From positions 1,818,946 through 1,882,945 of the forward strand of contig JAKVOM010000001.1 in assembly GCA_022482815.1 (NCBI GenBank): a stretch of 64,000 nt of DNA. The letters are read 5' to 3'. The translations under genes and the position numbers were made by a program. The notes under the pieces were generated by a model. That model had not been told where the DNA came from. It saw only the letters and a program-made list of their open reading frames with translations, and did no database searches. This document shows positions 1 through 64,000 of the stretch, piece by piece. Origin of the DNA: Acidaminococcus sp. (GTDB lineage Bacteria; Bacillota; Negativicutes; Acidaminococcales; Acidaminococcaceae). Each line of letters starts with the position of its first letter. The stretch's first letter is position 1.

Positions 1-1146
1 GTTACGGAAAGTGACGAAGTCAACTTGCTGACGTGCGTCATTGCCAAACTGAACAATAGTCGTGTCCATACGATTGCCCGCGTCAGAAGCCCTCACTATT
101 CTGCAGAAAGTCACTTCCTGCAGAAGGGGCTGAACCTGTCGATGACCATCAATCCGGAGCTCGAATCCGCGAAGGAAATGGCCCGGATCCTGAATTTCCC
201 GCAGGCTATCGATATCTTCAGCTTTGCCAAGGACCGTATTGATATGCTGCGCTTCCGCGTTCCGAAGAATTCTGTACTTATCGGCAGATCCCTTAAGGAA
301 ATTGCACAGCTGACGACCAACAATCTGCTCGTCTGCATCATCGAACGCAGCAGCGGCATCATCGTCCCTAACGGCGATACCGTCATTGCTTCGGGAGATA
401 TCCTGACGATTATTGCCATGCCGAGCGATGTCGAAGTTTTCTTTAAGAAAATTGGCGTAAAAACGAATAAAGCTGAAAATGTAACCATCGTCGGCGGCGG
501 GGATACGTCTTATTACCTGGCGAAACTGCTCACGGAACGGGGCACCCGCGTGACGATTATCGAAAAGGATATGAAGCGCTGCGAAGAACTCGTAGAACTT
601 CTGCCGGGCGTCATCGTGGACTGCGGCGACGGTACGGACCGCGATTTCCTGGAGGAAGAGCACCTGGAGAATACGGACGGCTTCGTAGCCTGCACGGGCA
701 TTGACGAAGTCAACGTCATTCTCTCCCTTTTCGTAATGAAGAAAGTCAGAAAAAAGGTCGTCACGAAGCTGAACCATGTGGATTTCGGAGAAATTCTCGA
801 TTCGCTTCAGCTCGACAGTGTCATCAATCCGAAGGAATTGACGGCGCAGAAAATCGTTCAGTATGTCCGCGCGGCCGGAAACAGTATGGAGTCCAACGTG
901 GAAACGCTGTATCGTCTCCTGAACGGGCGCGTCGAAGCCATGGAATTCAATATCGAAAGGGATTCTTTGATTGTTCATCAGAAACTGAGTGAGATGAAGA
1001 TCAAGAAGAACGTCATTATTGCCGGTATCCTGCGCAACGGGAAACTCATTATCCCGGGCGGCCAGGATGAATTCATGGCGGGGGATACGGTTATTGTCGT
1101 GACGACGCATATCGGCTTCCACGATATTTATAATATCTTGCAGTAA
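1..1146 (+). CDS. trkA: Trk potassium uptake regulatory subunit TrkA (5'-truncated by window)
   Basis: Cytoplasmic NAD(H)-binding gating subunit of the Trk K+ channel. The frame is open from base 1 (VTESDEVNLL...), so the TTG at 25 is not the start and roughly 80 N-terminal residues lie outside the window. 381 residues are visible. They hold the end of the first RCK domain (DEVN...ARVRSPHYS is typical of TrkA), a first TrkA_C domain, a second Rossmann domain from about visible residue 160 (VTIVGGGDTSYYLAK, then an acidic strand end at IIEKD) and a second TrkA_C domain. The glycine motif reads GGGDTS, slightly off the usual GGGxxG. trkH starts 15 bp downstream, so the two are one operon. Confidence 0.93.
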   Translation, partial: VTESDEVNLLTCVIAKLNNSRVHTIARVRSPHYSAESHFLQKGLNLSMTINPELESAKEMARILNFPQAIDIFSFAKDRIDMLRFRVPKNSVLIGRSLKEIAQLTTNNLLVCIIERSSGIIVPNGDTVIASGDILTIIAMPSDVEVFFKKIGVKTNKAENVTIVGGGDTSYYLAKLLTERGTRVTIIEKDMKRCEELVELLPGVIVDCGDGTDRDFLEEEHLENTDGFVACTGIDEVNVILSLFVMKKVRKKVVTKLNHVDFGEILDSLQLDSVINPKELTAQKIVQYVRAAGNSMESNVETLYRLLNGRVEAMEFNIERDSLIVHQKLSEMKIKKNVIIAGILRNGKLIIPGGQDEFMAGDTVIVVTTHIGFHDIYNILQ

Positions 1147-1161
1147 CGAGGGGAATTTTGT

Positions 1162-2607
1162 ATGAACTATGCTGTCATTGTGCGGATTCTGTCCTGGGTA
1201 CTCCGGACAGAAGGTCTGCTGATGCTGCTGCCCTGCATCATTTCCTTGATCTACGGGGAACATGAAGGAATGGTCTTCCTGGTACTGGGTGTGGCAGCAA
1301 TGGCTGTAGGATATATTTTGTCCAAACGGAAGATTGCCAATGAATCAATCTATCAGCGGGAAGGGTTCGTATCCGTGGGCCTTTCCTGGATTGTGCTGTC
1401 TCTTTACGGGGCGCTGCCCTTTGTCCTTACAGGTGAGATTCCAAACTACCTGGACGCCTTATTTGAAATCGTATCAGGCTTTACTACCACGGGATCTTCC
1501 ATCCTTTCCAATGTAGAGGCCCTGTCGCATACCACACTTTTCTGGCGCAGTTTCTCGCACTGGATCGGCGGTATGGGCGTACTGGTCTTTATCCTGATGC
1601 TGGTTCCGGCAGGGAGCGGCGGTACGCAGATGAACCTGATGCGGGCAGAAAGCCCGGGACCCGATGTCTCGAAATTCGTGCCGCGCGTGCGGAATACGGC
1701 CATTGTGCTGTACCGTATCTACCTGGGCATGACGCTTCTGCAGATCCTCTGTCTTGCCATTTCCGGCATGAACTGGTTCCATAACCTCTGCATCACCTTT
1801 GGAACCGCCGGTACGGGCGGATTCGGCATTTTAAACGCCAGCTGCGCGCCTTATACACCGGTGCAGCAGTGGATTATTACAATCTTTATGATTGCCTTTG
1901 GCGTCAACTTTTCGTTTTACTATCTGTCCCTGACAAGAAATTTCTCCGATGCCATTCATATGGAAGAAGTCAGGGCCTACATTGCGATTATTATTTTTGC
2001 AGGACTCGCCATTGCCTGGCAGCTCCGTCCGCGCTTCTTTACGCTTGAAGAGACACTGCGGGCCGCCTTTTTCCAGGTGGGCAGCATTATGACGACGACG
2101 GGATTTTCCACAACAGACTTTGATCTTTGGCCAAGCTTTTCCAAGTCCGTGCTGGTAGCGCTGATGGTTTGCGGAGCCTGCGCCGGCAGTACGGGCGGCG
2201 GTATGAAAGTAAGCCGCGTGGTGCTGATTATGAAAGCCATTCGGTATGAACTGATTCATTTGCTGCATCCGCATGGCGTTCAGAAGATCCGTATGGACGG
2301 CAAGATTGTAGCCGGAAAAATCCTCGATTCCATGTTTATCTATATTGCTGCTTATTTTTTGATTTTCTCTCTTTCCGTCGTGATTGTCAGCCTGGATAAC
2401 TTTGGATTTACGACCAACTTTACGGCTGTAGCGGCCACCCTCAATAACATCGGACCGGGCCTTGCGGCCGTAGGACCGACGCGGAATTTTGCCGGCTATG
2501 GCGTCCTTTCCAAGATCGTCCTGATCTTTGATATGCTGGCCGGACGTCTGGAACTGCTCCCGATACTGATTCTCTTCTATCCGGGCACCTGGAGCAATCG
2601 AGTGTAA
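1162..2607 (+). CDS. trkH: Trk potassium uptake membrane subunit TrkH
   Basis: Pore-forming subunit of the Trk K+ transporter in the inner membrane, partner of TrkA encoded just upstream. 481 residues, normal family length. The four pore-loop signatures are visible in order: SGFTTTGSS (about residue 103), FGTAGTGGFG (about 213), MTTTGFSTTDF (about 312) and LNNIGPGL (about 430), between many hydrophobic helices. The ATG at 1162 follows GAGGGG at a normal distance. No clear terminator follows; the next 200 bp are low-complexity repeat. Confidence 0.95.
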   Translation: MNYAVIVRILSWVLRTEGLLMLLPCIISLIYGEHEGMVFLVLGVAAMAVGYILSKRKIANESIYQREGFVSVGLSWIVLSLYGALPFVLTGEIPNYLDALFEIVSGFTTTGSSILSNVEALSHTTLFWRSFSHWIGGMGVLVFILMLVPAGSGGTQMNLMRAESPGPDVSKFVPRVRNTAIVLYRIYLGMTLLQILCLAISGMNWFHNLCITFGTAGTGGFGILNASCAPYTPVQQWIITIFMIAFGVNFSFYYLSLTRNFSDAIHMEEVRAYIAIIIFAGLAIAWQLRPRFFTLEETLRAAFFQVGSIMTTTGFSTTDFDLWPSFSKSVLVALMVCGACAGSTGGGMKVSRVVLIMKAIRYELIHLLHPHGVQKIRMDGKIVAGKILDSMFIYIAAYFLIFSLSVVIVSLDNFGFTTNFTAVAATLNNIGPGLAAVGPTRNFAGYGVLSKIVLIFDMLAGRLELLPILILFYPGTWSNRV

Positions 2608-2806
2608 GAAGCTGCTGGTTGCGGGTCGCGGGTCGCTGGCCGCCACTGAAGGAAGCAAACTGAAGAACAGTTTGCAGTGAACTAAAAAACTAACTGCCCG
2701 CAGTAATCTACCTTAAAAATCCGCCAAAGTAGCTGCTCGCACTTCAGTACTATCCACTAGCCACTTACCACTACCCACTTTGCTGCAGCCAGAAGCCATA
2801 TGCTAA
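2608..2806. repeat. Low-complexity CTAACTGC/CTATCTGC-type intergenic repeat
   Basis: Spacer between trkH and the small acidic gene. It contains short reiterated words (GGGTCGC, CTAACTGC, CCACTAGCCACTTACCAC) that recur near 12.0, 55.1-55.5, 56.6 and 57.4 kb. No gene or hairpin terminator was recognised. Confidence 0.5.
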
Positions 2807-2839
2807 ATGCCAAAAGCGCTTTTCCCCAAGGAGACTATC

Positions 2840-3139
2840 ATGTCAGAAGACGAAAAAGATTACTGGACCGACGTCCTCATCAAAGAACTGGAAAAACTGG
2901 GATTTCCCAAAGAATTTGGCATGGTACTCGCCGCCAATCTTGAAACGGAATACGGCATTCGCCGTCTGGCCGTCTACGTGTCAAAGAACCAGCCGACTTC
3001 AGCAGAAGAAATCGCCGACGAAATGCTTGCCATCTGTGACGACCGCGACATCTGGCGCCGCAAAAAAGAAAGCGAGTATTACAACAGCAAAGTCAATGAC
3101 TGGCTGAACCGCGAACGTGATCCGGAAGAAGAAAAATAA
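2840..3139 (+). CDS. Small acidic protein of unknown function (99 aa)
   Basis: Product not recognised. The ATG at 2840 is chosen because AAGGAGA sits seven bases upstream; the frame is open a little further upstream but without a ribosome-binding site. The protein is soluble, highly charged and has no signal or membrane segment. The N-terminal half (KDYWTDVLIKELEKLGFPKEFG) suggests helices; the tail is rich in Glu, Lys and Arg. It stands alone between the trk operon and a strong terminator. Confidence 0.75.
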   Translation: MSEDEKDYWTDVLIKELEKLGFPKEFGMVLAANLETEYGIRRLAVYVSKNQPTSAEEIADEMLAICDDRDIWRRKKESEYYNSKVNDWLNRERDPEEEK

Positions 3140-3142
3140 AAC

Positions 3143-3190
3143 AAAGCTGTGAAGAACTTCCACTACGGATTTTCTTCACAGCTTTTTTAT
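3143..3190 (+). terminator. Rho-independent terminator after the small acidic gene
   Basis: AAGCTGTGAAGAA pairs perfectly with TTCTTCACAGCTT around a short loop and is followed by six T residues. It begins three bases after the stop codon. Confidence 0.9.
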
Positions 3191-3207
3191 ATTCTTTTAT
3201 TATATTT

Positions 3208-3810
3208 TGCTAAAGCGGAGCTTTAGCGACTATATCCGTGCCTTCTTCGAGCGTGAGCGAGGAAGAAGGGGAACCGTAGTGGGCGTCGATTGCCTTGGCA
3301 ATCGCGCACACGACCGCGGTGGATATTCAGTTAGATAACAAGTAAGGGGGATTAGAAAGAATAAAAATAGCAGCACTCCTGAAAGTGGTCAAATCAAAGA
3401 TTTGACTCGATTCAATTAGGACGATTCGTAATCTTACCTATAGTACTTTTATAACCAGAGAAAGACTAAAAATTTAGTGAAAAAATAATAAGATGGTCAT
3501 CATCCCCCGCAAGCGGGCCCCCTTCCTCAATGTCGCGTAGCGACGTCGAGGAAGGTCCCTAAAGAATATACTGCAGCGATTTTTTATATTTTTAAGTCAA
3601 ACCGACGTCAGGAGGTTTGGCTACGTGGTACCTTCTTCTTTCACGACGCGTAGCGGCGTCGAAAGGAGAAGCGCTTGTGGTGGAGGGATAGCTTCTTTTA
3701 TGCTTTTAAAAAGTAAAACTCTGGTAGTGGTTTTGTTCGTTCAAGATAAAATTGCCTCGGCAATTTTATTTCCTGTGGCGGACGGCGGGGTGCGGACGAC
3801 GGAATGCGAA
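3208..3810. repeat. Composite intergenic repeat, copy A
   Basis: No gene seen. A chain of hairpin modules: GCTAAAGC/GCTTTAGC, a CCTTCTTCG/CGAGGAAGAAGG stem, a block ending GCGGTGGATATTCAGTTAG, AATCAAAGATTTGACT, CCCGCAAGCGGG, and CTTCCTC/GAGGAAG around a GTCGC core. The same blocks recur in the same order at 12226-12992 plus 14480-14560 and at 18345-19087. This copy lacks the ~300-bp hairpin block present in the other two, and its CCTTCCTC block is uninterrupted, which shows the empty site of the IS110 insertion in copy B. Confidence 0.75.
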
Positions 3811-3856
3811 AAAGAGGCTGTGAAACAACGAGCAATCGTTATCTCACAGCCTCTTT
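3811..3856 (-). terminator. Terminator of metQ
   Basis: AAAGAGGCTGTGA and TCACAGCCTCTTT form a stem just past the metQ stop codon. It has A residues on one side and T residues on the other, so it can act in both directions. Confidence 0.85.
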
Positions 3857-3864
3857 AATTTATC

Positions 3865-4692
3865 TTACTTCGCCGGAACAATCGTCCCTTTGAATTTTTC
3901 TTCAATAAACTTCTTTACCGCATCGGAATGGAACAGTTCGGCAATCTTCTTATAGTCCGCGTTGTCCTTGTCTTTTTCACGAGCGGCAAGAACCATGACG
4001 GCCAGCGGTTCGTCATCCTTTTCCCAGAAGAGACCCTGCTTCTTGACGTCCATACCGGAACTCATGACGTAGTTCATGGTAATGACGGCAAGGTCAACAT
4101 CGGAAAGGCTGCGCGGCAGCTGAGCGGCTTCTAGTTCTTTGAAGACCAGGTGCTTCGGATTTTCGGCCACATCAGCCGTGGTGGCCTTGAAGCCTACGCC
4201 ATCCTTCAGTTTGATGATGCCTGCTTTTTCAAGGAGCACCAGACCACGTCCGCCGTTCGTCGGATCATTCGGGATGGCGACGGTAGCACCATCAGGAATA
4301 TCTTTCAGGTCGTGGATCTTATCACTGTAAATACCCATTCGCATCAAAATTGTATTGCCAATCGGGACGAGTTTGGCATTATTTTGTTTGCAGAAGTTGG
4401 CCAGGAAGGGAGCATGCTGATAGCTGTTCAAATCGATATCACCATCAGCCAATGCCTTATCCGGAGTGATGTAATCGGAGAATTCAACGACTTCGACGTT
4501 GAGCCCTTGTTTCTTGGCTTCGTCGGCTACGGCATGGACTACATCGGCATGCGGACCGGCCGTAGCTCCAATCTTAATCGTTTTTGCGGCAGGTTTGGCG
4601 TTGTCTGCCTTTTTTTCGCCGCCGCACCCGGCAGCAAGCAGGGATAATCCCAATAAACCAGCCAGAATCAATGCAATGCGTTTTTGTTTCAT
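3865..4692 (-). CDS. metQ: MetQ-type methionine-binding lipoprotein (NlpA family)
   Basis: Substrate-binding lipoprotein of a D/L-methionine ABC importer, anchored to the membrane. 275 residues, normal length. The N-terminus is a lipoprotein signal with lipobox LLAAGC and lipidated Cys23, followed by a Gly/Lys linker. The body has the NlpA family signature: IKIGATAGPHADVV near residue 40, the DIDLNSYQHAPFL segment near 110 and NDPTNGGRGLVLLEKAG near 165. AAGGGG precedes the ATG. The partner genes metN (ATPase) and metI (permease) are not next to it, so this is an orphan binding protein that must use a transporter encoded elsewhere. It has its own promoter, palindromic operator candidate and terminator. 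Confidence 0.92.
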   Translation of the reverse strand: MKQKRIALILAGLLGLSLLAAGCGGEKKADNAKPAAKTIKIGATAGPHADVVHAVADEAKKQGLNVEVVEFSDYITPDKALADGDIDLNSYQHAPFLANFCKQNNAKLVPIGNTILMRMGIYSDKIHDLKDIPDGATVAIPNDPTNGGRGLVLLEKAGIIKLKDGVGFKATTADVAENPKHLVFKELEAAQLPRSLSDVDLAVITMNYVMSSGMDVKKQGLFWEKDDEPLAVMVLAAREKDKDNADYKKIAELFHSDAVKKFIEEKFKGTIVPAK

Positions 4693-4720
4693 AAAACTCG
4701 TCCCCTTTACTTTATTAAAT

Positions 4721-4737
4721 CATACTGAAACAGTATG
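4721..4737 (-). promoter_or_regulatory. Perfect palindrome CATACTG-AAA-CAGTATG, candidate metQ operator
   Basis: A 7-bp perfect inverted repeat with a 3-bp centre. It lies just downstream of the -10 box, over the expected transcription start of metQ, where a repressor would block initiation. The regulator is unknown. Confidence 0.5.
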
Positions 4738-4743
4738 CATCAT

Positions 4744-4772
4744 ATGTTAATAAACTAAAGACATTTTGTCAA
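4744..4772 (-). promoter_or_regulatory. metQ promoter
   Basis: Minus-strand TTGACA (4767-4772), a 17-bp spacer and TAACAT (4744-4749), about 50 bp upstream of the metQ start. Confidence 0.7.
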
Positions 4773-4859
4773 GAAAAAAGACATTATTTTTTCAAAAAGA
4801 AGAAAACAAGAAAAATTTTGTAACAATTGAATCCATTATCGCGGTCGCACATGGAGGCA

Positions 4860-5031
4860 AAATTGCAGAGACCCTCTTCGACGTCGCTTCGCGACATTGA
4901 AGAGGGGGAACCGCAGGAAGGCCCGATGACATCGGACCTTCCGGAAAGCGGTGGGTGACGACCCACTCTGCCGAAGGCGGATTTATTTGGTTCAGGTGGA
5001 CTGTGCTGATGACAGATAAAACATTCTTTTT
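4860..5031. repeat. Dispersed hairpin modules between metQ and the hxlR-like gene
   Basis: No gene. Holds a CCTCTTCGACGTCGC stem with its complement, then a GGAAGGCCCGATG/CATCGGACCTTCC stem and GCGGTGGGTGACGACCC. The block recurs at 6480-6590. Its last part matches the sequence split by the group II introns at 19088-20419. Confidence 0.65.
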
Positions 5032-5095
5032 AAAAACTCTGGCCCAACAGATGTCCGAGACATGTCGGTGACTCTATTGGGCCAGGTGCTTTTCT
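5032..5095 (-). terminator. Terminator-like hairpin with conserved core, after the hxlR-like gene
   Basis: Read on the minus strand: GGCCCAATAGA pairs with TCTGTTGGGCC, the interior is ACCGACATGTCTCGG, and GAGTTTTT follows. T residues on the other side too make it possibly bidirectional. Same family as 7151-7210, 20673-20733, 21981-22041, 57232-57290 and 61803-61863. Confidence 0.8.
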
Positions 5096-5105
5096 TATCG
5101 TAATT

Positions 5106-5456
5106 CTATTTTTTACAAGCCATATCTTCCGCCGGCAAAATCCTATCCGCCATATGCTGATTTCCCCACTCGCACATCGCATTCAGAACCGGCTCCAGGG
5201 ACGCCCCGTATTCAGTCAGGGAATACTCTGTTTTGGGCGGCACGACAGGGTAGACCTTGCGATGGATCAGTCCGTCCGCTTCCAGTTCCCGTAATTGCTG
5301 GGTCAGCATTTTCTGCGTCGCCTGCGGAATCATTCGCTGCAATTCGGAAAAACGCAGTTTCCTGCCTATCAGATGATAGAGAATTACCGGTTTATACTTG
5401 CCAACAATCAGACTTAACGTTGCTTCTACCGGGCAATGATACATTGTCTCTTTCAT
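5106..5456 (-). CDS. HxlR-family transcriptional regulator
   Basis: Winged-helix DNA-binding regulator, 116 residues, typical size. The N-terminus MKETMYHCPVEATL carries the conserved early cysteine (Cys8), often redox- or quinone-sensing in YodB/HxlR relatives. The HTH follows: IGRKLRFSELQRMIPQATQKMLTQQL, then the wing VYPVVPPKTEYSLTEYG. GAGGTG lies upstream of the ATG. It begins 32 bp after the flavin-reductase-like gene on the same strand, so the two are an operon, and it probably regulates that operon. Confidence 0.9.
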   Translation of the reverse strand: MKETMYHCPVEATLSLIVGKYKPVILYHLIGRKLRFSELQRMIPQATQKMLTQQLRELEADGLIHRKVYPVVPPKTEYSLTEYGASLEPVLNAMCEWGNQHMADRILPAEDMACKK

Positions 5457-5488
5457 CGCTTTTCACACCTCGGATATCAGGGTCGTGG

Positions 5489-6052
5489 TCAGGCCTTGAA
5501 ATCTCTCCCGTAGTTCCAGCATTTGGCAGCGACTTTTCCCGTGGACAAATACTGTGAGTTCTGGAACTCAAACAGAATCGGAGAGATTTTTTCGTAATCA
5601 ATTTTTCCGCGTTCATTCACGAATTCTTCCTGGACGTACGTGTGAACCGGTTCAAGAATGTAGTTGTGGAAATTGCCGACTTCCACCATCTGCATCACGC
5701 GGCAGGTCATGCAGACCGGTGCCTGTTCTACGACAGGAGCCTTCTCCAGGTCATCCATGTGCCAGGCAAAGACATCGGATTTAGAAGTATTTTGTGCCTT
5801 GACGATACCGCAGTAGTCCGCTGCCTTCAGCATCGGCATGTTGACGAGGCTGACAGAAACAACTCCGTTTTTCTGGACGGCCGCGTCATCGAGCTTGTGA
5901 CTCTTATCCATGCTGATTAGAAGATGATGATGTTCTACGACACCTACATGGGCAATCGGAAGAAAATTTACCTGCCCGTTTTCCAATACCGTGCCGACAA
6001 TCGTTACCGGCATCGGGTATAATCCCATCACAGATCCTATATCTTTTTGCAT
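5489..6052 (-). CDS. Flavin reductase-like FMN-binding protein
   Basis: 187-residue protein of the flavin reductase/split-barrel FMN-binding fold. The N-terminal YPMPVTIVGTVLENGQVNFLPIAHVGVVEHHHLLISMDKS has the strand pattern of this family (substrate-facing His, then the ISM/HK stretch). VSVSLVNMPMLKAADYCGI follows in the middle. No signal peptide. Such proteins reduce flavins or act as small NAD(P)H-dependent oxidoreductases; the actual substrate cannot be read from sequence. It is cotranscribed with the HxlR-type regulator, an arrangement common for electrophile or quinone stress genes. Confidence 0.8.
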   Translation of the reverse strand: MQKDIGSVMGLYPMPVTIVGTVLENGQVNFLPIAHVGVVEHHHLLISMDKSHKLDDAAVQKNGVVSVSLVNMPMLKAADYCGIVKAQNTSKSDVFAWHMDDLEKAPVVEQAPVCMTCRVMQMVEVGNFHNYILEPVHTYVQEEFVNERGKIDYEKISPILFEFQNSQYLSTGKVAAKCWNYGRDFKA

Positions 6053-6142
6053 TTGTATTGCCTCCTTAGCGCAATCTTTTGTGAATGTTGCTTTTCAGCA
6101 CGGTTTTAGTTTACAGGGTTCAGGATTTTTATGGAAGTACGC

Positions 6143-6173
6143 ACTATTTTGTGCAATAGTTACAAAAAAGTAA
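6143..6173 (-). promoter_or_regulatory. Candidate operator of the flavin-reductase/hxlR operon
   Basis: Two adjoining inverted repeats: ACTATT-N6-AATAGT (6143-6160) and TTAC-N6-GTAA (6160-6173). On the minus strand TTGCAC within them could be a -35 box. HxlR-family proteins bind short palindromes near the promoters they control, so autoregulation is plausible. Confidence 0.4.
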
Positions 6174-6229
6174 GGATGAAAGCGTCGAGCCGAGCAGTTA
6201 AACGAAACTTCCAATCAGGGTACTAGCCC

Positions 6230-6600
6230 CGTCGAGACCTCCTTTCAAGCCGCCATGCGGCTTCGAAAGGAGGAGAACCGCAGTCAGCACTGACGGTAGG
6301 AAGCGCTGACAAATGCGGTGGAGGATAGCTTCTTTTCCGTTCTTTAGAAAGGAGGGCGGGCCACGAAGTGGGGGAGGAAAGTAAGTTTAGGAGAACCGCT
6401 TGCGGTGGGTGTTCAGTCAGATAACAGGAATTGGTTCGACGAAGACGCTGTAAAATCCAAAGCAACACCCCAATCGGTGCAATAGAGACCCTCTTCGACG
6501 TCGCTGCGCGACATTGAAGAGGGGGAACCGCAGGAAGGCCCGATGGTATCGGGCCTTCCGGAAAGCGGTGGGTGATGACCCTTAATATTCTTTTAACCCT
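6230..6600. repeat. Dispersed hairpin modules
   Basis: No gene. CCTCCTTTC...GAAAGGAGG hairpin, a CAGTCAGC/GCTGAC block, GCGGTGGAGGATAGCTTC, a TATTCAGTCAGATAACAGG block, and then a second copy of the CCTCTTCGACG and GGAAGGCCCGATG hairpins seen at 4868-4985. It ends GCGGTGGGTGATGACCCTT, the intact version of the group II intron target. Confidence 0.65.
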
Positions 6601-6706
6601 TACCTGGCATTTTGCACAAAACGGAATATAGAATTGCCTTACTAAATTTCCACACCTCTTTTTTATTTTCTTTTTATGGACGGCACAAAAGATGGGTGCA
6701 GGTGTC

Positions 6707-6870
6707 AGGAAACCGATAACTAACTCAACGTACCATCTTCATGCATCTGCGCTGTCCTCTCGTTGTTGGCAAAGGCTTGACTTACGCCCGGTAAATCATC
6801 GCCTTGCCGCCTAGAGAGATACAGCACATCTGCATAAATCTGGCACATTTCATTTAGTCATCGGCTTCCT
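6707..6870. repeat. Long imperfect hairpin element, member 1
   Basis: The two halves are complementary over about 75 bp each with mismatches. The outer end is AGGAAACCGATAACTAA against TTAGTCATCGGCTTCCT; the apex holds CTTACGCCCGGTAAA. Confidence 0.7.
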
Positions 6871-6873
6871 AGA

Positions 6874-6936
6874 AGGCTGACTTAGGGACCCGAGATAATA
6901 CAAAAATAGTATATCGAGTGGTTCCTAAGTCAGCCT
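6874..6936. repeat. 17-bp-stem hairpin with conserved loop, member 1
   Basis: AGGCTGACTTAGGGACC pairs with GGTTCCTAAGTCAGCCT (one G-T). The loop contains ATACAAAAATAGTATATCGAG. Compare 20560-20620, 21866-21928 and 61913-61974. Confidence 0.7.
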
Positions 6937-6955
6937 GACACAGTAGATGCGCCCA

Positions 6956-7118
6956 AGGGAACCATTGATTCAATGAACGGCTTCAGATACATGCGGATGT
7001 GTCAGCTACGCAAGAAGACAATCCGGAGGGTTACCGGGTGTAACTCGAGGAGTTGTCGACACAGCGTAACTGGCACAGACACATGCAGATGAAGTTGCGA
7101 ATGAATCAGTGGTTCCCT
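6956..7118. repeat. Long imperfect hairpin element, member 2
   Basis: Outer end AGGGAACCATTGATTCA against TGAATCAGTGGTTCCCT; apex GTTACCGGGTGTAAC. Interior arm sequence differs strongly from member 1, but the fold and size are kept. Confidence 0.7.
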
Positions 7119-7150
7119 GTTGTGCGCCGGACAGAAAAAGTTTCCTTAGA

Positions 7151-7210
7151 AAAAGCTCTCAGATAAGATGCGTGTGAGGCCAGCCGAACACCAGATTATC
7201 TGAGGTGCTT
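7151..7210 (-). repeat. GA-rich terminator-like hairpin
   Basis: CTCAGATAA pairs with TTATCTGAG around a core with a GTGT/ACAC inner stem. On the minus strand it is followed by GAGAGCTTTTT. No minus-strand gene ends here, so it looks like part of the repeat rather than a gene terminator. Confidence 0.6.
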
Positions 7211-7333
7211 TACCCCTTCGCAACCATTTTAAGTCCATTCACACCCGAAATCCCCACTTTTCCTTTATTTTGTTGCACAATAGGAACGGGGACAAAATGC
7301 TGACCATAAAATCAGGAAAAGAAAGGAGGAATC

Positions 7334-8524
7334 ATTACGCAGGAATTTCGGTATAAAGCAGGCAAACGCGGCAGTCCTCCCGAAAGCGGCATCCTCATGG
7401 CCGAGGACCGCAAGGAAGCGGGCGTCGCGCTGCTGAAGGACTATGACAGGATTTACCAGCTGCAGCGTGTCCATACGGTGCCTTTTACGCAGAGCCGTAA
7501 ATTCACGGACCTGGACCGGGAGACCTTCTTTCGCCAGATGGGACTTCTCCTTAAAAGCCAGATCCCGATTCTGAAAGTGCTGCACATTATGGGCGGCCGC
7601 CATAATGCAAAAATGGCAGCACTTTGCCGGGTGATGGCCGGGGAATTGTCTCGGGGCATGGATCTTTCCCAAAGCCTGGAGCGCCATCAGGAAGCCGTGG
7701 GCAACCTGGCCTACCGGCTTATGGCAGCTGGTGAAAAAAGCGGCCAGATGGTACCCATTCTCGAATCGCTCGCCGCGTCTTACCATCACAAGCGTGAAGC
7801 CCGGAAGTTCCTCATGGGAGCTTGTCTTTATCCGGTACTCGTACTTTTTATCGGGTCGGGGATTGTGGTGTACTTCGTGCATAACATTCTTCCCGTCTTT
7901 TATGACCTTTACGGGAATCTCCATCTGCCCGTTCCCTTGCCGCTCCAGTGGCTGATGAAAGGAGTTGCGCTGTTTCAGGCAAGCCCTTTGGTATGCTGTA
8001 GTTTTTTGCTCATAGTAGCAGCAGCCGCTGCGGCAGGCATCAGGCAGCGAGGATGGAAATGTATCTGCATCGGCCCGTTGAAACGGCTCTATCATACGTA
8101 CTGGGAAATTCGTTTCACGTCCCTTCTTGCCATGCTGCTTTCCAGCGGGCTGCCCGTTCATGACGCTCTTGCGGAAGTCGAGCAGATCATGCCCACGAAA
8201 AGCCTTCAGGCAGCGGGCAAACGGATGACTCAGGCCGTGATGCGGGGAGATACGCTCGCCCGTGCCGCGCGTCAGAATCCGACTTTGTGCAGTGATCTGA
8301 CGGCTGAATTTATAGCGATGGGCGAGGAGAGCGGCACCCTGCCGGTACTCCTCAAGGAGGTCTCAGAGCTCATCCGGGAGGACTTCGAGAGCCGCCTGAA
8401 ATCACTCAAAACGATGCTTGAACCCGCACTGCTTCTGGGACTTGCCGGAATTTGTCTTCTCATGGTCTACATGGTCTTAAGTCCCATGCTTCACTTGATG
8501 GATGCCGCCCCCGGAACAATGTAA
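7334..8524 (+). CDS. Type IV pilus/type II secretion inner-membrane platform protein (PilC/GspF family), ATT start
   Basis: Polytopic inner-membrane platform protein that organises pilus or pseudopilus assembly. The first ATG is at 7397, but the reading frame upstream encodes TQEFRYKAGKRG, the normal GspF/PilC N-terminus. A strong AAGGAGG at 7323-7329 lies four bases before an ATT at 7334, and an in-frame stop at 7307 rules out an earlier start. I therefore place the start at ATT, giving 396 residues, the usual family length. Two T2SSF domains are visible: FFRQMGLLLKSQIPILKVL and RFTSLLAMLLSSGLPVHDAL, each followed by GE(K/E)SG (AAGEKSGQM, AMGEESGTL), with three strongly hydrophobic segments. 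Its ATPase (PilB/GspE) is not upstream; the cluster starts here, right after repeats. Confidence 0.85.
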   Translation: MTQEFRYKAGKRGSPPESGILMAEDRKEAGVALLKDYDRIYQLQRVHTVPFTQSRKFTDLDRETFFRQMGLLLKSQIPILKVLHIMGGRHNAKMAALCRVMAGELSRGMDLSQSLERHQEAVGNLAYRLMAAGEKSGQMVPILESLAASYHHKREARKFLMGACLYPVLVLFIGSGIVVYFVHNILPVFYDLYGNLHLPVPLPLQWLMKGVALFQASPLVCCSFLLIVAAAAAAGIRQRGWKCICIGPLKRLYHTYWEIRFTSLLAMLLSSGLPVHDALAEVEQIMPTKSLQAAGKRMTQAVMRGDTLARAARQNPTLCSDLTAEFIAMGEESGTLPVLLKEVSELIREDFESRLKSLKTMLEPALLLGLAGICLLMVYMVLSPMLHLMDAAPGTM

Positions 8525-8543
8525 TAATGAAAAGGAGAAAAAC

Positions 8544-8978
8544 ATGAACTACAATCAAACTACCAAAAAGACACCGACTGCACCCCAAAATAAAGCAAAA
8601 AGATACCGCAAAAACCGAGGCTTTACCCTGCTTGAAATTCTAATTGTCCTCGCCATCATCGGCGTCATGGCGGCTGCACTCATTCCCAAAATCGAGTCGG
8701 CCATGAATAAATCCCATGATTCCCAGCTCGTCATGGACCTTACAACCCTCGACAGCGGCGCCCGTCTTTATGAAATCGAGCGTGGTGAATCCCCTGCGTC
8801 GTACCAGGTTTTGATCGATGGCAAGTATGTACCTGCTAAGAATTACGGCAAAATTGAAAATGGCAAGGTGATAAATGGCCACCAGACCTATGTAGGTGAA
8901 TTAAGCGATGGTACAAAAGTGACAAGTGATTCCCTGGGTAATGGCGGCAGCAAAACAGAAACAAAGACGAATGGATGA
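8544..8978 (+). CDS. Major prepilin-like protein (GspG/type IV pilin family)
   Basis: 144 residues. The ATG at 8544 follows AAGGAGA. A class III signal is clear: a basic leader ending KNRG26, then the methylated-Phe helix FTLLEILIVLAIIGVMAAALIP with the conserved Glu at +5. It should be cut by a prepilin peptidase (not in this window) and polymerised by the PilC/GspF protein encoded 20 bp upstream. The C-terminal part is short and polar, ending in a Lys/Thr-rich tail. Probably the main subunit, as it is first in the series and most canonical. Confidence 0.88.
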   Translation: MNYNQTTKKTPTAPQNKAKRYRKNRGFTLLEILIVLAIIGVMAAALIPKIESAMNKSHDSQLVMDLTTLDSGARLYEIERGESPASYQVLIDGKYVPAKNYGKIENGKVINGHQTYVGELSDGTKVTSDSLGNGGSKTETKTNG

Positions 8979-9432
8979 GCGGGCAACTTATCGCAGAAAA
9001 GGCGGGTTTATCCTCGCGGAAGTCTTGCTCTGGATGCTGCTTTTGGAAACACTGTTTGCCTTCGGGATTTCTTTTTATCCGGTGCTCCGGCAGCGGCTTG
9101 CCGAAATGCGCCGGAACCTTGCCTGTCTTGGCGCGTCGGATGTAGTGCTTACAGCGCAGGAGCAGGCCATGCTTGAGTGCGCGGCCATTTACAGCGTCGA
9201 ATTTACCGGACGTACGGTGGAGACGCACGAAGTAGAGAAACCGGTGCGGTGCTTTGATTTTTCCGAATGTGGTCTGGGTGATTTCACCGCTAACGGGCGC
9301 GTCATTCGCTTTACCCATACGGGCAACGTAAAGCAGGACACGCGCTTCAGCATAGAGAGTATGAAAGAAAATCTGCCGACCCGCGTCTATTACCTGGAAC
9401 CGGTGAGGGGGCGTCTCGTCTATGAAGAATGA
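8971..9432 (+). CDS. Minor prepilin-like protein
   Basis: 153 residues from the ATG at 8971, which overlaps the end of the previous gene by 8 bp (translational coupling). Leader ends RRKGG, followed by FILAEVLLWMLLLETLFAFG with Glu at +5, the prepilin pattern. The rest has no motif I recognise. Position suggests a minor pseudopilin of the same machine. Confidence 0.75.
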   Translation: MDERATYRRKGGFILAEVLLWMLLLETLFAFGISFYPVLRQRLAEMRRNLACLGASDVVLTAQEQAMLECAAIYSVEFTGRTVETHEVEKPVRCFDFSECGLGDFTANGRVIRFTHTGNVKQDTRFSIESMKENLPTRVYYLEPVRGRLVYEE

Positions 9433-9748
9433 CCGGTACTCTCGTTCTTCCGGCTTCTTGCTGCTCGATGCCCTTTTTACAAGTCTTGTTGTGGCGGCTT
9501 CATTTCTGGGGATGGCTTTTGGGGAAAAAGAAGCGTTTATTCTGCTGCAAAGTCAGGACGAGTCGCGGAAGGCAGCAAAGTTTCTGCAGGAAGCCGCATG
9601 GGGCCAGCCTTTATCCGAAGGGCACCTGCGGGCCGAAGTCACGGAAACGGCCGTGCCCGGCCTGGATCATCTGGTCTGCCGGGAAATCAGGGCCTACGAT
9701 GAAGCGGGAAAATATGTCGGGAATCTGGTTCTTTATGAAAAAAGATAA
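9422..9748 (+). CDS. Minor prepilin-like protein (108 aa)
   Basis: Overlaps the previous gene by 11 bp. After SRSSG comes FLLLDALFTSLVVAASFLG, a prepilin helix in which Asp replaces the usual Glu at +5, a change that in known pilins affects methylation and assembly register. Small globular part without recognisable domain. Confidence 0.7.
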   Translation: MKNDRYSRSSGFLLLDALFTSLVVAASFLGMAFGEKEAFILLQSQDESRKAAKFLQEAAWGQPLSEGHLRAEVTETAVPGLDHLVCREIRAYDEAGKYVGNLVLYEKR

Positions 9749-10238
9749 AGGTTTTATCCTGCTTGAAGGATTTCTGGGCATCTTTCTGCTTTTTATCGTC
9801 GGTGGCGCCGCTTTACAGGGTTTCTGCCAGGGTACTGCTGTCTGGAATGCGGTCATGCGGGAAATGGAAATGCGGCAGGTCTCCCGTGACCTGAAGTCGC
9901 GCCTTGGCTCCTATTTTTATTTTCGGTGCCATAAAATCCGTGTTGAAAAGAAAGGCAGGGATAGTCTCATCACAGGCTCTTCCGCCTATTCGTCAAAGCG
10001 CACGGCCTTTTACCTTGGGCAGCTGCAGGACAGGGATTATCCGACCCTTTATGTCAGTGTAAAGCAGGAAGGCGGGGACCCGGGCGTCAATCCGCTTTTG
10101 CCGCCGCAGATCGGTGCTAACAATCTCATCGTCACAACACTGCCGCAGGAGCGCGTGCAGTGGGAAATGGATCTGATTCATATAAAATCGGGGAAGACGT
10201 ACCATTTCCGGGAGGTGTTTCCCTATGCGGTCTGGTAA
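9735..10238 (+). CDS. Minor prepilin-like protein (167 aa)
   Basis: The start ATG at 9735 lies inside the end of the previous gene (14-bp overlap). N-terminus MKKDKG then FILLEGFLGIFLLFIVGG, a short leader and a prepilin helix with Glu at +5. The globular part is about 130 residues with many charged residues. Size and position resemble a GspJ/PilW-type minor subunit, which I cannot confirm. Confidence 0.7.
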   Translation: MKKDKGFILLEGFLGIFLLFIVGGAALQGFCQGTAVWNAVMREMEMRQVSRDLKSRLGSYFYFRCHKIRVEKKGRDSLITGSSAYSSKRTAFYLGQLQDRDYPTLYVSVKQEGGDPGVNPLLPPQIGANNLIVTTLPQERVQWEMDLIHIKSGKTYHFREVFPYAVW

Positions 10239-11085
10239 GGGAAAGTCCCGCGGTACCATTACTTTTCTTATGCTGATGATGCTCGTCCTGGGCTGTCAGC
10301 TGCTTTTTGCCGGGCAGCGTGTGCTCTTAAGTTTTGTCAAAAACGAGCAGCTCGTTTTTCGCTCGCAGCAGCGGATGGCGCTCCTGCGCAGCTTTTGCCG
10401 GGCGAGGGAAGAAGCACCGCTGCTTAAGAAAAGTCAGGTGCTGACGCTGCCGGAAGTCACGTTCCATACGGATAAGGCACCGGTTTTTCTTCAGGTGACC
10501 GCAGAATATCATCCCAAAGGACTCTACCGGTTCGAACGGGTTACACTTTGGGAAGGCGGTCTGCGGACCCCAAAATTTGCTGTTCGTTACGAAATCGATC
10601 CTCCGGGCGGCCGTCATGCTGCGTGCTATGAAGGCTGCACGGAAAATGTGCCGCTGCCGGATGAATTTTTCCGCCTTTTTTCCGACCTGAAGGAAGGCAC
10701 TATTACGCTGCCTCAGATTGACTGGCCCGACTCTCCGCTCAGGGGCCATCTGTATCAGGGAGAAGATAAACTCGTCTCCCTGTCACCGCACTATCCCTGG
10801 GAGGGCCGTGCCGTCCTCTTTTGTCCGGAAGGGCTTACCATCGGCAGGGGATTTACGGCGAAAGGTCTTTTTTGGATCTTTTGCCGCGGCGACGTGACCA
10901 TCGAACCGGAGGTCAATCTGGACCACGTGCTGATTCTTGCTTCAGGACGCATAAATGTCGGGAAAAAGTCACAAATCCATGGTATAATAGCCGCCGGGAG
11001 CAAAATTTCCTGGGATTCCGATGCCGCGTTTGTAAAAGACGCGTCGGTGCTTTCTCCCTTTCGCACTCCCTATACCTACAAGTAG
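10225..11085 (+). CDS. Unknown protein of the pilin cluster (286 aa)
   Basis: Not recognised. Overlaps the preceding gene by 14 bp. One hydrophobic N-terminal helix (TITFLMLMMLVLGCQLLFAG) after a basic start resembles a PilX/GspK-type anchor without a clear cleavage site. The last third (LTIGRGFTAKGLFWIFCRGDVTIEPEVNLDHVLILASGRINVG...IHGIIAAG) has alternating short strands with Gly turns, like the left-handed helix of bactofilin-like polymer-forming proteins. Last gene of the overlapping series. Confidence 0.7.
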   Translation: MRSGKGKSRGTITFLMLMMLVLGCQLLFAGQRVLLSFVKNEQLVFRSQQRMALLRSFCRAREEAPLLKKSQVLTLPEVTFHTDKAPVFLQVTAEYHPKGLYRFERVTLWEGGLRTPKFAVRYEIDPPGGRHAACYEGCTENVPLPDEFFRLFSDLKEGTITLPQIDWPDSPLRGHLYQGEDKLVSLSPHYPWEGRAVLFCPEGLTIGRGFTAKGLFWIFCRGDVTIEPEVNLDHVLILASGRINVGKKSQIHGIIAAGSKISWDSDAAFVKDASVLSPFRTPYTYK

Positions 11086-11099
11086 GAGGTTATCAGGCG

Positions 11100-11960
11100 A
11101 TGATGAAAAAATGGATGATGGGGCTTACCCTGGCAGCGTTAATCGGTGTGGCAGGACAGGCCTTTGCTTTTGGACATACGACCATTCTGCAGGAGAATTT
11201 TAAGAGCGGCAAAGCCACAGGTGTGATTCCTTATGCTGACGGGCTCAAGGAAGCGTACCTGCAGACAAACGTCAATTCCCTTTTAAAAGACAGGGCAGAG
11301 GCACTTGCCAAAAAGGCAGGCGGATCCCCGACCGTTTCTTACGAAATTACCGTGAACCGTCCGACGCTTTTCAGTGTGCTTCTTAAGGCTGCCGGAAACC
11401 AGACCCTCTACGACGGCGTCAATGTAGATGTAGCTGCCGGCGCGGAACTCAAACCGGAAGACCTGCTCTACGTCAAGTCGGATGAATATCTGCACTATGT
11501 TGGTACCAAGAAATTTATCTTCGCGGAAAACGGTATTCGTATCCAAAATACGGCAGACGGCCCTTTTGACACCGTAGTGCCTTATAACCAGATTGCGCCC
11601 ATGATCAACGTCGCAGAAGGCGCACGTCTCCTGACAAGCTATAAACTGACGAAAGAATCTAAGGATAAAACCCTGGAACTCAAAGCAGGGGAACTTGTGG
11701 CCCTGTTCCTCGATTCCAACCCGGCAACCGGCCTTGACTGGGTTCTGACCGACCGCAGCGCGGCCCCCGGGTTCAAGAACCTCGGTCATTCCTTCTATCT
11801 GCCTATGGAGAACAAGACGAGCCGCGGCGGCACGCCGGGACAGACAATCATGTTCTTCGCCTTTGATAAACCCGGCACCTATACCGTAGAAGCCGTGTAC
11901 AAGCGGAAGATGGAAAAGAGCCCCTACGACGAACTGAACTTCCATTTTAATGTGAAGTAA
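11100..11960 (+). CDS. Secreted protein with C-terminal chagasin-like (I42) domain
   Basis: 286 residues from the ATG at 11100, preceded by TAGGAGG. The signal peptide ends around GQAFA. The N-terminal ~170 residues have an RsiV/DUF3298-like look (TYD-type strands, VVPYNQIAPM) that I cannot assign firmly. The last ~110 residues carry the three loop signatures of chagasin-type cysteine protease inhibitors: SNPATGLDWVL (the NPTTG loop), RGGTPGQTIMFFAF (the Gly-rich loop), and YKRKMEKSPYDE (the third, R-P-like loop). It follows the pilin cluster by 14 bp. It may protect secreted or surface proteins from proteases; this is inference. Confidence 0.72.
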   Translation: MMKKWMMGLTLAALIGVAGQAFAFGHTTILQENFKSGKATGVIPYADGLKEAYLQTNVNSLLKDRAEALAKKAGGSPTVSYEITVNRPTLFSVLLKAAGNQTLYDGVNVDVAAGAELKPEDLLYVKSDEYLHYVGTKKFIFAENGIRIQNTADGPFDTVVPYNQIAPMINVAEGARLLTSYKLTKESKDKTLELKAGELVALFLDSNPATGLDWVLTDRSAAPGFKNLGHSFYLPMENKTSRGGTPGQTIMFFAFDKPGTYTVEAVYKRKMEKSPYDELNFHFNVK

Positions 11961-12125
11961 AAGCGCCCGTAAAACGGGCAGAGGTTAGGGGCTGGTGGCC
12001 AGTGGGTAGTACACCCGTGCAGGCAGCATGTCGGGTAAAGCTTAAGGCAGTTAGCAGATAGCTGCAGCAGATAGCTTCGCCTGCGGCAGCACGGTACGGC
12101 CTCCCGGCCGGAATGAAACAATAAA
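11961..12125. repeat. Low-complexity intergenic repeat
   Basis: Contains a GCCCGT/ACGGGC hairpin right after the stop codon (no T-run), then GCAGTTAGCAGATAGC-type words, the reverse complement of the CTATCTGC repeats near 55 kb. No gene. Confidence 0.5.
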
Positions 12126-12184
12126 AAAACAGGAACTGTGAAGATACAGGATAGTATTTCCCACAGTTCCTGTTTTGTTTTTCT
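12126..12184. terminator. Strong terminator of the pilin cluster
   Basis: AAACAGGAACTGTG pairs with CACAGTTCCTGTTT, with A-rich and T-rich flanks on the two sides. Likely works in both directions. Confidence 0.85.
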
Positions 12185-12225
12185 TTATTTATGGAGGAAA
12201 AGCTTCTTTATATTCTTTTTTTATA

Positions 12226-12992
12226 TTTTGCTAAAGCGGAGCTTTAGCGACTATATCCGTGCCTTCTTCGAGCGCAGCGAGGAAGAAGGGGAACCGGAAC
12301 TGAGCGCCAACGATCCGCAAGCGCAGCGCCGCGGGAGTGAGGGGAGCCACTGACCCATTCAACATCCCATCTTCGCACATCTATGCCGTTCTCTCGTTGT
12401 CGACAAGGACTGGGCTTACGCCCGGTAAACCGGCGCCTTGTCTCCTAGAGAGAACGGACATATCTGCGTGAATCTGGAGATATTTCATTGAGTCAGTGGC
12501 TCCCCACGCCGCGAAGTTTCTCAGAAGCAGCGACGAGAAGGAGCTGCGTGAGCTTCCTATTCGGCCGAAGGCCGCGTTTTTTTATTATTGACGTCGATTG
12601 ACTTGGCAATCGCGCACACGACCGCGGTGGATATTCAGTTAGATAACAAGTAAGGGTAAATTAAAAAGACTTAAAACAGCAGCACTCCTGAAGGTGGTCA
12701 AATCAAAGATTTGACTCAATTAAATGAGGAAGATCCGTGATCTTACCAATTCCTGCGTTCTGACTGAATACCCACCACGGACGGAATGATTGATTGCATC
12801 AATCATTCCTGTGGTTCCTCCCTCTTAGTCGCGAAAAGCACGCGACCAAGAGGGCAATGTAGCTGCTGGAATATCCATTAGTACTTTTATAACCAGAGAA
12901 AGACTAAAAATTTAGTAAAAAAATAATAAGATGGTCATCATCCCCCGCAAGCGGGCCCCCTTCCTCAATGTCGCGCAGCGACGTCGAGGAAG
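12226..12992. repeat. Composite intergenic repeat, copy B (left part, cut by IS110)
   Basis: Same order of modules as copy A, but with a ~300-bp block (about 12295-12590) inserted after GGGGAACCG that contains the long hairpin at 12341-12505. The copy stops in its CTTCCTC/GAGGAAG hairpin at 12992 and resumes at 14480 on the other side of the IS element. No gene. Confidence 0.75.
12341..12505. repeat. Long imperfect hairpin element, member 3
   Basis: Perfect 14-bp ends GGGGAGCCACTGAC/GTCAGTGGCTCCCC, further pairing CCGTTCTCTC/GAGAGAACGG and GACAAGG/CCTTGTC, and apex CTTACGCCCGGTAAA. Confidence 0.8.
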
Positions 12993-13000
12993 ACTAACTA

Positions 13001-14245
13001 TCATATGTCAAGTGCAAATTTCTGTGAATCGGAGCTAGTGTTTATCTGCTTTTGAAGCATTAATTGAGCAGATGTTTTGTATGTATTTCCTGTTGTCTGA
13101 AGTGCATAAATTAACCGTACCAATTTTTTAACTGCATGAGAGATTGCTATGTAGTAATGCTTGCCTTCGTTTAGTTTCTTAGCTAAATATTCCTTGTAGG
13201 CTGGTTCGTACCGGCAGACGAATATCGCTGCGTTAAAGAGCGCAAATCGTAGATAACGTGACCCTCTTTTCTCCATGTGGGCGCTTCGACCTATCCCACT
13301 TCGACGTCCTGACTGGTTCCTGGACGGTGCAAGCCCGGCATAGGCTAGAACTTTGTCGGGAGAAGAGAACCTGGAAAAATCCCCGACTTCCGCTAAAATT
13401 GCAGCTCCTGTGACGGCACCAATCCCAGGAATTGTAAGCAAAGGTTCCGGATGCTCGCTCAGCAGCTCCTTTTCCTCAGCCTCGATTTTGCGAATTTCTT
13501 CATCATAGTCCTCAAGAATCCGGATGTTCGCCCGCAATTCATGTTCATTGCCCAGATTGTTGTGTTTACCGATAGATTTTTTTGCTTCGTCACGAATTTG
13601 TTCAGCCAAATCCTCATTTAAGCTGCCTCTGGATGCCTTGTGAATAATGTTTTTCAAGTGTTTCAAGTTGGCGTTTGCCAGCTCCTCGGGAGTAGGATAT
13701 TCCATGAATATAGCGTGAGCAGTAGCAGAATTCAGGTTCATATATTTTCCTAGTTCAGGGAAGTTGAGAACCACAAGCCGATCCACGTCTTGTTTAATCT
13801 TTGTTCTTGCCTGAACCATTCTGAACCGAGATCTGGTAAGTGACATGAGACGTTCATTGTGGTATTCTTTAGGAACGTAGGGTTTGAGATCCAAATCGGA
13901 CATGAACATACAGGCTATGAAATGAGCATCAATGCGATCGGTTTTAGTTTTGCGAAGGCTATGACTCTTTTTGTATTGATCTGTCAACATGGGATTGAAG
14001 ACATAAGTTGGTAGCCCGTTATTCAGCAGGAATCTGGTGATATTCTCGCTGTAAGGTCCGGTGGCTTCAAGCCCTACTTTTATGTTTTCTGCCGGTTGTT
14101 TGTAAGAGCATATCTGCTTCAGCAGAAAGTCAAAGCCCTCCCAATCATTGGTAATAGTAAATTGCTTGTACCTGGACTTATGCTCTGGGTCAAGGATGCA
14201 GCAGTCATGTTTGTCTTTGGACACATCAATTCCAACGTAGATCAT
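13001..14245 (-). CDS. IS110-family transposase (DEDD recombinase)
   Basis: 414 residues, full length. N-terminal RuvC-like DEDD domain: GIDVSKDKHD (Asp6), VGLEATGPY (Glu near 60), and KTKTDRIDA (Asp near 103-106). C-terminal Transposase_20 domain: LLTIPGIGAVTGAAILAEVGD, LAYAGLAPSRNQSG with the conserved Ser, and an RSAHMEKRGSRYLRFALF stretch. It has no visible disruption and should be active. The stop codon overlaps the subterminal inverted repeat of the element. The enzyme works with a structured bridge RNA made by the element. Confidence 0.95.
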   Translation of the reverse strand: MIYVGIDVSKDKHDCCILDPEHKSRYKQFTITNDWEGFDFLLKQICSYKQPAENIKVGLEATGPYSENITRFLLNNGLPTYVFNPMLTDQYKKSHSLRKTKTDRIDAHFIACMFMSDLDLKPYVPKEYHNERLMSLTRSRFRMVQARTKIKQDVDRLVVLNFPELGKYMNLNSATAHAIFMEYPTPEELANANLKHLKNIIHKASRGSLNEDLAEQIRDEAKKSIGKHNNLGNEHELRANIRILEDYDEEIRKIEAEEKELLSEHPEPLLTIPGIGAVTGAAILAEVGDFSRFSSPDKVLAYAGLAPSRNQSGRRSGIGRSAHMEKRGSRYLRFALFNAAIFVCRYEPAYKEYLAKKLNEGKHYYIAISHAVKKLVRLIYALQTTGNTYKTSAQLMLQKQINTSSDSQKFALDI

Positions 14246-14477
14246 AATATAAAACCTCCTAAAAAATATGATGCTGAAACCACAGACTCTCTGCCATGTA
14301 TCCTTGTTCTATATAAACCGTCTGGCGGTATCTAACTTATTAACATCGCTGCAAAGAGCTGTGGTTGGAGTCTTCTTCAAACCGTTAATCGGTAGGTCCC
14401 AAAACCAATCCACAGCATCTTTTACAGTGTAGCACTTTCCCCCAGAAGAGGGGTAAAGTCCCAATACATATGATACA
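14246..14477 (-). ncRNA. Candidate bridge RNA of the IS110 element
   Basis: The non-coding end upstream of the transposase, minus strand. One fold (14358-14416) has outer stem GCTGTGGATTGG/CCAACCACAGC, an internal loop TTTTGGGACCT / TTTGAAGAAGACT and apical hairpin ACCG-ATTAA-CGGT. GGGACCT in the 5' side of the loop is identical to the target just before the insertion, and GAAGAAG on the 3' side pairs with CTTCCTC just after it (one mismatch). A second, similar loop (about 14297-14337) has AGTTAG, found at one element end, and GATACA, complementary to the other end, around ACCG-CCAGA-CGGT. This is the architecture of target- and donor-binding loops known for IS621. Confidence 0.7.
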
Positions 14478-14479
14478 AG

Positions 14480-15060
14480 GTCCCTAAAGAATATACCGCA
14501 GCAATCTTTTTATATTTTTAAGGCAAACCGACGTCAGGAGGTTTGGCTACGGAGGACCTCCTTTCAAGCCGCTCCGCGGCTTCGAAAGGAGAACCGCTTG
14601 CGGTGGAGGGATAGCTTTTCTTCATAAAATCAAAATTTACGTTCCACTAAAAACTTATACTATCGATTTCACACCTCTTTTTTAATTGTTTCTGATGGAC
14701 TCTGAAGCAAGACAGGTGCAGGGACGCGAAGAACTGGGCTGAGGCCAGGAAGTCGGAACTGAGCGCCAACGATCCGCAAGCGCAGCGCCGCGGGAGTTAG
14801 GGGAGCCACTGACCCATTCAACATCCCATCTTCGCACATCTATGCCGTTCTCTCGTTGTCGACAAGGACTGGGCTTACGCCCGGTAAACCGGCGCCTTGT
14901 CTCCTGGAGAGAACGGACATATCTGCGTGAATCTGGAGATATTTCATTGAGTCAGTGGCTCCCCACGTCGCGAAGTTTCTCAGAAGCAGCGACGAAAAGG
15001 AGCTGCGTGAGCTTCCTATTCGGCCGAAGGCCGCGGTTTTGTTTATTTTTGCGATGGAGG
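14480..15060. repeat. Composite repeat copy B (right part) and a further hairpin block
   Basis: 14480-14620 continues the copy interrupted by IS110 (GTCCCTAAAG..., GCAAACCGACGTCAGGAGG, CTTTC/GAAAG hairpin, GCGGTGGAGGGATAGC). 14678-14752 is the start of the structured frame also seen at 20505; it breaks off at GAAGTCG, where a block identical in type to 12295-12590 begins and runs to about 15040. No gene. Confidence 0.65.
14800..14964. repeat. Long imperfect hairpin element, member 4
   Basis: Nearly identical to member 3, with the same 14-bp perfect ends and the same CGCCCGGTAAA apex. Confidence 0.8.
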
Positions 15061-15191
15061 GATAGCTTCTTTTCCCCGCCGATGAAGTCGGCCACAACGG
15101 TACAGCTTTCTTTTTGCGCGAAGCGCCACAGCGTTATACCCCTCTTAGCACTCCCATACCCAAAGCGATGCTAATCTTATCCCCTTATCTG

Positions 15192-15200
15192 TGCTATAAT
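15192..15200 (+). promoter_or_regulatory. Extended -10 promoter of the DUF4127 gene
   Basis: TGCTATAAT, a TGn-extended -10 box, about 65 bp upstream of the start codon. No good -35 box is visible. Confidence 0.5.
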
Positions 15201-15264
15201 GATTTTATCCAATTATTGTATTTTTGTGAAAAATTAAGACATACGATTCATGAGGGGTGAGATT

Positions 15265-16875
15265 TTGAAATTTTCACTGCATCGTAAATTAAAATTCATT
15301 ACGGTACTGGCGGCGCTGGGTACCGCCCTCCTGCCGTCCTTTGCTTCGGCAGAGCGCTTCGTCTTTATCCCGCTCGACAACCGGCCTGTCACCCGGGACT
15401 ATATCATAGATACGTTCCGTGACGCAGGCTGCGAGATTGTGACGCCGGACGAGTCCCTGCTTGCTTCTAAAGCATCACGGGGTGATGCCCCGGCGCTCCA
15501 GACGTTCCTCGAAAAGAACGCATCGGGCATGGACGGCGCCGTGGTCTCTCTGGATTCCCTGATTTATGGAGGCCTCACGACGTCCCGTACTCATGAATTT
15601 TCCGAAGCGGAGCTGCAGAAGCGTCTTGATTCGGTGCTGACTTTCCGGCAGCGCCATCCCGGCGTACCGCTCTATGGGTTTGTGACTATCATGCGTTCTC
15701 CCAAATACAGCAGAGCGCCGGAAGAGCCTGCTTACTTTGCGCAGTGGAGCCCGAAGCTCTTTGAGTGGGGTGCCCTGCGGGACCGCAGTGAATTAGGCCT
15801 TTTGTCTAAAAAGGAAAAGAAGCAGCTTGCGGCTCTTGAAGCAGAGATTCCCCAGGACGTGCAGCAGGATTTGCTTGCCCGCCGCGATAAGAACCGCCGC
15901 ATCATTCTTGCTTGTGTGGATGCCGTGAAATCCGGCAAAATGGACTATCTCCTGATTGGCCGCGACGATTCCGCACCTTACTCGGAAGCGCACCGCGATG
16001 CCCGCGCCATTACGGAACGCATCGGCGATATGGGCTACAAGATCCGGTCTTTCCCCGGCGCCGATGAACTCGGCATGACACTGCTCAACCGGGCCCTCAA
16101 TAAGAGCCGCGGCACGACTCCGATTGTCTATCCGTTCTATACGGAAGGTGTGGGGAGTGACACCGTAAGCTCTCTTGAAGATATTTCCGTCGGACAGAAT
16201 GTGCGGGAACACGTGCTCGCTGCCGGCGGCTATCCAGCACTGCTTAAAAAGCGTGCCGATGTGGTGCTTGCTGTGCATACGCCGGTGGACGGCGTCACGC
16301 GCGGAGCCGATACGGCGTTTAATACGTCGGTCTTGAAGCCGGAAGAAACGCGTTTCCTTGACCGGATTGAAGACGACGTCAAAGCGGGCCGCAATGTCAG
16401 CGTAGCCGATGTTGCCTTTACAAACGGCAGCAGCGACGCCCTCGTGAAGGGCCTCTTTGACCGCAAACTGCCGGATGGTACGACCCTTGCATACGACCTC
16501 GGTGCTTACGCCGGCTGGAACACCTGCGGCAATACGCTGGGCTACGCCATCGGGCAGGGCATGACCGCGCCTTTGATGTCTCCGGAAGCTCACCGCGAGA
16601 TGCTCGATACGCGGTACCTTGATGATTGGGCCTACCAGGCACATGCCCGTCAGGATGTGCGTTACAACCTGACCTTCCAGAAAGGCTGGGAAAATGCGGG
16701 GGCCATGACGACAGAAAACACGAAGTCGGCAGAAACCTATGTGACGAAAAGCCTGAAAGAGACGGCAGCTCCTTTACTCGGCAAGACGACCGTCGATAAA
16801 TACCAGTATACTTTCCCGTGGCGCCGCACATTTGAAGTAAAGGTTGCCCGGACTACAAATACCAATCAAAAATAA
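15265..16875 (+). CDS. Secreted DUF4127 family protein
   Basis: 536 residues from the TTG at 15265, chosen because AGGGGTGAG lies just before it; an in-frame ATG at 15250 has no ribosome-binding site. Signal peptide: KFITVLAALGTALLPSFASA, cleaved about there. The mature protein opens RFVFIPLDNRPVTRDY, the hallmark of DUF4127, followed by DSLIYGGLTTSR, GFVTIMRSPKYS, DYLLIGRDDSAPYSEA and YAGWNTCGNTLGYAIGQG, conserved blocks in this family. Biochemical role unknown; relatives are often near wall or sugar genes. An M20 amidohydrolase gene starts 16 bp downstream, so the two are probably an operon. Confidence 0.88.
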   Translation: MKFSLHRKLKFITVLAALGTALLPSFASAERFVFIPLDNRPVTRDYIIDTFRDAGCEIVTPDESLLASKASRGDAPALQTFLEKNASGMDGAVVSLDSLIYGGLTTSRTHEFSEAELQKRLDSVLTFRQRHPGVPLYGFVTIMRSPKYSRAPEEPAYFAQWSPKLFEWGALRDRSELGLLSKKEKKQLAALEAEIPQDVQQDLLARRDKNRRIILACVDAVKSGKMDYLLIGRDDSAPYSEAHRDARAITERIGDMGYKIRSFPGADELGMTLLNRALNKSRGTTPIVYPFYTEGVGSDTVSSLEDISVGQNVREHVLAAGGYPALLKKRADVVLAVHTPVDGVTRGADTAFNTSVLKPEETRFLDRIEDDVKAGRNVSVADVAFTNGSSDALVKGLFDRKLPDGTTLAYDLGAYAGWNTCGNTLGYAIGQGMTAPLMSPEAHREMLDTRYLDDWAYQAHARQDVRYNLTFQKGWENAGAMTTENTKSAETYVTKSLKETAAPLLGKTTVDKYQYTFPWRRTFEVKVARTTNTNQK

Positions 16876-16891
16876 CAAGGGGGTATTTTTG

Positions 16892-18193
16892 ATGACGCTG
16901 CTTGATGAAGCTTTATCTATGAAAGATGAAATGATTGCAAGGAGAAGAGATCTGCATGCCCATCCGGAACTTGCCTGGACGGAATTCCGCACCGCCTCTA
17001 TTGTGGCGACGGAACTCAAGAAACTTGGGTATGAAGTGCTCATTGGCAGAGAATGCATGAAACCGGAAGCCCGCATGGGCGTTCCTTCCGAAGAGGAGAT
17101 TGAAAAATGTAAAGAGCGCGCCCTCTCTGAAGGCGCCGATCCGGCACTTGTCGCCAAAATGGAAGGCGGTTTTACCGGTGTTGTCGGAATCATGCATTTT
17201 AAGAAACCGGGCAAAACAGTCGGCCTGCGTTTCGATATGGACTGCCTGCTCGTCGATGAAAATCCGACGGACGCCCATCGTCCTACAAAAGAGGGATTTG
17301 CTTCGCAGCATGAGGGCCTGATGCATGCCTGCGGCCACGACGGCCATACGACCATCGGTCTGGGCGTGGCCCGTCTGATTGCCGCCCACAAAGATGAAAT
17401 GGCCGGTACGGTGAAGCTCTGCTTCCAGCCCGGCGAAGAAGGCGTCATGGGTGCCAGATGCATGGCAGAAAGCGGCGTTGTCGACGACGTCGATTATTTT
17501 CTGAGCGGCCACATCGGTCTCGGCTCCGGCACGAACAGCACATTCGTCTGCATGACCCAGGGCTTTCTCGCTACGACGAAAATCGATGCGAAATTTACGG
17601 GTCTGCCGGCCCATGCCGGTGCCAACCCGGAAAAAGGCAGAAACGCGCTGCTCGCAGCTGCACAGGCTTCCATTGCGATGCATACGATTTCCCGTCACAG
17701 CGGCGGCCCTTCCCGCATCAACGTCGGCGTCCTTCACGCCGGTACGGGCCGCAACGTCATTCCGGACAATGCCTTGATTAAATTTGAAACGCGCGGCGCG
17801 ACGACGGCTATCAACGAATATATGTCTACGGAGGCCAAGCGCATGGTGAGAGCTGCTGCTGACATGTACGGCGTCGAAGTGGAAATGAAGGAAATGGGCA
17901 GTGCCGCTTCCGGCAACTCTTCTCCTGATATGGGCGAAGAAATCTACAATTTTGTATCGAAACTCGGTTATTACGATCACGTACAAAAGAGCCAGAGTGT
18001 GGGCGGCAGTGAAGACTGCTCCTACTTTATGTCCCGCGTACAGGATCACGGCGGCAAAGCCGTATATATGCTCTATGGAACGGAGGAAGCTTCCGGCCAC
18101 CATACGAGCGAATTCGACTTCAACGAAGACGTCCTTCCCGTTTCCGCTGCAACCGTAACGGAACTCGTGAAGTACTTCGGAAATAAGCAGTAA
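16892..18193 (+). CDS. M20 family amidohydrolase/metallopeptidase
   Basis: 433 residues from the ATG at 16892 after AAGGGGG. Zinc-dependent hydrolase of the aminoacylase/AbgB type, cytoplasmic. Metal-site motifs in order: RRDLHAHPELAWTE near residue 16, GLRFDMDCL near 112, HACGHDGHTT near 145 (Cys-His metal ligands), FQPGEEG near 180, SGHIGLG near 205. The dimerisation domain has GLPAHAGANPEKGRNAL near 240 and the C-terminal SGHHTSEFDFNED carries the last ligand His. A longer insert after residue 50 (CMKPEARMGVPSEEEIEKCKERALSEGAD) sets it apart from short family members and resembles p-aminobenzoyl-glutamate hydrolase-like enzymes. The substrate is uncertain. Confidence 0.9.
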   Translation: MTLLDEALSMKDEMIARRRDLHAHPELAWTEFRTASIVATELKKLGYEVLIGRECMKPEARMGVPSEEEIEKCKERALSEGADPALVAKMEGGFTGVVGIMHFKKPGKTVGLRFDMDCLLVDENPTDAHRPTKEGFASQHEGLMHACGHDGHTTIGLGVARLIAAHKDEMAGTVKLCFQPGEEGVMGARCMAESGVVDDVDYFLSGHIGLGSGTNSTFVCMTQGFLATTKIDAKFTGLPAHAGANPEKGRNALLAAAQASIAMHTISRHSGGPSRINVGVLHAGTGRNVIPDNALIKFETRGATTAINEYMSTEAKRMVRAAADMYGVEVEMKEMGSAASGNSSPDMGEEIYNFVSKLGYYDHVQKSQSVGGSEDCSYFMSRVQDHGGKAVYMLYGTEEASGHHTSEFDFNEDVLPVSAATVTELVKYFGNKQ

Positions 18194-18196
18194 AGA

Positions 18197-18241
18197 AAAG
18201 GCTGTGAAACGATGAGCGATCATTGTTTCACAGCCTTTTTG
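18197..18241 (+). terminator. Terminator of the DUF4127/M20 operon
   Basis: AAAGGCTGTGAAAC pairs with GTTTCACAGCCTTT, followed by a T-run. Starts right after the stop codon. Confidence 0.9.
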
Positions 18242-18344
18242 TCGCCTTCCGAATTCCGCCGCCCACCCGTGGAAGCAAACAAAATAACTGCATCAGCTCG
18301 CTTGCGGTGGAGGGATAGCGTCTTTATATTTTTTATATTTTTTA

Positions 18345-19087
18345 TATTTTGCTAAAGCGGAGCTTTAGCGACTATATCCGTGCCTTCTTCGAGCGCAGCG
18401 AGGAAGAAGGGGAACCGGAACTGAGCGCCAACAATCCGCAAGCGCAGCGCCGCGGGAGTGAGGGGAGCCACTGACCCATTCAACATCCCATCTTCGCACA
18501 TCTATGCCGTTCTCTCGTAGTCGACAAGGACTGGGCTTACGCCCGGTAAACCGGCGCCTTGTCTCCTAGAGAGAACGGACATATCTGCGTGAATCTGGAG
18601 ATATTTCATTGAGTCAGTGGCTCCCCACGCCGCGAAGTTTCTCAGAAGCAGCGACGAGAAGGAGCTGCGTGAGCTTCCTATTCGGCCGAAGGCCGCGTTT
18701 TTTTATTATTGGCGTCGATTGACTTGGCAATCGCGCACACGACCGCGGTGGATATTCAGTTAGATAACAAGTAAGGGTAAATACGAAGTGTAAAAAAGCA
18801 GCACTTCTGAAAGTAGTCAAATTAGGACGATTCGTAATCGTACCTATAATACTTTTATAACCAGAGAAAGACTAAAAATTTAGTAAAAAAATAATAAGAT
18901 GGTCATCATCCCCCGCAAGCGGGCCCCCTTCCTCAATGTCGCGCAGCGACGTCGAGGAAGGTCCCTAAAGAATATACTGCAGTGATTTTTTATTTTTAAG
19001 GCAAACCGACGTCAGGAGGTTTGGCTACGGGGTCTTCTTTCACGCTGCATTGCAGCGTCGAAAGGAGAACCGCTTGCGGTGGGTGAC
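18345..19087. repeat. Composite intergenic repeat, copy C, ending at the group II introns
   Basis: Same module order as copy B including the long-hairpin block (18415-18710), with an intact GAGGAAGGTCCC junction at about 18955-18966. It continues into the CTTTC/GAAAG hairpin and GCGGTGGGTGAC, where the first intron begins. No gene. Confidence 0.75.
18462..18626. repeat. Long imperfect hairpin element, member 5
   Basis: Same perfect 14-bp ends and apex as members 3 and 4. Confidence 0.8.
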
Positions 19088-19753
19088 GTGCGCCAGTTCG
19101 GCGTGAATAGTATAGTTCGGTGAAAGTCCGAATCCAGTAAAGTCTAGCAAGCAGCTGGTACCGAGTCTTGCATGCAGAGCCGTGAGGTGAGCATGAAGCG
19201 TAGACAGGGAGTGTGAGAGCCGTAATGCCAAATGCGATGAGCAAGGCGTAAAGCAGAATCAGCCTCGTTAACCGTAATATGGAAGCCGATACCTTATCAC
19301 CGGTCGCAGGCAGAAGCGTACAGTTCGTTAGCAGGAAACTGCGGCGAGAACTGCACAGAGTTCCATCGGGGTCCAAGTGCACGGCGAGTACACAAACACT
19401 ATTCATGTACCTGGGAGAACTGACTCAGTCCAAGGGACAGTGGTATGCTGACTTAAATACTTAACTGTACGGAGGTTGGCAAAAGCTGAGTCAGTAGTCG
19501 GATTGCCTCATAGTAGTGATGAAACCTATGAAAGTAGGCGGAGCGAAGGGGGCAAAGAATAATCGATTTCTGTCTCAAAACAGAAGGTAACACAAAGAGG
19601 TTACCATAATGGAAATTGCGACACAGAAATTAAGGCACCGAGTGCAAGAGTGCAGATATGGTGCTGAAAGATTATTCTAAGAGCCGTATGCGGGAAAACC
19701 GCACGTACGGTTCTGTGAGGGGCGGGCGAGGCAACTCGACCCGTCTACTCGAC
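19088..19753 (+). ncRNA. Group II intron without reverse transcriptase, copy 1
   Basis: 666 bp. Starts GTGCGCC, the bacterial group II 5' end. Domain V is unmistakable at 19681-19713: GAGCCGTATGCGGG, GAAA-type loop, CCGCACGTACGGTTC, with the AGC triad. Domain VI follows: GGGCGAG-GCAA-CTCG-A-CCC with a bulged A at 19739 as branch point, and the intron ends CTACTCGAC (AY). Domain IV has only a 23-codon frame (19609-19680) that stops exactly where domain V begins, possibly a remnant of the lost maturase/reverse transcriptase. It splits a dispersed repeat whose empty form reads GGTGGGTGAYGACCC at 4955 and 6570. Splicing would need a maturase from elsewhere. Confidence 0.9.
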
Positions 19754-20419
19754 GTGCGCCAGTTCGGCGTGAATAGTATAGTTCGGTGAAAGTCCGAATC
19801 CAGTAAAGCCTAGCAAGCAGCTGGTACCGAGTCTTGCATGCAGAGCCGTGAGGTGAGCATGAAGCGTAGACAGGGAGTGTGAGAGCCGTAATGCCAAATG
19901 CGATGAGCAAGGCGTAAAGCAGAATCAGCCTCGTTAACCGTAATATGGAAGCCGATACCCTATCATCGGTCGCAGGCAGAAGCGTACAGTTCGTTAGCAG
20001 AAAACTGCGGCGAGAACTGTACAGAGTTCCATCGGGGTCCAAGTGCACGGCGAGTACACAAACACTATTCATGTACCTGGGAGAACTGACTCAGTCCAAG
20101 GGACAGTGGTATGCTGACTTAAATACTTAACTGTACGGAGGTTGGCAAAAGCTGGGTCAGTAGTCGGATTGCCTCATAGTAGTGATGAAGCCTATGAAAG
20201 TAGGCGGAGCGAAGGGGGCAAAGAATAATCGATTTCTGTCTCAAAACAGAAGGTAACACAAAGAGGTTACCATAATGGAAATTGCGACACAGAAATTAAG
20301 GCACCGAGTGCAAGAGTGCAGATATGGTGCTGAAAGATTATTCTAAGAGCCGTATGCGGGAAAACCGCACGTACGGTTCTGTGAGGGGCGGGCGAGGCAA
20401 CTCGACCCGTCTACTCGAC
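19754..20419 (+). ncRNA. Group II intron without reverse transcriptase, copy 2 (tandem)
   Basis: Directly abuts copy 1 with no exon between them. Also 666 bp; I count about seven substitutions and no indels against copy 1. Domain V at 20347-20379, branch-point A at 20405, end CTACTCGAC at 20419, then the rest of the target GACCCTTAATATT. Its 5' exon is the 3' end of copy 1, which shares only GAC with the target, so it may have arisen by duplication. Confidence 0.9.
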
Positions 20420-20934
20420 GACCCTTAATATTTATTTTTTCAAACCTTTTGTATCATAATGCTATGACCAAAATATTTCATCACTATAGTTATTCTTTAC
20501 ACCTCTTTTTTACTTGTTTCTGATGGACTCTGAAGCAAGACAGGTGCAGGGACGCGAAGAACTGGGCTGAGGCCAGGAAGTCGTACAAAAAGAGGTACGT
20601 CGAGTGGTCGCAGACCAGTTCGACAAAGTCCATGCGCCTGGATTCTTCAGAGAACAGCTGAAACGTCCCTATAAAGAGCTCTGCCTCGAAATGCGTGCGA
20701 GGCCAGCCGAGCACCAGGGAGAGGCAGGTGCCTTTCCACAGCGCCACAGCTTTCCCCACTCTTTTTGCTCCAAAACTAACACTCCACATACACCACACCC
20801 GCTCCTTACCCCAATAAATTGACGAAGCTTATCTTAACCGATAGAATATTCTGAAATAACTTTTTTAGGAAGGAAGCTGTTTTTCAGGGATTTCTGCCCG
20901 GATCCTTGTTTCCTTTGCGCTTGGGGGTGTCGTT
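20420..20934. repeat. Composite structured repeat upstream of the LysE-type gene
   Basis: After the intron target remnant, 20505-20735 is a copy of the structured frame: CACCTCTTTTTTACTTG end, GGACTCTGAAGCAAGAC, a hairpin AACTGGGCTG...CAGACCAGTT with loop GTACAAAAAGAGGTACGTCGAG, CATGCGCC, and the GA-rich hairpin. 20736-20934 shows no gene. Confidence 0.65.
20673..20733 (-). repeat. GA-rich terminator-like hairpin
   Basis: The outer stem here is CTGCCTC/GAGGCAG instead of the CTCAGATAA/TTATCTGAG of the 7.1- and 22.0-kb copies, while the core GTGCGAGGCCAGCCGAGCAC is kept, a clear compensatory change. Confidence 0.65.
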
Positions 20935-21519
20935 GTGGATTTTTTCGCTTACCTGTCTTTTTGTTTTGCCATGTCTTTTACACCGGGTCCCAATAACCTG
21001 ATGTCCATGGCCTTAAGCCGCAAACTGGGCTTTAGAAATACTGTGCCGTTTCTGGCAGGGCTTCATCTGAGCCTTTTTACCGTCTGCACGCTGACCTTTT
21101 TGTTTATCCGGTCTCTCATGGCGATTATGCCCCATATTGAGGTACCGCTTAAAGCAATCGGCTCCGCGTACATGCTCTTTCTGACGTATAAATTATTCAA
21201 GACGAAGCATAAAGCGACCCAGCTGACGCCGGATGCGAAGGGGAGACTCTTTTTCTCCGGCATGCTGCTCAATCTGACCAATGTCAAAGTGGCCCTGATC
21301 TTCTTCATTGGCTACACTTCCTTTATTTTGGAAGCAGGGTATGGCCCGCTTGCGAGCTGGCTTATCGGCCTCTGCATGTACCTCTTCTGTTCGGCAGCCA
21401 ACTTTACCTGGGCCTTTGGCGGCTCTTTCCTTGACCGCTTTTTTGCCAACCATGAAAAAGCCATTTCCTGCGTCCTTGCCGCCATGCTCGTCTACTGCGC
21501 CGTAAGAATCTGGCTGTAA
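20935..21519 (+). CDS. LysE/RhtB family amino acid exporter
   Basis: 194-residue inner-membrane protein of the LysE superfamily. GTG start at 20935 behind GGGGGTG. The signature is at the N-terminus: FAMSFTPGPNNLMSMALSRKLGFRNTVPFLAGLHLS, with the conserved PGPN. Five to six hydrophobic helices follow, and LTNVKVALIFFIGY matches the second conserved block (normally NPKA). Members export amino acids or related solutes; the substrate is not predictable. It stands alone between repeats. Confidence 0.88.
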   Translation: MDFFAYLSFCFAMSFTPGPNNLMSMALSRKLGFRNTVPFLAGLHLSLFTVCTLTFLFIRSLMAIMPHIEVPLKAIGSAYMLFLTYKLFKTKHKATQLTPDAKGRLFFSGMLLNLTNVKVALIFFIGYTSFILEAGYGPLASWLIGLCMYLFCSAANFTWAFGGSFLDRFFANHEKAISCVLAAMLVYCAVRIWL

Positions 21520-21572
21520 AAACAAAAAATAGTGCAGTTCGCATCCGTTTTTCCTTTATATTGAATCAAACT

Positions 21573-21825
21573 CACCGCCGTTGTCGGAGGCAGTCTCATC
21601 CTGCCGCCCACGGCGGCGTATTTATTTCCGATAGATTCTGAAGCACGATATCCCAATAAACCCAGGCACGCAAAAAGTAACTTTTACCACACTTCACCCC
21701 AATTCCACACCTGTTTTTTAATTGTTCCCAATGGACCCTGAAGCACGATATCCCGATATCCCCAGGTACGTGAAAAGTAATTATTATCACACTTCGCCCC
21801 AATTCCACACCTCTTTTTTATTTTC
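21573..21825. repeat. Hairpin and decayed repeat remnants after the LysE-type gene
   Basis: A CGCCG/CGGCGGCG hairpin with inner GGAGGCAG/CTGCCGCC (21573-21618) may serve as terminator. Two short decayed copies of the structured-frame end (CACACCTGTTTTTTA, GGACCCTGAAGCACGATATCC) follow. No gene. Confidence 0.5.
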
Positions 21826-21865
21826 TTTTTATGGACGGCACAGAAGATGGGCGCATATACAAGGA

Positions 21866-21928
21866 AGGTTGGCTTAGGAACCCGAGATAATACAAAAATA
21901 GTATATCGAGTGGTTCCTAAGCCAACCT
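21866..21928. repeat. 17-bp-stem hairpin with conserved loop, member 3
   Basis: AGGTTGGCTTAGGAACC pairs perfectly with GGTTCCTAAGCCAACCT. Against member 1 two base pairs changed on both sides (C-G to T-A, A-T to G-C). Confidence 0.75.
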
Positions 21929-21980
21929 GACACAGTAGATGCGCTCATATTTCTGCGCCGGACGGAAAAAGTTTCCTTAG

Positions 21981-22041
21981 AAAAAGCTCTCAGATAAGAT
22001 GCGTGCGAGGCCAGCCGAGCACCAGATTATCTGAGGTGCCT
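21981..22041 (-). repeat. GA-rich terminator-like hairpin
   Basis: Stem CTCAGATAA/TTATCTGAG and inner stem GTGC/GCAC (GTGT/ACAC in the 7.1-kb copy). Confidence 0.65.
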
Positions 22042-22053
22042 TTCTCCTTCACG

Positions 22054-22082
22054 TTGACTTTTATACTAGCCAGTGATAGAAT
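22054..22082 (+). promoter_or_regulatory. pyr operon promoter
   Basis: TTGACT (22054-22059), 17-bp spacer, TAGAAT (22077-22082). Transcription should start near 22089, giving a leader of about 160 nt. Confidence 0.8.
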
Positions 22083-22103
22083 GAAAACAAATTCAATAGG
22101 GGA

Positions 22104-22136
22104 CCTTTAATCTAGTCCTGTGAGACTAAGAAAGGG
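22104..22136 (+). promoter_or_regulatory. PyrR-binding site in the pyr leader RNA
   Basis: CTTTAATCTAGTCCTGTGAG and the following ACTAAGAAAGG match the PyrR binding loop known from Bacillus pyr leaders (AGTCC-N-GNGAGGCT). PyrR with UMP would bind here and favour the downstream terminator. pyrR itself is not in the window. Confidence 0.8.
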
Positions 22137-22177
22137 ACTTTTGCGGGAATCGTACATTCCCTTCATGAACGACTTGA

Positions 22178-22214
22178 AAGCCTTCTTGTCTTAGGACGAG
22201 AAGGCTTATTTTTA
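22178..22214 (+). terminator. pyr operon attenuator terminator
   Basis: AAGCCTTCTTGTC pairs with GGACGAGAAGGCTT, followed by ATTTTTA. It lies between the PyrR site and pyrB, so it ends transcription early when pyrimidines are plentiful. Confidence 0.85.
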
Positions 22215-22250
22215 TAGGTCACCTGGCAGATTCAGATAGGAGGTTTTGCT

Positions 22251-23207
22251 ATGGCAAAGGCGGCAGTGAGTCTTTCCGGACGCGACATACTCGATTTGAG
22301 TTCTCTGTCCGTCGAGGAATACGAACTCATCATGCACACGGCGAAGGAAATGAAAAAGATTCTGAAGAGGGACATCAAAAAAGTACCCTCACTGCGCGGG
22401 AAATGCATCATCAACCTGTTTTATGAAAACAGTACGCGTACCAGAACCTCTTTCGAATTGGCAGGCAAATATCTGGGTGCGGATGTGATCAACATCAACA
22501 CCGGAAGTTCCAGCGTGAAGAAAGGCGAGTGCCTGAAGGACACCATCCTGACGGTACAGTCCATGGCTTGTGACGCGATTGTCATGCGGCACCCCGTGGA
22601 AGGCGCGGCTAAATATGCGGCAGACATTGCCAGACCGGTCGTCATCAATGCCGGCGACGGCTGCCATGCCCATCCGACGCAAGGCCTGCTCGATATGTAC
22701 ACTATCTTGGAACACAAAAAATCTTTCAAGGGCCTCAAGATGGCCATTATCGGCGACATCCTCTTCAGCCGCGTGGCACGCAGCAACATCGCAGCCTGGA
22801 CGAAGCTCGGTGCCGATGTCCATGTGGCCGGCCCGATGACCCTGATGCCTTACGAAATCGAAAAACTGGGCGTCACCGTCCATAAGCGCGTGGAAGACGC
22901 CATCGAAGGCGCCGATGTGGTCGATATCCTCCGCATCCAGCTCGAACGGCAGCAGAAGGGCCTCTTCCCGACGCCGCGCGAATATGCCCGCATCTTCGGA
23001 GTGAACGAAGAGCGTATGAAACTGGCCAAGCCGGACTGCCTTGTGATGCATCCGGGCCCGATGAACCGCGGCCTTGAAATTTCCTGGGGCCTCGGCTACA
23101 GTGACCAGGCCGTCATCCGCGAACAGGTCACGAACGGCGTGGCCGTCCGTATGGCGCTGTTATTCTTGACGCTGACAGGAGGGAAGCAAGTTGAAAACGC
23201 TGATTAA
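22251..23207 (+). CDS. pyrB: Aspartate carbamoyltransferase catalytic subunit
   Basis: Makes carbamoyl-aspartate from carbamoyl phosphate and aspartate, the committed step of pyrimidine synthesis. 318 residues, normal. Carbamoyl phosphate site [12 protein letters not shown] near residue 59; [12 protein letters not shown] near 141; aspartate-binding [11 protein letters not shown] near 224; [12 protein letters not shown] near 266. AGGAGG precedes the ATG. First gene of the eight-gene operon behind the PyrR-type attenuator; no pyrI regulatory subunit follows. pyrC starts within its last 17 bp. Confidence 0.96.
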
Positions 23208-24483
23208 GAATGGACACCTTGTAGATCCCAGCCAGCATCTGGACGCCGTCAAGGACCTGCTGGTTGAAAACGGCAGAATCGCCAAGATTGCCGACCATAT
23301 CGAAGAACCGTGCGACGAAGTGTACGATGCTTCGGGCCTTGTTGTGGCGCCCGGATTCATCGACCTGCACACCCACATGAGAGAACCGGGCCTGGAAGCC
23401 AAGGAAGACCTCGTTACCGGCACGATGGCTGCAGCCGCAGGCGGCATTACCCGCGTGGCCTGCATGCCGAACACGAAACCGGTCATCGATTCTTCCATCG
23501 TTGTCAGCGGCATCAAAAAGCGCGCTGCCGAAGAAGGTTATGTACACGTGGAAGTCATCGGTGCCATTACCAAAGGCGAAAAGGGCCAGGAAATCACCGA
23601 AATGGGGGATATGGCCCTGCGCGGAGCCATGGCATTCTCCGATGATGGTCACTTCGTGGAAAGACCGACCATCATGCTGCTGGCAGCCCGTTATGCCGGT
23701 AACTTCGACAAGGCCCTGATCTGCCACGATATTGAAGAAGAAATGAACCATGAAGGATACATGCACGAAGGCGCCGTTTCCGCACGGCTCGGCGTGCCCG
23801 GCATTCCTTCCATTGCCGAAGATATGTGTGTAGCCCGTGATGCCATTATCGCGCAGTACACGGGAACGCATATCCATATTGCCCACGTAGCCAGCAAAGG
23901 CGCCGTGGACATCATCCGCGAAGCCAAGAAGAAGAGCATTCCCATTACGTGTGAAGCGACGGTTCATCACCTGACCCTCACCGATGAGATGTGCGCCTCT
24001 TATAATACAGCCACCCGCGTTTCGCCTCCGCTCCGTTCCTGGGAGCACGTGGAAGCCCTGCGCGAAGGCTTAAAGGACGGCACCATCGATGCCATCGTCA
24101 CGGACCATGCACCGCACGCACCGGAAGAAAAAGATGTGGAATTCCGGTACGCGCCGAACGGGTTCTGCGGCCTTGAGACGTCGGTCGGCGTCATCCTCAC
24201 TGAACTCTACCATACGAAGCTTTTTACCATCAATGAAATCGTCGAAAAAATGAGCACCCGCCCGGCACAGCTCTTCAATCTCGATGCCGGCACTCTGCAG
24301 GAAGGTCATAACGCGGACATCACGATTCTTGACCTCAACAAAGAATGGACCGTGGACAGCAGCAAGTTCTATACGCGCGGCCGCCTCACCCCGTTTGACG
24401 GAAAGCACTGCAAAGGGAAAGCTGTGGCCACCATGGTCGATGGTCAATTTGTTATGAAAGACGGTGTAGTATGCAAAAAGTAA
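23191..24483 (+). CDS. pyrC: Dihydroorotase
   Basis: Zinc amidohydrolase that cyclises carbamoyl-aspartate to dihydroorotate. 430 residues, the longer class I type. TTG start at 23191 behind AGGAGGGAAG, overlapping pyrB by 17 bp. Metal-site motifs: [16 protein letters not shown] near residue 58, [10 protein letters not shown] near 228, and [12 protein letters not shown] near 301 with the catalytic Asp. The NTKPVIDS and [10 protein letters not shown] blocks are typical of the family. Coupled to both neighbours by overlap. Confidence 0.96.
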
Positions 24484-25550
24484 AAGGGAAGTTAGTACTT
24501 AAAGATGGTGGTGTCTACGAAGGCATCCTGTACGGCGATCACAAGGCAGTCGGCGAAGTCGTCTTTACGACGGGCATGACAGGCTACCAGGAAACCCTGA
24601 CGGATCCTTCTTTCTGCGGACAGATTGTAATCTTTACTTATCCGCTCATCGGCAACTACGGCTGCAACGATATCTTCAATCAGTCCGACGGCTGCTGCTA
24701 TGAAGGCCTGATTGTCAGCGAACTCTGCGATGAACCGAGCAGCTGGCGCGATGAAGGCACAGTCATGGAATTCCTCGAAAAGAATCATATTCCTGTGCTG
24801 ACCGGTGTGGATACGCGCGCCATTACCCGCCGCATCCGTTCCTATGGTACGCTGCAGGGCGTCATTGTGCCGGATGATACGCCGGAAGACGAAATCCAGA
24901 AACTCCTTGCTACGCCGGAACGTCACGACCAGGTGGCGCAGGTTACGACGAAGCAGGTTTACCACATGGGTGATAAGGATAAAGCAAACTACAGCGTGGC
25001 CGTTATGGACTACGGCGTGAAGCGCAATATCCTGAAATCCCTCGTGGCTAAAGGCTGCTATCTCACCGTGTATCCGGCTGAAACGGCGGCAGAAGAAGTG
25101 CTTGCCGCCAATCCGGACGGTATCTTCCTGTCCAACGGACCCGGGGATCCGGCGGACCTTAAGGTAGAAATCGAAAACATCAAGAAAATGGTCGGCAAGA
25201 AACCGATTTTCGGCATCTGCATGGGTCACCAGGTCATGGCCCTTGCCTGCGGCGCCAAGACGAAGAAAATGCTCTTCGGTCACCGCGGCATCAACCAGCC
25301 TGTCCGCGACTATGTGGACCATAAGATTATGATTACTTCCCAGAACCACGGCTTCATGGTCGACGAAGATTCCCTGAAGGGTCTTCCCATTGAAGTCATC
25401 AACCGCTCCCTGAACGACGGGACGATTGAAGGGCTGAAATATCTGAACCATCCGACCTTCACGGTGCAGTTCCATCCGGAAGCTTCTCCCGGACCGAGCG
25501 GCAATGGTTATTTGTTTGATCGGTTTATCAAGATGATGGGAGGGCACTGA
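24471..25550 (+). CDS. carA: Carbamoyl-phosphate synthase small subunit
   Basis: Glutaminase subunit delivering ammonia to CarB. 359 residues. N-terminal CPSase_sm domain ([31 protein letters not shown]), C-terminal class I glutamine amidotransferase with nucleophile Cys250 in FGICMGHQ and the His/Glu pair in FHPEASPGP. The ATG at 24471 overlaps pyrC by 13 bp. Placement inside the pyr operon suggests a pyrimidine-dedicated enzyme (pyrAA in Bacillus terms). Confidence 0.96.
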
Positions 25551-25552
25551 TT

Positions 25553-28500
25553 ATGCCAAAAAAAGAGAATGTAAAGAAAGTCATGGTCATCGGGTCCGGC
25601 CCGATTATTATCGGCCAGGCTGCCGAATTTGACTATGCCGGCACGCAGGCTTGCCGGGCCCTCAAGGAAGAAGGTCTGGAAGTTGTCCTCGTCAACTCCA
25701 ACCCGGCAACCATCATGACGGATGTGCATATTGCCGACCGTGTATATGTGGAACCGCTGAACGTGGAATTCCTCGAAGGCATCATCGCCAAGGAACGCCC
25801 GGATTCCCTCCTGGCTACCCTGGGCGGTCAGGTCGGCCTGAACCTTGCTATGGAACTTGACAAGCAGGGCATCCTGAAAAAATATAACGTACAGCTCCTG
25901 GGCACGCAGATCCCGAGCATCATGAAGGCAGAAGACCGCGAACTCTTCAAGGAAACCATGCAGAAACTGCATCAGCCGATTCCTCAGAGCACCATCGTGG
26001 AATCCGTGGCTGCCGCTACGGAATTTGCCCACAAGATCGGGTATCCGCTCATTGTCCGTCCGGCTTACACCCTGGGCGGTACGGGCGGCGGTATTGCCCA
26101 TAACGATGAAGAACTGGACGATATCTGCACGAAAGGCCTGCAGTACAGCCTCATCAGCCAGGTACTGATTGAACGCAGTGTAGCAGGCTGGAAGGAAATC
26201 GAATTCGAAGTCGTCCGCGACAGTGCCGATAACTGCATCACCGTCTGCAACATGGAAAACCTTGACCCTGTCGGTATCCATACGGGCGACAGTATCGTTG
26301 TGGCTCCGTGCCAGACCCTGACGGACCGCGAAGTACAGATGCTTCGTACGGCTGCTATCGACATCGTCCGCGAACTCGGCGTCGAAGGCGCCTGCAACGT
26401 GCAGTACGCCCTGAACCCGGATTCCGAGGAATACATCGTCATCGAAGTTAACCCTCGTGTATCCCGTTCTTCCGCCCTTGCTTCCAAAGCTACAGGTTAT
26501 CCGATTGCCAAGGTGGCTTCCAAGATTGCTGCCGGCTATACGCTCGACGAAATCGAAAACGCCGTTACGAAGAAGACGACAGCCTGCTTCGAACCGACCC
26601 TGGACTATGTGGTCCTCAAGATTCCTCGCTGGCCTTTTGATAAATTCGTCAATGCCGACCATACGCTGGGTACCCAGATGAAGGCTACGGGCGAAGTCAT
26701 GGCCATTGAACGCAACATGGAAGCAGCTCTCCTCAAAGCTTTCCGCTGCCTTGAAATCGGTGTCATCCATCTGGATAAGCCCGAATTCCATGATTTGTCC
26801 GATGAAGAAGTGTTTGCCAAGGTTCATCTGGTCAACGACGAACGCTTCTTTGCCATTGCCGAAGCTTTCCGCCGCGGTATGACCGTAGACGAAGCGCATG
26901 ACATTACGAAGATTGACGAATTCTTCCTGCGCAAGATCATGAACATCGTCAGACTCGAAAAGAGACTGAAGAGTGAGCCGCTGACGCCGGAACTGATGCG
27001 CGAAGTCAAGAAGAGAGGCTTCTGCGATGAAGAAATCGGCCGCCTCGTCGGCAAGACCGGTCTCGAAATCCGCGCCCTCCGCAAGGAAATGGGCATCACG
27101 CCGGTTTACAAGATGGTTGATACCTGCGCTGCCGAATTCGATGCCGAAACGCCTTACTACTATTCCACGTACGGTGTGGAAGACGAAGTCCGCGACAGCG
27201 ACAAGAAGAAAGTCGTCGTACTGGGTTCCGGCCCAATCCGTATCGGCCAGGGTGTCGAGTTCGACTACTGCTCCGTACACTCCGTATGGGCGCTGAAGGA
27301 CCTCGGCTACGAAACCATCATCATCAACAACAACCCGGAAACCGTATCCACCGACTTCGATACGGCTGACCGTCTGTATTTCGAACCGCTGACCCTCGAA
27401 GACGTACTGAACGTCATCGACCGTGAAAAACCGGAAGGCGTTATCGTACAATTCGGCGGCCAGACGGCTATCAACCTGGCCGGTCCGCTATATAACTGCG
27501 GCGTGAAGATCCTCGGCACGAGCGTCGACAACATCGACCGCGCCGAAGACCGTGAACGCTTCGATGAACTGCTGACCCAGGTCGGCATTCCTCGTCCGAA
27601 AGGACACACCGTATTCAATACGGAAGGCGCTATCAAGGCTGCTAATGATGTCAGCTATCCTGTCATGGTAAGACCGTCCTACGTACTCGGCGGCCGCGCC
27701 ATGGAAATCGTCTATAACGACGAAGAACTGAAGTATTACATGAAGAGCGCCGTAAAGGCATCTCACGAACACCCTGTACTCGTTGACCATTACCTCATGG
27801 GTACGGAAGTCGAAGTCGATGCCATCTGCGACGGCAAGGAAGTGCTCATTCCGGGCATCATGGAACACATCGAACGTGCCGGCGTGCACTCCGGTGACTC
27901 CATCGCCGTCTATCCGCCGCGTACGCTCAGCGAATACATCATTGAGCAGATCATTAAATTCACGAACGAACTGGCACTGGGCCTTGATGTACACGGCCTG
28001 CTGAATATCCAGTACATCGTCCGCGATGAAAAGCTCTATATCATCGAAGTGAACCCGCGCTCCAGCCGTACGGTACCGTTCCTGTCCAAGGTAACGGGCA
28101 TCTCCATGGTGGACGTGGCCACGAAGTGCGCTATGGGCGTCAGCCTGAAAGAACAAGGATACGAAGGCGGCCTGAAACTCTTCCCGGACTATTACGCCTG
28201 CAAGGCACCGGTCTTCTCCTTCAACAAGATGAGCGATGTCGATATCAGCCTTGGGCCGGAAATGAAATCCACGGGCGAAGTCATGTGCGTAGACTCCCAG
28301 TTCCCGCGCGCTCTCTACAAGGCCTGCATCGCAGCCGGTACGGATGTGCCTGAACGCGGCAACATCCTCATTACCGTCGCTGACCAGGATAAGGAAGAAG
28401 TCCTCGATATCGCCGAAGGGTTCGAAGATATGGGCTATAACATCGTCGCTACGGAAGGTACGGCGAAGTTCCTGAGAAGCAAAGGCATGGACGTCGAAAC

Positions 28501-28759
28501 GGCCGTCAAAGTCGGTGCCGGTAAGCATGACATCCTTGAAGACATCAAGGAAGGCCGCATCTGCATGGTCATCAATACCACGACCCATGGACAGGATGCC
28601 AGACGCGACGGCTTCAAGATTCGCCGCAGCACGGTAGAACACGCTATTCCGTGCCTGACGAGCCTTGATACGGCACGTGCCCTGCAGCATGCTCTGGGGG
28701 CAATGCGCCGCCGTCGTACGGTCAGTGTCTATGCACTGCAGGACCTGAAGACGGAGTAA
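25553..28759 (+). CDS. carB: Carbamoyl-phosphate synthase large subunit
   Basis: Makes carbamoyl phosphate from bicarbonate, ammonia and two ATP. 1068 residues in two homologous halves, each with a pre-ATP-grasp and ATP-grasp domain: [17 protein letters not shown] near residue 15 and [17 protein letters not shown] near 560; [13 protein letters not shown] near 169 and [15 protein letters not shown] near 710; [20 protein letters not shown] and [20 protein letters not shown]. The last ~140 residues are the MGS-like allosteric domain ([13 protein letters not shown]...[10 protein letters not shown]) that binds UMP or similar effectors. Two bases after carA. Confidence 0.97.
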
Positions 28760-28762
28760 GGT

Positions 28763-29527
28763 ATGAAAAAATATTTGGTTGACGGAGAGGTTCTGGGGCA
28801 GCAGCCGCTGTCCCAGGACATCTGTGTACTTACGGTCAAAGCACCGGAAATCGCGCAAAACGCTGAGCCGGGGCAGTTTGTCACAGTGCGTTCCAATCAC
28901 CTGACCGTGCCGCTTCTGCGGCGTCCTTTCGGTGTGGCCGGTGTGGACCGCGATAAAGGGACGTTTCTTATCATGTACCGCATTGTCGGGGAAGCGACGA
29001 AACTTCTCGCCGAACTCAAAGCAGGTGATACAATCAGCGTCATGGGCCCCTTGGGCCACGGCTTTGCCCTGACGGGAAAGCATCCGCTTCTTGTAGGCGG
29101 CGGTGTGGGCCTTGCTCCGCTGCATTTCCTTGCGGCGAACCTGACCGTGCCCTGTGACGTCGTTGTCGGCGGGCGCACAGCCGATGAACTGTTCTGGACG
29201 AATCTTTTTCGCGATAAGACGGAGCACCAGTTTGAAACGACAAACGATGGTTCCCGCGGCACCAAAGGCTTTGTCACGGCCGTACTGCCGGAGCTTCTCG
29301 CTTCGAAGGTCTATGACCTCGTGTACGTCTGCGGCCCTTCGCCGATGATGCACGCCGTGTCGGAAATGGTCATGAAAGCCGGCATTCCCTGTCAAATCTC
29401 CCTTGAAAAATACATGGGCTGCGGCCTCGGCGCCTGCTTGTCCTGCACCTGCAGCGGCATCGGCAAGCGGGTCAAGGTCTGCAAGGATGGCCCCGTATTC
29501 TGGGCTCAGGAGGTGACGGAATGGTGA
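28763..29527 (+). CDS. pyrK: Dihydroorotate dehydrogenase electron-transfer subunit
   Basis: FAD and [2Fe-2S] subunit that passes electrons from PyrD to NAD+. 254 residues. FAD domain with [10 protein letters not shown] near residue 52, NAD domain with [13 protein letters not shown] near 112, and C-terminal iron-sulfur ligands [11 protein letters not shown] followed by a last Cys in [10 protein letters not shown]. Its end overlaps pyrD by 7 bp. The pair marks a type 1B dehydrogenase, as in Bacillus. Confidence 0.94.
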
Positions 29528-30456
29528 AAAACGCGGAAATGAGACTCGCCGTCGATATCGGCGGTCTTCACATGAAAAATCCGGTCACCACAGCTTCCGG
29601 AACCTTCGGCTTCGGCGTTGAATTCGAAGATTTTGTGGACCTCAATAAGCTCGGCGCCATTACCGTCAAAGGCACGACCCTCAAACCGCGCGCCGGCAAT
29701 AAAGGGCAGCGCGTCGTGGAAACGCCGTCAGGCATCCTCAACTGCGTAGGCCTGGAAAATCCCGGCGTGGAAGTGTTCCTCAATGAAACGCTGCCGAAGC
29801 TCAAAAAGTATGACACGTCCATCATCGTCAATATCGACGGTGACTCGGCGGAGGAATACGGGGAGCTCGCAGAGATGCTCGATGTGGACGGCGTCGCCGC
29901 TATTGAGCTCAATATTTCCTGCCCGAACGTCAAGTGCGGGGGACTCGCCTTTGGTACGGATCCGAAACAGGCGGCAGAAGTCGTGAAGGCCGCCAGGGCG
30001 CGTACCCACAAGACAATTATTACGAAACTTTCACCGAACGTGACGGATATTACGGAGATTGCCCGTGCCGCAGAAGACGCGGGTTCCGATGCCGTATCGC
30101 TCATCAATACGCTCCTCGGCATGAAAATCGATATCGAGCGGCAGTGCCCGGTACTCGGCAACGTGACGGGCGGCCTCTCCGGTCCTGCCGTGCGCCCTGT
30201 AGCAGTGCGCATGGTGTACCAGGTAGCGCAGGCCGTCAAGATTCCGATTATCGGCATGGGCGGCATTACGTGCTGGCAGGATGCCATGGAATTCTTCCTG
30301 GCCGGTGCTTCAGCCGTAGCCGTGGGAACGGCCAATTTCCAGAACCCTGCTCTGACGGGTCAGCTCTGTGACGGCATCCTGGGGTATCTCGATGCCCATC
30401 ACATCGATAAACTGTCCGATATCGTGGGGAAAGCTCTTCCGGGAGGGAAGTTATGA
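29521..30456 (+). CDS. pyrD: Dihydroorotate dehydrogenase (type 1B) catalytic subunit
   Basis: FMN enzyme oxidising dihydroorotate to orotate, with PyrK. 311 residues. [10 protein letters not shown] near residue 22, [11 protein letters not shown] near 50, substrate-site [11 protein letters not shown] near 130 with the catalytic Cys of class 1B (loop Cys), KLSPNVTDI near 164, and FMN phosphate site [27 protein letters not shown] near 243. Cytosolic. Overlaps both neighbours. Confidence 0.95.
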
Positions 30457-31175
30457 AAGCAGATGACAGACTGATTACAGCCCTCGATTTTCCGACGGCG
30501 GACGAAGCCAAAGCAGTCGTTGAGGAATTGGGAGACGCTGTCAGCTTCTATAAAGTGGGCATGGAACTTTTTTACAGTGCCGGCCCTGAAATGGTAACGT
30601 ACTTAAAAGAGCACGGCAAAAAAGTATTTCTTGATCTCAAACTGCAGGACATTCCCAATACGGTGGCTCATAGCCTTGCTGTATTGACGAAACTCGGTGC
30701 CGATATCATGAACGTGCACGCCGTCGGCGGGCCGAAGATGATGGCAGAAGGGGTAAAAGCTGTCCGCGAAACAGCGGAAAAGCTGGGACGCCCGGCACCG
30801 AAACTCATTGCCGTAACCATCCTGACGAGCATGGATGAAGCGCAGTGGAAACCGCTTCATTACGCCAATACCATCGGGGAAGAAGTCCTCGATCTGGCAG
30901 CACTCGCCAAGGAAAGCGGTCTTGACGGAGTCGTTGCTTCCCCGCGGGAAGCAGAAGGCATCCGGAAACGCTGCGGCAAAGATTTCTTAATCGTAACGCC
31001 TGGTGTACGGCCTGCCTGGGCGGCAGCCAACGACCAGAGTCGTATAGCAACGCCTGCAATGGCGCTCAAAAACGGGGCTACCCATCTTGTTATCGGCCGC
31101 CCGATCACGAAGGCAGCCGACAAACAGGAAGCGGTCAGAAAGATTCTTGAAGAAATGGAAGGAGTACAAGCATGA
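30453..31175 (+). CDS. pyrF: Orotidine 5'-phosphate decarboxylase
   Basis: Decarboxylates OMP to UMP. 240 residues, class I. Active-site array [13 protein letters not shown] near residue 59 (the Asp-Lys-Asp set), the first strand ALDFPT near 9, TPGVRPAW near 183, and phosphate-binding [15 protein letters not shown] near 212. The ATG overlaps pyrD by 4 bp and the stop overlaps pyrE by 4 bp. Confidence 0.95.
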
Positions 31176-31744
31176 ACGAACACACAGTCCTTAGAATGCT
31201 GGAAGAAACAGGTGCTGTCCTGCGCGGTCACTTTTTGCTGACGAGCGGACTGCACAGCCCGACGTATGTCGAAAAATTCAACGTCCTGCAGCGTCCGGAA
31301 TACACGGAACAACTCTGCAAGGAAATTGCTTCCCGCTTCATCAATGACAACGTGGAACTCGTAGTCGGCCCTATGACCGGCGGTATCCTCCTGGCCTATG
31401 AAGTCGCAAAGAACCTTGGCACGCGCTTCTTCTTCACCGAACGCGTGAACGGGAAAATGACCTTCAAGAGAGGCTTCCATATTGAACCGGGCACCCGTGT
31501 CCTCATCGTGGAAGACATTGTGACCACGGGCGGCAGCGTCCGTGAAGTCCTCGACGTCGTCAAAGGGGAAGGCGGCGTACCGGTCGGTGTCGGTCTGTTG
31601 GTAGACCGCAGCGGCGGCAAAGTCGACTTCGGCGTTCGTACCGAACCCCTGCTGAGACTCGATGTCGAAGCCTACAAACCCGAAGACTGCCCGCTTTGCA
31701 AGAAGGGCGTACCTCTGACGCAGCGTGGACGTACCGGTAAATAA
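31172..31744 (+). CDS. pyrE: Orotate phosphoribosyltransferase
   Basis: Joins orotate and PRPP to OMP. 190 residues. Has FLLTSGLHSPTYVEKF near residue 22, a conserved PMTGGILLAYEVA block near 69, and the PRPP loop VLIVEDIVTTGGSV near 110. A Cys-rich tail (CPLCKKG) is seen in many Firmicute and archaeal-like PyrE proteins. Last gene of the operon; a terminator follows. It works just before PyrF in the pathway, though encoded after it. Confidence 0.95.
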   Translation: MNEHTVLRMLEETGAVLRGHFLLTSGLHSPTYVEKFNVLQRPEYTEQLCKEIASRFINDNVELVVGPMTGGILLAYEVAKNLGTRFFFTERVNGKMTFKRGFHIEPGTRVLIVEDIVTTGGSVREVLDVVKGEGGVPVGVGLLVDRSGGKVDFGVRTEPLLRLDVEAYKPEDCPLCKKGVPLTQRGRTGK

Positions 31745-31767
31745 AGAGAAAACTAACGGAAAAGCAC

Positions 31768-31826
31768 CCGGCGGCGGCTCAGCGATTCGGCTGGCCTCAT
31801 CGGCTTCCCCGCCGGAGTTTTTTCAA
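31768..31826 (+). terminator. Terminator of the pyr operon
   Basis: CCGGCGGCGGCT pairs with the GGCTTCCCCGCCGG region, followed by AGTTTTTTC. Confidence 0.75.
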
Positions 31827-31842
31827 AAGAGTTTTGATAAGA

Positions 31843-31900
31843 AGACCGCAGAACCCATCAACGTACGTATTGTACATTGATGAATCTGCGGCCTTTTTGT
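31843..31900. terminator. Second terminator-like hairpin after pyrE
   Basis: GACCGCAGA, CCATCAA and their complements TTGATG, TCTGCGGCC form a long stem followed by TTTTT. A near-duplicate lies at 32283-32340. Confidence 0.75.
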
Positions 31901-31904
31901 CTTA

Positions 31905-32282
31905 AAAACTCAGGCGCATGTCGCTGGTCGCGGGTCGCCGGTCGCACTGTAGGAAGCAAACCGACGAGCGGTTTGCCAAAAAATGTTTCTTGCATTTTGT
32001 CACTGGAATTAAAATTATCGCACCCGCCCTCTTGTTCGCGTTAATTAAGCCAAACCGTAAGGTTTGGAATTCCTCTTGGACCTCCTTTCAAGCCGCTTCG
32101 CGGCTTCGAAAGGAGAACCGCAGTCAGCGCTGACGACAGGAAGCGCTGACGATAGCGGTGGAGGATAGCTTTTTTTTGTCCTTTAGGAAGGAGGGCGGAC
32201 CGCTCTGCGGCTTCGAAAGGAGGGCAGACCGCTTGCGGTGGAGGGATAGCTTCTTTTCCTTCTACTTCAATCTATATACCTG
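31905..32282. repeat. Dispersed hairpin modules between the pyr and cas operons
   Basis: GGGTCGC words, CAAACCGTAAGGTTTGG, two copies of the CCTTTCAAGCCGC-type hairpin with GCGGTGGAGGATAGC, as at 6240, 14555 and 62460. No gene. Confidence 0.6.
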
Positions 32283-32340
32283 AAGACCGCAGAATCCATC
32301 AATATACCATCTAGCATATTGATGGATCTGCGGCCTTTGT
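32283..32340. terminator. Duplicate of the GACCGCAGA terminator-like hairpin
   Basis: Long stem with GACCGCAGAATCCATCAATA and its complement, then CTTTGTATTTT. With the copy at 31843 it insulates the cas operon from pyr read-through. Confidence 0.65.
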
Positions 32341-32420
32341 ATTTTATGTTCCATAATAAATAGTTAAATTTTTGTTTTGTCAATGAATAGAACAATCGAG
32401 AGAAAAAAATCACTCTAAGT

Positions 32421-32533
32421 TTAACAAATTTCACAGATTATATTTTATTATAATTAAATTCATGTATAATGGACTTGTGAGATTATTGATTTTAAGTTTT
32501 ATTCTTAATCTTAATTGAAACAAGGTGGGCTTA
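32421..32533 (+). promoter_or_regulatory. AT-rich cas operon promoter region
   Basis: Two TATAAT boxes (32449-32454 and 32465-32470) in very AT-rich DNA about 65-80 bp before cas3. No convincing -35 box, so the exact promoter is unclear. The AT content is far above that of the pyr genes. Confidence 0.45.
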
Positions 32534-35089
32534 ATGCATTTTTCTGATTTATCCGCACATTTAGAAATAATAGAAGGCAGTGTGAGCAAGCAATCGTTAT
32601 CCAATCACTTGCTGCACACAGCTCAACGTGCTGAAGAGCTTGGTACGCCCTTAAAATTGGGGAATATGTGTACGCTCATAGGGCTGCTGCATGATTTCGG
32701 AAAAGCAAGTCCGGACTTTCAGGAATATCTGCTCGGCCAGACCCAATCAGGGGGTGACCATTCTTCTATGGGCGGGTATTGTGTCAATAAAATCAAAGAA
32801 GAATGGAAAACCAGTCCCCAATACACCAATGACGATAAGAACCTTAATGGTTATTGCGAGATGCTTACTTATCCCATCCTTGCTCATCATGGTATTTACG
32901 ATGTACTGTCAGCTGATTATGAATTACGGACGAAGATTCGTCTTGATCTTGCTGAAAATAGAATGATTACCAAAAATGAGTCAGTAAATTTTCTCCCTTA
33001 TTTAAATGAACTTGACCAATTTTCCTACTGGAAATTTCATAAAAATTTATTGACCTTATTTGATTTGGGATTTCATGAATATTTGGATTGGAACAAAAAA
33101 ATTCAAACTGTGAGTGCAGAAGTATCTCCCAAACACAAAAGGCAGACCGCTGCTTTCTTCCAGGGCGCCACAGTTAGACTTCTGCTTTCCATCTTGAAGG
33201 AAGCGGATATTTATGATTCCTCTAATTGGAATCGTGAAGATAAAGATAAAGTCCTTACAGCAAGCGAAATGAAAGCCATATGGAATGATATGGAGAACAA
33301 AATTGAAGGTCTGTATCAGTCGTTCGCTAAGAATAAGGGAAAAAGTATAATCAATGATGTGCGTTCAGAACTTGCTGATGAGACATTTAGCGCCGCCAAT
33401 AATACTGCGGACGGCTGCTTTACATTAGATATGCCAGTGGGATCAGGAAAGACACTCGCAGGGATGAGATACGCAATTCGTCATGCTCTTTTACATGATG
33501 ATCATCGTATTTTTTATGTGACGGCCTACCTCTCAGTGTTGGAACAAAACGCAAAGGACATCAAGAATATCATCGGCCAGGATTATGTGCTGGAACACCA
33601 CTCCAATGTTATTGAAGAAGAAAATGGTGATGATAATGAAGAAGAGTACTCTCTTCGCAGCTACTTGAAAGATAGTTGGGAATCACCTGTAGTACTAACG
33701 ACAATGGTTCAGCTGACGAACACGCTATTTAAAGGTAAATCATCAAATATTCGACGCTTTTGCAAACTGGCGCACAGTGTCATCATTATGGATGAAGTGC
33801 AGTCACTGCCATTAAAAACGGTCTATTTGATGAATTTAATGACTGATTTTCTCACACATTTTATGGGAACAGTGGTGATTCACTGTACAGCTACGCTCCC
33901 AGCCTTGGATAAGAGAGACGTACTTACTTATCCGTGCCTCTATGGAACGGCACAGCAGCCGCCTTCTTTAGTGACATCCAAATGGAGTCATCATTCCGTT
34001 TTCTCAAGGGTTCGGTTTTACTCTCTGTTGGGCAGTCATTTTTCGGATCAGATGGAGACTGCAGATGTACTTGCCCAAATTCGTGAAAATTTAAAAGACA
34101 GTAAAAGCATTTTGCTTATTCTCAATACGAAGAGCGCTGTCAACACGATGTGCCAGGCTGCAAAGGAAGAATTTGGGGATTCAGTAGATGTTGTTTACTT
34201 GACGACCAATCTTTGCGCGGCGCATCGTTTGGAAAGGATTGCGGGGTTAAAAGAACAGTTAAGAGCTATTCGTGAAGGCAAGAGAAAAAAGCCGTTACTT
34301 TGCGTTTCTACGAATCTGATTTCTGCCGGTGTCAATGTCGATTTTGACGTCGTGCTGGACTCGATGACAAGCATTGATGGAGTCCTGCAGGCGTCCGGAC
34401 GGTGTAACCGTGAAGGCAAGCTTGCTGAAAAAGGCAAAGTATATTTGTTGGCATATAGGCAGGAGAGTTTTAGTCATTTACCCGAAATGCGAAAGGCACG
34501 GGAAGCGGCAGCAAAGACCCTCAGAAAAATATTTCCCGATGGGCTGGAAAAAAATAGAGAGTTAGATTTATCTGGTAATCTCGAGGCTTATTATAAGAAT
34601 CTTTATAGAGACGACGTTGTGCAGAGCACTTTATCCTATCCAGTTAAAAATGGAAATGAAACCATACTATCTTACCTGGGCAGAAATAATACTGTCGTAG
34701 AAGGGTATAACGAAGTGCATCATCCAGAGAAAATTTTTTTAAAACGTCCATTTTCTACCAGCTTTATGCTAAGGCAAAGTTTTAAAACAGCGGCTGATCA
34801 GTTTGAACTCATAGACGAGGGAGGAATTACTGCTATCGTTCACTATAAAAACGAAGATTTGCTCAACGACCTTTATGAAGCTATTGACAGTGAAGATTAT
34901 GGAAAACTTAAAGGTTTACTGAAAAAACTGCAGCGTTACACGGTGACAATCAGAAATCCAGAAAAATATGCTGATTATTTGGAAGCAGAAGATATGCTCA
35001 AAAAATATGGCATTTATATCTTAAATGAAAGCTGCTATGACGCAGACGTAGGTTTGAATAAATCTCAAATGCAGGATGAAATCTTTTAA
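32534..35089 (+). CDS. cas3: CRISPR-associated helicase/nuclease Cas3 (type I-C)
   Basis: Signature nuclease-helicase of type I systems; degrades target DNA recruited by Cascade. 851 residues from the ATG at 32534, which has AAGGTGGG five bases upstream. N-terminal HD nuclease domain: HLLHTA near 25, GLLHDFGKAS near 53, AHHGIYD near 118. SF2 helicase: Walker A MPVGSGKTLAG near 300, motif II MDEVQSLP near 419 (DEVQ in place of DEAH), HCTATLPAL near 455, and motif VI QASGRCNREG near 617. Head of the cas operon. Noticeably AT-richer than the pyr genes, consistent with transfer. Confidence 0.95.
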   Translation: MHFSDLSAHLEIIEGSVSKQSLSNHLLHTAQRAEELGTPLKLGNMCTLIGLLHDFGKASPDFQEYLLGQTQSGGDHSSMGGYCVNKIKEEWKTSPQYTNDDKNLNGYCEMLTYPILAHHGIYDVLSADYELRTKIRLDLAENRMITKNESVNFLPYLNELDQFSYWKFHKNLLTLFDLGFHEYLDWNKKIQTVSAEVSPKHKRQTAAFFQGATVRLLLSILKEADIYDSSNWNREDKDKVLTASEMKAIWNDMENKIEGLYQSFAKNKGKSIINDVRSELADETFSAANNTADGCFTLDMPVGSGKTLAGMRYAIRHALLHDDHRIFYVTAYLSVLEQNAKDIKNIIGQDYVLEHHSNVIEEENGDDNEEEYSLRSYLKDSWESPVVLTTMVQLTNTLFKGKSSNIRRFCKLAHSVIIMDEVQSLPLKTVYLMNLMTDFLTHFMGTVVIHCTATLPALDKRDVLTYPCLYGTAQQPPSLVTSKWSHHSVFSRVRFYSLLGSHFSDQMETADVLAQIRENLKDSKSILLILNTKSAVNTMCQAAKEEFGDSVDVVYLTTNLCAAHRLERIAGLKEQLRAIREGKRKKPLLCVSTNLISAGVNVDFDVVLDSMTSIDGVLQASGRCNREGKLAEKGKVYLLAYRQESFSHLPEMRKAREAAAKTLRKIFPDGLEKNRELDLSGNLEAYYKNLYRDDVVQSTLSYPVKNGNETILSYLGRNNTVVEGYNEVHHPEKIFLKRPFSTSFMLRQSFKTAADQFELIDEGGITAIVHYKNEDLLNDLYEAIDSEDYGKLKGLLKKLQRYTVTIRNPEKYADYLEAEDMLKKYGIYILNESCYDADVGLNKSQMQDEIF

Positions 35090-35102
35090 GGGAGGGACAA
35101 AA

Positions 35103-35879
35103 TTGTTTGCTTCAAATCCTTTTTATATGAAAATTGAGGGACCTTATGCGTTATTTACGGATCCGCTCAGCAAGGGGATTGGTGAAAAGGTAAGTTACCT
35201 GGTGCCAACCATGCAGGCCCTGAAAGGTATCGTGGAAGCGGTCTATTGGAAACCAACTTTGTATTATCTTATCGATGAAGTTAAAGTGTTGAAGCCGATT
35301 CAGACGGAAACGAAGAGTGTTCTTTTGCCAATGAATAATGGAAAAAAAGATTTAAGTCATTTTACGTACCTCCGTGATGTATCCTACGCCATCAAATTCC
35401 ATTTTGAGTGGGCCGAGGGAAGACCTCAACTTGAACAGGACCGCAATGAAAAAAAGCACGAGCAGATTTTACTGCGCTCTATGAAGCGGGGCGGCCGTCG
35501 GGATATATTTCTGGGAACCCGGGAGTGCATCGGAGCAGTAACCCGTTTAAGAGAAAAAGAATATGATGCACTCACTCCGCCTTTTACAGGAAAGCTTTCT
35601 CTTGGCATTATGTTCCATTCTTTTTCTTATCAGGAAACCAACAAGAATAAGAAGGGTGAAGGAGAATTATATTCTCAGTTTGATTCCATCGTGATGGAAA
35701 ATGGCGTCATTCGTTTTAAGCGCCCGGAGGATTGTCCAATCCATCATATGCTGACCAACTATAAAATTCATAGTTTTTCTAAAGATTCTGTACGTACGGT
35801 GGATGAAGAATGGGAAGCCTATAATCAGGAAGGAGGAATGGCGCATGAATCTGTTTCAGGCTCTGCTCAGCACGTATGA
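35103..35879 (+). CDS. cas5c: Type I-C Cas5 (Cas5c/Cas5d), crRNA-processing Cascade subunit
   Basis: In type I-C systems this protein replaces Cas6: it cuts pre-crRNA and caps the 5' handle. 258 residues from a TTG at 35103, chosen for the strong AAGGGAGGG seven bases before it; a frame extension to 35076 overlaps cas3. Starts FASNPFYMKIEGPYALFTDP, the Cas5 RAMP strand, and has VPTMQALKGIVEAVYWKPT and KRGGRRDIFLGTRECIG, conserved in Cas5d. The repeat hairpin of the downstream array is its expected substrate. Confidence 0.92.
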   Translation: MFASNPFYMKIEGPYALFTDPLSKGIGEKVSYLVPTMQALKGIVEAVYWKPTLYYLIDEVKVLKPIQTETKSVLLPMNNGKKDLSHFTYLRDVSYAIKFHFEWAEGRPQLEQDRNEKKHEQILLRSMKRGGRRDIFLGTRECIGAVTRLREKEYDALTPPFTGKLSLGIMFHSFSYQETNKNKKGEGELYSQFDSIVMENGVIRFKRPEDCPIHHMLTNYKIHSFSKDSVRTVDEEWEAYNQEGGMAHESVSGSAQHV

Positions 35880-37884
35880 ATATGCTGAATCCCAGCAGAT
35901 GGTCGATGATTTCCATGCTCCGAATGTCCCTACACTTCTGCCTTTATATCATTCCAATAGGAGAAGTTCGGGAAAGATGGATATTGCAGAACTGACTATC
36001 TCTGAAAAGGGTGAATTCCTGGAAGGCCGCTTCCTGGATGAAGGGGAGTACGTTGTTTTTCCCGTATCCGAGACTTCTGTCGTCCGTACTGCGAACCCCT
36101 GTCCACATCCTTTATTTGATGATTTTGCTTACGTAGCGGGGTCGTTTGATGATCCTGATTCTCTCAAGCACAAAATGTATTTGGAAGGGCTTGAGCCTCT
36201 TTCTGATTTTGAAAAAAAGCATCCTAACCGGACTTTCAGGGCGATTTATGATTACGTGACACGGCATGATGTAAAGCAGGATGTGCTGACTGTTATAAAA
36301 CAGACAACGGCCGGGACGGGTTATTTTCAAGGTAAAGAGAAGTCTCCTGCTGAAGGCGAGAAAAAAGGAAACTTAGACCAAATCAATTGGTATATAGACA
36401 AAAATGGAAAAACGGAATTGCATCATTTGCTGCTGCCCAAGATTTTTATTGTTTTTAAAGTGGAATTGAATGATGAGACTTCTGACAACAATCAAATGAA
36501 ACTGCTTCATCAGTTCTATATTGATTATGTAAATGCTCAGATTAAGACCGATCATTCTAAAGATGATTACTGCGACGTTTCAGGGGAAAAACAGTATTGC
36601 ATTTTTACGCATCGTGGAATCATGGGTACCGCAAAATTAATCGGAATTAGTAATCATCCGGAAACCTGGCGAGGACGTTTTAAAACCGGAGAGGAAGTCG
36701 TTCATGTCGGATATGTAACTTCTCAGAAAGTACATAACATGCTTAAATTTCTCATGGATTCTGATGCTTATAAACGTTACCTAGGAGGCAGCAGTTACGT
36801 AATTTCCTGGATGTCTCATGACCTGCTCCTGGGAGGTATGCCGATTACATCTGGCGTGATGGCAAGTGAAGAAGACGAAGATGATGAGAAAGAAGAGGAA
36901 ACCGTCCCTAGTGAAACCTATGTGTTAGGCAGTAATCGCAGCCGTTCTATCACTGATTTTGTTGCAGGTATTAAAGATATTAAGAATACAGATATCGACA
37001 ATTATTTCTGCGTGCTTATGATGGAGCAGATTAATAATGGACGTATAGCTGTAAAGTATTTCAGAACCTTTAGCAATTCTGACCTGAAAAAGAGGGTTAC
37101 AGCCTGGTTCCATGGTTTGGATTGGCCCATCTATTCTAAACAGAAACAAAAACGAATCGCAATGGCTCCATCATTGTTTTCAATTACCAATGTGCTTGTA
37201 GGAGATGACTCTGATAAAGCAATTACTGTGTCTGCCAAAAAAGAAAAAGTCAGAGTCAACTTCCTGGAAAGATTGATGGAGTGCATGCTGGAAGGAAAAC
37301 CATTGCCCAGGGATATTATGGAATTGGGATTTCAGCGAATTATAAATCCGGCTACCTTCAGATATCATTTAGGAAATGCCCATTTGGTTGTGGGGAGTCT
37401 GATTAAAAAATATGAGATGGATCATGGGACTCAAGTAGTTGATCAGGAAGGAGAACTTATCAGTATGAGTGACAGAAGCTTTATCTACGGCAGAATTCTG
37501 GCAGTGTATGATCAGATGGAAAGTTACGCGATGAAATTAAGGAGCGAAGAGAGCAGCAGTGAAAAAGCAGGGAGACCGACAAATGCCAGCAGGCTTTGGA
37601 CAGCTATGATTCAGCGCCCACAGCAGACAACCATGGAATTACAGAAACGTACACAGTACTGCAGAACTTATTTGCTTAAATCCCATAAGGGTTACGTGGT
37701 CACTCTTGATAAGATTTTGGGTGATTTGTATACAGAGATTCTTACACTGAATAAGAGTGACGCCGTAAATAATCGCCCCGTCAATGAAAATTTTATTCTG
37801 GGATTCTATTATCAAAAACAACAATTCTTTACGAAGCATGCTGACCATAAATCTGAAAATAAAACTCAGGCTGAAGAAGCTTAA
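35845..37884 (+). CDS. cas8c: Cas8c (Csd1), large Cascade subunit
   Basis: Large subunit of the type I-C Cascade, expected to recognise the PAM. 679 residues from the ATG at 35845 after AAGGAGGAATG; overlaps cas5c by 35 bp. N-terminus MNLFQALLSTYEYAE and the inner blocks RGIMGTAKLIGISNHPETWRG, YVTSQKVHNMLKFLM and TDFVAGIKDIKNTDIDNYFCVLMMEQINNGRIAVKYFR are typical for Csd1. A very acidic loop (EEDEDDEKEEE) lies near residue 345. In many I-C systems an internal start gives Cas11c from the 3' part of this gene; not verifiable here. Confidence 0.93.
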   Translation: MNLFQALLSTYEYAESQQMVDDFHAPNVPTLLPLYHSNRRSSGKMDIAELTISEKGEFLEGRFLDEGEYVVFPVSETSVVRTANPCPHPLFDDFAYVAGSFDDPDSLKHKMYLEGLEPLSDFEKKHPNRTFRAIYDYVTRHDVKQDVLTVIKQTTAGTGYFQGKEKSPAEGEKKGNLDQINWYIDKNGKTELHHLLLPKIFIVFKVELNDETSDNNQMKLLHQFYIDYVNAQIKTDHSKDDYCDVSGEKQYCIFTHRGIMGTAKLIGISNHPETWRGRFKTGEEVVHVGYVTSQKVHNMLKFLMDSDAYKRYLGGSSYVISWMSHDLLLGGMPITSGVMASEEDEDDEKEEETVPSETYVLGSNRSRSITDFVAGIKDIKNTDIDNYFCVLMMEQINNGRIAVKYFRTFSNSDLKKRVTAWFHGLDWPIYSKQKQKRIAMAPSLFSITNVLVGDDSDKAITVSAKKEKVRVNFLERLMECMLEGKPLPRDIMELGFQRIINPATFRYHLGNAHLVVGSLIKKYEMDHGTQVVDQEGELISMSDRSFIYGRILAVYDQMESYAMKLRSEESSSEKAGRPTNASRLWTAMIQRPQQTTMELQKRTQYCRTYLLKSHKGYVVTLDKILGDLYTEILTLNKSDAVNNRPVNENFILGFYYQKQQFFTKHADHKSENKTQAEEA

Positions 37885-37908
37885 TTTAGTGAGAAAGGGA
37901 GAATAAAT

Positions 37909-38766
37909 ATGTCTACATTAAGTAAAAAAATTGATTTCGTTCTGTTCTTTTCTGTAAAAGACGCTAATCCTAACGGTGACCCGCTCCTTGAAAATATGCC
38001 TCGTACGGACTATGAGGGTCACGGAGAAGTATCCGATGTCTGCCTTAAAAGAAAAATTAGAAATCGCCTCCAGGACGCAGGTTATGAAATTTTTGTCCAA
38101 GCTAATGACCGTATTGAAGACGGCATGAAATCCTTGGAAGAAAGATTCGGAAAGGAATTTACTTCTAAGCAGGATGATTCAGAAGTAAGGGAAAAGGCTT
38201 GTGAAAAATGGATGGATGTGCGGAGTTTTGGGCAGGTTATCACCTTCCAAAAGCGTTCCATCGGGATCCGCGGACCTGTTTCTATCAGTTTGGCTAAGAG
38301 CCTTGATCCGGTAAGTACTATTTCCATGCAGATTACGAGAAGTACAAATGGTATGAAAGCTGCCAAAGAAGGCGGCCGTTCCAGTGATACCATGGGGACC
38401 AAAAACTTCGTCGAATTTGGCATCTATAAAGCCTGCGGCAGCATTAACTGTTATTTTGCCGAAAAAACCGGTTTCAGTGATGAAGATGCAGAGGCAATCA
38501 AAAAAGCTTTACTGACTTTGTTTGAAAATGATATGTCAAGTGCCCGCCCTGAAGGCAGCATGGCTGTTGAAAGATTATACTGGTTCACGCATCCCAATAA
38601 GTTGGGAATTGCCTCTTCCGCTAAGATCCATAGACTGGTTACTGCAGAGAAAAAATGTGAAGGCGAGCCCAAATCTTTTGCTGATTATGAGGTATCGGTT
38701 GATGAAGAACGTCTTGCCTCCTATCAAAACCAGGGATTACAGATGGAAGTCCTGGATGGCGAATGA
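37909..38766 (+). CDS. cas7c: Cas7c (Csd2), Cascade backbone subunit
   Basis: RAMP protein that polymerises along the crRNA. 285 residues. Starts IDFVLFFSVKDANPNGDPLLENMPRTDYEGHGEVSDVCLKRKIRNRLQD, the typical Csd2 opening (quoted here in overlapping parts: SVKDANPNGDPL, then VCLKRKIRN). Later WMDVRSFGQVITF and SIGIRGPVSISLAKSLDPV are conserved. GAAAGGGAG precedes the ATG. Its stop overlaps the cas4 start by 4 bp. Confidence 0.94.
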   Translation: MSTLSKKIDFVLFFSVKDANPNGDPLLENMPRTDYEGHGEVSDVCLKRKIRNRLQDAGYEIFVQANDRIEDGMKSLEERFGKEFTSKQDDSEVREKACEKWMDVRSFGQVITFQKRSIGIRGPVSISLAKSLDPVSTISMQITRSTNGMKAAKEGGRSSDTMGTKNFVEFGIYKACGSINCYFAEKTGFSDEDAEAIKKALLTLFENDMSSARPEGSMAVERLYWFTHPNKLGIASSAKIHRLVTAEKKCEGEPKSFADYEVSVDEERLASYQNQGLQMEVLDGE

Positions 38767-39434
38767 ACACAGATTTAAAAATTTGCAATGAAACGGAGTA
38801 CCTCCAGATTGCAGGCATACAGCACTTTGTCTTTTGTCGCCGCCAGTGGGGACTGATTCATCTTGAGCAGCGGTGGGAAGAAAATTTTTTCACTGCTGAT
38901 GGAAGAATTAAACATGACAGGGTGGATCATGGACCAACTAGTGAAAAAATAGGCAGCAAGAGGGTACTTCGTTCCATGCACGTTGTTTCCCATAAACTGC
39001 AGATCCAGGGAAAATGTGATGCTGTTGAGCTTGTGGAAGATCCCGATGGCAGCTATTTCAGCAAGTATCATACGAAATATAATGTCTATCCTATAGAATA
39101 TAAAAGAGGTAAAGAAAAGGATAACGACAGCGATACCCTGCAGCTGGTGGCCCAAGCAATTTGCCTGGAAGAAATGATGGGTGTCCATATCTCTACGGGC
39201 TTTATCTATTATTTTGAGACGCGTCGGCGAAAAGAGATTGCAATCTCTGACGAATTGCGTGACAAAGTAAAAGAAATCCTTGCTGAGATGAATAAATACT
39301 ATAAACAGGCCTATGTACCCAGGGTCAAAAAGACTCGAAAGTGCAGAGCTTGTTCTCTGCAAAATATTTGCATGCCGGAACTTGGAAACGTGAAGTCGGC
39401 CAAAGCCTACATTCAGGAAGTGACAGAAGAATGA
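38763..39434 (+). CDS. cas4: Cas4 exonuclease (spacer acquisition)
   Basis: RecB-like nuclease with an iron-sulfur cluster that trims prespacers and selects PAM-containing ends. 223 residues. First cluster Cys25 in HFVFCRRQW; three C-terminal Cys in KCRACSLQNIC. Nuclease motifs: the Asp in GKCDAVELVED, YPIEYKRGKEK with the catalytic Glu-x-Lys, and LQLVAQAICLEEMM with the QxxxY-like helix. Overlaps cas7c and cas1 by 4 bp each. Confidence 0.94.
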   Translation: MNTDLKICNETEYLQIAGIQHFVFCRRQWGLIHLEQRWEENFFTADGRIKHDRVDHGPTSEKIGSKRVLRSMHVVSHKLQIQGKCDAVELVEDPDGSYFSKYHTKYNVYPIEYKRGKEKDNDSDTLQLVAQAICLEEMMGVHISTGFIYYFETRRRKEIAISDELRDKVKEILAEMNKYYKQAYVPRVKKTRKCRACSLQNICMPELGNVKSAKAYIQEVTEE

Positions 39435-40462
39435 AGCAGTTGTTAAATACGCTGTATATCACCCTGCCTGACGTGTATGTGGGAAAACAAGGAGAAACAC
39501 TGGTCGTCAAAGATGACAAAAAAGTGTTGGGCCGTGTCCCCTTGCATAATCTCGATAATGTTGTCCTTTTCAACTATGTAGGGATGAGCCCTGCACTTTT
39601 GGAAGAATGTCATGATCATGGCGTTTCAGTAGCATACCTGACTACGAACGGCCGGTTTATCGGGCGCTTTCAAGGGGCCAGTACAGGTAATATTTTGCTG
39701 CGCCGAATTCAGTACCGCGTGTCGGATGACGCTCAGCAATCACTGGCAATTGCCAGAAACATCATCCTCGCCAAGATATACAATGAAAAATGGATTTTGG
39801 AACGTTATATCCGTCAATATGGCAGCCGGATTGATACGGTGCATTTGCAAAGCGAATCTGTGCGGCTCAGCGAGAGCATCAATAATGCGAAAAGCTGCCT
39901 TACCATGGACGACTTGCGGGGAATTGAGGGTGCAGCCCAGGAAGCGTATTTCTCCTGTTTTGATGAAATGATCCTGAATCAAAAAGAAGATTTTACCTTT
40001 GATGTGCGGTCTCGCAGACCTCCGTTAAATCGCGTCAATGCGCTGCTCTCTTTCTTTTATAGTGTTATGGGAAATGATATTGCCAGTGCACTGGAAACGG
40101 TAGGACTTGACGCTTACGCCGGATTTATGCACGTAGATAGACCCGGAAGAATTTCTCTTGCTCTCGACTTATTGGAAGAATTTCGCGGCTGTATTGTGGA
40201 CCGATTCTTACTCTCTCTTATTAATAAAAAGGAGATTGCCGCAAAGCATTTTACGGTGGAATCCAGCGGTGCTGTACTTTTAAATGATGAGGGACGCCGT
40301 GAAGCATTGACGAAGTGGCGGGAAAGAAAGCTTGAAACAATTACTCATCCTTATCTTGATGAAAAAATGCCATGGGGACTGGTACCTTTTGTTCAAGCCA
40401 ATCTTTTAGCTCGCTATCTGCGAGGGGATATAGATGCCTATCCACCATTTTTCTGGAAATGA
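39431..40462 (+). CDS. cas1c: Cas1 integrase (type I-C)
   Basis: Catalytic subunit of the spacer integration complex. 343 residues from the ATG at 39431, overlapping the cas4 stop. N-terminal beta domain (LYITLPDVYVGKQGETLVVKDDKKVLGRVPLH in parts) and the C-terminal helical domain with the three metal ligands: Glu in GAAQEAYFSCFD near 180, His in GFMHVDRPGR near 236, and Asp/Glu in LALDLLEEFR near 249. Complete and apparently functional, in line with the very large array. Confidence 0.96.
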   Translation: MKQLLNTLYITLPDVYVGKQGETLVVKDDKKVLGRVPLHNLDNVVLFNYVGMSPALLEECHDHGVSVAYLTTNGRFIGRFQGASTGNILLRRIQYRVSDDAQQSLAIARNIILAKIYNEKWILERYIRQYGSRIDTVHLQSESVRLSESINNAKSCLTMDDLRGIEGAAQEAYFSCFDEMILNQKEDFTFDVRSRRPPLNRVNALLSFFYSVMGNDIASALETVGLDAYAGFMHVDRPGRISLALDLLEEFRGCIVDRFLLSLINKKEIAAKHFTVESSGAVLLNDEGRREALTKWRERKLETITHPYLDEKMPWGLVPFVQANLLARYLRGDIDAYPPFFWK

Positions 40463-40474
40463 GGTGGGAAAAAC

Positions 40475-40765
40475 ATGTATGTACTGGTTACGTATGATAT
40501 TTCCACAGAATCAAATGCCGGAAAAAGGAGACTGCGTAAGGTCGCTAAGGCATGCATGAATCGTGGACAGCGTGTTCAAAACTCAGTTTTTGAATGCAAA
40601 CTGGATGAAGCTCAATTTGTTGTATTAAAGAATGTACTTAAAAATATCATTGACCCTGATCATGACAGTTTGCGTTTTTATCGATTAAGTAAAAATTATA
40701 AAAGTCAAATCGAAACAATGGGAGTTAATCTCGCCTATGACATCGATGGAACGCTGATTTTGTAA
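40475..40765 (+). CDS. cas2: Cas2 (type I-C)
   Basis: Structural partner of Cas1. 96 residues, typical. Ferredoxin-like fold beginning MYVLVTYDISTES with Asp8, then RRLRKVAKACMNRGQRVQNSVFEC, standard for Cas2 (parts quoted). GAGGTGGGAAAA before the ATG. Last gene of the operon; 160 bp of leader separate it from the array. Confidence 0.95.
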   Translation: MYVLVTYDISTESNAGKRRLRKVAKACMNRGQRVQNSVFECKLDEAQFVVLKNVLKNIIDPDHDSLRFYRLSKNYKSQIETMGVNLAYDIDGTLIL

Positions 40766-40924
40766 AAGTGAGCAACGTGCGAAAGTGGAGTGATTGAAAA
40801 ATTGTCGGGCCATTCGCACCGGTTTTGGCAGACTTTATAAGTTAAAAATGATGTCAAAGTCTGTGTTATAAGGAAGAAGTTAAGTGAAAGCTAGGTATAG
40901 AGGATAAAACCACTATATGTAGCG
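40766..40924 (+). promoter_or_regulatory. CRISPR leader
   Basis: AT-rich 159 bp between cas2 and the first repeat, the expected place of new spacer insertion and of the array promoter. TTTATAAGTTAAAAATGATG lies at about 40836. No gene. The polarity is confirmed by decayed repeats at the far end only. Confidence 0.7.
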
Positions 40925-43900
40925 GTCGCCCCACGCGAGTGGGGCGTGGATTGAAGGATGATTTGGGTGATGAACTTGTAGGACAGGCTGGGTCGCCCCA
41001 CGCGAGTGGGGCGTGGATTGAAGGTTTAATGACGGGGAAAAGATTAAGATCTGCAAGGGTCGCCCCACGCGAGTGGGGCGTGGATTGAAGGAGCTTGTCC
41101 TGGGCATCCAGGTAGATGTGATAGCTCGTCGCCCCACGCGAGTGGGGCGTGGATTGAAGGGTCCATGGCCCTCTGTGCGTCCTTGAGCTGTCCGAGTCGC
41201 CCCACGCGAGTGGGGCGTGGATTGAAGGGTGGTAGTTGTTAATGTGTGCGTATGGTTTCCGTTTGGTCGCCCCACGCGAGTGGGGCGTGGATTGAAGGGT
41301 TTTGAGCAGTTGCCTGTGCAGTATCGCAACCTGGTCGCCCCACGCGAGTGGGGCGTGGATTGAAGGTTGGGATGCCCAGGGCGTCAGTAACGCCCTGCTG
41401 ACGTCGCCCCACGCGAGTGGGGCGTGGATTGAAGGCTCATTCTTACACCGTCTTTCTGGCCAGGTCGATGCGTCGCCCCACGCGAGTGGGGCGTGGATTG
41501 AAGGAGAATGTTGTTCTGAATACTCCAAGACAATCCCAAGTCGCCCCACGCGAGTGGGGCGTGGATTGAAGGAAGCAATAGCAACATCGTTTTTCAGTGT
41601 ACCGATGTCGCCCCACGCGAGTGGGGCGTGGATTGAAGGCGTAAGCAGAAGCGAAGCAAACAGGAACATTGATGTCGCCCCACGCGAGTGGGGCGTGGAT
41701 TGAAGGACCTCGGTTATTTTGATGACCACCCTTGCCAACTCCGTCGCCCCACGCGAGTGGGGCGTGGATTGAAGGGCGATCGGCGGCAACCCTGCCCCCG
41801 GCAAGGCGGCGTCGCCCCACGCGAGTGGGGCGTGGATTGAAGGGTTTACGTGGGGGGTGCCCAACCAGGTTAAAGCAGTCGCCCCACGCGAGTGGGGCGT
41901 GGATTGAAGGGTCGATAATGTTTTGTTTAGATTCGGCCATTGAGGTCGCCCCACGCGAGTGGGGCGTGGATTGAAGGTCGAAAACCCTGGTTAACTCTCC
42001 TCCATCATCAGGTCGCCCCACGCGAGTGGGGCGTGGATTGAAGGTTGCCGAACAGCAGCCAAGTAAAGGCATCCATCAGTCGCCCCACGCGAGTGGGGCG
42101 TGGATTGAAGGCAGTTCGATTCTCTCCATGATCAATCTCTCCTTTTGTCGCCCCACGCGAGTGGGGCGTGGATTGAAGGAATCTGGCGGACCCGACGGAC
42201 GAACAGATAGAGAGGTCGCCCCACGCGAGTGGGGCGTGGATTGAAGGTGCTGTAAGCAGAACGGACTATGCGGCATTGTATGTCGCCCCACGCGAGTGGG
42301 GCGTGGATTGAAGGTGCCATGCGCTGGGCGTTGTCCATCGCAATGAAGTCGCCCCACGCGAGTGGGGCGTGGATTGAAGGTGGTTAACGACAACGGACGC
42401 GTTGGCGCCTGCATCGTCGCCCCACGCGAGTGGGGCGTGGATTGAAGGTCGTTGAAGTAGAGCGGGTCCGTCAGCAGCTTGAAGTCGCCCCACGCGAGTG
42501 GGGCGTGGATTGAAGGGGAAATAATCTTCAATTTCCGTGATCGGAACCGCAGTCGCCCCACGCGAGTGGGGCGTGGATTGAAGGTGGTTAACGACAACGG
42601 ACGCGTTGGCGCCTGCATGTCGCCCCACGCGAGTGGGGCGTGGATTGAAGGTACTAAAGCCGTAAATTTATCGCTAGGGCTCATTGTCGCCCCACGCGAG
42701 TGGGGCGTGGATTGAAGGAGGTCGGTGAATCTAGCCACGGCGCGCACGATGGTGTCGCCCCACGCGAGTGGGGCGTGGATTGAAGGATGTATAAATCTTG
42801 CGCGCTCATTTCAGCCAGCAGTCGCCCCACGCGAGTGGGGCGTGGATTGAAGGTTTTTATCGGGCGGAAAAATGCCAAATCCATTCTGGTCGCCCCACGC
42901 GAGTGGGGCGTGGATTGAAGGCGTACTGGTTGTCCATGATTTTGAAATTCGGCAGGTCGCCCCACGCGAGTGGGGCGTGGATTGAAGGGTACTGCTTCAG
43001 TTGGGTTTTGACGGTAAACTCGGTCGCCCCACGCGAGTGGGGCGTGGATTGAAGGAATCTTTGTAGAGGCATCCTGGATTTCCCTTACCCTGTCGCCCCA
43101 CGCGAGTGGGGCGTGGATTGAAGGCTCCAAGCAGAACGGCAATGTACCAGTAGTCTGGTCGCCCCACGCGAGTGGGGCGTGGATTGAAGGTTTATAATCG
43201 CAATTATAAAGCTCCGCACTTTGGTCGCCCCACGCGAGTGGGGCGTGGATTGAAGGTCATATCAGGATAATTGTCACGCAGTTCACTGTAAGTCGCCCCA
43301 CGCGAGTGGGGCGTGGATTGAAGGTAAGGAAGAAGTCGTGGATCCGTCCAACTGGATCAGTCGCCCCACGCGAGTGGGGCGTGGATTGAAGGAAAAAATC
43401 TCCACCCCATCCCCACACGGCCATGTGTCGCCCCACGCGAGTGGGGCGTGGATTGAAGGATCTTTCAGCCGTGCCAGCTGGGCTTTGGCAGCGGTCGCCC
43501 CACGCGAGTGGGGCGTGGATTGAAGGTATATCCCATGCTGACGATGCGCTTGCCAATCTCGTCGCCCCACGCGAGTGGGGCGTGGATTGAAGGACGTGCG
43601 GTGCATATTTTTTAGATGCCAGGATGGTGTCGCCCCACGCGAGTGGGGCGTGGATTGAAGGGACAAGCCGGAACACGTTAAGATTACGCAGTGCGAGTCG
43701 CCCCACGCGAGTGGGGCGTGGATTGAAGGTTTGCAAGTTCTAGCTGGTATCTTCGTAATGCAGTCGCCCCACGCGAGTGGGGCGTGGATTGAAGGCATTT
43801 TTAACCCTCCGTGATATAATGGAGGTGGAGTCGCCCCACGCGAGTGGGGCGTGGATTGAAGGTTTGGCGATATCCGGATCCGGTTCATACAGTAATGAGT

Positions 43901-46900
43901 CGCCCCACGCGAGTGGGGCGTGGATTGAAGGGTACTCAACGGAATTTCCGGTCGTCAGGGCGTCGCCGTCGCCCCACGCGAGTGGGGCGTGGATTGAAGG
44001 AGAACTGGTTAATTTTTAACGCAGAAGTTTACCGTCGCCCCACGCGAGTGGGGCGTGGATTGAAGGTATGAACGCTCAGCAGGTAATGTCCGGCACCGAA
44101 GGTCGCCCCACGCGAGTGGGGCGTGGATTGAAGGCGTCAGCTTGTGGCTAGCTTCCCCGCCCATATCCGTCGCCCCACGCGAGTGGGGCGTGGATTGAAG
44201 GGGGCTTTTATGCTGAAAGAAATCGAACAGGAAAAGTCGCCCCACGCGAGTGGGGCGTGGATTGAAGGCTGTGGTCGGGACGGTGACGCTGACATGAGTG
44301 ATCAGTCGCCCCACGCGAGTGGGGCGTGGATTGAAGGAGTAAACGTCGGGAGGCTCTGGCTTGCAGTCTCTGGTCGCCCCACGCGAGTGGGGCGTGGATT
44401 GAAGGACCATACTCTTATACAGGCCAAGGGCACGCTTGCCGTCGCCCCACGCGAGTGGGGCGTGGATTGAAGGAGAGTCAAACTGAAATACACATCGCCG
44501 CTGCCGTGTCGCCCCACGCGAGTGGGGCGTGGATTGAAGGGTGATGTCAAAGTTGTTTTTCGGTTCAGGTCCTTGTCGCCCCACGCGAGTGGGGCGTGGA
44601 TTGAAGGTTCCCTGCCCAGGATTACAATTTCCTGCAAACCGGTCGCCCCACGCGAGTGGGGCGTGGATTGAAGGGGCTATTTTTATGCAGATGAAGGGAA
44701 AGAAGACGTCGCCCCACGCGAGTGGGGCGTGGATTGAAGGCCATGCTCATACAATCACTATCGCATCAACAGGCGGCGTCGCCCCACGCGAGTGGGGCGT
44801 GGATTGAAGGTTTAAGGAACGGGCTGTAATAGCTCCCGACTTTGGTCGCCCCACGCGAGTGGGGCGTGGATTGAAGGAAACTGAAAGACCAGGCCGGAGA
44901 CCTGAGCATCCGGTCGCCCCACGCGAGTGGGGCGTGGATTGAAGGTTATGAGTGGTCCGGGGACCTGGAACAGGCAGGCGTCGCCCCACGCGAGTGGGGC
45001 GTGGATTGAAGGCTGCTTCGTGACGTACGTGCTGATGACTTGCTCGTAGGTCGCCCCACGCGAGTGGGGCGTGGATTGAAGGTCCTGGAAACGGTGGTAC
45101 ATGTCGTTGAGTGCTGTCGCCCCACGCGAGTGGGGCGTGGATTGAAGGATCTTCATCCACCAGGCTCTTCCCGATGAAGCCTGTCGCCCCACGCGAGTGG
45201 GGCGTGGATTGAAGGAACCTGGATGATCTCTCAGGAATGTATTTCTTCGGGTCGCCCCACGCGAGTGGGGCGTGGATTGAAGGTTCTCAGCTGGCGTTAG
45301 CATCTTGTTGAAGGCCGTCGCCCCACGCGAGTGGGGCGTGGATTGAAGGCATTTTTAACCCTCCGTGATATAATGGAGGTGGAAGTCGCCCCACGCGAGT
45401 GGGGCGTGGATTGAAGGCATTTCGTAGGATCTGGAATCTCTGGACTGCATGAGTCGCCCCACGCGAGTGGGGCGTGGATTGAAGGTTTTTATCGGTCGAA
45501 AGAACGCAAAATCAATCCTGGTCGCCCCACGCGAGTGGGGCGTGGATTGAAGGGTACTACAGCTGGCACTGTGCCCATGCGCCGGCATGTCGCCCCACGC
45601 GAGTGGGGCGTGGATTGAAGGCTGTCGATGGTTGCCCGGCCAGCCTGGCTCTTATGTCGCCCCACGCGAGTGGGGCGTGGATTGAAGGAGAATCAATCCG
45701 GATGGCACCCGAACCCCGTACATGTCGCCCCACGCGAGTGGGGCGTGGATTGAAGGATGCTGCATCCTCCTTATATCCTGGACGTCTTGAGTCGCCCCAC
45801 GCGAGTGGGGCGTGGATTGAAGGTATGACGCTCCCGATCATGCCTGAAACGGTGGAAGTCGCCCCACGCGAGTGGGGCGTGGATTGAAGGACTTCTGGCG
45901 GCCAGCCAGGCAGCATGATCTTTGGTCGCCCCACGCGAGTGGGGCGTGGATTGAAGGAATGGCGTCAAGCATGGAAATCGTGGACTTGATGAAGTCGCCC
46001 CACGCGAGTGGGGCGTGGATTGAAGGTTGTATAACCTGGCCACGAAGGCTGTGGCAAACAAGTCGCCCCACGCGAGTGGGGCGTGGATTGAAGGTTGCCG
46101 TTATCGCCGAAACAGCCATGGTAGTGGGCTGTCGCCCCACGCGAGTGGGGCGTGGATTGAAGGAATGTGTTCCCCTTCTTCTTCAAGCGCTTTCATGTCG
46201 CCCCACGCGAGTGGGGCGTGGATTGAAGGATATAATGGGAGGGGCCTTGCGGCCCCTGCTTTTAGTCGCCCCACGCGAGTGGGGCGTGGATTGAAGGGAT
46301 CTCTTTATAACCTGCGTTGTTGAAAACCGGCGTCGCCCCACGCGAGTGGGGCGTGGATTGAAGGCTGTTCCCGGTCTTTATCCCCCCCGTCGTTATCCGT
46401 CGCCCCACGCGAGTGGGGCGTGGATTGAAGGTTCCAGGCATTTAATGGCCTTGTGAATATCCTTGCGTCGCCCCACGCGAGTGGGGCGTGGATTGAAGGG
46501 TCCACAATAATCAGCACGGGCGGCGCCAGGCTGCGGTCGCCCCACGCGAGTGGGGCGTGGATTGAAGGCTACAAAATTCCACCATTTTGCACCCCCTTAC
46601 GGGTCGCCCCACGCGAGTGGGGCGTGGATTGAAGGCTTTCAGCTTTTTCAGGGCCGGGACCTCAAATTTCGTCGCCCCACGCGAGTGGGGCGTGGATTGA
46701 AGGATCGTCGGCGATCCAGTCACCACATCGCAAGGCAAGTCGCCCCACGCGAGTGGGGCGTGGATTGAAGGGATCTCTTTATAACCTGCGTTGTTGAAAA
46801 CCGGCAGTCGCCCCACGCGAGTGGGGCGTGGATTGAAGGATCCTCCTTTTAACGTTTAAACCGTATAGTAATTAGTCGCCCCACGCGAGTGGGGCGTGGA

Positions 46901-49900
46901 TTGAAGGGGTAATGCGGTATAACAATCGGTCATAGCCGTTGAAGTCGCCCCACGCGAGTGGGGCGTGGATTGAAGGTTGATGTATTCCGGCCCCAACGTG
47001 CCGTAATGCTGTCGCCCCACGCGAGTGGGGCGTGGATTGAAGGTTTTTCTGTCTGCGTAAAATTCGGCAACCTTACCATGTCGCCCCACGCGAGTGGGGC
47101 GTGGATTGAAGGCGGTTTCCAGTGCTCCCGATTTTCAGTCGGTACGGGTCGCCCCACGCGAGTGGGGCGTGGATTGAAGGTGCGACAAATCATAAGTACA
47201 GGCTTTTTTTTCGTCGCCCCACGCGAGTGGGGCGTGGATTGAAGGTCACAAGGCTGATAGATGCCGTCATTGGAGATGACAGTCGCCCCACGCGAGTGGG
47301 GCGTGGATTGAAGGTGAAAAAGGTTGATTAGGGAGGAAATAAATCGTTGCAACGTCGCCCCACGCGAGTGGGGCGTGGATTGAAGGCAGAAGGGGTGTGA
47401 TTAACGTGAAAGGAGGCGAAAGTCGCCCCACGCGAGTGGGGCGTGGATTGAAGGATCTGAGAAATATGTTCCAACAGGGGGAAATTTTTGTCGCCCCACG
47501 CGAGTGGGGCGTGGATTGAAGGTTCTCCAGGCTCAGCCATTTTTTATGGTTCGTTCCGGTCGCCCCACGCGAGTGGGGCGTGGATTGAAGGCGGATTGGT
47601 AAAAAATATCTGGCCACAAGGGAACGTCGCCCCACGCGAGTGGGGCGTGGATTGAAGGGTGAAAGGTATCCCACAAAATTCGTATGTTTCAGTCGCCCCA
47701 CGCGAGTGGGGCGTGGATTGAAGGCTGTCGCACTTGAAAGCCATACACTCGGTGATTCCGTCGCCCCACGCGAGTGGGGCGTGGATTGAAGGCTGGATTT
47801 CGGAATAGAGTTCCGGGTCAATGGGTTGTCGCCCCACGCGAGTGGGGCGTGGATTGAAGGCTTCGAAGTGCTCTTTCAGGAACTCGACATACTGTCGCCC
47901 CACGCGAGTGGGGCGTGGATTGAAGGTTGATGACTGAGGTGGCGCACTATGGTTGAGGTCGTCGCCCCACGCGAGTGGGGCGTGGATTGAAGGATGATCA
48001 AGATTATGAAAGCTATCCCCAGCGCTTACAGTCGCCCCACGCGAGTGGGGCGTGGATTGAAGGCAGAGTAGCGGGCATCATTTGCGGTACTCCGATGACG
48101 TCGCCCCACGCGAGTGGGGCGTGGATTGAAGGCTTTATGGATTTTGCGGGTCTCACCGACACCGCCGGTCGCCCCACGCGAGTGGGGCGTGGATTGAAGG
48201 TGCTGTATCGCGTTCACCAGGGCATCGCCGGTCGGTCGCCCCACGCGAGTGGGGCGTGGATTGAAGGTCTCCACGGTGGCCAGCAAGGCAGGCCTGACCC
48301 TGTCGCCCCACGCGAGTGGGGCGTGGATTGAAGGTGGTCGTGTCAGACTCTCACACCATTGAAAACAGTCGCCCCACGCGAGTGGGGCGTGGATTGAAGG
48401 GAGAAAATTGACCTGGAAAACATCCTGGTAATCATGTCGCCCCACGCGAGTGGGGCGTGGATTGAAGGATTGTCAGGCAGACCCCGCCGGACGTAATTGT
48501 TTAGTCGCCCCACGCGAGTGGGGCGTGGATTGAAGGGCCAATAATGAGTTCTGCCCCGCTTGCTTCAATCGTCGCCCCACGCGAGTGGGGCGTGGATTGA
48601 AGGCAGGTAGTCGGCAACGTCGCCTTTCACCGGACACTCCGGTCGCCCCACGCGAGTGGGGCGTGGATTGAAGGTGAGCTATGAGGAAATCCTGGGGAAA
48701 CTGAACAACGTGTCGCCCCACGCGAGTGGGGCGTGGATTGAAGGCCGCATGTTCCCGTACTCGTCCATCACAGCGCCGTCAGTCGCCCCACGCGAGTGGG
48801 GCGTGGATTGAAGGAGTGTAGCCGGAAAACGGCTGCCGTTCCAGAGCAGTCGCCCCACGCGAGTGGGGCGTGGATTGAAGGCAACTTGGGACGTCGTAGT
48901 CCGGGTCCAGCTCTTGTCGCCCCACGCGAGTGGGGCGTGGATTGAAGGACTCAGCTTCGTCAGGTCACTAAGGTCAAAATGCAGTCGCCCCACGCGAGTG
49001 GGGCGTGGATTGAAGGCATGAAAGCAACCGGGACCGGGAAGCCGGAAACGGTCGCCCCACGCGAGTGGGGCGTGGATTGAAGGACAATGAAACCGATGAG
49101 ATTAGACAGCACATTGAGTCGCCCCACGCGAGTGGGGCGTGGATTGAAGGCCTTTCCGGATGTGACAACAACCTTGGTAACGATGGTCGCCCCACGCGAG
49201 TGGGGCGTGGATTGAAGGTGACAAAGCACTGTAATATCATGGCCTCCGGGACGTCGCCCCACGCGAGTGGGGCGTGGATTGAAGGATATAATGGGAGGGG
49301 CCTTGCGGCCCCTGCTTTTAGGTCGCCCCACGCGAGTGGGGCGTGGATTGAAGGTTTCAGGTCTTCGAACCGCGTTTCCCGTGTGTGCGTCGCCCCACGC
49401 GAGTGGGGCGTGGATTGAAGGCAGGAGCTGATGAAAACCGGGACGACCGATAAACAGTCGCCCCACGCGAGTGGGGCGTGGATTGAAGGAAATCCGGCGT
49501 CCTGCAATGCGCTGGCCGCCTGAGTCGCCCCACGCGAGTGGGGCGTGGATTGAAGGTGTCCTAAAAGACACAACAAGGAGGTGATACGAAAATGTCGCCC
49601 CACGCGAGTGGGGCGTGGATTGAAGGGGTGATACGATACAGCAGGCGGTCGTAGCCGTTGGTCGCCCCACGCGAGTGGGGCGTGGATTGAAGGCGGTTAC
49701 AATCACAACATACGACGCCTTAACGCCGCGTCGCCCCACGCGAGTGGGGCGTGGATTGAAGGATCGAGGTTGCTTTCAATGCTGTCAGTTCTTTCGTCGT
49801 CGCCCCACGCGAGTGGGGCGTGGATTGAAGGACCGTCGTAGATCACTACATGATCATTGTCACCATGTCGCCCCACGCGAGTGGGGCGTGGATTGAAGGC

Positions 49901-52900
49901 TGCTTGTCCTTTAGATGTAGTTTTTTTAACTCATGTCGCCCCACGCGAGTGGGGCGTGGATTGAAGGTAAAATCTTCTATTGCTTTTTTCTGTGCTTCTC
50001 TGTCGCCCCACGCGAGTGGGGCGTGGATTGAAGGATATAGTCGTTATAATAAAAATCTTCCAACGGCCAGGTCGCCCCACGCGAGTGGGGCGTGGATTGA
50101 AGGTTGACAGGTAAATGCCCGCCCGGGAACACCTTAATGTCGCCCCACGCGAGTGGGGCGTGGATTGAAGGGTGTCCCACGCTATCCGTGAATTTGGGCC
50201 AACAAGCGTCGCCCCACGCGAGTGGGGCGTGGATTGAAGGATGTTCCCGTACTCGTCCATCACAGCGCCGTCAAGGTCGCCCCACGCGAGTGGGGCGTGG
50301 ATTGAAGGCCTGTGTGGTGTATCACGATCATGTCGGTAGTGTCGTGTCGCCCCACGCGAGTGGGGCGTGGATTGAAGGTCATCAGGCGCAGGGATGGTCC
50401 GGAATCGGCTACGTCGCCCCACGCGAGTGGGGCGTGGATTGAAGGATTTGCCCGTACTCGTCCATCACAGCCCCGTCAAGTCGCCCCACGCGAGTGGGGC
50501 GTGGATTGAAGGGGATCATTAACACCTAGGACCGTGACGGACATGAGTCGCCCCACGCGAGTGGGGCGTGGATTGAAGGCTCACTGCTATATCGGTAAGC
50601 ATTTCCTTTCGTTCGTCGCCCCACGCGAGTGGGGCGTGGATTGAAGGCCACACCGGAAGAGAGCGGATTATCCGATGATGATGTCGCCCCACGCGAGTGG
50701 GGCGTGGATTGAAGGATCTTCTGTATCACTATCCGCCGGTACAATAATGTCGCCCCACGCGAGTGGGGCGTGGATTGAAGGAAAAATTTTTACCGTTTCT
50801 TTGGTTGCGTTTCCGTCGCCCCACGCGAGTGGGGCGTGGATTGAAGGCCTGTGCAGCGCCGGCAATGGTCTCACGGTCTGGTCGCCCCACGCGAGTGGGG
50901 CGTGGATTGAAGGAAACTGGCCGATGTACGGCAGCTCATAATCCCTGTCGCCCCACGCGAGTGGGGCGTGGATTGAAGGTGTTTTGCGTCCCGACAAGTT
51001 AGAAATTTGCAAGAGTCGCCCCACGCGAGTGGGGCGTGGATTGAAGGATCGACGGCTGCGGCGATGTAGTAACTCCAGGGGAGGTCGCCCCACGCGAGTG
51101 GGGCGTGGATTGAAGGCGTTCGGCAACCGAAAGGATCTTTTTCCCCATTTGTCGCCCCACGCGAGTGGGGCGTGGATTGAAGGATCTAAGACTGCGCCGT
51201 CAAGATAGATGCCGCGGAGGTCGCCCCACGCGAGTGGGGCGTGGATTGAAGGGGTTGCCGAACGAAAAGAAATGCTTACCGATATAGGTCGCCCCACGCG
51301 AGTGGGGCGTGGATTGAAGGATCGACGGCTGCGGCGATGTAGTAACTCCAGGGGAGGTCGCCCCACGCGAGTGGGGCGTGGATTGAAGGCAAAACGCACC
51401 CTGCAGGACTGGGAAGGAGGGCGGTCGCCCCACGCGAGTGGGGCGTGGATTGAAGGTTAGGCAAGTATGGCAAGTATGGTAGTGATTACGTCGCCCCACG
51501 CGAGTGGGGCGTGGATTGAAGGATTTCCTTACTGTCTCCGGCATCTTCAGGACCGCCGTCGCCCCACGCGAGTGGGGCGTGGATTGAAGGCGGTGTAGCC
51601 GTCAATGCGCTGTAAGAGCGTGAGGTCGCCCCACGCGAGTGGGGCGTGGATTGAAGGCCATACGCCTAAGCCTTCGCCGCGTCCCTGATATTGTCGCCCC
51701 ACGCGAGTGGGGCGTGGATTGAAGGACAATTAAGATTGGCGGAAGACGTCGTCATTGTTGTCGCCCCACGCGAGTGGGGCGTGGATTGAAGGGTCGTATA
51801 CTCCTCTTAACAATGGAGAGAGGTAAAGTCGCCCCACGCGAGTGGGGCGTGGATTGAAGGCGGTACGTCTTGCCTGCAAATTCAAATTTCATGATGTCGC
51901 CCCACGCGAGTGGGGCGTGGATTGAAGGGGAAAGGTTTGTATTAGTCCGCTGTACTTCTACTGTCGCCCCACGCGAGTGGGGCGTGGATTGAAGGTTTAA
52001 CGTGCCTAATGTAGTGTTAAAGCAAGTAGATGTCGCCCCACGCGAGTGGGGCGTGGATTGAAGGCTTACTTATGCTGTCCATAACACCGGGCCTCCTCGT
52101 CGCCCCACGCGAGTGGGGCGTGGATTGAAGGAGATTAAGTGAGGCGAGACATCATGACAGAAGAAAGTCGCCCCACGCGAGTGGGGCGTGGATTGAAGGA
52201 AGTCCCTGAGTGCCGGAAGCAAAAGTGCGTACTTGTCGCCCCACGCGAGTGGGGCGTGGATTGAAGGAGATTCGCCATTGTGGATGCAGTCATCGTATAC
52301 AGTCGCCCCACGCGAGTGGGGCGTGGATTGAAGGGTTGTCTTTATTGTATCACGAATTTTTTAAAAAGGTCGCCCCACGCGAGTGGGGCGTGGATTGAAG
52401 GTGATGAGTCTTTTCCTCGTCGCTAGCCATTTTCGTCGCCCCACGCGAGTGGGGCGTGGATTGAAGGCAATTAGGCGTGCTCTGGATGTAGAAGTCGTTC
52501 CGGGTCGCCCCACGCGAGTGGGGCGTGGATTGAAGGCAATTAGGCGTGCTCTGGATGTAGAAGTCGTTCCGGTCGCCCCACGCGAGTGGGGCGTGGATTG
52601 AAGGCATCATGATTCCGGTCCAAAATGCTGTTGTGGTCGTCGCCCCACGCGAGTGGGGCGTGGATTGAAGGATCTTTATCAGGCCATTTAGGGATAAGCG
52701 TTACTGTCGCCCCACGCGAGTGGGGCGTGGATTGAAGGTTAAAAAGTAAACTTTGTGTCGTATCCACCGGTCGTCGCCCCACGCGAGTGGGGCGTGGATT
52801 GAAGGTCATCGGTTAGCGTTACTAAATCGCCGACTTCCGTCGCCCCACGCGAGTGGGGCGTGGATTGAAGGTGACCTAGCAAATTTGACGTATGGGACGA

Positions 52901-54872
52901 GTTTAAGTCGCCCCACGCGAGTGGGGCGTGGATTGAAGGCGGTTTGAAGTGGAAGTCGGCTCTGGCAAGCCTCGTCGCCCCACGCGAGTGGGGCGTGGAT
53001 TGAAGGCGGTTTGAAGTGGAAGTCGGCTCTGGCAAGCCTCGTCGCCCCACGCGAGTGGGGCGTGGATTGAAGGCTAATTGGAAATTCAAGATTAAGGTCC
53101 TGCGCCGGTCGCCCCACGCGAGTGGGGCGTGGATTGAAGGCTGTTTGAGGCTGAAAAGCTAAAGGCCAGAAACGGTCGCCCCACGCGAGTGGGGCGTGGA
53201 TTGAAGGCACTCTTAAATGGCTTAGGACATTGAAGGAATTTCGTCGCCCCACGCGAGTGGGGCGTGGATTGAAGGTTCATTGTCACCTGCATAATCATCA
53301 ATCAATGAGGTCGCCCCACGCGAGTGGGGCGTGGATTGAAGGCCGTTGGCAAGGACTAGCGGACGTCGGGTACAGCGGTCGCCCCACGCGAGTGGGGCGT
53401 GGATTGAAGGTTGCGCTGCCGCTCCACCTCCGCACTGATTCCGCGTCGCCCCACGCGAGTGGGGCGTGGATTGAAGGCCGGATGAATTTGTAGAAGCGCT
53501 GGCGCATTACCGTCGCCCCACGCGAGTGGGGCGTGGATTGAAGGAGAGAAGCGATTGACGCACTGAAAAGCGTGTTCCCGTCGCCCCACGCGAGTGGGGC
53601 GTGGATTGAAGGGGAAAACTCGGCGGCTATGAAACAAACGAGTATGGTCGCCCCACGCGAGTGGGGCGTGGATTGAAGGGATTTTGAATACGGCCTTAAT
53701 CCGGCCCTGACCCAGTCGCCCCACGCGAGTGGGGCGTGGATTGAAGGTTGTGATAGCAGGATGCATCCCTGTTTTTGGGTCGTCGCCCCACGCGAGTGGG
53801 GCGCGGATTGAAGGCAGCAAAAGACGCTGGCATGTACTTCCGTGTTCGTGGTCGCCCTACGCGAGTGGGGCGTGGATTGAAGGGTATAAACCGCAATCGT
53901 CGTATCTGTTGCTCTAACGTCGCCCCACACATGTGGGGCGTGGATTGAAAATGCACGGACTGCAACATCATCATGCAGCACGTGAGGGGCGTGGATTGAA
54001 GGATGGATAATATTATCTATGCAAAGAACCGTCTCGTCGCCCCATGCGAGTGGGGCGTGGATTGAAGAATTTCGCCCAAGGAATTAATATTGATACTGCT
54101 ATTGTCGCCCAACGTGAGTAGGCGTGGCTTGAAGGATCAACAGTTAAGATACTCTTTTAAAACCATAATAGTCGCCCCACGCGAGTGGGGCGTGGATTGA
54201 AGGAGCACCGCGGGTCCGACGGGCGGTTACGAGTACTGTTGCCCCACGCATGTGGGGCGTGGATTGAAGGTCAAGTCCCTTCTTAAGTTGTCCTCTAATT
54301 AGTTAGTCGACCCACGCGAGTGGGGCGTGGATTGAAGGCATTATAAATAAGGCTCGCCTCTTGCGTGACTGCGTCGCCCCACGCGAGTGGGGCGTGGATT
54401 GAAGGCGACTTTGTCGGCGCTTTGCGCCCTTGGCGGTGTGTCTCCCCACACATGTGAAGTGTGGATTGAAGGATTGATACCCTTAAATATATTGTCAATT
54501 CCGGATGTCGCCCCACGCATGTGGGGCGTGGATTGAAGGACGGGTCTCAATATCAATATGGAAATCGGAGACCGTCGCCCCACGTGAGTGGGGTGTGGAT
54601 TGAAGGCAGATTTTCATAGCCATTGGCATATCAACGTATAGTAGCCTCACGCTAGTGGGGCGTGGATTGAAGGCGGTACGGATCTGGCAGATGTCGCCGG
54701 AGGCGAAAGTCACTCCACTTGAGAGGGGCGTGGATTGAAGGATATCCAAAACATTTTGTTTTATGGCCGCTTGCATGTCGCCCCACGCATGTGGCGTAGA
54801 TGAAATTTAATAACAAGACAAATGTGATATAATAAACTTGTCGTTACACTCAAGTGGAACGTGGATTGAAGA
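40925..54872 (+). CRISPR. Type I-C CRISPR array, about 205 repeats
   Basis: 33-bp repeat beginning GTCGCCCC and ending GTGGATTGAAGG, with hairpin CCCCAC-GCGA-GTGGGG. Unit length is 66-70 bp (spacers 33-37 bp). I estimate about 190 near-perfect repeats from 40925 to about 53780 by dividing length by period (averages of 68.2 near the leader and 67.2 near the end), then about 17 mostly degenerate ones. Several spacers are present twice. Type I-C is set by the adjacent cas5c/8c/7c genes and by the repeat ending ATTGAAxx. All reading frames in this region are repeat artefacts. No interrupting IS element or gene was seen. Confidence 0.97.
53782..54872 (+). repeat. Decayed leader-distal end of the array
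   Basis: From 53782 nearly every repeat has mutations; only those at about 54171 and 54373 look perfect. One at about 53970 has lost its first half, and the last (54840-54872) keeps little more than GTCG, AAGTGGAACGTGGATTGAAG. Several share the loop variant CCCCACGCATGTGGGG instead of GCGA (about 54238, 54507, 54777; ACAT at 53919). Confidence 0.85.
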
Positions 54873-54906
54873 ATATTTTCTGTTATGAACTGACCCCTTG
54901 TCGAGG

Positions 54907-54941
54907 AATGCCGCCCCATACTCGTGAGGCGGCATTTTTGA
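54907..54941 (+). terminator. Terminator after the CRISPR array
   Basis: AATGCCGCC pairs with GGCGGCATT, followed by TTTTG, 35 bp past the last decayed repeat. Confidence 0.85.
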
Positions 54942-55526
54942 CTCAAAGTTAGTTGGATATAGAGACAAAAGAATCCAAAACTGTCACGGCGACACTTATA
55001 AAATCAGTATCTTACTTCCGAGCTAAAGATGATTTATTCATTCCGGCCGTTAGGCCGTACCACTCTGCCGAAGGCGGTGGCCAAAAGCTATATGCTAAAA
55101 GCGCCTTTTATCCAGCTAACTGCAGCCAACTGCTAACTGCCATCTGCCATCAGCTATCTGCCTCATGCTTTACCCAACAATCTGCCCGCACTACGGTACT
55201 AACCACTATCGTCTAACCCCTAACCACTTCGCCGCTGGCCGGGGCCAAATGCGCCTTTTCAGCAAACTGCAGCTAAATGCTAACTGCCATCAGCTATCTG
55301 CCTCATGTTTTACCCAACTATCTGCCCGCACTACGGTACTAACCACTATCGTCTAACCCCTAACCACTTCGCCGCTGGCCGGGGCCAAATGCGCTTTTCA
55401 GCAAACGGCAGCTATCTGCTAACGGCTAACTGCTATCTGCCTCATGTTTTACCCAACTATCTGCTCGCACTACAGTACTAACCCCTAGCCACCATCCACT
55501 AGCCACTATTAGTCGACTAATATACC
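54942..55526. repeat. Three tandem ~139-bp degenerate repeats
   Basis: CTATCTGCCTCATG occurs at about 55154, 55294 and 55433, each followed by TTTTACCCAAC, TCTGCCCGCACTAC, GTACTAACCACTATC and GGCCGGGGCCAAATGCGC. Frames through it encode nothing recognisable. Similar words occur at 2.7, 12.0, 56.6 and 57.4 kb. Confidence 0.7.
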
Positions 55527-55555
55527 TTGAATTTTATGAATTATCACTTTACAAT
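55527..55555 (+). promoter_or_regulatory. Promoter of the bicupin gene
   Basis: TTGAAT (55527-55532), 17-bp spacer, TACAAT (55550-55555), 50 bp before the start codon. Confidence 0.75.
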
Positions 55556-55604
55556 GAAAGTGTATGAATAAGTTTCATCATTTGCGTGAAGGAGGAGAAA
55601 AAGT

Positions 55605-56480
55605 ATGAAAAGTAAATTTGTCGCGTTTTGTCTGGCAGCATCCATCCTGGGAGCAGGTACCGCGCTCGCAAAGCCGGCCCCGGCTCAGCTGGTACCGGAA
55701 AAGCACGGTCAGTGCTATACGGCTGAGGAGCTCTTTGTAAAGGATGTCAATGGTGCCGGCGGCGGTATGGGAACGCTGCACGGGGATTTTGCGTTCCGCC
55801 GCGAACAGGCGCTGTCCAGTGATGCTATCAAGGAAATTGGCTGGATGACGCTGAAGACGGGTACATTTATCGGCAATCACGCACATAAGGATAATGAAGA
55901 TGCGTACCTGATTATTTCCGGTAAAGGCATTTTCACCGACGGCAATGGCAATGCCTGGGTCGTAGGACCCGGCGATATGACGATTGCCCGCCCGGGTCAG
56001 GCTCACGGTCTGGCTAATCTCGGCAAGGAAGACCTGAAGTTCCTCGATATCATCGCAAAGAACGATAACGCTGATCTCGAAAAGATTACGAAAGAAGAAA
56101 CGACGCAGTGCTTCCCTGTGTCCGCTCAGTTTGAAAAAGACGTCGAAAAGGCAGGCGCCGGCAAGGGCGTTGGCACGCTGTACGGCCGTTTCGCCTTCCG
56201 CCGCGAAGCTGCTACGGATGACCAGGCTATCAAGGAAATCGGCTGGATGACGCTGAAACCGGGCGATTCCATCGGTATGCATAAACACATCGACAATGAT
56301 GATACCTACATCATCATTTCCGGTAAGGGTGTATTCACAGACTCCAATGGTAAGGAAACGGAAGTAGGTCCGCAGTCCGTTACCATCGCAGGCCCGGGCG
56401 AAAGCCATGCCCTGCGCAACAATGGTACTGAAGATTTGGTCTTCATTGACTTGATTGCAAAGAATGTGCCTAAAAAATAA
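55605..56480 (+). CDS. Secreted double-cupin protein
   Basis: 291 residues. Signal peptide MKSKFVAFCLAASILGAGTALA, then two cupin domains that are copies of each other. Each has EIGWMTLK, a metal-site HxH (GNHAHKDNED near 92; GMHKHIDNDD near 227), IISGKGxFTD, the PGDM/PQSV strand and a closing His (GQAHGL, GESHAL). Each cupin is preceded by a Cys and GTLxGxFAFRRE. So a tandem duplication within one gene, periplasmic, probably metal-binding; ligand unknown. GAAGGAGGAG precedes the ATG. Single gene with its own promoter and terminator. Confidence 0.85.
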   Translation: MKSKFVAFCLAASILGAGTALAKPAPAQLVPEKHGQCYTAEELFVKDVNGAGGGMGTLHGDFAFRREQALSSDAIKEIGWMTLKTGTFIGNHAHKDNEDAYLIISGKGIFTDGNGNAWVVGPGDMTIARPGQAHGLANLGKEDLKFLDIIAKNDNADLEKITKEETTQCFPVSAQFEKDVEKAGAGKGVGTLYGRFAFRREAATDDQAIKEIGWMTLKPGDSIGMHKHIDNDDTYIIISGKGVFTDSNGKETEVGPQSVTIAGPGESHALRNNGTEDLVFIDLIAKNVPKK

Positions 56481-56498
56481 AATTTAACTTCTAAATAG

Positions 56499-56540
56499 TG
56501 ACTGTGCAGATTGAGCAATCATCCTGCACAGTCATTTTTA
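56499..56540 (+). terminator. Terminator of the bicupin gene
   Basis: TGACTGTGCAG pairs with CTGCACAGTCA, followed by TTTTTA. Confidence 0.9.
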
Positions 56541-56885
56541 TGAAATCGTTCGATATATAACGAACATTAATTACTAACGAAAAATAAAAAATGGGCAGCT
56601 GAAATTTGACCGCACTATTAAAACTATCGGCTGCTATCTACCGTCTGCTAACTGCTATCTGCTTTTTTATTAAAAAATCAACGGTAAAATCAGACCTATA
56701 GAAACAAAGTTTTCCTCATTTTAAGATTACTCAACATAAAAATTCATAAATAACATAAAAATAGTTACAATTTAACGGTCGACAATACCCTTAAATGTGA
56801 ACAATATGTGTCTTACTTTTCATGAATAAAAATATGAGTATAATAAAAATTGTTCGGAGATACCGAACGCAAAGGAGGGATTAAA
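56541..56885 (+). promoter_or_regulatory. AT-rich gap with a -10 box for the small two-gene operon
   Basis: No gene. Contains CTAACTGCTATCTGC words near 56650 and a TATAAT at 56839-56844, 42 bp before the 49-aa gene; no convincing -35 box. Confidence 0.45.
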
Positions 56886-57035
56886 ATGAGAACGGACAGT
56901 AAAATGAGCAAGGCGGTAGTGAAGAAGAGAGAAGAGTGGGAAGATACATTTCTCCGACTGTTCGCTCCCAGTTTAATCGGTGTGGTCCCCAAAATGGATG
57001 CGTGGGACCCGATGAGCTTTTTTGATTTTGAGTAA
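56886..57035 (+). CDS. Small protein of unknown function (49 aa)
   Basis: Not recognised. The ATG at 56886 has AAAGGAGGG seven bases upstream, which is why I choose it over earlier in-frame codons. Basic N-terminal half (SKAVVKKREEWEDTFLRLFAP, helical) and an acidic aromatic end (DAWDPMSFFDFE). No signal or membrane helix. Cotranscribed with the 53-aa gene 21 bp downstream. Confidence 0.7.
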   Translation: MRTDSKMSKAVVKKREEWEDTFLRLFAPSLIGVVPKMDAWDPMSFFDFE

Positions 57036-57056
57036 AGTAGAAGGGGAGGATGAATC

Positions 57057-57218
57057 ATGATTATCAATGGCGCAGCTGCGAAGGAATTCTGCAAAACAAT
57101 CGATGATCTGGAAAAGCTTCTGACGCTTGGCCTTATGACGAAGTCCGAGGCTAAAACTCGTGCCACCCTGCACGAAGTCGAAATCCCCGGATTTGTAAGA
57201 CGTGAATTTCACGTGTAA
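57057..57218 (+). CDS. Small protein of unknown function, SHOCT-like helix pair (53 aa)
   Basis: Frame from ATG 57057 to TAA 57218, preceded by AAGGGGAGG. The middle part DDLEKLLTLGLMTKSEAKTR resembles the short SHOCT motif (a helix, LGLxT turn, second helix) found at ends of many proteins, followed by a basic tail. Forms a two-gene unit with the 49-aa protein and is closed by a strong terminator, which supports both being real genes. Confidence 0.65.
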   Translation: MIINGAAAKEFCKTIDDLEKLLTLGLMTKSEAKTRATLHEVEIPGFVRREFHV

Positions 57219-57231
57219 CTGAATAAAAGCA

Positions 57232-57290
57232 TCTGCCCCGATAGAGTCCTCAACTTGCCTCAGACGTCTATCGGGGCAGCGCTTTTTTAG
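57232..57290 (+). terminator. Terminator with conserved core after the small two-gene operon
   Basis: GCCCCGATAGA pairs with TCTATCGGGGC (G-C where the 61.8-kb copy has A-T), interior CTCAACTTGCCTCAG, then GCTTTTTT. Confidence 0.9.
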
Positions 57291-57760
57291 GCGTTTCAAC
57301 AAATCCATCAGAAACAATTAAAAAGTATTTGTGTCAATTGAGCATACGTTCCTAGACGGGGTGTATGCCTTTTTCGCAGCTTGGTTATTGCAGAGCGGCT
57401 AACTTCAGCAATCTGCTAACTGCTGTTATCTGCTTTAGGCTTTGCCCAATAATCTGCCCGCACTGTAGTACTAACCACTGTTACTTTCTGACCTGGCTAA
57501 AAGCCAATTGCCACAAGCTGAAGGCGCTTTTTGATTTTATTTTTTCCATGCTGCCGCAGGCCCGTCGCCAAAGGCGACCAAAGCTTTAATTCTGTCAAAC
57601 CGAAGGGTTGGCTATCTTCTACAATCTCCTTCCACGCAGTCAGAAGGAGATTGTAGAAGTGGTGGAGGATAGTTTTCTTCTTTTCGCGCGTCAGCGCCAA
57701 GGCTTTCCCTTGTCTTTACACCGCCTTCTCACTATCTTTCCCATTTTATTTTCTTCATGC
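57291..57760. repeat. Repeat remnants before the autotransporter
   Basis: CCATCAGAAACAATTAAAAAG is the far end of the structured repeat frame, here collapsed onto its terminator. GCATACG...TGTATGCC with a T-run at 57341-57376 is a second terminator-like hairpin, repeated at 62202. Then CTAACTGC/TATCTGC words, CAAACCGAAGGGTTGG and an AATCTCCTTCC/GGAAGGAGATT-like hairpin with GGTGGAGGATAG. No gene. Confidence 0.6.
57341..57376 (+). terminator. Terminator-like hairpin GCATACG/TGTATGC
   Basis: Short stem with T-run CTTTTTC; second copy at 62202-62238. No gene ends directly in front, so it may belong to the repeat. Confidence 0.55.
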
Positions 57761-57766
57761 TATAAT
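57761..57766 (+). promoter_or_regulatory. Possible -10 box for the autotransporter
   Basis: TATAAT about 145 bp before the start codon; the -35 region is weak. The long leader has no recognised element. Confidence 0.35.
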
Positions 57767-57910
57767 GTACTTAAGAATAAGGATAATTATTTTATTTAAT
57801 ATCTGAATTTTATGAATATTTAATGTTCCTATCGCAGCCAGTTCCCGGATTGTTGTGATAAGAAAACGAAAGATATTCGGGGAAAAATCTGGGAATAAGG
57901 GGAGGTTACT

Positions 57911-60900
57911 ATGCAAAATTTCACATCATCAGCTCAGAATAGACTTGCGCGGCTCGTTCTTTTGGCACTTTGTACGCCTATCCTGACGTATTCATGGATG
58001 GGCAGTACCATTCGGTCGGCCAGTGCGGCTTCTTATGACGAAACTAAAAACTTGGACGGTAGTGCAGTTTCGCAGGCTGCGGTTAGCAACTCTGGCGAGT
58101 TTAGCAGCAGCCCCTATGACTCTGTGAATCTTAAGGTGACGACAATCAGGCCCAGTGGTGGAACACTTATAGCCCAGAAATATTATGGGATTCGAAGCAA
58201 TCGCGATAGTGGTCAGACAATTGCTTCTGCCGGAACGAACGGCGTTTCGATTACGATGCGGGGAAATCCGAAGTTTGGAAGTTCTACCAGTTCTAAGAAT
58301 AGAGTGGTTCTGTTATCCGCTGAAAATGACAATAGCAAGATTGACCTTTCATCGTCTTCAGGTGACGTAACGCTGGCCATTCAGGATGCCAGTGATGGCA
58401 GTGGCAGTACTTCTGGATACAATAGGGGCACAATTATGGTTGCCAATGCCACTGGCGGAGCACAAATCTCGATTACCGGACAAAACACGAAAGCTGAAAT
58501 CATGGCGGAACCGCTGAATCATTCAGTGACTTTTACACAGGCATTGGGGTACAGTGCAGAGTCGGGCGGCCAAATTGCGGTTTCGTCCACAGCCGGCAAT
58601 AACGAAGTCACCATCTCCAAGATTGCCGAAAATCCCAGTCAAAATCCCGCAAATTATGGCATCAAGGCAACAGGAGCAAACAGTTCTGTATCGCTGACGG
58701 CAGATAACGGCGGAAACTTTGTGACTCTTTCAGGCACCGGAACAGGTACGGCTGAGACGACACTAATCGGGCTCAGTACATATGATTCAAATTTGCAGCC
58801 AAATTCGCAGCCAAACTCCGACGTCAGCATTACGCTGTCAGGGCAGGAGAACCGGTTAACCGCAAACTATACCGGTGATAATTCTACAGGTTCCGTTACC
58901 GGTATTGAAGCGGGCCGCAAGAGCAATATTTTACTCCATGCTACGTCCAGAGATAATGTAATCCAGGTAAGTACAACGAGCAGCTCTGCTGCGTACGGCA
59001 TTTCAGCAAGAGGCAGAGGCACGCAGTATACGAACATAGAAAGTACTGTTACACTGACTGCTGACGAGGGAAATAACTGCATCGAAGCAGAAAGCGGATA
59101 TGAGACAGTTACTTATGGCATTAACGCCTCCTTTGGGGCTAATGTGGAGCTGCAGGCACCTAACGGTGAAAACACGGTGTATGCGAAAAATGGTTATGCC
59201 GGTATTTACTGCGGTAGCAACAGGGGAGATGTTGCGAACGTCACCCTGGAAGGCCTGAATAACGATATCAAGGCAGACGGAACTCTGAACGGTGGCACAG
59301 GAATCTGGGCCCTGGACAAGGGGAAGGTTACTGTCCATGCGACGAATCAAAACACCATCTACGGATCCCAAGACGGTATTCGTTCTTTCGCTAACAGAAG
59401 CGAAAACGCGGACAAAACGGACGTTACCGTAACGTCCGATACCGGAACTAATGAGATTTCCGGCGAGGTGAACGGCATTTATGCCTGGAAGGGAACGGTT
59501 GAAGTCGGCAGTAATTCCGGCAGTAACGAAATTTCCGGCGGGTCGGATGGCATTTATGCCTGGAAGGGAACGGTTGAAGTCAGCAGTAATTCCGGCAATA
59601 ATCAAATTTCCGGCGGGTCGGATGGCATTTATGTCTGGCAGGGAACGGTTGAAGTCAGCAGTAATTCCGGCAATAATCAGATTTCCGGCGGTTCGAACGG
59701 CATTTATGCCTGGGAGGGAACAGTTGAAGTCAGCGGTGATTCCGGCAATAATCAGATTTCCGGCGATACGAATGGCATTTATACCGAGCAGGGGACGGTC
59801 GAAGTTAGCACTGACTCCGGCAACAGCCAGATTTCCGGCGGTTCGAACGGCATTTATGCTCAGCAGGGAACGGTTGAAGTCAGCACTGCTTCCGGCAGCA
59901 ATGTGATTTCTGGCGGTGAAAGAGCCATTCTGGCCGTATCAAAACCTTATTATTATGGTGATTATTTTACGGCTGACACAGACACTTCTGTAACAATCAA
60001 CGGGCAGTCCGATTTGTCTTCCTCCGGGGATGCCGTGATTGAAAGTTCTTCCGTAGATGACCCCGTGGCGACTACCGTGACTGTGAACTACGCCGGTACG
60101 AGCAAGATTACAGGCAACATCCTGGCTCATGGCGGCGGAAGCGTCAAGATTGCGCCGCAGACAGATTCAGGCACGGTGACCATGAATGGTAATCTGTTCT
60201 CCTACGATGTGTCTGGGGAATATGCCGATAACCAGAACAACTACCATGGCGGTACCATCGATACGGCGCTGACAAGCGGCAGTGTCATGACCGGGATGGC
60301 GGATACAGGCGTCATCGGCAGTACGAATGGAATCGGCGTCATAAACCTTGATATGACGGGAACGGCCCTTTGGATGATGACAACTTCCAGTGCTGTGACA
60401 AATCTTACGGGCAGCGGCGGTACAGTCCATTTCGTCAATGGCGGTGACAGCCTGCAGATTACGGGCGCTGTTTCGGGAAGCCATACGTTTGATATGGATC
60501 TTTCCTATGCGGATAAAACGCATAGTGATATGCTCTACGCCACGACGGGCACGAGCGACCATCAGACGCTGAATGTCAAGAACCTGCAGCAGCTTAACAG
60601 CGAAATGGATGACGGCGATGCTGTCCGTTATGCAACGGTGCAGTCGGATGCCGGCGGAGGCTTTCTGGGCAATGATTACGTCATTGTCAATGGTCTCTAC
60701 AATGACACGCTGACGACGGAATACCGCACGGTATCTTCCGATCCCAACCGCTCGGATACCTATGATGCGGCCCTTGATGCGGCTTATGGTCTGGATGATT
60801 CGACGAACATCTACCTCGTCAAGCAGGAAACATTGAATGACGGTGCTTTGACGCCGGAAAAGAACCGCGACCTTAACTGGCGCTACATGACGACACTGGA

Positions 60901-61795
60901 TACCTTCACGAAGCGTGATGGTCAGTCCCAATATTTCACGGATGACGGTAAGCGCGGCGGCTGGGTACGCCTGGGCTACCGCAACCTGGGCGTCGACGGC
61001 ATCGGCGAACTGGACGGAAATACGTACGAACTGGGCTGGACGACGATTTCCCGTCAGAATGACGAACGGAAACATCGCTTCAGCGCGTCGGTAGCTTACG
61101 GCAAACCGAAAGGCCACTTCGAGGGTTACGGCGGCGACTTGACGGTGCTTGACTTCTCTGTCAACCTCTACGATACGCATGAATATTATCCGTCCGCTGA
61201 GGAACTTGCCAATAAGCCGGAGTGGAAGAAAGCATCCCACGCTTACTGGGATAACTATCTGAAGTACCATCATGTAAAGACCGAGTATGACGCCTATGAT
61301 CACTCCGTCGGTACAAAGTACTCCGGAGATTATGACCAGGATGTCTGGAACCTCTCTACCGAGTATGGTCATAAGCTTATGATGAATGAAGACTGGTTCT
61401 GGGTACCGCAGGCACAGCTGCAGCTCTCTTATTTGGGCAGCTATGATTATGTCGACTCCCAGGGCCTCCACGTTGACGGCGACCACGACTGGAGCCTTAT
61501 CGGGCGTCTGGGCTTTGACATTGTCCGTGATATCCACGACAGCCGTGACAGCAAGATTTACTTCAAAGCATCGCTGCTCCATGAATTCCTCGACGGTAAT
61601 GATGTCACCGTTCGCTACGGCAGCGACCGTTACCTCAGCGAAGGCGACCAGAGCGGCACCTGGGGTGTCGTAGGCCTGGGCTACAGCAGCAAGATTGGTA
61701 AGGAACAGTACTTCTATATTGACGCAGAAAGGTACTTTGGCAACGATTTTGACAGAACTTACGATATTCGTGCGGGAATTAACTGGAAGTTTTAG
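57911..61795 (+). CDS. Autotransporter adhesin-like outer-membrane protein (type V secretion)
   Basis: 1294 residues. GGGGAGG precedes the ATG. Signal peptide: basic start, hydrophobic LVLLALCTPILTYSWMG, cleavage near SASA (about residue 38). The passenger (about 40-1000) is rich in Ser, Gly, Asn and Thr with many short V-x-V/I-x-G strands, as in a beta-helix. Residues about 513-672 contain six exact-length 25-residue repeats (NQISGGSxGIYxWxGTVEVSS pattern). The last ~280 residues (from RGGWVRLGYRNLG) form the autotransporter barrel: alternating aromatic strands and the terminal Phe in GINWKF, the outer-membrane insertion signal. No protease motif was seen in the passenger. Probable adhesin or surface layer protein; it proves a double-membrane host. 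Confidence 0.92.
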   Translation: MQNFTSSAQNRLARLVLLALCTPILTYSWMGSTIRSASAASYDETKNLDGSAVSQAAVSNSGEFSSSPYDSVNLKVTTIRPSGGTLIAQKYYGIRSNRDSGQTIASAGTNGVSITMRGNPKFGSSTSSKNRVVLLSAENDNSKIDLSSSSGDVTLAIQDASDGSGSTSGYNRGTIMVANATGGAQISITGQNTKAEIMAEPLNHSVTFTQALGYSAESGGQIAVSSTAGNNEVTISKIAENPSQNPANYGIKATGANSSVSLTADNGGNFVTLSGTGTGTAETTLIGLSTYDSNLQPNSQPNSDVSITLSGQENRLTANYTGDNSTGSVTGIEAGRKSNILLHATSRDNVIQVSTTSSSAAYGISARGRGTQYTNIESTVTLTADEGNNCIEAESGYETVTYGINASFGANVELQAPNGENTVYAKNGYAGIYCGSNRGDVANVTLEGLNNDIKADGTLNGGTGIWALDKGKVTVHATNQNTIYGSQDGIRSFANRSENADKTDVTVTSDTGTNEISGEVNGIYAWKGTVEVGSNSGSNEISGGSDGIYAWKGTVEVSSNSGNNQISGGSDGIYVWQGTVEVSSNSGNNQISGGSNGIYAWEGTVEVSGDSGNNQISGDTNGIYTEQGTVEVSTDSGNSQISGGSNGIYAQQGTVEVSTASGSNVISGGERAILAVSKPYYYGDYFTADTDTSVTINGQSDLSSSGDAVIESSSVDDPVATTVTVNYAGTSKITGNILAHGGGSVKIAPQTDSGTVTMNGNLFSYDVSGEYADNQNNYHGGTIDTALTSGSVMTGMADTGVIGSTNGIGVINLDMTGTALWMMTTSSAVTNLTGSGGTVHFVNGGDSLQITGAVSGSHTFDMDLSYADKTHSDMLYATTGTSDHQTLNVKNLQQLNSEMDDGDAVRYATVQSDAGGGFLGNDYVIVNGLYNDTLTTEYRTVSSDPNRSDTYDAALDAAYGLDDSTNIYLVKQETLNDGALTPEKNRDLNWRYMTTLDTFTKRDGQSQYFTDDGKRGGWVRLGYRNLGVDGIGELDGNTYELGWTTISRQNDERKHRFSASVAYGKPKGHFEGYGGDLTVLDFSVNLYDTHEYYPSAEELANKPEWKKASHAYWDNYLKYHHVKTEYDAYDHSVGTKYSGDYDQDVWNLSTEYGHKLMMNEDWFWVPQAQLQLSYLGSYDYVDSQGLHVDGDHDWSLIGRLGFDIVRDIHDSRDSKIYFKASLLHEFLDGNDVTVRYGSDRYLSEGDQSGTWGVVGLGYSSKIGKEQYFYIDAERYFGNDFDRTYDIRAGINWKF
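59450..59925 (+). repeat. 75-bp tandem repeats in the autotransporter passenger
   Basis: GGCATTTAT recurs exactly every 75 bp (59474, 59549, 59624, 59699, 59774, 59849), six units coding 25 residues each. In-frame changes in unit number would lengthen or shorten the passenger. Confidence 0.9.
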
Positions 61796-61802
61796 TTAAA
61801 GG

Positions 61803-61863
61803 CACCTGGCCCAATAGAGTCCTCGACATGTCTCGGGCGTCTATTGGGCCAGAGCTTTTTCTA
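61803..61863 (+). terminator. Terminator of the autotransporter gene, conserved core
   Basis: TGGCCCAATAGA pairs with TCTATTGGGCCA, interior CTCGACATGTCTCGG, then GAGCTTTTT. It is also the first module of the structured repeat that follows. Confidence 0.9.
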
Positions 61864-61912
61864 AGGAAACTTTTTTTGCCCGGCGCAGAAATATGGGCGC
61901 ACCTGCTGTGTC

Positions 61913-61974
61913 AGGCGGTCGCGTGACCCATCGAGGTACTATTTGTGTACATCTTCTGGGCCCCGCGACCGCCT
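61913..61974. repeat. 17-bp-stem hairpin with conserved loop, member 4
   Basis: AGGCGGTCGCGTGACCC pairs with GGGCCCCGCGACCGCCT (two G-T pairs). The stem shares almost no bases with members 1 and 3, but the loop keeps TACTATTTGTGTA (reverse complement of TACACAAATAGTA). Confidence 0.75.
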
Positions 61975-61977
61975 TTT

Positions 61978-62140
61978 AGGGAACTGATGACTAAATGAGA
62001 TGTGCCAGATTCATGTAGATGCACTGTATCTCTCTAGGCGACAAAACGATGATTTACCGGGTGTAAGTCAAGTTTTGTCAACAACGAGAGATCAGCGCAG
62101 ATGCATGAAGATGGTGCGTTGAATTAGTCATCGGTTCCCT
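61978..62140. repeat. Long imperfect hairpin element, member 6
   Basis: Ends AGGGAACTGATGACTAA against TTAGTCATCGGTTCCCT; apex TTTACCGGGTGTAAG. Confidence 0.75.
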
Positions 62141-62201
62141 GACATCTGCACCCATCTTCTGTGCCGTTCACAAAAAGAAAATAAAAAGAGGTGTGTTATC
62201 A

Positions 62202-62238
62202 TGGCATACGTTTCTTAATGGAGTGTATGCCTTTTTCT
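62202..62238 (+). terminator. Terminator-like hairpin GGCATACG/TGTATGCC
   Basis: Stem followed by TTTTTC; duplicate of 57341-57376, again at the far border of a structured repeat. Confidence 0.6.
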
Positions 62239-62700
62239 TTTTGAACTAAACGAAAATAAAAGCACCAGCCCTCAGCCCTCTTGTTTTTTGTAAAAAAATA
62301 AGAGGGAGGGACCGCTTGCGGTGGGTATTCAGTCGGACAACAGGAATTGGCCCGATAGCAACGCTGTAAAATTCAAACCAACACCCCAATTGAGGCAGTA
62401 GAGACCCTCTTCGACGTCGCTTAAGTTAAGCCAAACCGTAAGGTTTGGAATTCCTCTGGGACCTCCTTTCAAGCCGCCATGCGGCTTCGAAAGGAGGAGG
62501 GGCCACGAAGTGGCGGAGGATAGCTTCTTTTCCGTCCGTTCGGAAGGAGGAAGGACCACGAAGTGGGGGAGGAAAGTAAGTTAAGGAAAACCGCTTGCGG
62601 TGGAGGGATAGCTTCTTTTTTTCCCGTCGCCGAAGGCGGCCACAGCTTCCCAGCTTTCTTTCCGCGCGAAGCGCCAAGGCTTCCCGGCCTCGGCCGGGCC
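62239..62700. repeat. Dispersed hairpin modules before the dehydrogenase gene
   Basis: GCGGTGGGTATTCAGTCGG, GAGACCCTCTTCGACGTCGC (a half copy that breaks off), CAAACCGTAAGGTTTGG, two CCTTTC/GAAAGG hairpins and GCGGTGGAGGGATAGC. Same families as at 6230-6600. No gene. Confidence 0.6.
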
Positions 62701-62818
62701 AAACTTCACAAAATCTTCACATCCTCTTTCATTGACAGGGAGTTACTACCGGATGCTACACTGCAGGTAAAGGTGAACGAAAGGCTTGATTTTATCAGTC
62801 TCAAGGGGGTTGTTATTT

Positions 62819-63646
62819 ATGAGTGAAGTATGGTTTATTACAGGCGCGGGCCGGGGATTCGGCCGTGCTTTTGCAGAGGAAGCAGTCAAAAGGGGCCATC
62901 TTGTTATTGCCGGACTGCGCCACATTCCGGAAGATGATGCATTCTTCAAAAATAAAGACGTGCTGCCGGTTCGGATGGATGTCACAAAGCCGGAAGAAGT
63001 AAAGGCTGCGGTGCAGGAAGGCATCAAATTTTTCGGCCGGATTGATGTGCTTGTCAATAATGCCGGCTTCGGCATGACGGGTGCGTTTGAGGAAACGAGT
63101 GATGAAGATCTGCGAAAACTTTTTGAAACGGACTATTTCGGCGTTGTCAATGTGACCCGGGAAGTACTGCCAATCATGAGAAAACAGCAGTCCGGCAAAA
63201 TCTTTAACGTATCTTCCCAGGGCGGCGTCATGGGATTTGCCGGCAGCAGTGCCTATTGTGCCGCTAAATTTGCTGTTGTCGGCCTCTCCGAGGTGCTCCG
63301 TCAGGAACTGGCCCCATTCCACATTGATGTGGCGGCGGTTTGCCCCGGCTCTTTCCGGACGGATTTCCGCAAAGCAAATTCTATGCACGATGTATCCCTC
63401 AAAATTGATGCGTATAACGATACGGCCGTGCGAAAGGCAGGAGACTTCCTGCATGTCAACCGGAGCAATCAGAGCGGAGATCCGAAGAAAGCGGCTGTCT
63501 TCCTCTGTGACATGGCGGCAAAGGATACACTTCCTTCCCGGATCTATATCGGTGAAAGATGCTGCCGCGAAGTAAAGGACATGCTTTATGGACAGATTAA
63601 GGACATCGAATCTTATGAAGAAGCTTCTTCAAAGACCGATTTTTAA
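62819..63646 (+). CDS. Short-chain dehydrogenase/reductase (SDR)
   Basis: 275 residues from the ATG at 62819, preceded by AAGGGGG; an upstream in-frame ATG at 62786 has no ribosome-binding site. Classical SDR: cofactor loop FITGAGRGFGRAF near residue 6 (TGxxxGxG), Arg at the end of the second strand (AGLRH, hinting at NADPH), MDVTKPEEV near 51, VLVNNAGFG near 78, catalytic Ser in IFNVSSQGG near 131 and YCAAK near 149 (Tyr-x-x-x-Lys), then VCPGSFRTDF. Cytosolic oxidoreductase; substrate unknown. The next gene starts inside its 3' end. Confidence 0.9.
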   Translation: MSEVWFITGAGRGFGRAFAEEAVKRGHLVIAGLRHIPEDDAFFKNKDVLPVRMDVTKPEEVKAAVQEGIKFFGRIDVLVNNAGFGMTGAFEETSDEDLRKLFETDYFGVVNVTREVLPIMRKQQSGKIFNVSSQGGVMGFAGSSAYCAAKFAVVGLSEVLRQELAPFHIDVAAVCPGSFRTDFRKANSMHDVSLKIDAYNDTAVRKAGDFLHVNRSNQSGDPKKAAVFLCDMAAKDTLPSRIYIGERCCREVKDMLYGQIKDIESYEEASSKTDF

Positions 63647-64000
63647 GGCTGCCTTGAGGCTTTTGATGTTAAGTACATTTATGCTTAGCCTCACTGCCTG
63701 CGCCCAGCAGCCTGCGGGTTTCGGAAATTCACAGGAGGGAAAGAAGGACACGACGATGAATTCAGCAAATCATCCTTATATGGCAGAGACCAAAATCCAG
63801 AATGTCGCGTCCGATCCCGTATTTCAGGGAAAGGGCAGACTGATTTTCCCGCTCTACAGGACGATTCCTTCCGGTGCAGCGCTTTCTGATATGGGAGATT
63901 ACCTGCCCTGGTATTCCAATATCCGTACGGATGTGACCACAGCGGTGCTGAACCGGCTCAAAGAGGATGCTGCCGCAGGCAAGCAGGTCATTTATCCTTT
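63615..64000 (+). CDS. Putative secreted lipoprotein, 3'-truncated by window
   Basis: Frame from ATG 63615 is open to the window end (128 codons visible). It overlaps the SDR gene by 32 bp. Lipoprotein signal: basic start, hydrophobic RLLMLSTFMLSLTAC with lipobox LTAC and Cys29. The following GKGRLIFPLYRTIPSGAALSDM and DYLPWYSNIRTDVTTAVLNRL look like the start of a secreted alpha/beta-hydrolase-type enzyme, but no active-site motif is visible before the window ends, so I leave the function open. The ATG choice is supported by the lipobox only. Confidence 0.65.
   Translation, partial: MKKLLQRPIFKAALRLLMLSTFMLSLTACAQQPAGFGNSQEGKKDTTMNSANHPYMAETKIQNVASDPVFQGKGRLIFPLYRTIPSGAALSDMGDYLPWYSNIRTDVTTAVLNRLKEDAAAGKQVIYP

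What the first reader, a model, noticed from the sequence alone, without database searches (positions are those of the whole stretch)
12993..14479. IS110 element whose bridge RNA and guides can be read from the sequence
The element sits in a dispersed repeat that is intact at two other places, so both its ends and its target are known. Its 232-bp upstream non-coding region folds on the minus strand into two loops of the same design. The first has outer stem GCTGTGGATTGG/CCAACCACAGC and apex ACCG-ATTAA-CGGT; its 5' side contains GGGACCT, identical to the target before the CT core, and its 3' side GAAGAAG pairs with CTTCCTC after the core. The second loop has AGTTAG and GATACA, matching the two element ends, around ACCG-CCAGA-CGGT. 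That is what is expected of target- and donor-binding loops described for IS621, in an element of a different host group.
Basis: partly seen in the sequence, partly recalled or inferred. Interest (0 to 1): 0.82.

Follow-up and report, generated by a model that had tools for sequence, protein, structure and literature searches.

The report
IS110 element with readable bridge RNA

Summary
Window 12993-14479 is a 1487-bp IS110-group insertion sequence on the minus strand (414-aa DEDD/Ser recombinase, 234-bp non-coding left end). It sits in a dispersed repeat that is intact at window 3540 and 18946, so the exact CT-core junction is known. The left end encodes two loops of the same design, with proposed guides where IS621 has them. 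Two corrections: GGGACCT already contains the core CT, and GAAGAAG has one mismatch to this target.

I tested the reading. The genome has 8 copies of this element (A) and 6 of a 70%-identical cousin (B). A and B share ends and donor loop but have different target loops, and they sit at correspondingly different targets. Across 52 to 56 distinct guides from relatives, guide-target matching far exceeds shuffled pairings (z about 15 for both guides), and donor guides change together with element ends. The circle junction rebuilds a TTGACA-17-TATCAT promoter.

It is a clear new member of a known kind (bridge-RNA/seekRNA IS110 elements). Transcription and activity are inferred, not shown. One side finding may be newer: in a cousin element two copies carry a stub consistent with insertion into their own guide DNA.

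The parts
12993..14479 (-). whole IS110-group element (1487 bp including the left CT core)
   Evidence: 8 copies at 97-100% identity in the same genome end at the same bases; intact target at two other window positions
13001..14245 (-). IS110 recombinase, 414 aa; D7, E60, D103, D106 and S312 align with IS621 D11, E60, D102, D105, S241
   Evidence: Pfam PF01548 and PF02371, NCBIfam NF033542 above cut-off; PDB hits ISCro4 and IS621; residues invariant in 4 relatives
14280..14419 (-). bridge RNA core: target-binding loop then donor-binding loop
   Evidence: covariance model R1 finds it upstream of tnp in relatives; pair counts
14435..14458 (-). 5' stem-loop CTTTACCCC/GGGGGAAAG of the RNA
   Evidence: sequence and fold; position as in IS621
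14358..14416 (-). target-binding loop: outer stem GCTGTGGATTGG/CCAACCACAGC, apex ACCG-ATTAA-CGGT
   Evidence: double changes in outer stem and apical stem
14394..14402 (-). left target guide TTGGGACCT (positions 1-9, last two = core)
   Evidence: matches left target; LTG z = 14.8 over 52 guides
14372..14378 (-). right target guide GAAGAAG, complementary to CTTCTTC (positions 8-14)
   Evidence: RTG z = 15.9 over 56 guides, signal ends at position 14
14370..14371 (-). putative handshake guide AC, pairs with donor T7 and G6
   Evidence: IS621 positions 81-82 in PMC11208158
14332..14337 (-). left donor guide AGTTAG, identical to the element's right end
   Evidence: six LDG/end variants all agree
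14297..14302 (-). right donor guide GATACA, complementary to TGTATC at the element's left end
   Evidence: sequence
14470..14475 (-). -10 half (TATCAT) of the circle-junction promoter
   Evidence: TTGAC[ACT]-17-TAT[ACT]AT in all 13 junctions listed
13006..13011 (-). -35 half (TTGACA) of the circle-junction promoter, in the right end
14466..14475 (-). sub-terminal inverted repeat, left copy TATCATATGT
   Evidence: sequence
12999..13008 (-). sub-terminal inverted repeat, right copy ACATATGATA
   Evidence: sequence
14480..14484 (-). left target GGGAC (flank)
12986..12992 (-). CT core plus right target TCCTC (flank)
3540..3558 (-). intact copy of the target repeat
18946..18964 (-). intact copy of the target repeat

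Best explanation
An IS110-group insertion sequence that moves by bridge-RNA-guided recombination. Inferred steps: the element excises as a circle; joining its ends rebuilds a sigma-70 promoter (TTGACA in the right end, TATCAT in the left end, 17 bp apart) that transcribes the left end. The RNA folds into a 5' hairpin, a target-binding loop and a donor-binding loop. The target loop's 5' side (TTGGGACCT) pairs with the bottom strand of left target plus core, and its 3' side (GAAGAAG) with the top strand of core plus right target. The donor loop's AGTTAG and GATACA do the same for the circle junction. The DEDD/Ser recombinase exchanges strands at CT. Shown here: anatomy, target, covariation of guides with targets and of donor guide with ends, structure conservation, promoter architecture, catalytic residues. 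Not shown: transcription, RNA binding, excision, activity.
For: Exact empty sites. In one genome, A (8 copies) and B (6 copies) share ends and donor loop but differ in target loop and, accordingly, in target. Over 15 clusters LTG p about 5e-6, RTG p about 5e-5; over 52 and 56 unique guides z = 14.8 and 15.9, RTG signal stops at position 14. Donor guide and element end agree in six variants, AGTTAG, AGTTGG, AGTTTG, AGCTGG, AGTCAG, AGTTAA. 97.2% of structure cells paired, 8 pairs with double changes, against 28-46% when partners are slid. Junction promoter in every junction listed. Handshake bases agree with the IS621 scheme of PMC11208158. Recombinase family and residues.
Against: No expression data. 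Pairing at individual sites is imperfect: L001, 100% identical to the focal copy, sits at AAAAGAC|CT with 3 of 7 non-core left matches plus two wobbles. The donor pairing has a U.T mismatch at core position 9 and the LDG stops at position 6. Rfam has no family that matches.
Confidence: 0.95

Rival explanations
1. The target preference comes from protein-DNA recognition or from the palindromic repeat structure; guide-like matches are coincidence or remnants of past insertions.
For: A and B both insert at the foot of related hairpin repeats.
Against: Guide-target pairs across 52-56 unique guides beat every one of 100,000 permutations; relatives sit at many unlike targets; recombinase similarity does not explain position-by-position agreement that ends sharply at position 14.
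Confidence: 0.03
2. IS1111-type element (seekRNA downstream of tnp) rather than IS110-type.
For: 10-bp sub-terminal inverted repeat TATCATATGT/ACATATGATA, within the 7-17 bp range quoted for IS1111.
Against: Long non-coding end is upstream of tnp and the right end is only 8 bp beyond the stop; bottom-strand guide lies 5' of the top-strand guide, the IS110 order in PMC11187229.
Confidence: 0.02

Closest known systems
IS621 (IS110 group, E. coli) and its bridge RNA, PMC11208160 and PMC11208158
   Same: LE-encoded RNA, 5' hairpin then TBL then DBL, CT core, guides overlapping the core, junction-made sigma-70 promoter, DEDD + Ser recombinase, preference for dispersed REP-like repeats
   Different: recombinase about 85 aa longer with low identity; RTG pairing over positions 8-14 rather than the 4 nt of native IS621; LDG 6 nt; both apical stems the same ACCG/CGGT; 10-bp STIR instead of 3 bp; other host lineage
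ISEc21 / ISMch6 seekRNA (IS110 type), PMC11187229
   Same: upstream NCR, bottom-strand match 5' of top-strand match, promoter at the circle junction, natural redirection by a few guide changes
   Different: here two redirected lineages (A, B) coexist in one genome with 8 and 6 copies and identical ends
ISCro4 (PDB 9t56)
   Same: best sequence match among solved structures
   Different: only two domain stretches align

Membership tests
IS110 group (bridge-RNA elements) | RuvC-like DEDD domain plus Tnp domain with catalytic serine | tested here: met
   PF01548, PF02371, NF033542 above cut-off; residues aligned and invariant in relatives
IS110 group (bridge-RNA elements) | long non-coding left end upstream of tnp encoding a structured RNA with two guide loops | tested here: met
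IS110 group (bridge-RNA elements) | target guides match left target (bottom strand) and right target (top strand) around the core | tested here: met
IS110 group (bridge-RNA elements) | donor guides match the element's own ends | tested here: met
   core position 9 mismatched
IS110 group (bridge-RNA elements) | CT core at both ends, no long terminal inverted repeats | tested here: met
   sub-terminal repeat of 10 bp present
IS110 group (bridge-RNA elements) | promoter rebuilt at the circle junction | tested here: met
   sequence match only
IS110 group (bridge-RNA elements) | RNA is transcribed and binds the recombinase | not testable with these tools
   no RNA or binding data
IS1111 group | non-coding RNA region downstream of tnp | tested here: not met
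   right end extends 8 bp beyond tnp
IS1111 group | 7-17 bp sub-terminal inverted repeats | tested here: met
   TATCATATGT / ACATATGATA
TIGR-Tas | Tas protein with tandem guide array | tested here: not met
   NF052498 32.5 bits against cut-off 100; full-length IS110 recombinase and single RNA instead

The most novel reading that the evidence does not exclude
In a cousin lineage (group C, genus-mate genome G004) the guide DNA inside the element is itself a usable target: left guide 9/9 by definition, and the apical stem's ACC happens to satisfy the right guide CTAC. Copies have invaded a sister copy exactly at the core inside its left target guide, destroying its bridge RNA. This would be a self-limiting property that depends on the right guide.
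Probability: 0.5. Interest if true: 0.5.

Novelty: new member of a known kind. Interest (0 to 1): 0.35.

Why it matters
It gives a clean natural test of the bridge-RNA model outside E. coli: two multicopy sister elements in one genome that differ in target loop and target while sharing ends and donor loop. It adds evidence that natural right-target guides span seven positions in this lineage, and supplies native donor and target sets for a new recombinase. It does not change the known mechanism.

Tried and rejected
Rfam search: no relevant family. First genome-contig scan with the single protein found nothing; the alignment-based one worked. Mogibacterium loci L167-L171 with apparently nested bridge RNAs: the repeats abut runs of N and share identical flanks, so I treated them as assembly or masking effects; their right-guide rows dropped out because of the Ns. 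L059's right flank is doubtful and was left out of the right-guide tests. Simple tandem duplication for L041: disfavoured because the stub differs by one base from the full copy, which is identical over 1522 bp to L040; for L042 it cannot be excluded. An automatic search for donor guide/end pairs failed on too strict a pattern and was replaced, where two rows (L043, L058) caught wrong sites; their true ends are. No structure prediction was run because sequence matches to IS621 and ISCro4 sufficed.

Full report
WHAT IS THERE. The element lies on the minus strand at 12993-14479. It carries one gene, a 414-aa recombinase at 13001-14245, with Pfam DEDD_Tnp_IS110 and Transposase_20 and NCBIfam IS110 'RNA-guided transposase' above cut-off. 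The nearest solved structures by sequence are ISCro4 and IS621. D7, E60, D103, D106 and S312 align with the IS621 catalytic residues D11, E60, D102, D105, S241 named in PMC11208158 and are invariant in three relatives. The right end stops 8 bp past the gene; the left end is 234 bp.

TARGET. The genome holds eight copies of this element (group A, 97-100%) and six of a cousin with 70% identical protein (group B). All 14 start CTTGTATCATATG and end ATATGATAGTTAGT, with a CT on each side. The focal copy interrupts a dispersed repeat that is intact at window 3540-3558 and 18946-18964 (minus strand), where the sequence reads TTTAGGGAC|CT|TCCTCGACGTCGC without a break. A strict pattern for the A target has 36 intact matches in the genome. 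The B target has one perfect intact match, which lies in this window at 6257-6279, minus strand.

RNA. No Rfam family matches. The left ends of A, B and relatives C, D, E, F align well. The consensus has an outer stem and an apical stem for the first loop and a smaller set for the second, with compensatory changes such as ACCG/CGGT to ACCA/TGGT and ATCG/CGAT. A covariance model built on these finds the RNA in 21 of 380 genomes of the class, and gives 83 matches in 80 named loci fetched by protein from Clostridia-type and other gut bacteria, nearly all just upstream of the recombinase gene. On those 83 matches (71 distinct), 97.2% of cells pair and 8 pairs have double changes; sliding partners by 1-3 columns gives 28-46%. 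That alignment was fitted to the model, so the percentage leans towards it.

GUIDES. In IS621 the left target guide reads positions 1-9 of the target top strand, with core at 8-9; the right guide pairs from position 8 rightwards; handshake bases follow the right guide (PMC11208158). Here TTGGGACCT sits directly before the apical stem and GAAGAAG directly before a base A that would pair with donor T7. Within the genome, A and B have the same donor loop and ends but different target loops (GGGACCT/GAAGAAG, or AGGACCT/GAAGAAG in five A copies, against TGTCCTCCT/TATGGAG), and sit at (G/A)GAC|CT|(T/C)C-type and TTCTC|CT|CCTTTC-type targets respectively; L010 is the loosest B site. Over 15 clusters, non-core left-guide matches average 4.89 of 7 against 3.18 in permutations (p about 5e-6), and right-guide positions 10-14 (9 clusters) average 2.88 of 5 against 1.63 (p about 5e-5); lumping related clusters leaves p about 5e-6 and 2e-4. 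With the 80 further loci there are 52 and 56 unique guides: 5.21 of 7 against 3.21 (z 14.8) and 4.54 of 7 against 2.33 (z 15.9). Per position the right-guide excess is strong at 10-14 and absent at 15-16, which maps a 7-nt right guide (8-14) without assuming it. Related elements are not fully independent, so z-values are descriptive; 0 of 100,000 permutations reached the observed values.

DONOR LOOP. The left donor guide equals the element's right end in six variants: AGTTAG, AGTTGG (group C), AGTTTG, AGCTGG, AGTCAG, AGTTAA. GATACA is complementary to TGTATC at the focal left end. At core position 9 the donor loop does not pair.

PROMOTER. Joining the ends gives TTGACA-17-TATCAT for A and B, and TTGACT-17-TATAAT, TTGACT-17-TATTAT and similar in the others, as described for IS621 and ISEc21 (PMC11208160, PMC11187229). 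In the inserted form the -35 and -10 are about 1.5 kb apart, so expression of the RNA is expected mainly from the circle (inference).

VERDICT ON KIND. All testable features of the IS110 group are met. Against IS1111, the non-coding RNA lies upstream and the bottom-strand guide lies 5' of the top-strand guide, the IS110 order. A mild oddity is the 10-bp sub-terminal inverted repeat of A, longer than the 2-3 bp quoted for IS110 and within the IS1111 range. Natural redirection between close relatives was already reported for ISEc21/ISMch6 (PMC11187229). Hence: new member of a known kind.

SIDE FINDING. In genus-mate G004 two of 14 group C copies (L041, L042) are preceded by an 86-bp stub of a left end that stops exactly at the core inside its left guide. 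The C guide DNA GCGAACCCCT followed by ACCG satisfies both guides (left 9/9, right CTAC). In L041 the stub has GATTGG where the full copy has GATCGG, and the full copy is identical to L040, so a plain tandem duplication is unlikely. The rest of the invaded copy is absent, which I ascribe to later homologous recombination (inference). I found no mention of self-targeting in PMC11208160 by term search; that is weak evidence of novelty.

LIMITS. No expression or activity data; host not named by the tools; no ISfinder look-up possible.

Noticed in passing
L041:1167-2774 and L042:1167-2774 (genome G004): Partial left end cut at the core inside its own left target guide, followed by a full copy: looks like insertion of the element into a sister copy's guide DNA.
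   Followed up: partly
window 6257-6279 (-): The only perfect intact target of the sister element B in the whole genome lies in this window; four B copies already occupy sites with the same target sequence elsewhere.
   Followed up: partly
window 12295-12581 and 14754-15040: 287-nt direct repeat, 98% identical, flanking the element; part of a larger set of composite dispersed repeats in this genome.
   Followed up: no
window 14466-14475 and 12999-13008: 10-bp sub-terminal inverted repeat in an IS110-type element, of IS1111-like length.
   Followed up: no
L091 (genome position C1:1988366-1988485): Weak 15th bridge-RNA-like match in the own genome with a degenerate target loop, next to what looks like a decayed IS110 recombinase.
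   Followed up: no
L064 (genome G147): RNA-bearing left end joined to a right end about 240 bp away with most of the recombinase gene missing, a possible non-autonomous or decayed derivative.
   Followed up: no

What the first reader, a model, noticed from the sequence alone, without database searches (positions are those of the whole stretch)
40925..54872. Exceptionally large type I-C array (about 205 repeats, 14 kb)
Most arrays have tens of repeats. Here about 190 repeats are practically identical over 13 kb, next to a complete cas operon with cas1, cas2 and cas4, so acquisition has been active for long and repeats have been kept uniform. The array alone takes over a fifth of the window.
Basis: partly seen in the sequence, partly recalled or inferred. 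Interest (0 to 1): 0.7.

Follow-up and report, generated by a model that had tools for sequence, protein, structure and literature searches.

The report
Long CRISPR array recording phage waves
This is a real, unusually long (about 207-repeat) but otherwise ordinary type I-C CRISPR immune memory in a gut-type bacterium (probably Acidaminococcus), in which half of the newer two thirds of the entries can be traced, in successive waves, to two families of phages that live in sister species.

Summary
The array is real at the stated coordinates: 205 clear repeats plus 2 degenerate ones, 40925-54872. The first 190 are identical over 33 nt; the last 15-17 are decayed. It follows a complete type I-C operon (cas3-5-8c-7-4-1-2). 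200 of 202 normal-length spacers are distinct, which argues against an expansion artefact. It is long (published mean 12.7 spacers per array) but no record (588 and 1,131 are published).

Best explained as a working I-C immune memory. 67 of the 136 newer spacers match phages or loci of congeners, mostly two temperate phage lineages, with a 5'-TTC PAM and almost no shuffled matches; only 1 of 65 older spacers matches anything. Matches come in blocks along the array, and duplicate spacers share the PAM-side end but mostly differ by 1 nt at the other end, as expected from repeated PAM-anchored acquisition. The operon is foreign to its order; congeners use a different I-C lineage, also with long arrays (up to 152 repeats), against the same phages.

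Repeat uniformity plus a relic tail points to recent growth after an old or collapsed stage, rather than to repeats being kept uniform for long. New member of a known kind; interest moderate.

The parts
32525..35089 (+). cas3 (HD nuclease + helicase, 854 aa)
   Evidence: NCBIfam TIGR01587 and TIGR01596 above cut-off
35076..35879 (+). cas5c (crRNA processing, I-C)
   Evidence: TIGR01876 E 9e-70
35803..37884 (+). cas8c/csd1 (large subunit; true start may be 35845)
   Evidence: TIGR01863 E 3e-65, above cut-off
37909..38766 (+). cas7/csd2
   Evidence: TIGR02589 E 8e-105
38763..39434 (+). cas4
   Evidence: TIGR00372 E 3e-33
39431..40462 (+). cas1c
   Evidence: TIGR03640 type I-C Cas1 E 4e-137
40475..40765 (+). 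cas2
   Evidence: TIGR01573 E 5e-21
40766..40924 (+). leader (159 bp between cas2 and first repeat); role inferred from position
   Evidence: sequence read; only one chance-level promoter-like match
40925..53781 (+). body of the array: 190 identical 33-nt repeats with their spacers
53782..54872 (+). relic tail: repeats 191-205 plus two decayed repeats at 54104-54135 and 54777-54807
54900..54942 (+). hairpin followed by T5, a terminator-like end of the array, whose stem resembles a decayed repeat
   Evidence: -24.4 kcal/mol, z -5.4; not caught by the consensus scan

Best explanation
A complete, probably active type I-C CRISPR-Cas locus. Cas4-Cas1-Cas2 cut fragments of invading temperate phages next to a TTC PAM and insert them at the leader end (next to cas2), copying the first repeat each time. 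Cascade (Cas5-Cas8c-Cas7) with Cas3 then destroys matching DNA. The 190-repeat body grew recently relative to the tail, in successive waves against two phage lineages (X and Y) that circulate in the genus. The tail is an old remnant. The operon was acquired from outside the order; congeners hold a different I-C lineage that targets the same phages. Shown: anatomy, PAM, targets, block order, PAM-anchored duplicates. Inferred: activity, interference, recent growth, transfer.
For: Intact seven-gene I-C operon. 67 of 136 leader-side spacers match phage X, phage Y or other congener loci. In genomes of the genus 79 matches have 0-7 mismatches in 33, against 0 for shuffled spacers, and 64 of the 95 matches kept have TTC at -3..-1; 136 of 202 with IMG/VR records added. 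Labels X and Y fall in 12 runs against 28.5 expected, none of 20,000 permutations as low. Duplicate spacers share the 5' (PAM-side) end and mostly differ by 1 nt at the 3' end; I-C Cas4 cuts precisely at the PAM end (PMC6519985). Pairs 29/68 and 89/129 are variants of one site, changes mostly three bases apart, and each pair maps to one phage position. No match to the own genome outside the array; its homologues of the X terminase and Y capsid are only 23-26% identical. Same-lineage Cas8c in none of the other 62 genomes of the order apart from one 26% match; congener I-C Cas1 46%, Cas3 25-27%, against Cas1 61% and Cas7 70% in an uncultured Clostridia MAG.
Against: No expression or interference data. 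Targets are homologues of the true donors (few perfect matches). 64 of 65 oldest spacers have no known target. Strand bias, which would have supported priming, is fully explained by TTC supply (27 of 34 against 723:212). No reads to exclude a mis-assembly. Transfer of the operon rests on identities, not on a tree.
Confidence: 0.87

Rival explanations
1. Array length is inflated by assembly error or by tandem duplication of repeat-spacer blocks.
For: Two exact duplicate pairs (150/154, and the adjacent 178/179) could be duplications.
Against: 200 of 202 spacers are distinct; most duplicate pairs differ by 1 nt in length, which copying would not give; targets are ordered in blocks; single-contig genome.
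Confidence: 0.04
2. Steady growth over a very long time with repeats kept identical by gene conversion or selection.
For: Congeners also have long uniform arrays with a decayed end (first 140 of 152 clean in G002, 56 of 61 in G001). Repeated epochs show growth over more than one outbreak.
Against: Step at repeat 191: if age rose linearly with position, the tail would carry 14% of the summed repeat age, yet it has all 49 substitutions. Copying from the leader-end repeat explains uniformity without correction.
Confidence: 0.12
3. The locus is a frozen archive: a long array retained after activity ended.
For: In congener G002 a 152-repeat array sits beside remnants of cas7 and cas4, so such archives may exist in the genus.
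Against: All seven cas genes are open and score above a family cut-off; no decay in the 190 leader-side repeats; leader-end spacers 2-4 match phage Y, spacer 2 with no mismatch.
Confidence: 0.1

Closest known systems
Type I-C CRISPR-Cas (e.g. Bacillus halodurans)
   Same: Gene set cas3-5-8c-7-4-1-2, leader beside cas2, palindromic repeat, TTC PAM, spacers mostly 33-37 nt.
   Different: Repeat is 33 nt and ends in GAAGG, so its last base cannot come from the C of the PAM, as PMC8482600 suggests for some I-C repeats. The array is about 16 times the mean array length.
I-C arrays of congeners G001, G002, G004
   Same: Long arrays (61, 152, 65 repeats), TTC/TTT PAM, same phages targeted; spacer 63 equals G001 spacer 19 at 33 of 34 positions.
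   Different: Different I-C lineage (Cas1 46%, Cas3 25-27%) and different repeats; in G002 only cas remnants were found beside the array.
Haliangium ochraceum array (588 repeats; PMC4869251)
   Same: Giant single array.
   Different: Almost three times longer, 36-bp repeats.

Membership tests
Type I-C CRISPR-Cas | cas8c/csd1, cas5c and cas7/csd2 as effector genes | tested here: met
   TIGR01863, TIGR01876 and TIGR02589 above cut-off
Type I-C CRISPR-Cas | cas3 with HD and helicase parts | tested here: met
   TIGR01596 and TIGR01587 above cut-off
Type I-C CRISPR-Cas | adaptation genes cas4, cas1c, cas2 | tested here: met
   TIGR00372, TIGR03640, TIGR01573 above cut-off
Type I-C CRISPR-Cas | array with palindromic repeat and unique spacers | tested here: met
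   repeat hairpin -17.4 kcal/mol, z -3.7
Type I-C CRISPR-Cas | 5' PAM TTC on the protospacer | tested here: met
   TTC in 64 of 95 and 136 of 202 matches
Type I-C CRISPR-Cas | crRNA production, interference, new acquisition | not testable with these tools
   needs RNA-seq and plasmid or phage challenge

The most novel reading that the evidence does not exclude
The array is a time-ordered natural record of interference-driven (primed) acquisition by a horizontally acquired I-C system. After a collapse that left only a relic tail, it was refilled in a few bursts. Each burst took spacers from a limited stretch of one phage: spacers 14-28 all hit the left half of phage X, spacers 80-136 all but one the right half (Fisher 3.8e-7), and within the blocks 28 to 14 and 92 to 81 the hits move towards the PAM side (rank correlation 0.84 and 0.78). 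Mosaic donor phages could give the same pattern and are not excluded.
Probability: 0.25. Interest if true: 0.5.

Novelty: new member of a known kind. Interest (0 to 1): 0.36.

Why it matters
It offers about 200 ordered immune records with identifiable phages, and sister species that record the same phages with a different I-C lineage and the same PAM. That would make array growth, spacer loss and repeated targeting of one phage family testable outside the laboratory. It does not change what a type I-C system is.

Tried and rejected
Rejected: strand bias as evidence of priming (explained by TTC counts). Rejected: spacers aimed at a hypervariable (diversity-generating) phage region, suspected from the tandem-repeat consensus; all-against-all comparison shows only ordinary duplicates and homologous sites. 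Rejected: seed-region escape, since mismatches are flat along the spacer (8.8 per position in the first 8 against 7.9 in the rest). No result: spacers against named phage records (only weak matches to Streptomyces phages and one faecal phage); exact repeat in IMG/VR; cores of two duplicated old spacers in IMG/VR; old third of the array against 380 genomes of the class, array-array noise only, with few candidates scored per genome. The global test for consecutive movement towards the PAM side was not significant (54% of steps, p 0.34); only two blocks chosen after the fact show it, and one loses significance if spacer 80, a duplicate of 87, is included. Comparison between strains of the species was not possible (one genome per species held).

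Full report
Observation. An ungapped scan finds 205 repeats at 40925-54871; two more, decayed, sit inside over-long spacers at 54104 and 54777. The repeat is 33 nt, since the base after the 32-mer is G in 202 of 205 copies. The first 190 copies are identical; numbers 191-205 hold 49 substitutions. Of 202 spacers shorter than 60 nt 200 are distinct strings. The genome is a single contig of 3,057,042 bases. Glutaconate CoA-transferase of this genome is about 90% identical (read from the alignment) to PDB 1poi, which I recall as Acidaminococcus fermentans; the genus Acidaminococcus is therefore an inference.

Anatomy. Upstream lie cas3, cas5c, cas8c, cas7, cas4, cas1c and cas2, each matching an NCBIfam model above its cut-off. 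They follow a pyrimidine-synthesis operon. The array is followed by a terminator-like hairpin with T5, a cupin gene and an autotransporter. A leader of 159 bp separates cas2 from repeat 1. By the rules of known CRISPR systems new units enter there, so repeat 1 is the youngest and 205 the oldest (inference, supported by the decay at the far end).

Targets. Against prophage-bearing regions of sister species, 79 matches have 0-7 mismatches in 33 positions; shuffled spacers give none. TTC stands at -3..-1 in 64 of the 95 matches kept and in 136 of 202 after adding four IMG/VR records. Two lineages dominate. X: prophages of G004 and G008, IMG/VR 3300046030_000042 and 2826144243_000004. Y: prophage of G003, IMG/VR 2524614855_000001 and 2593339211_000001. 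A few spacers match other loci in G002, G005 and G008. 67 of 136 spacers on the leader side map, 1 of 65 on the far side (Fisher 1e-13). Spacers 116 and 138 share one protospacer and 141 is a variant of it, so the two parts of the array are linked by at least one target and a change of host between them is not required. The host itself carries neither X nor Y: its homologues of the X terminase and Y capsid are 23-26% identical, and no spacer matches its genome outside the array.

Order. Along the array the targets come in blocks: Y (2-4), X (14-28), Y (29-76), X (80-94), mixed (96-136); 12 runs against 28.5 expected, never reached in 20,000 permutations. Spacers 14-28 hit only the left part of X, 80-136 all but once the right part (Fisher 3.8e-7), although all four X genomes are hit in both parts. 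Acquisition next to earlier targets, or mosaic donors, would each explain this. Strand bias is no argument: 27 of 34 hits on + equals the TTC supply of 723 to 212.

Re-acquisition. Several spacers occur twice (22/25, 43/66, 79/124, 80/87, 171/172, 150/154, 178/179). Five of these seven pairs share the PAM-side end and differ by one base at the other end, which duplication of a unit would not give but independent PAM-anchored acquisition would. In type I-C, Cas4 cuts precisely at the PAM and did not appear to cleave strongly at non-PAM sites (PMC6519985); acquisition from fully matched targets is reported for type I-C (Rao et al. 2017 as cited in PMC7056967).

Origin. The repeat is absent from 58 other genomes of the family, and a Cas8c of this lineage from 62 other genomes of the order, apart from one 26% match. 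The nearest operon found is in an uncultured Clostridia MAG (Cas1 61%, Cas7 70%, Cas8c 42%). Congeners G001 and G004 carry a different I-C lineage (Cas1 46%, Cas3 25-27%) with 61 and 65 repeats; G002 has 152 repeats beside fragments of cas7 and cas4. Their spacers also show TTC/TTT and hit the same phages or congener loci: 32 of 60 (G001), 9 of 64 (G004), 23 of 151 (G002). The genome's second system, type II-C-like with 27 repeats, has at most two spacers against X or Y. Horizontal gain of the I-C operon is inferred, not shown by a tree.

Growth. If repeats aged evenly with position, the last 15 would hold 14% of the summed age, yet they hold all 49 substitutions. Recent fast growth after an old or collapsed stage fits; refilling of collapsed arrays by primed acquisition has been proposed for Legionella (PMC7056967). 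Decayed repeats should recombine poorly and so escape deletion, which would preserve the tail (inference).

Rarity. Published mean is 12.73 spacers per array, maximum 1,131 in metagenomes (PMC8026048) and 588 repeats in a genome (PMC4869251). From the published fit I compute 1.2e-4 of arrays with 205 or more spacers. So: uncommon, not extraordinary, and a member of a known kind.

Noticed in passing
L059 7108-17866 (G002:C7:660107 onward): In a congener a 152-repeat, nearly uniform I-C array stands beside fragments of cas7 and cas4 only; cas1 and the other cas genes were not found in the stretch fetched.
   Followed up: partly
window 53919-54807: In the relic tail, repeats with loop GCAT (or ACAT) alternate with the GCGA loop of the body (numbers 193, 197, 200, 201 and the decayed one at 54777). 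The same two-base change in non-adjacent repeats suggests two old repeat types, mixed by recombination.
   Followed up: partly
L104 (G000:C1:1966000-1982000), array C1:1973630-1975380: Second CRISPR system of the genome: type II-C-like (Cas9 C-terminal part, Cas1, Cas2) with 27 repeats of 36 nt; one spacer matches phage X with 3 mismatches.
   Followed up: partly
window 59442-59917 within 57911-61795: Autotransporter of 1,294 aa with six copies of a 75-bp tandem repeat.
   Followed up: no
window 55132-55487: 2.6 copies of a 140-bp tandem repeat just after the array, with inner repetition of the kind GCTAACTGC/CATCTGC.
   Followed up: no
window 13001-14245: IS110-family transposase gene.
   Followed up: no
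L007 (G000:C1:1887267-1887935): Reverse transcriptase gene about 4 kb beyond the window's end; a second one at C1:848850, near a terminase-like gene at C1:845675.
   Followed up: no
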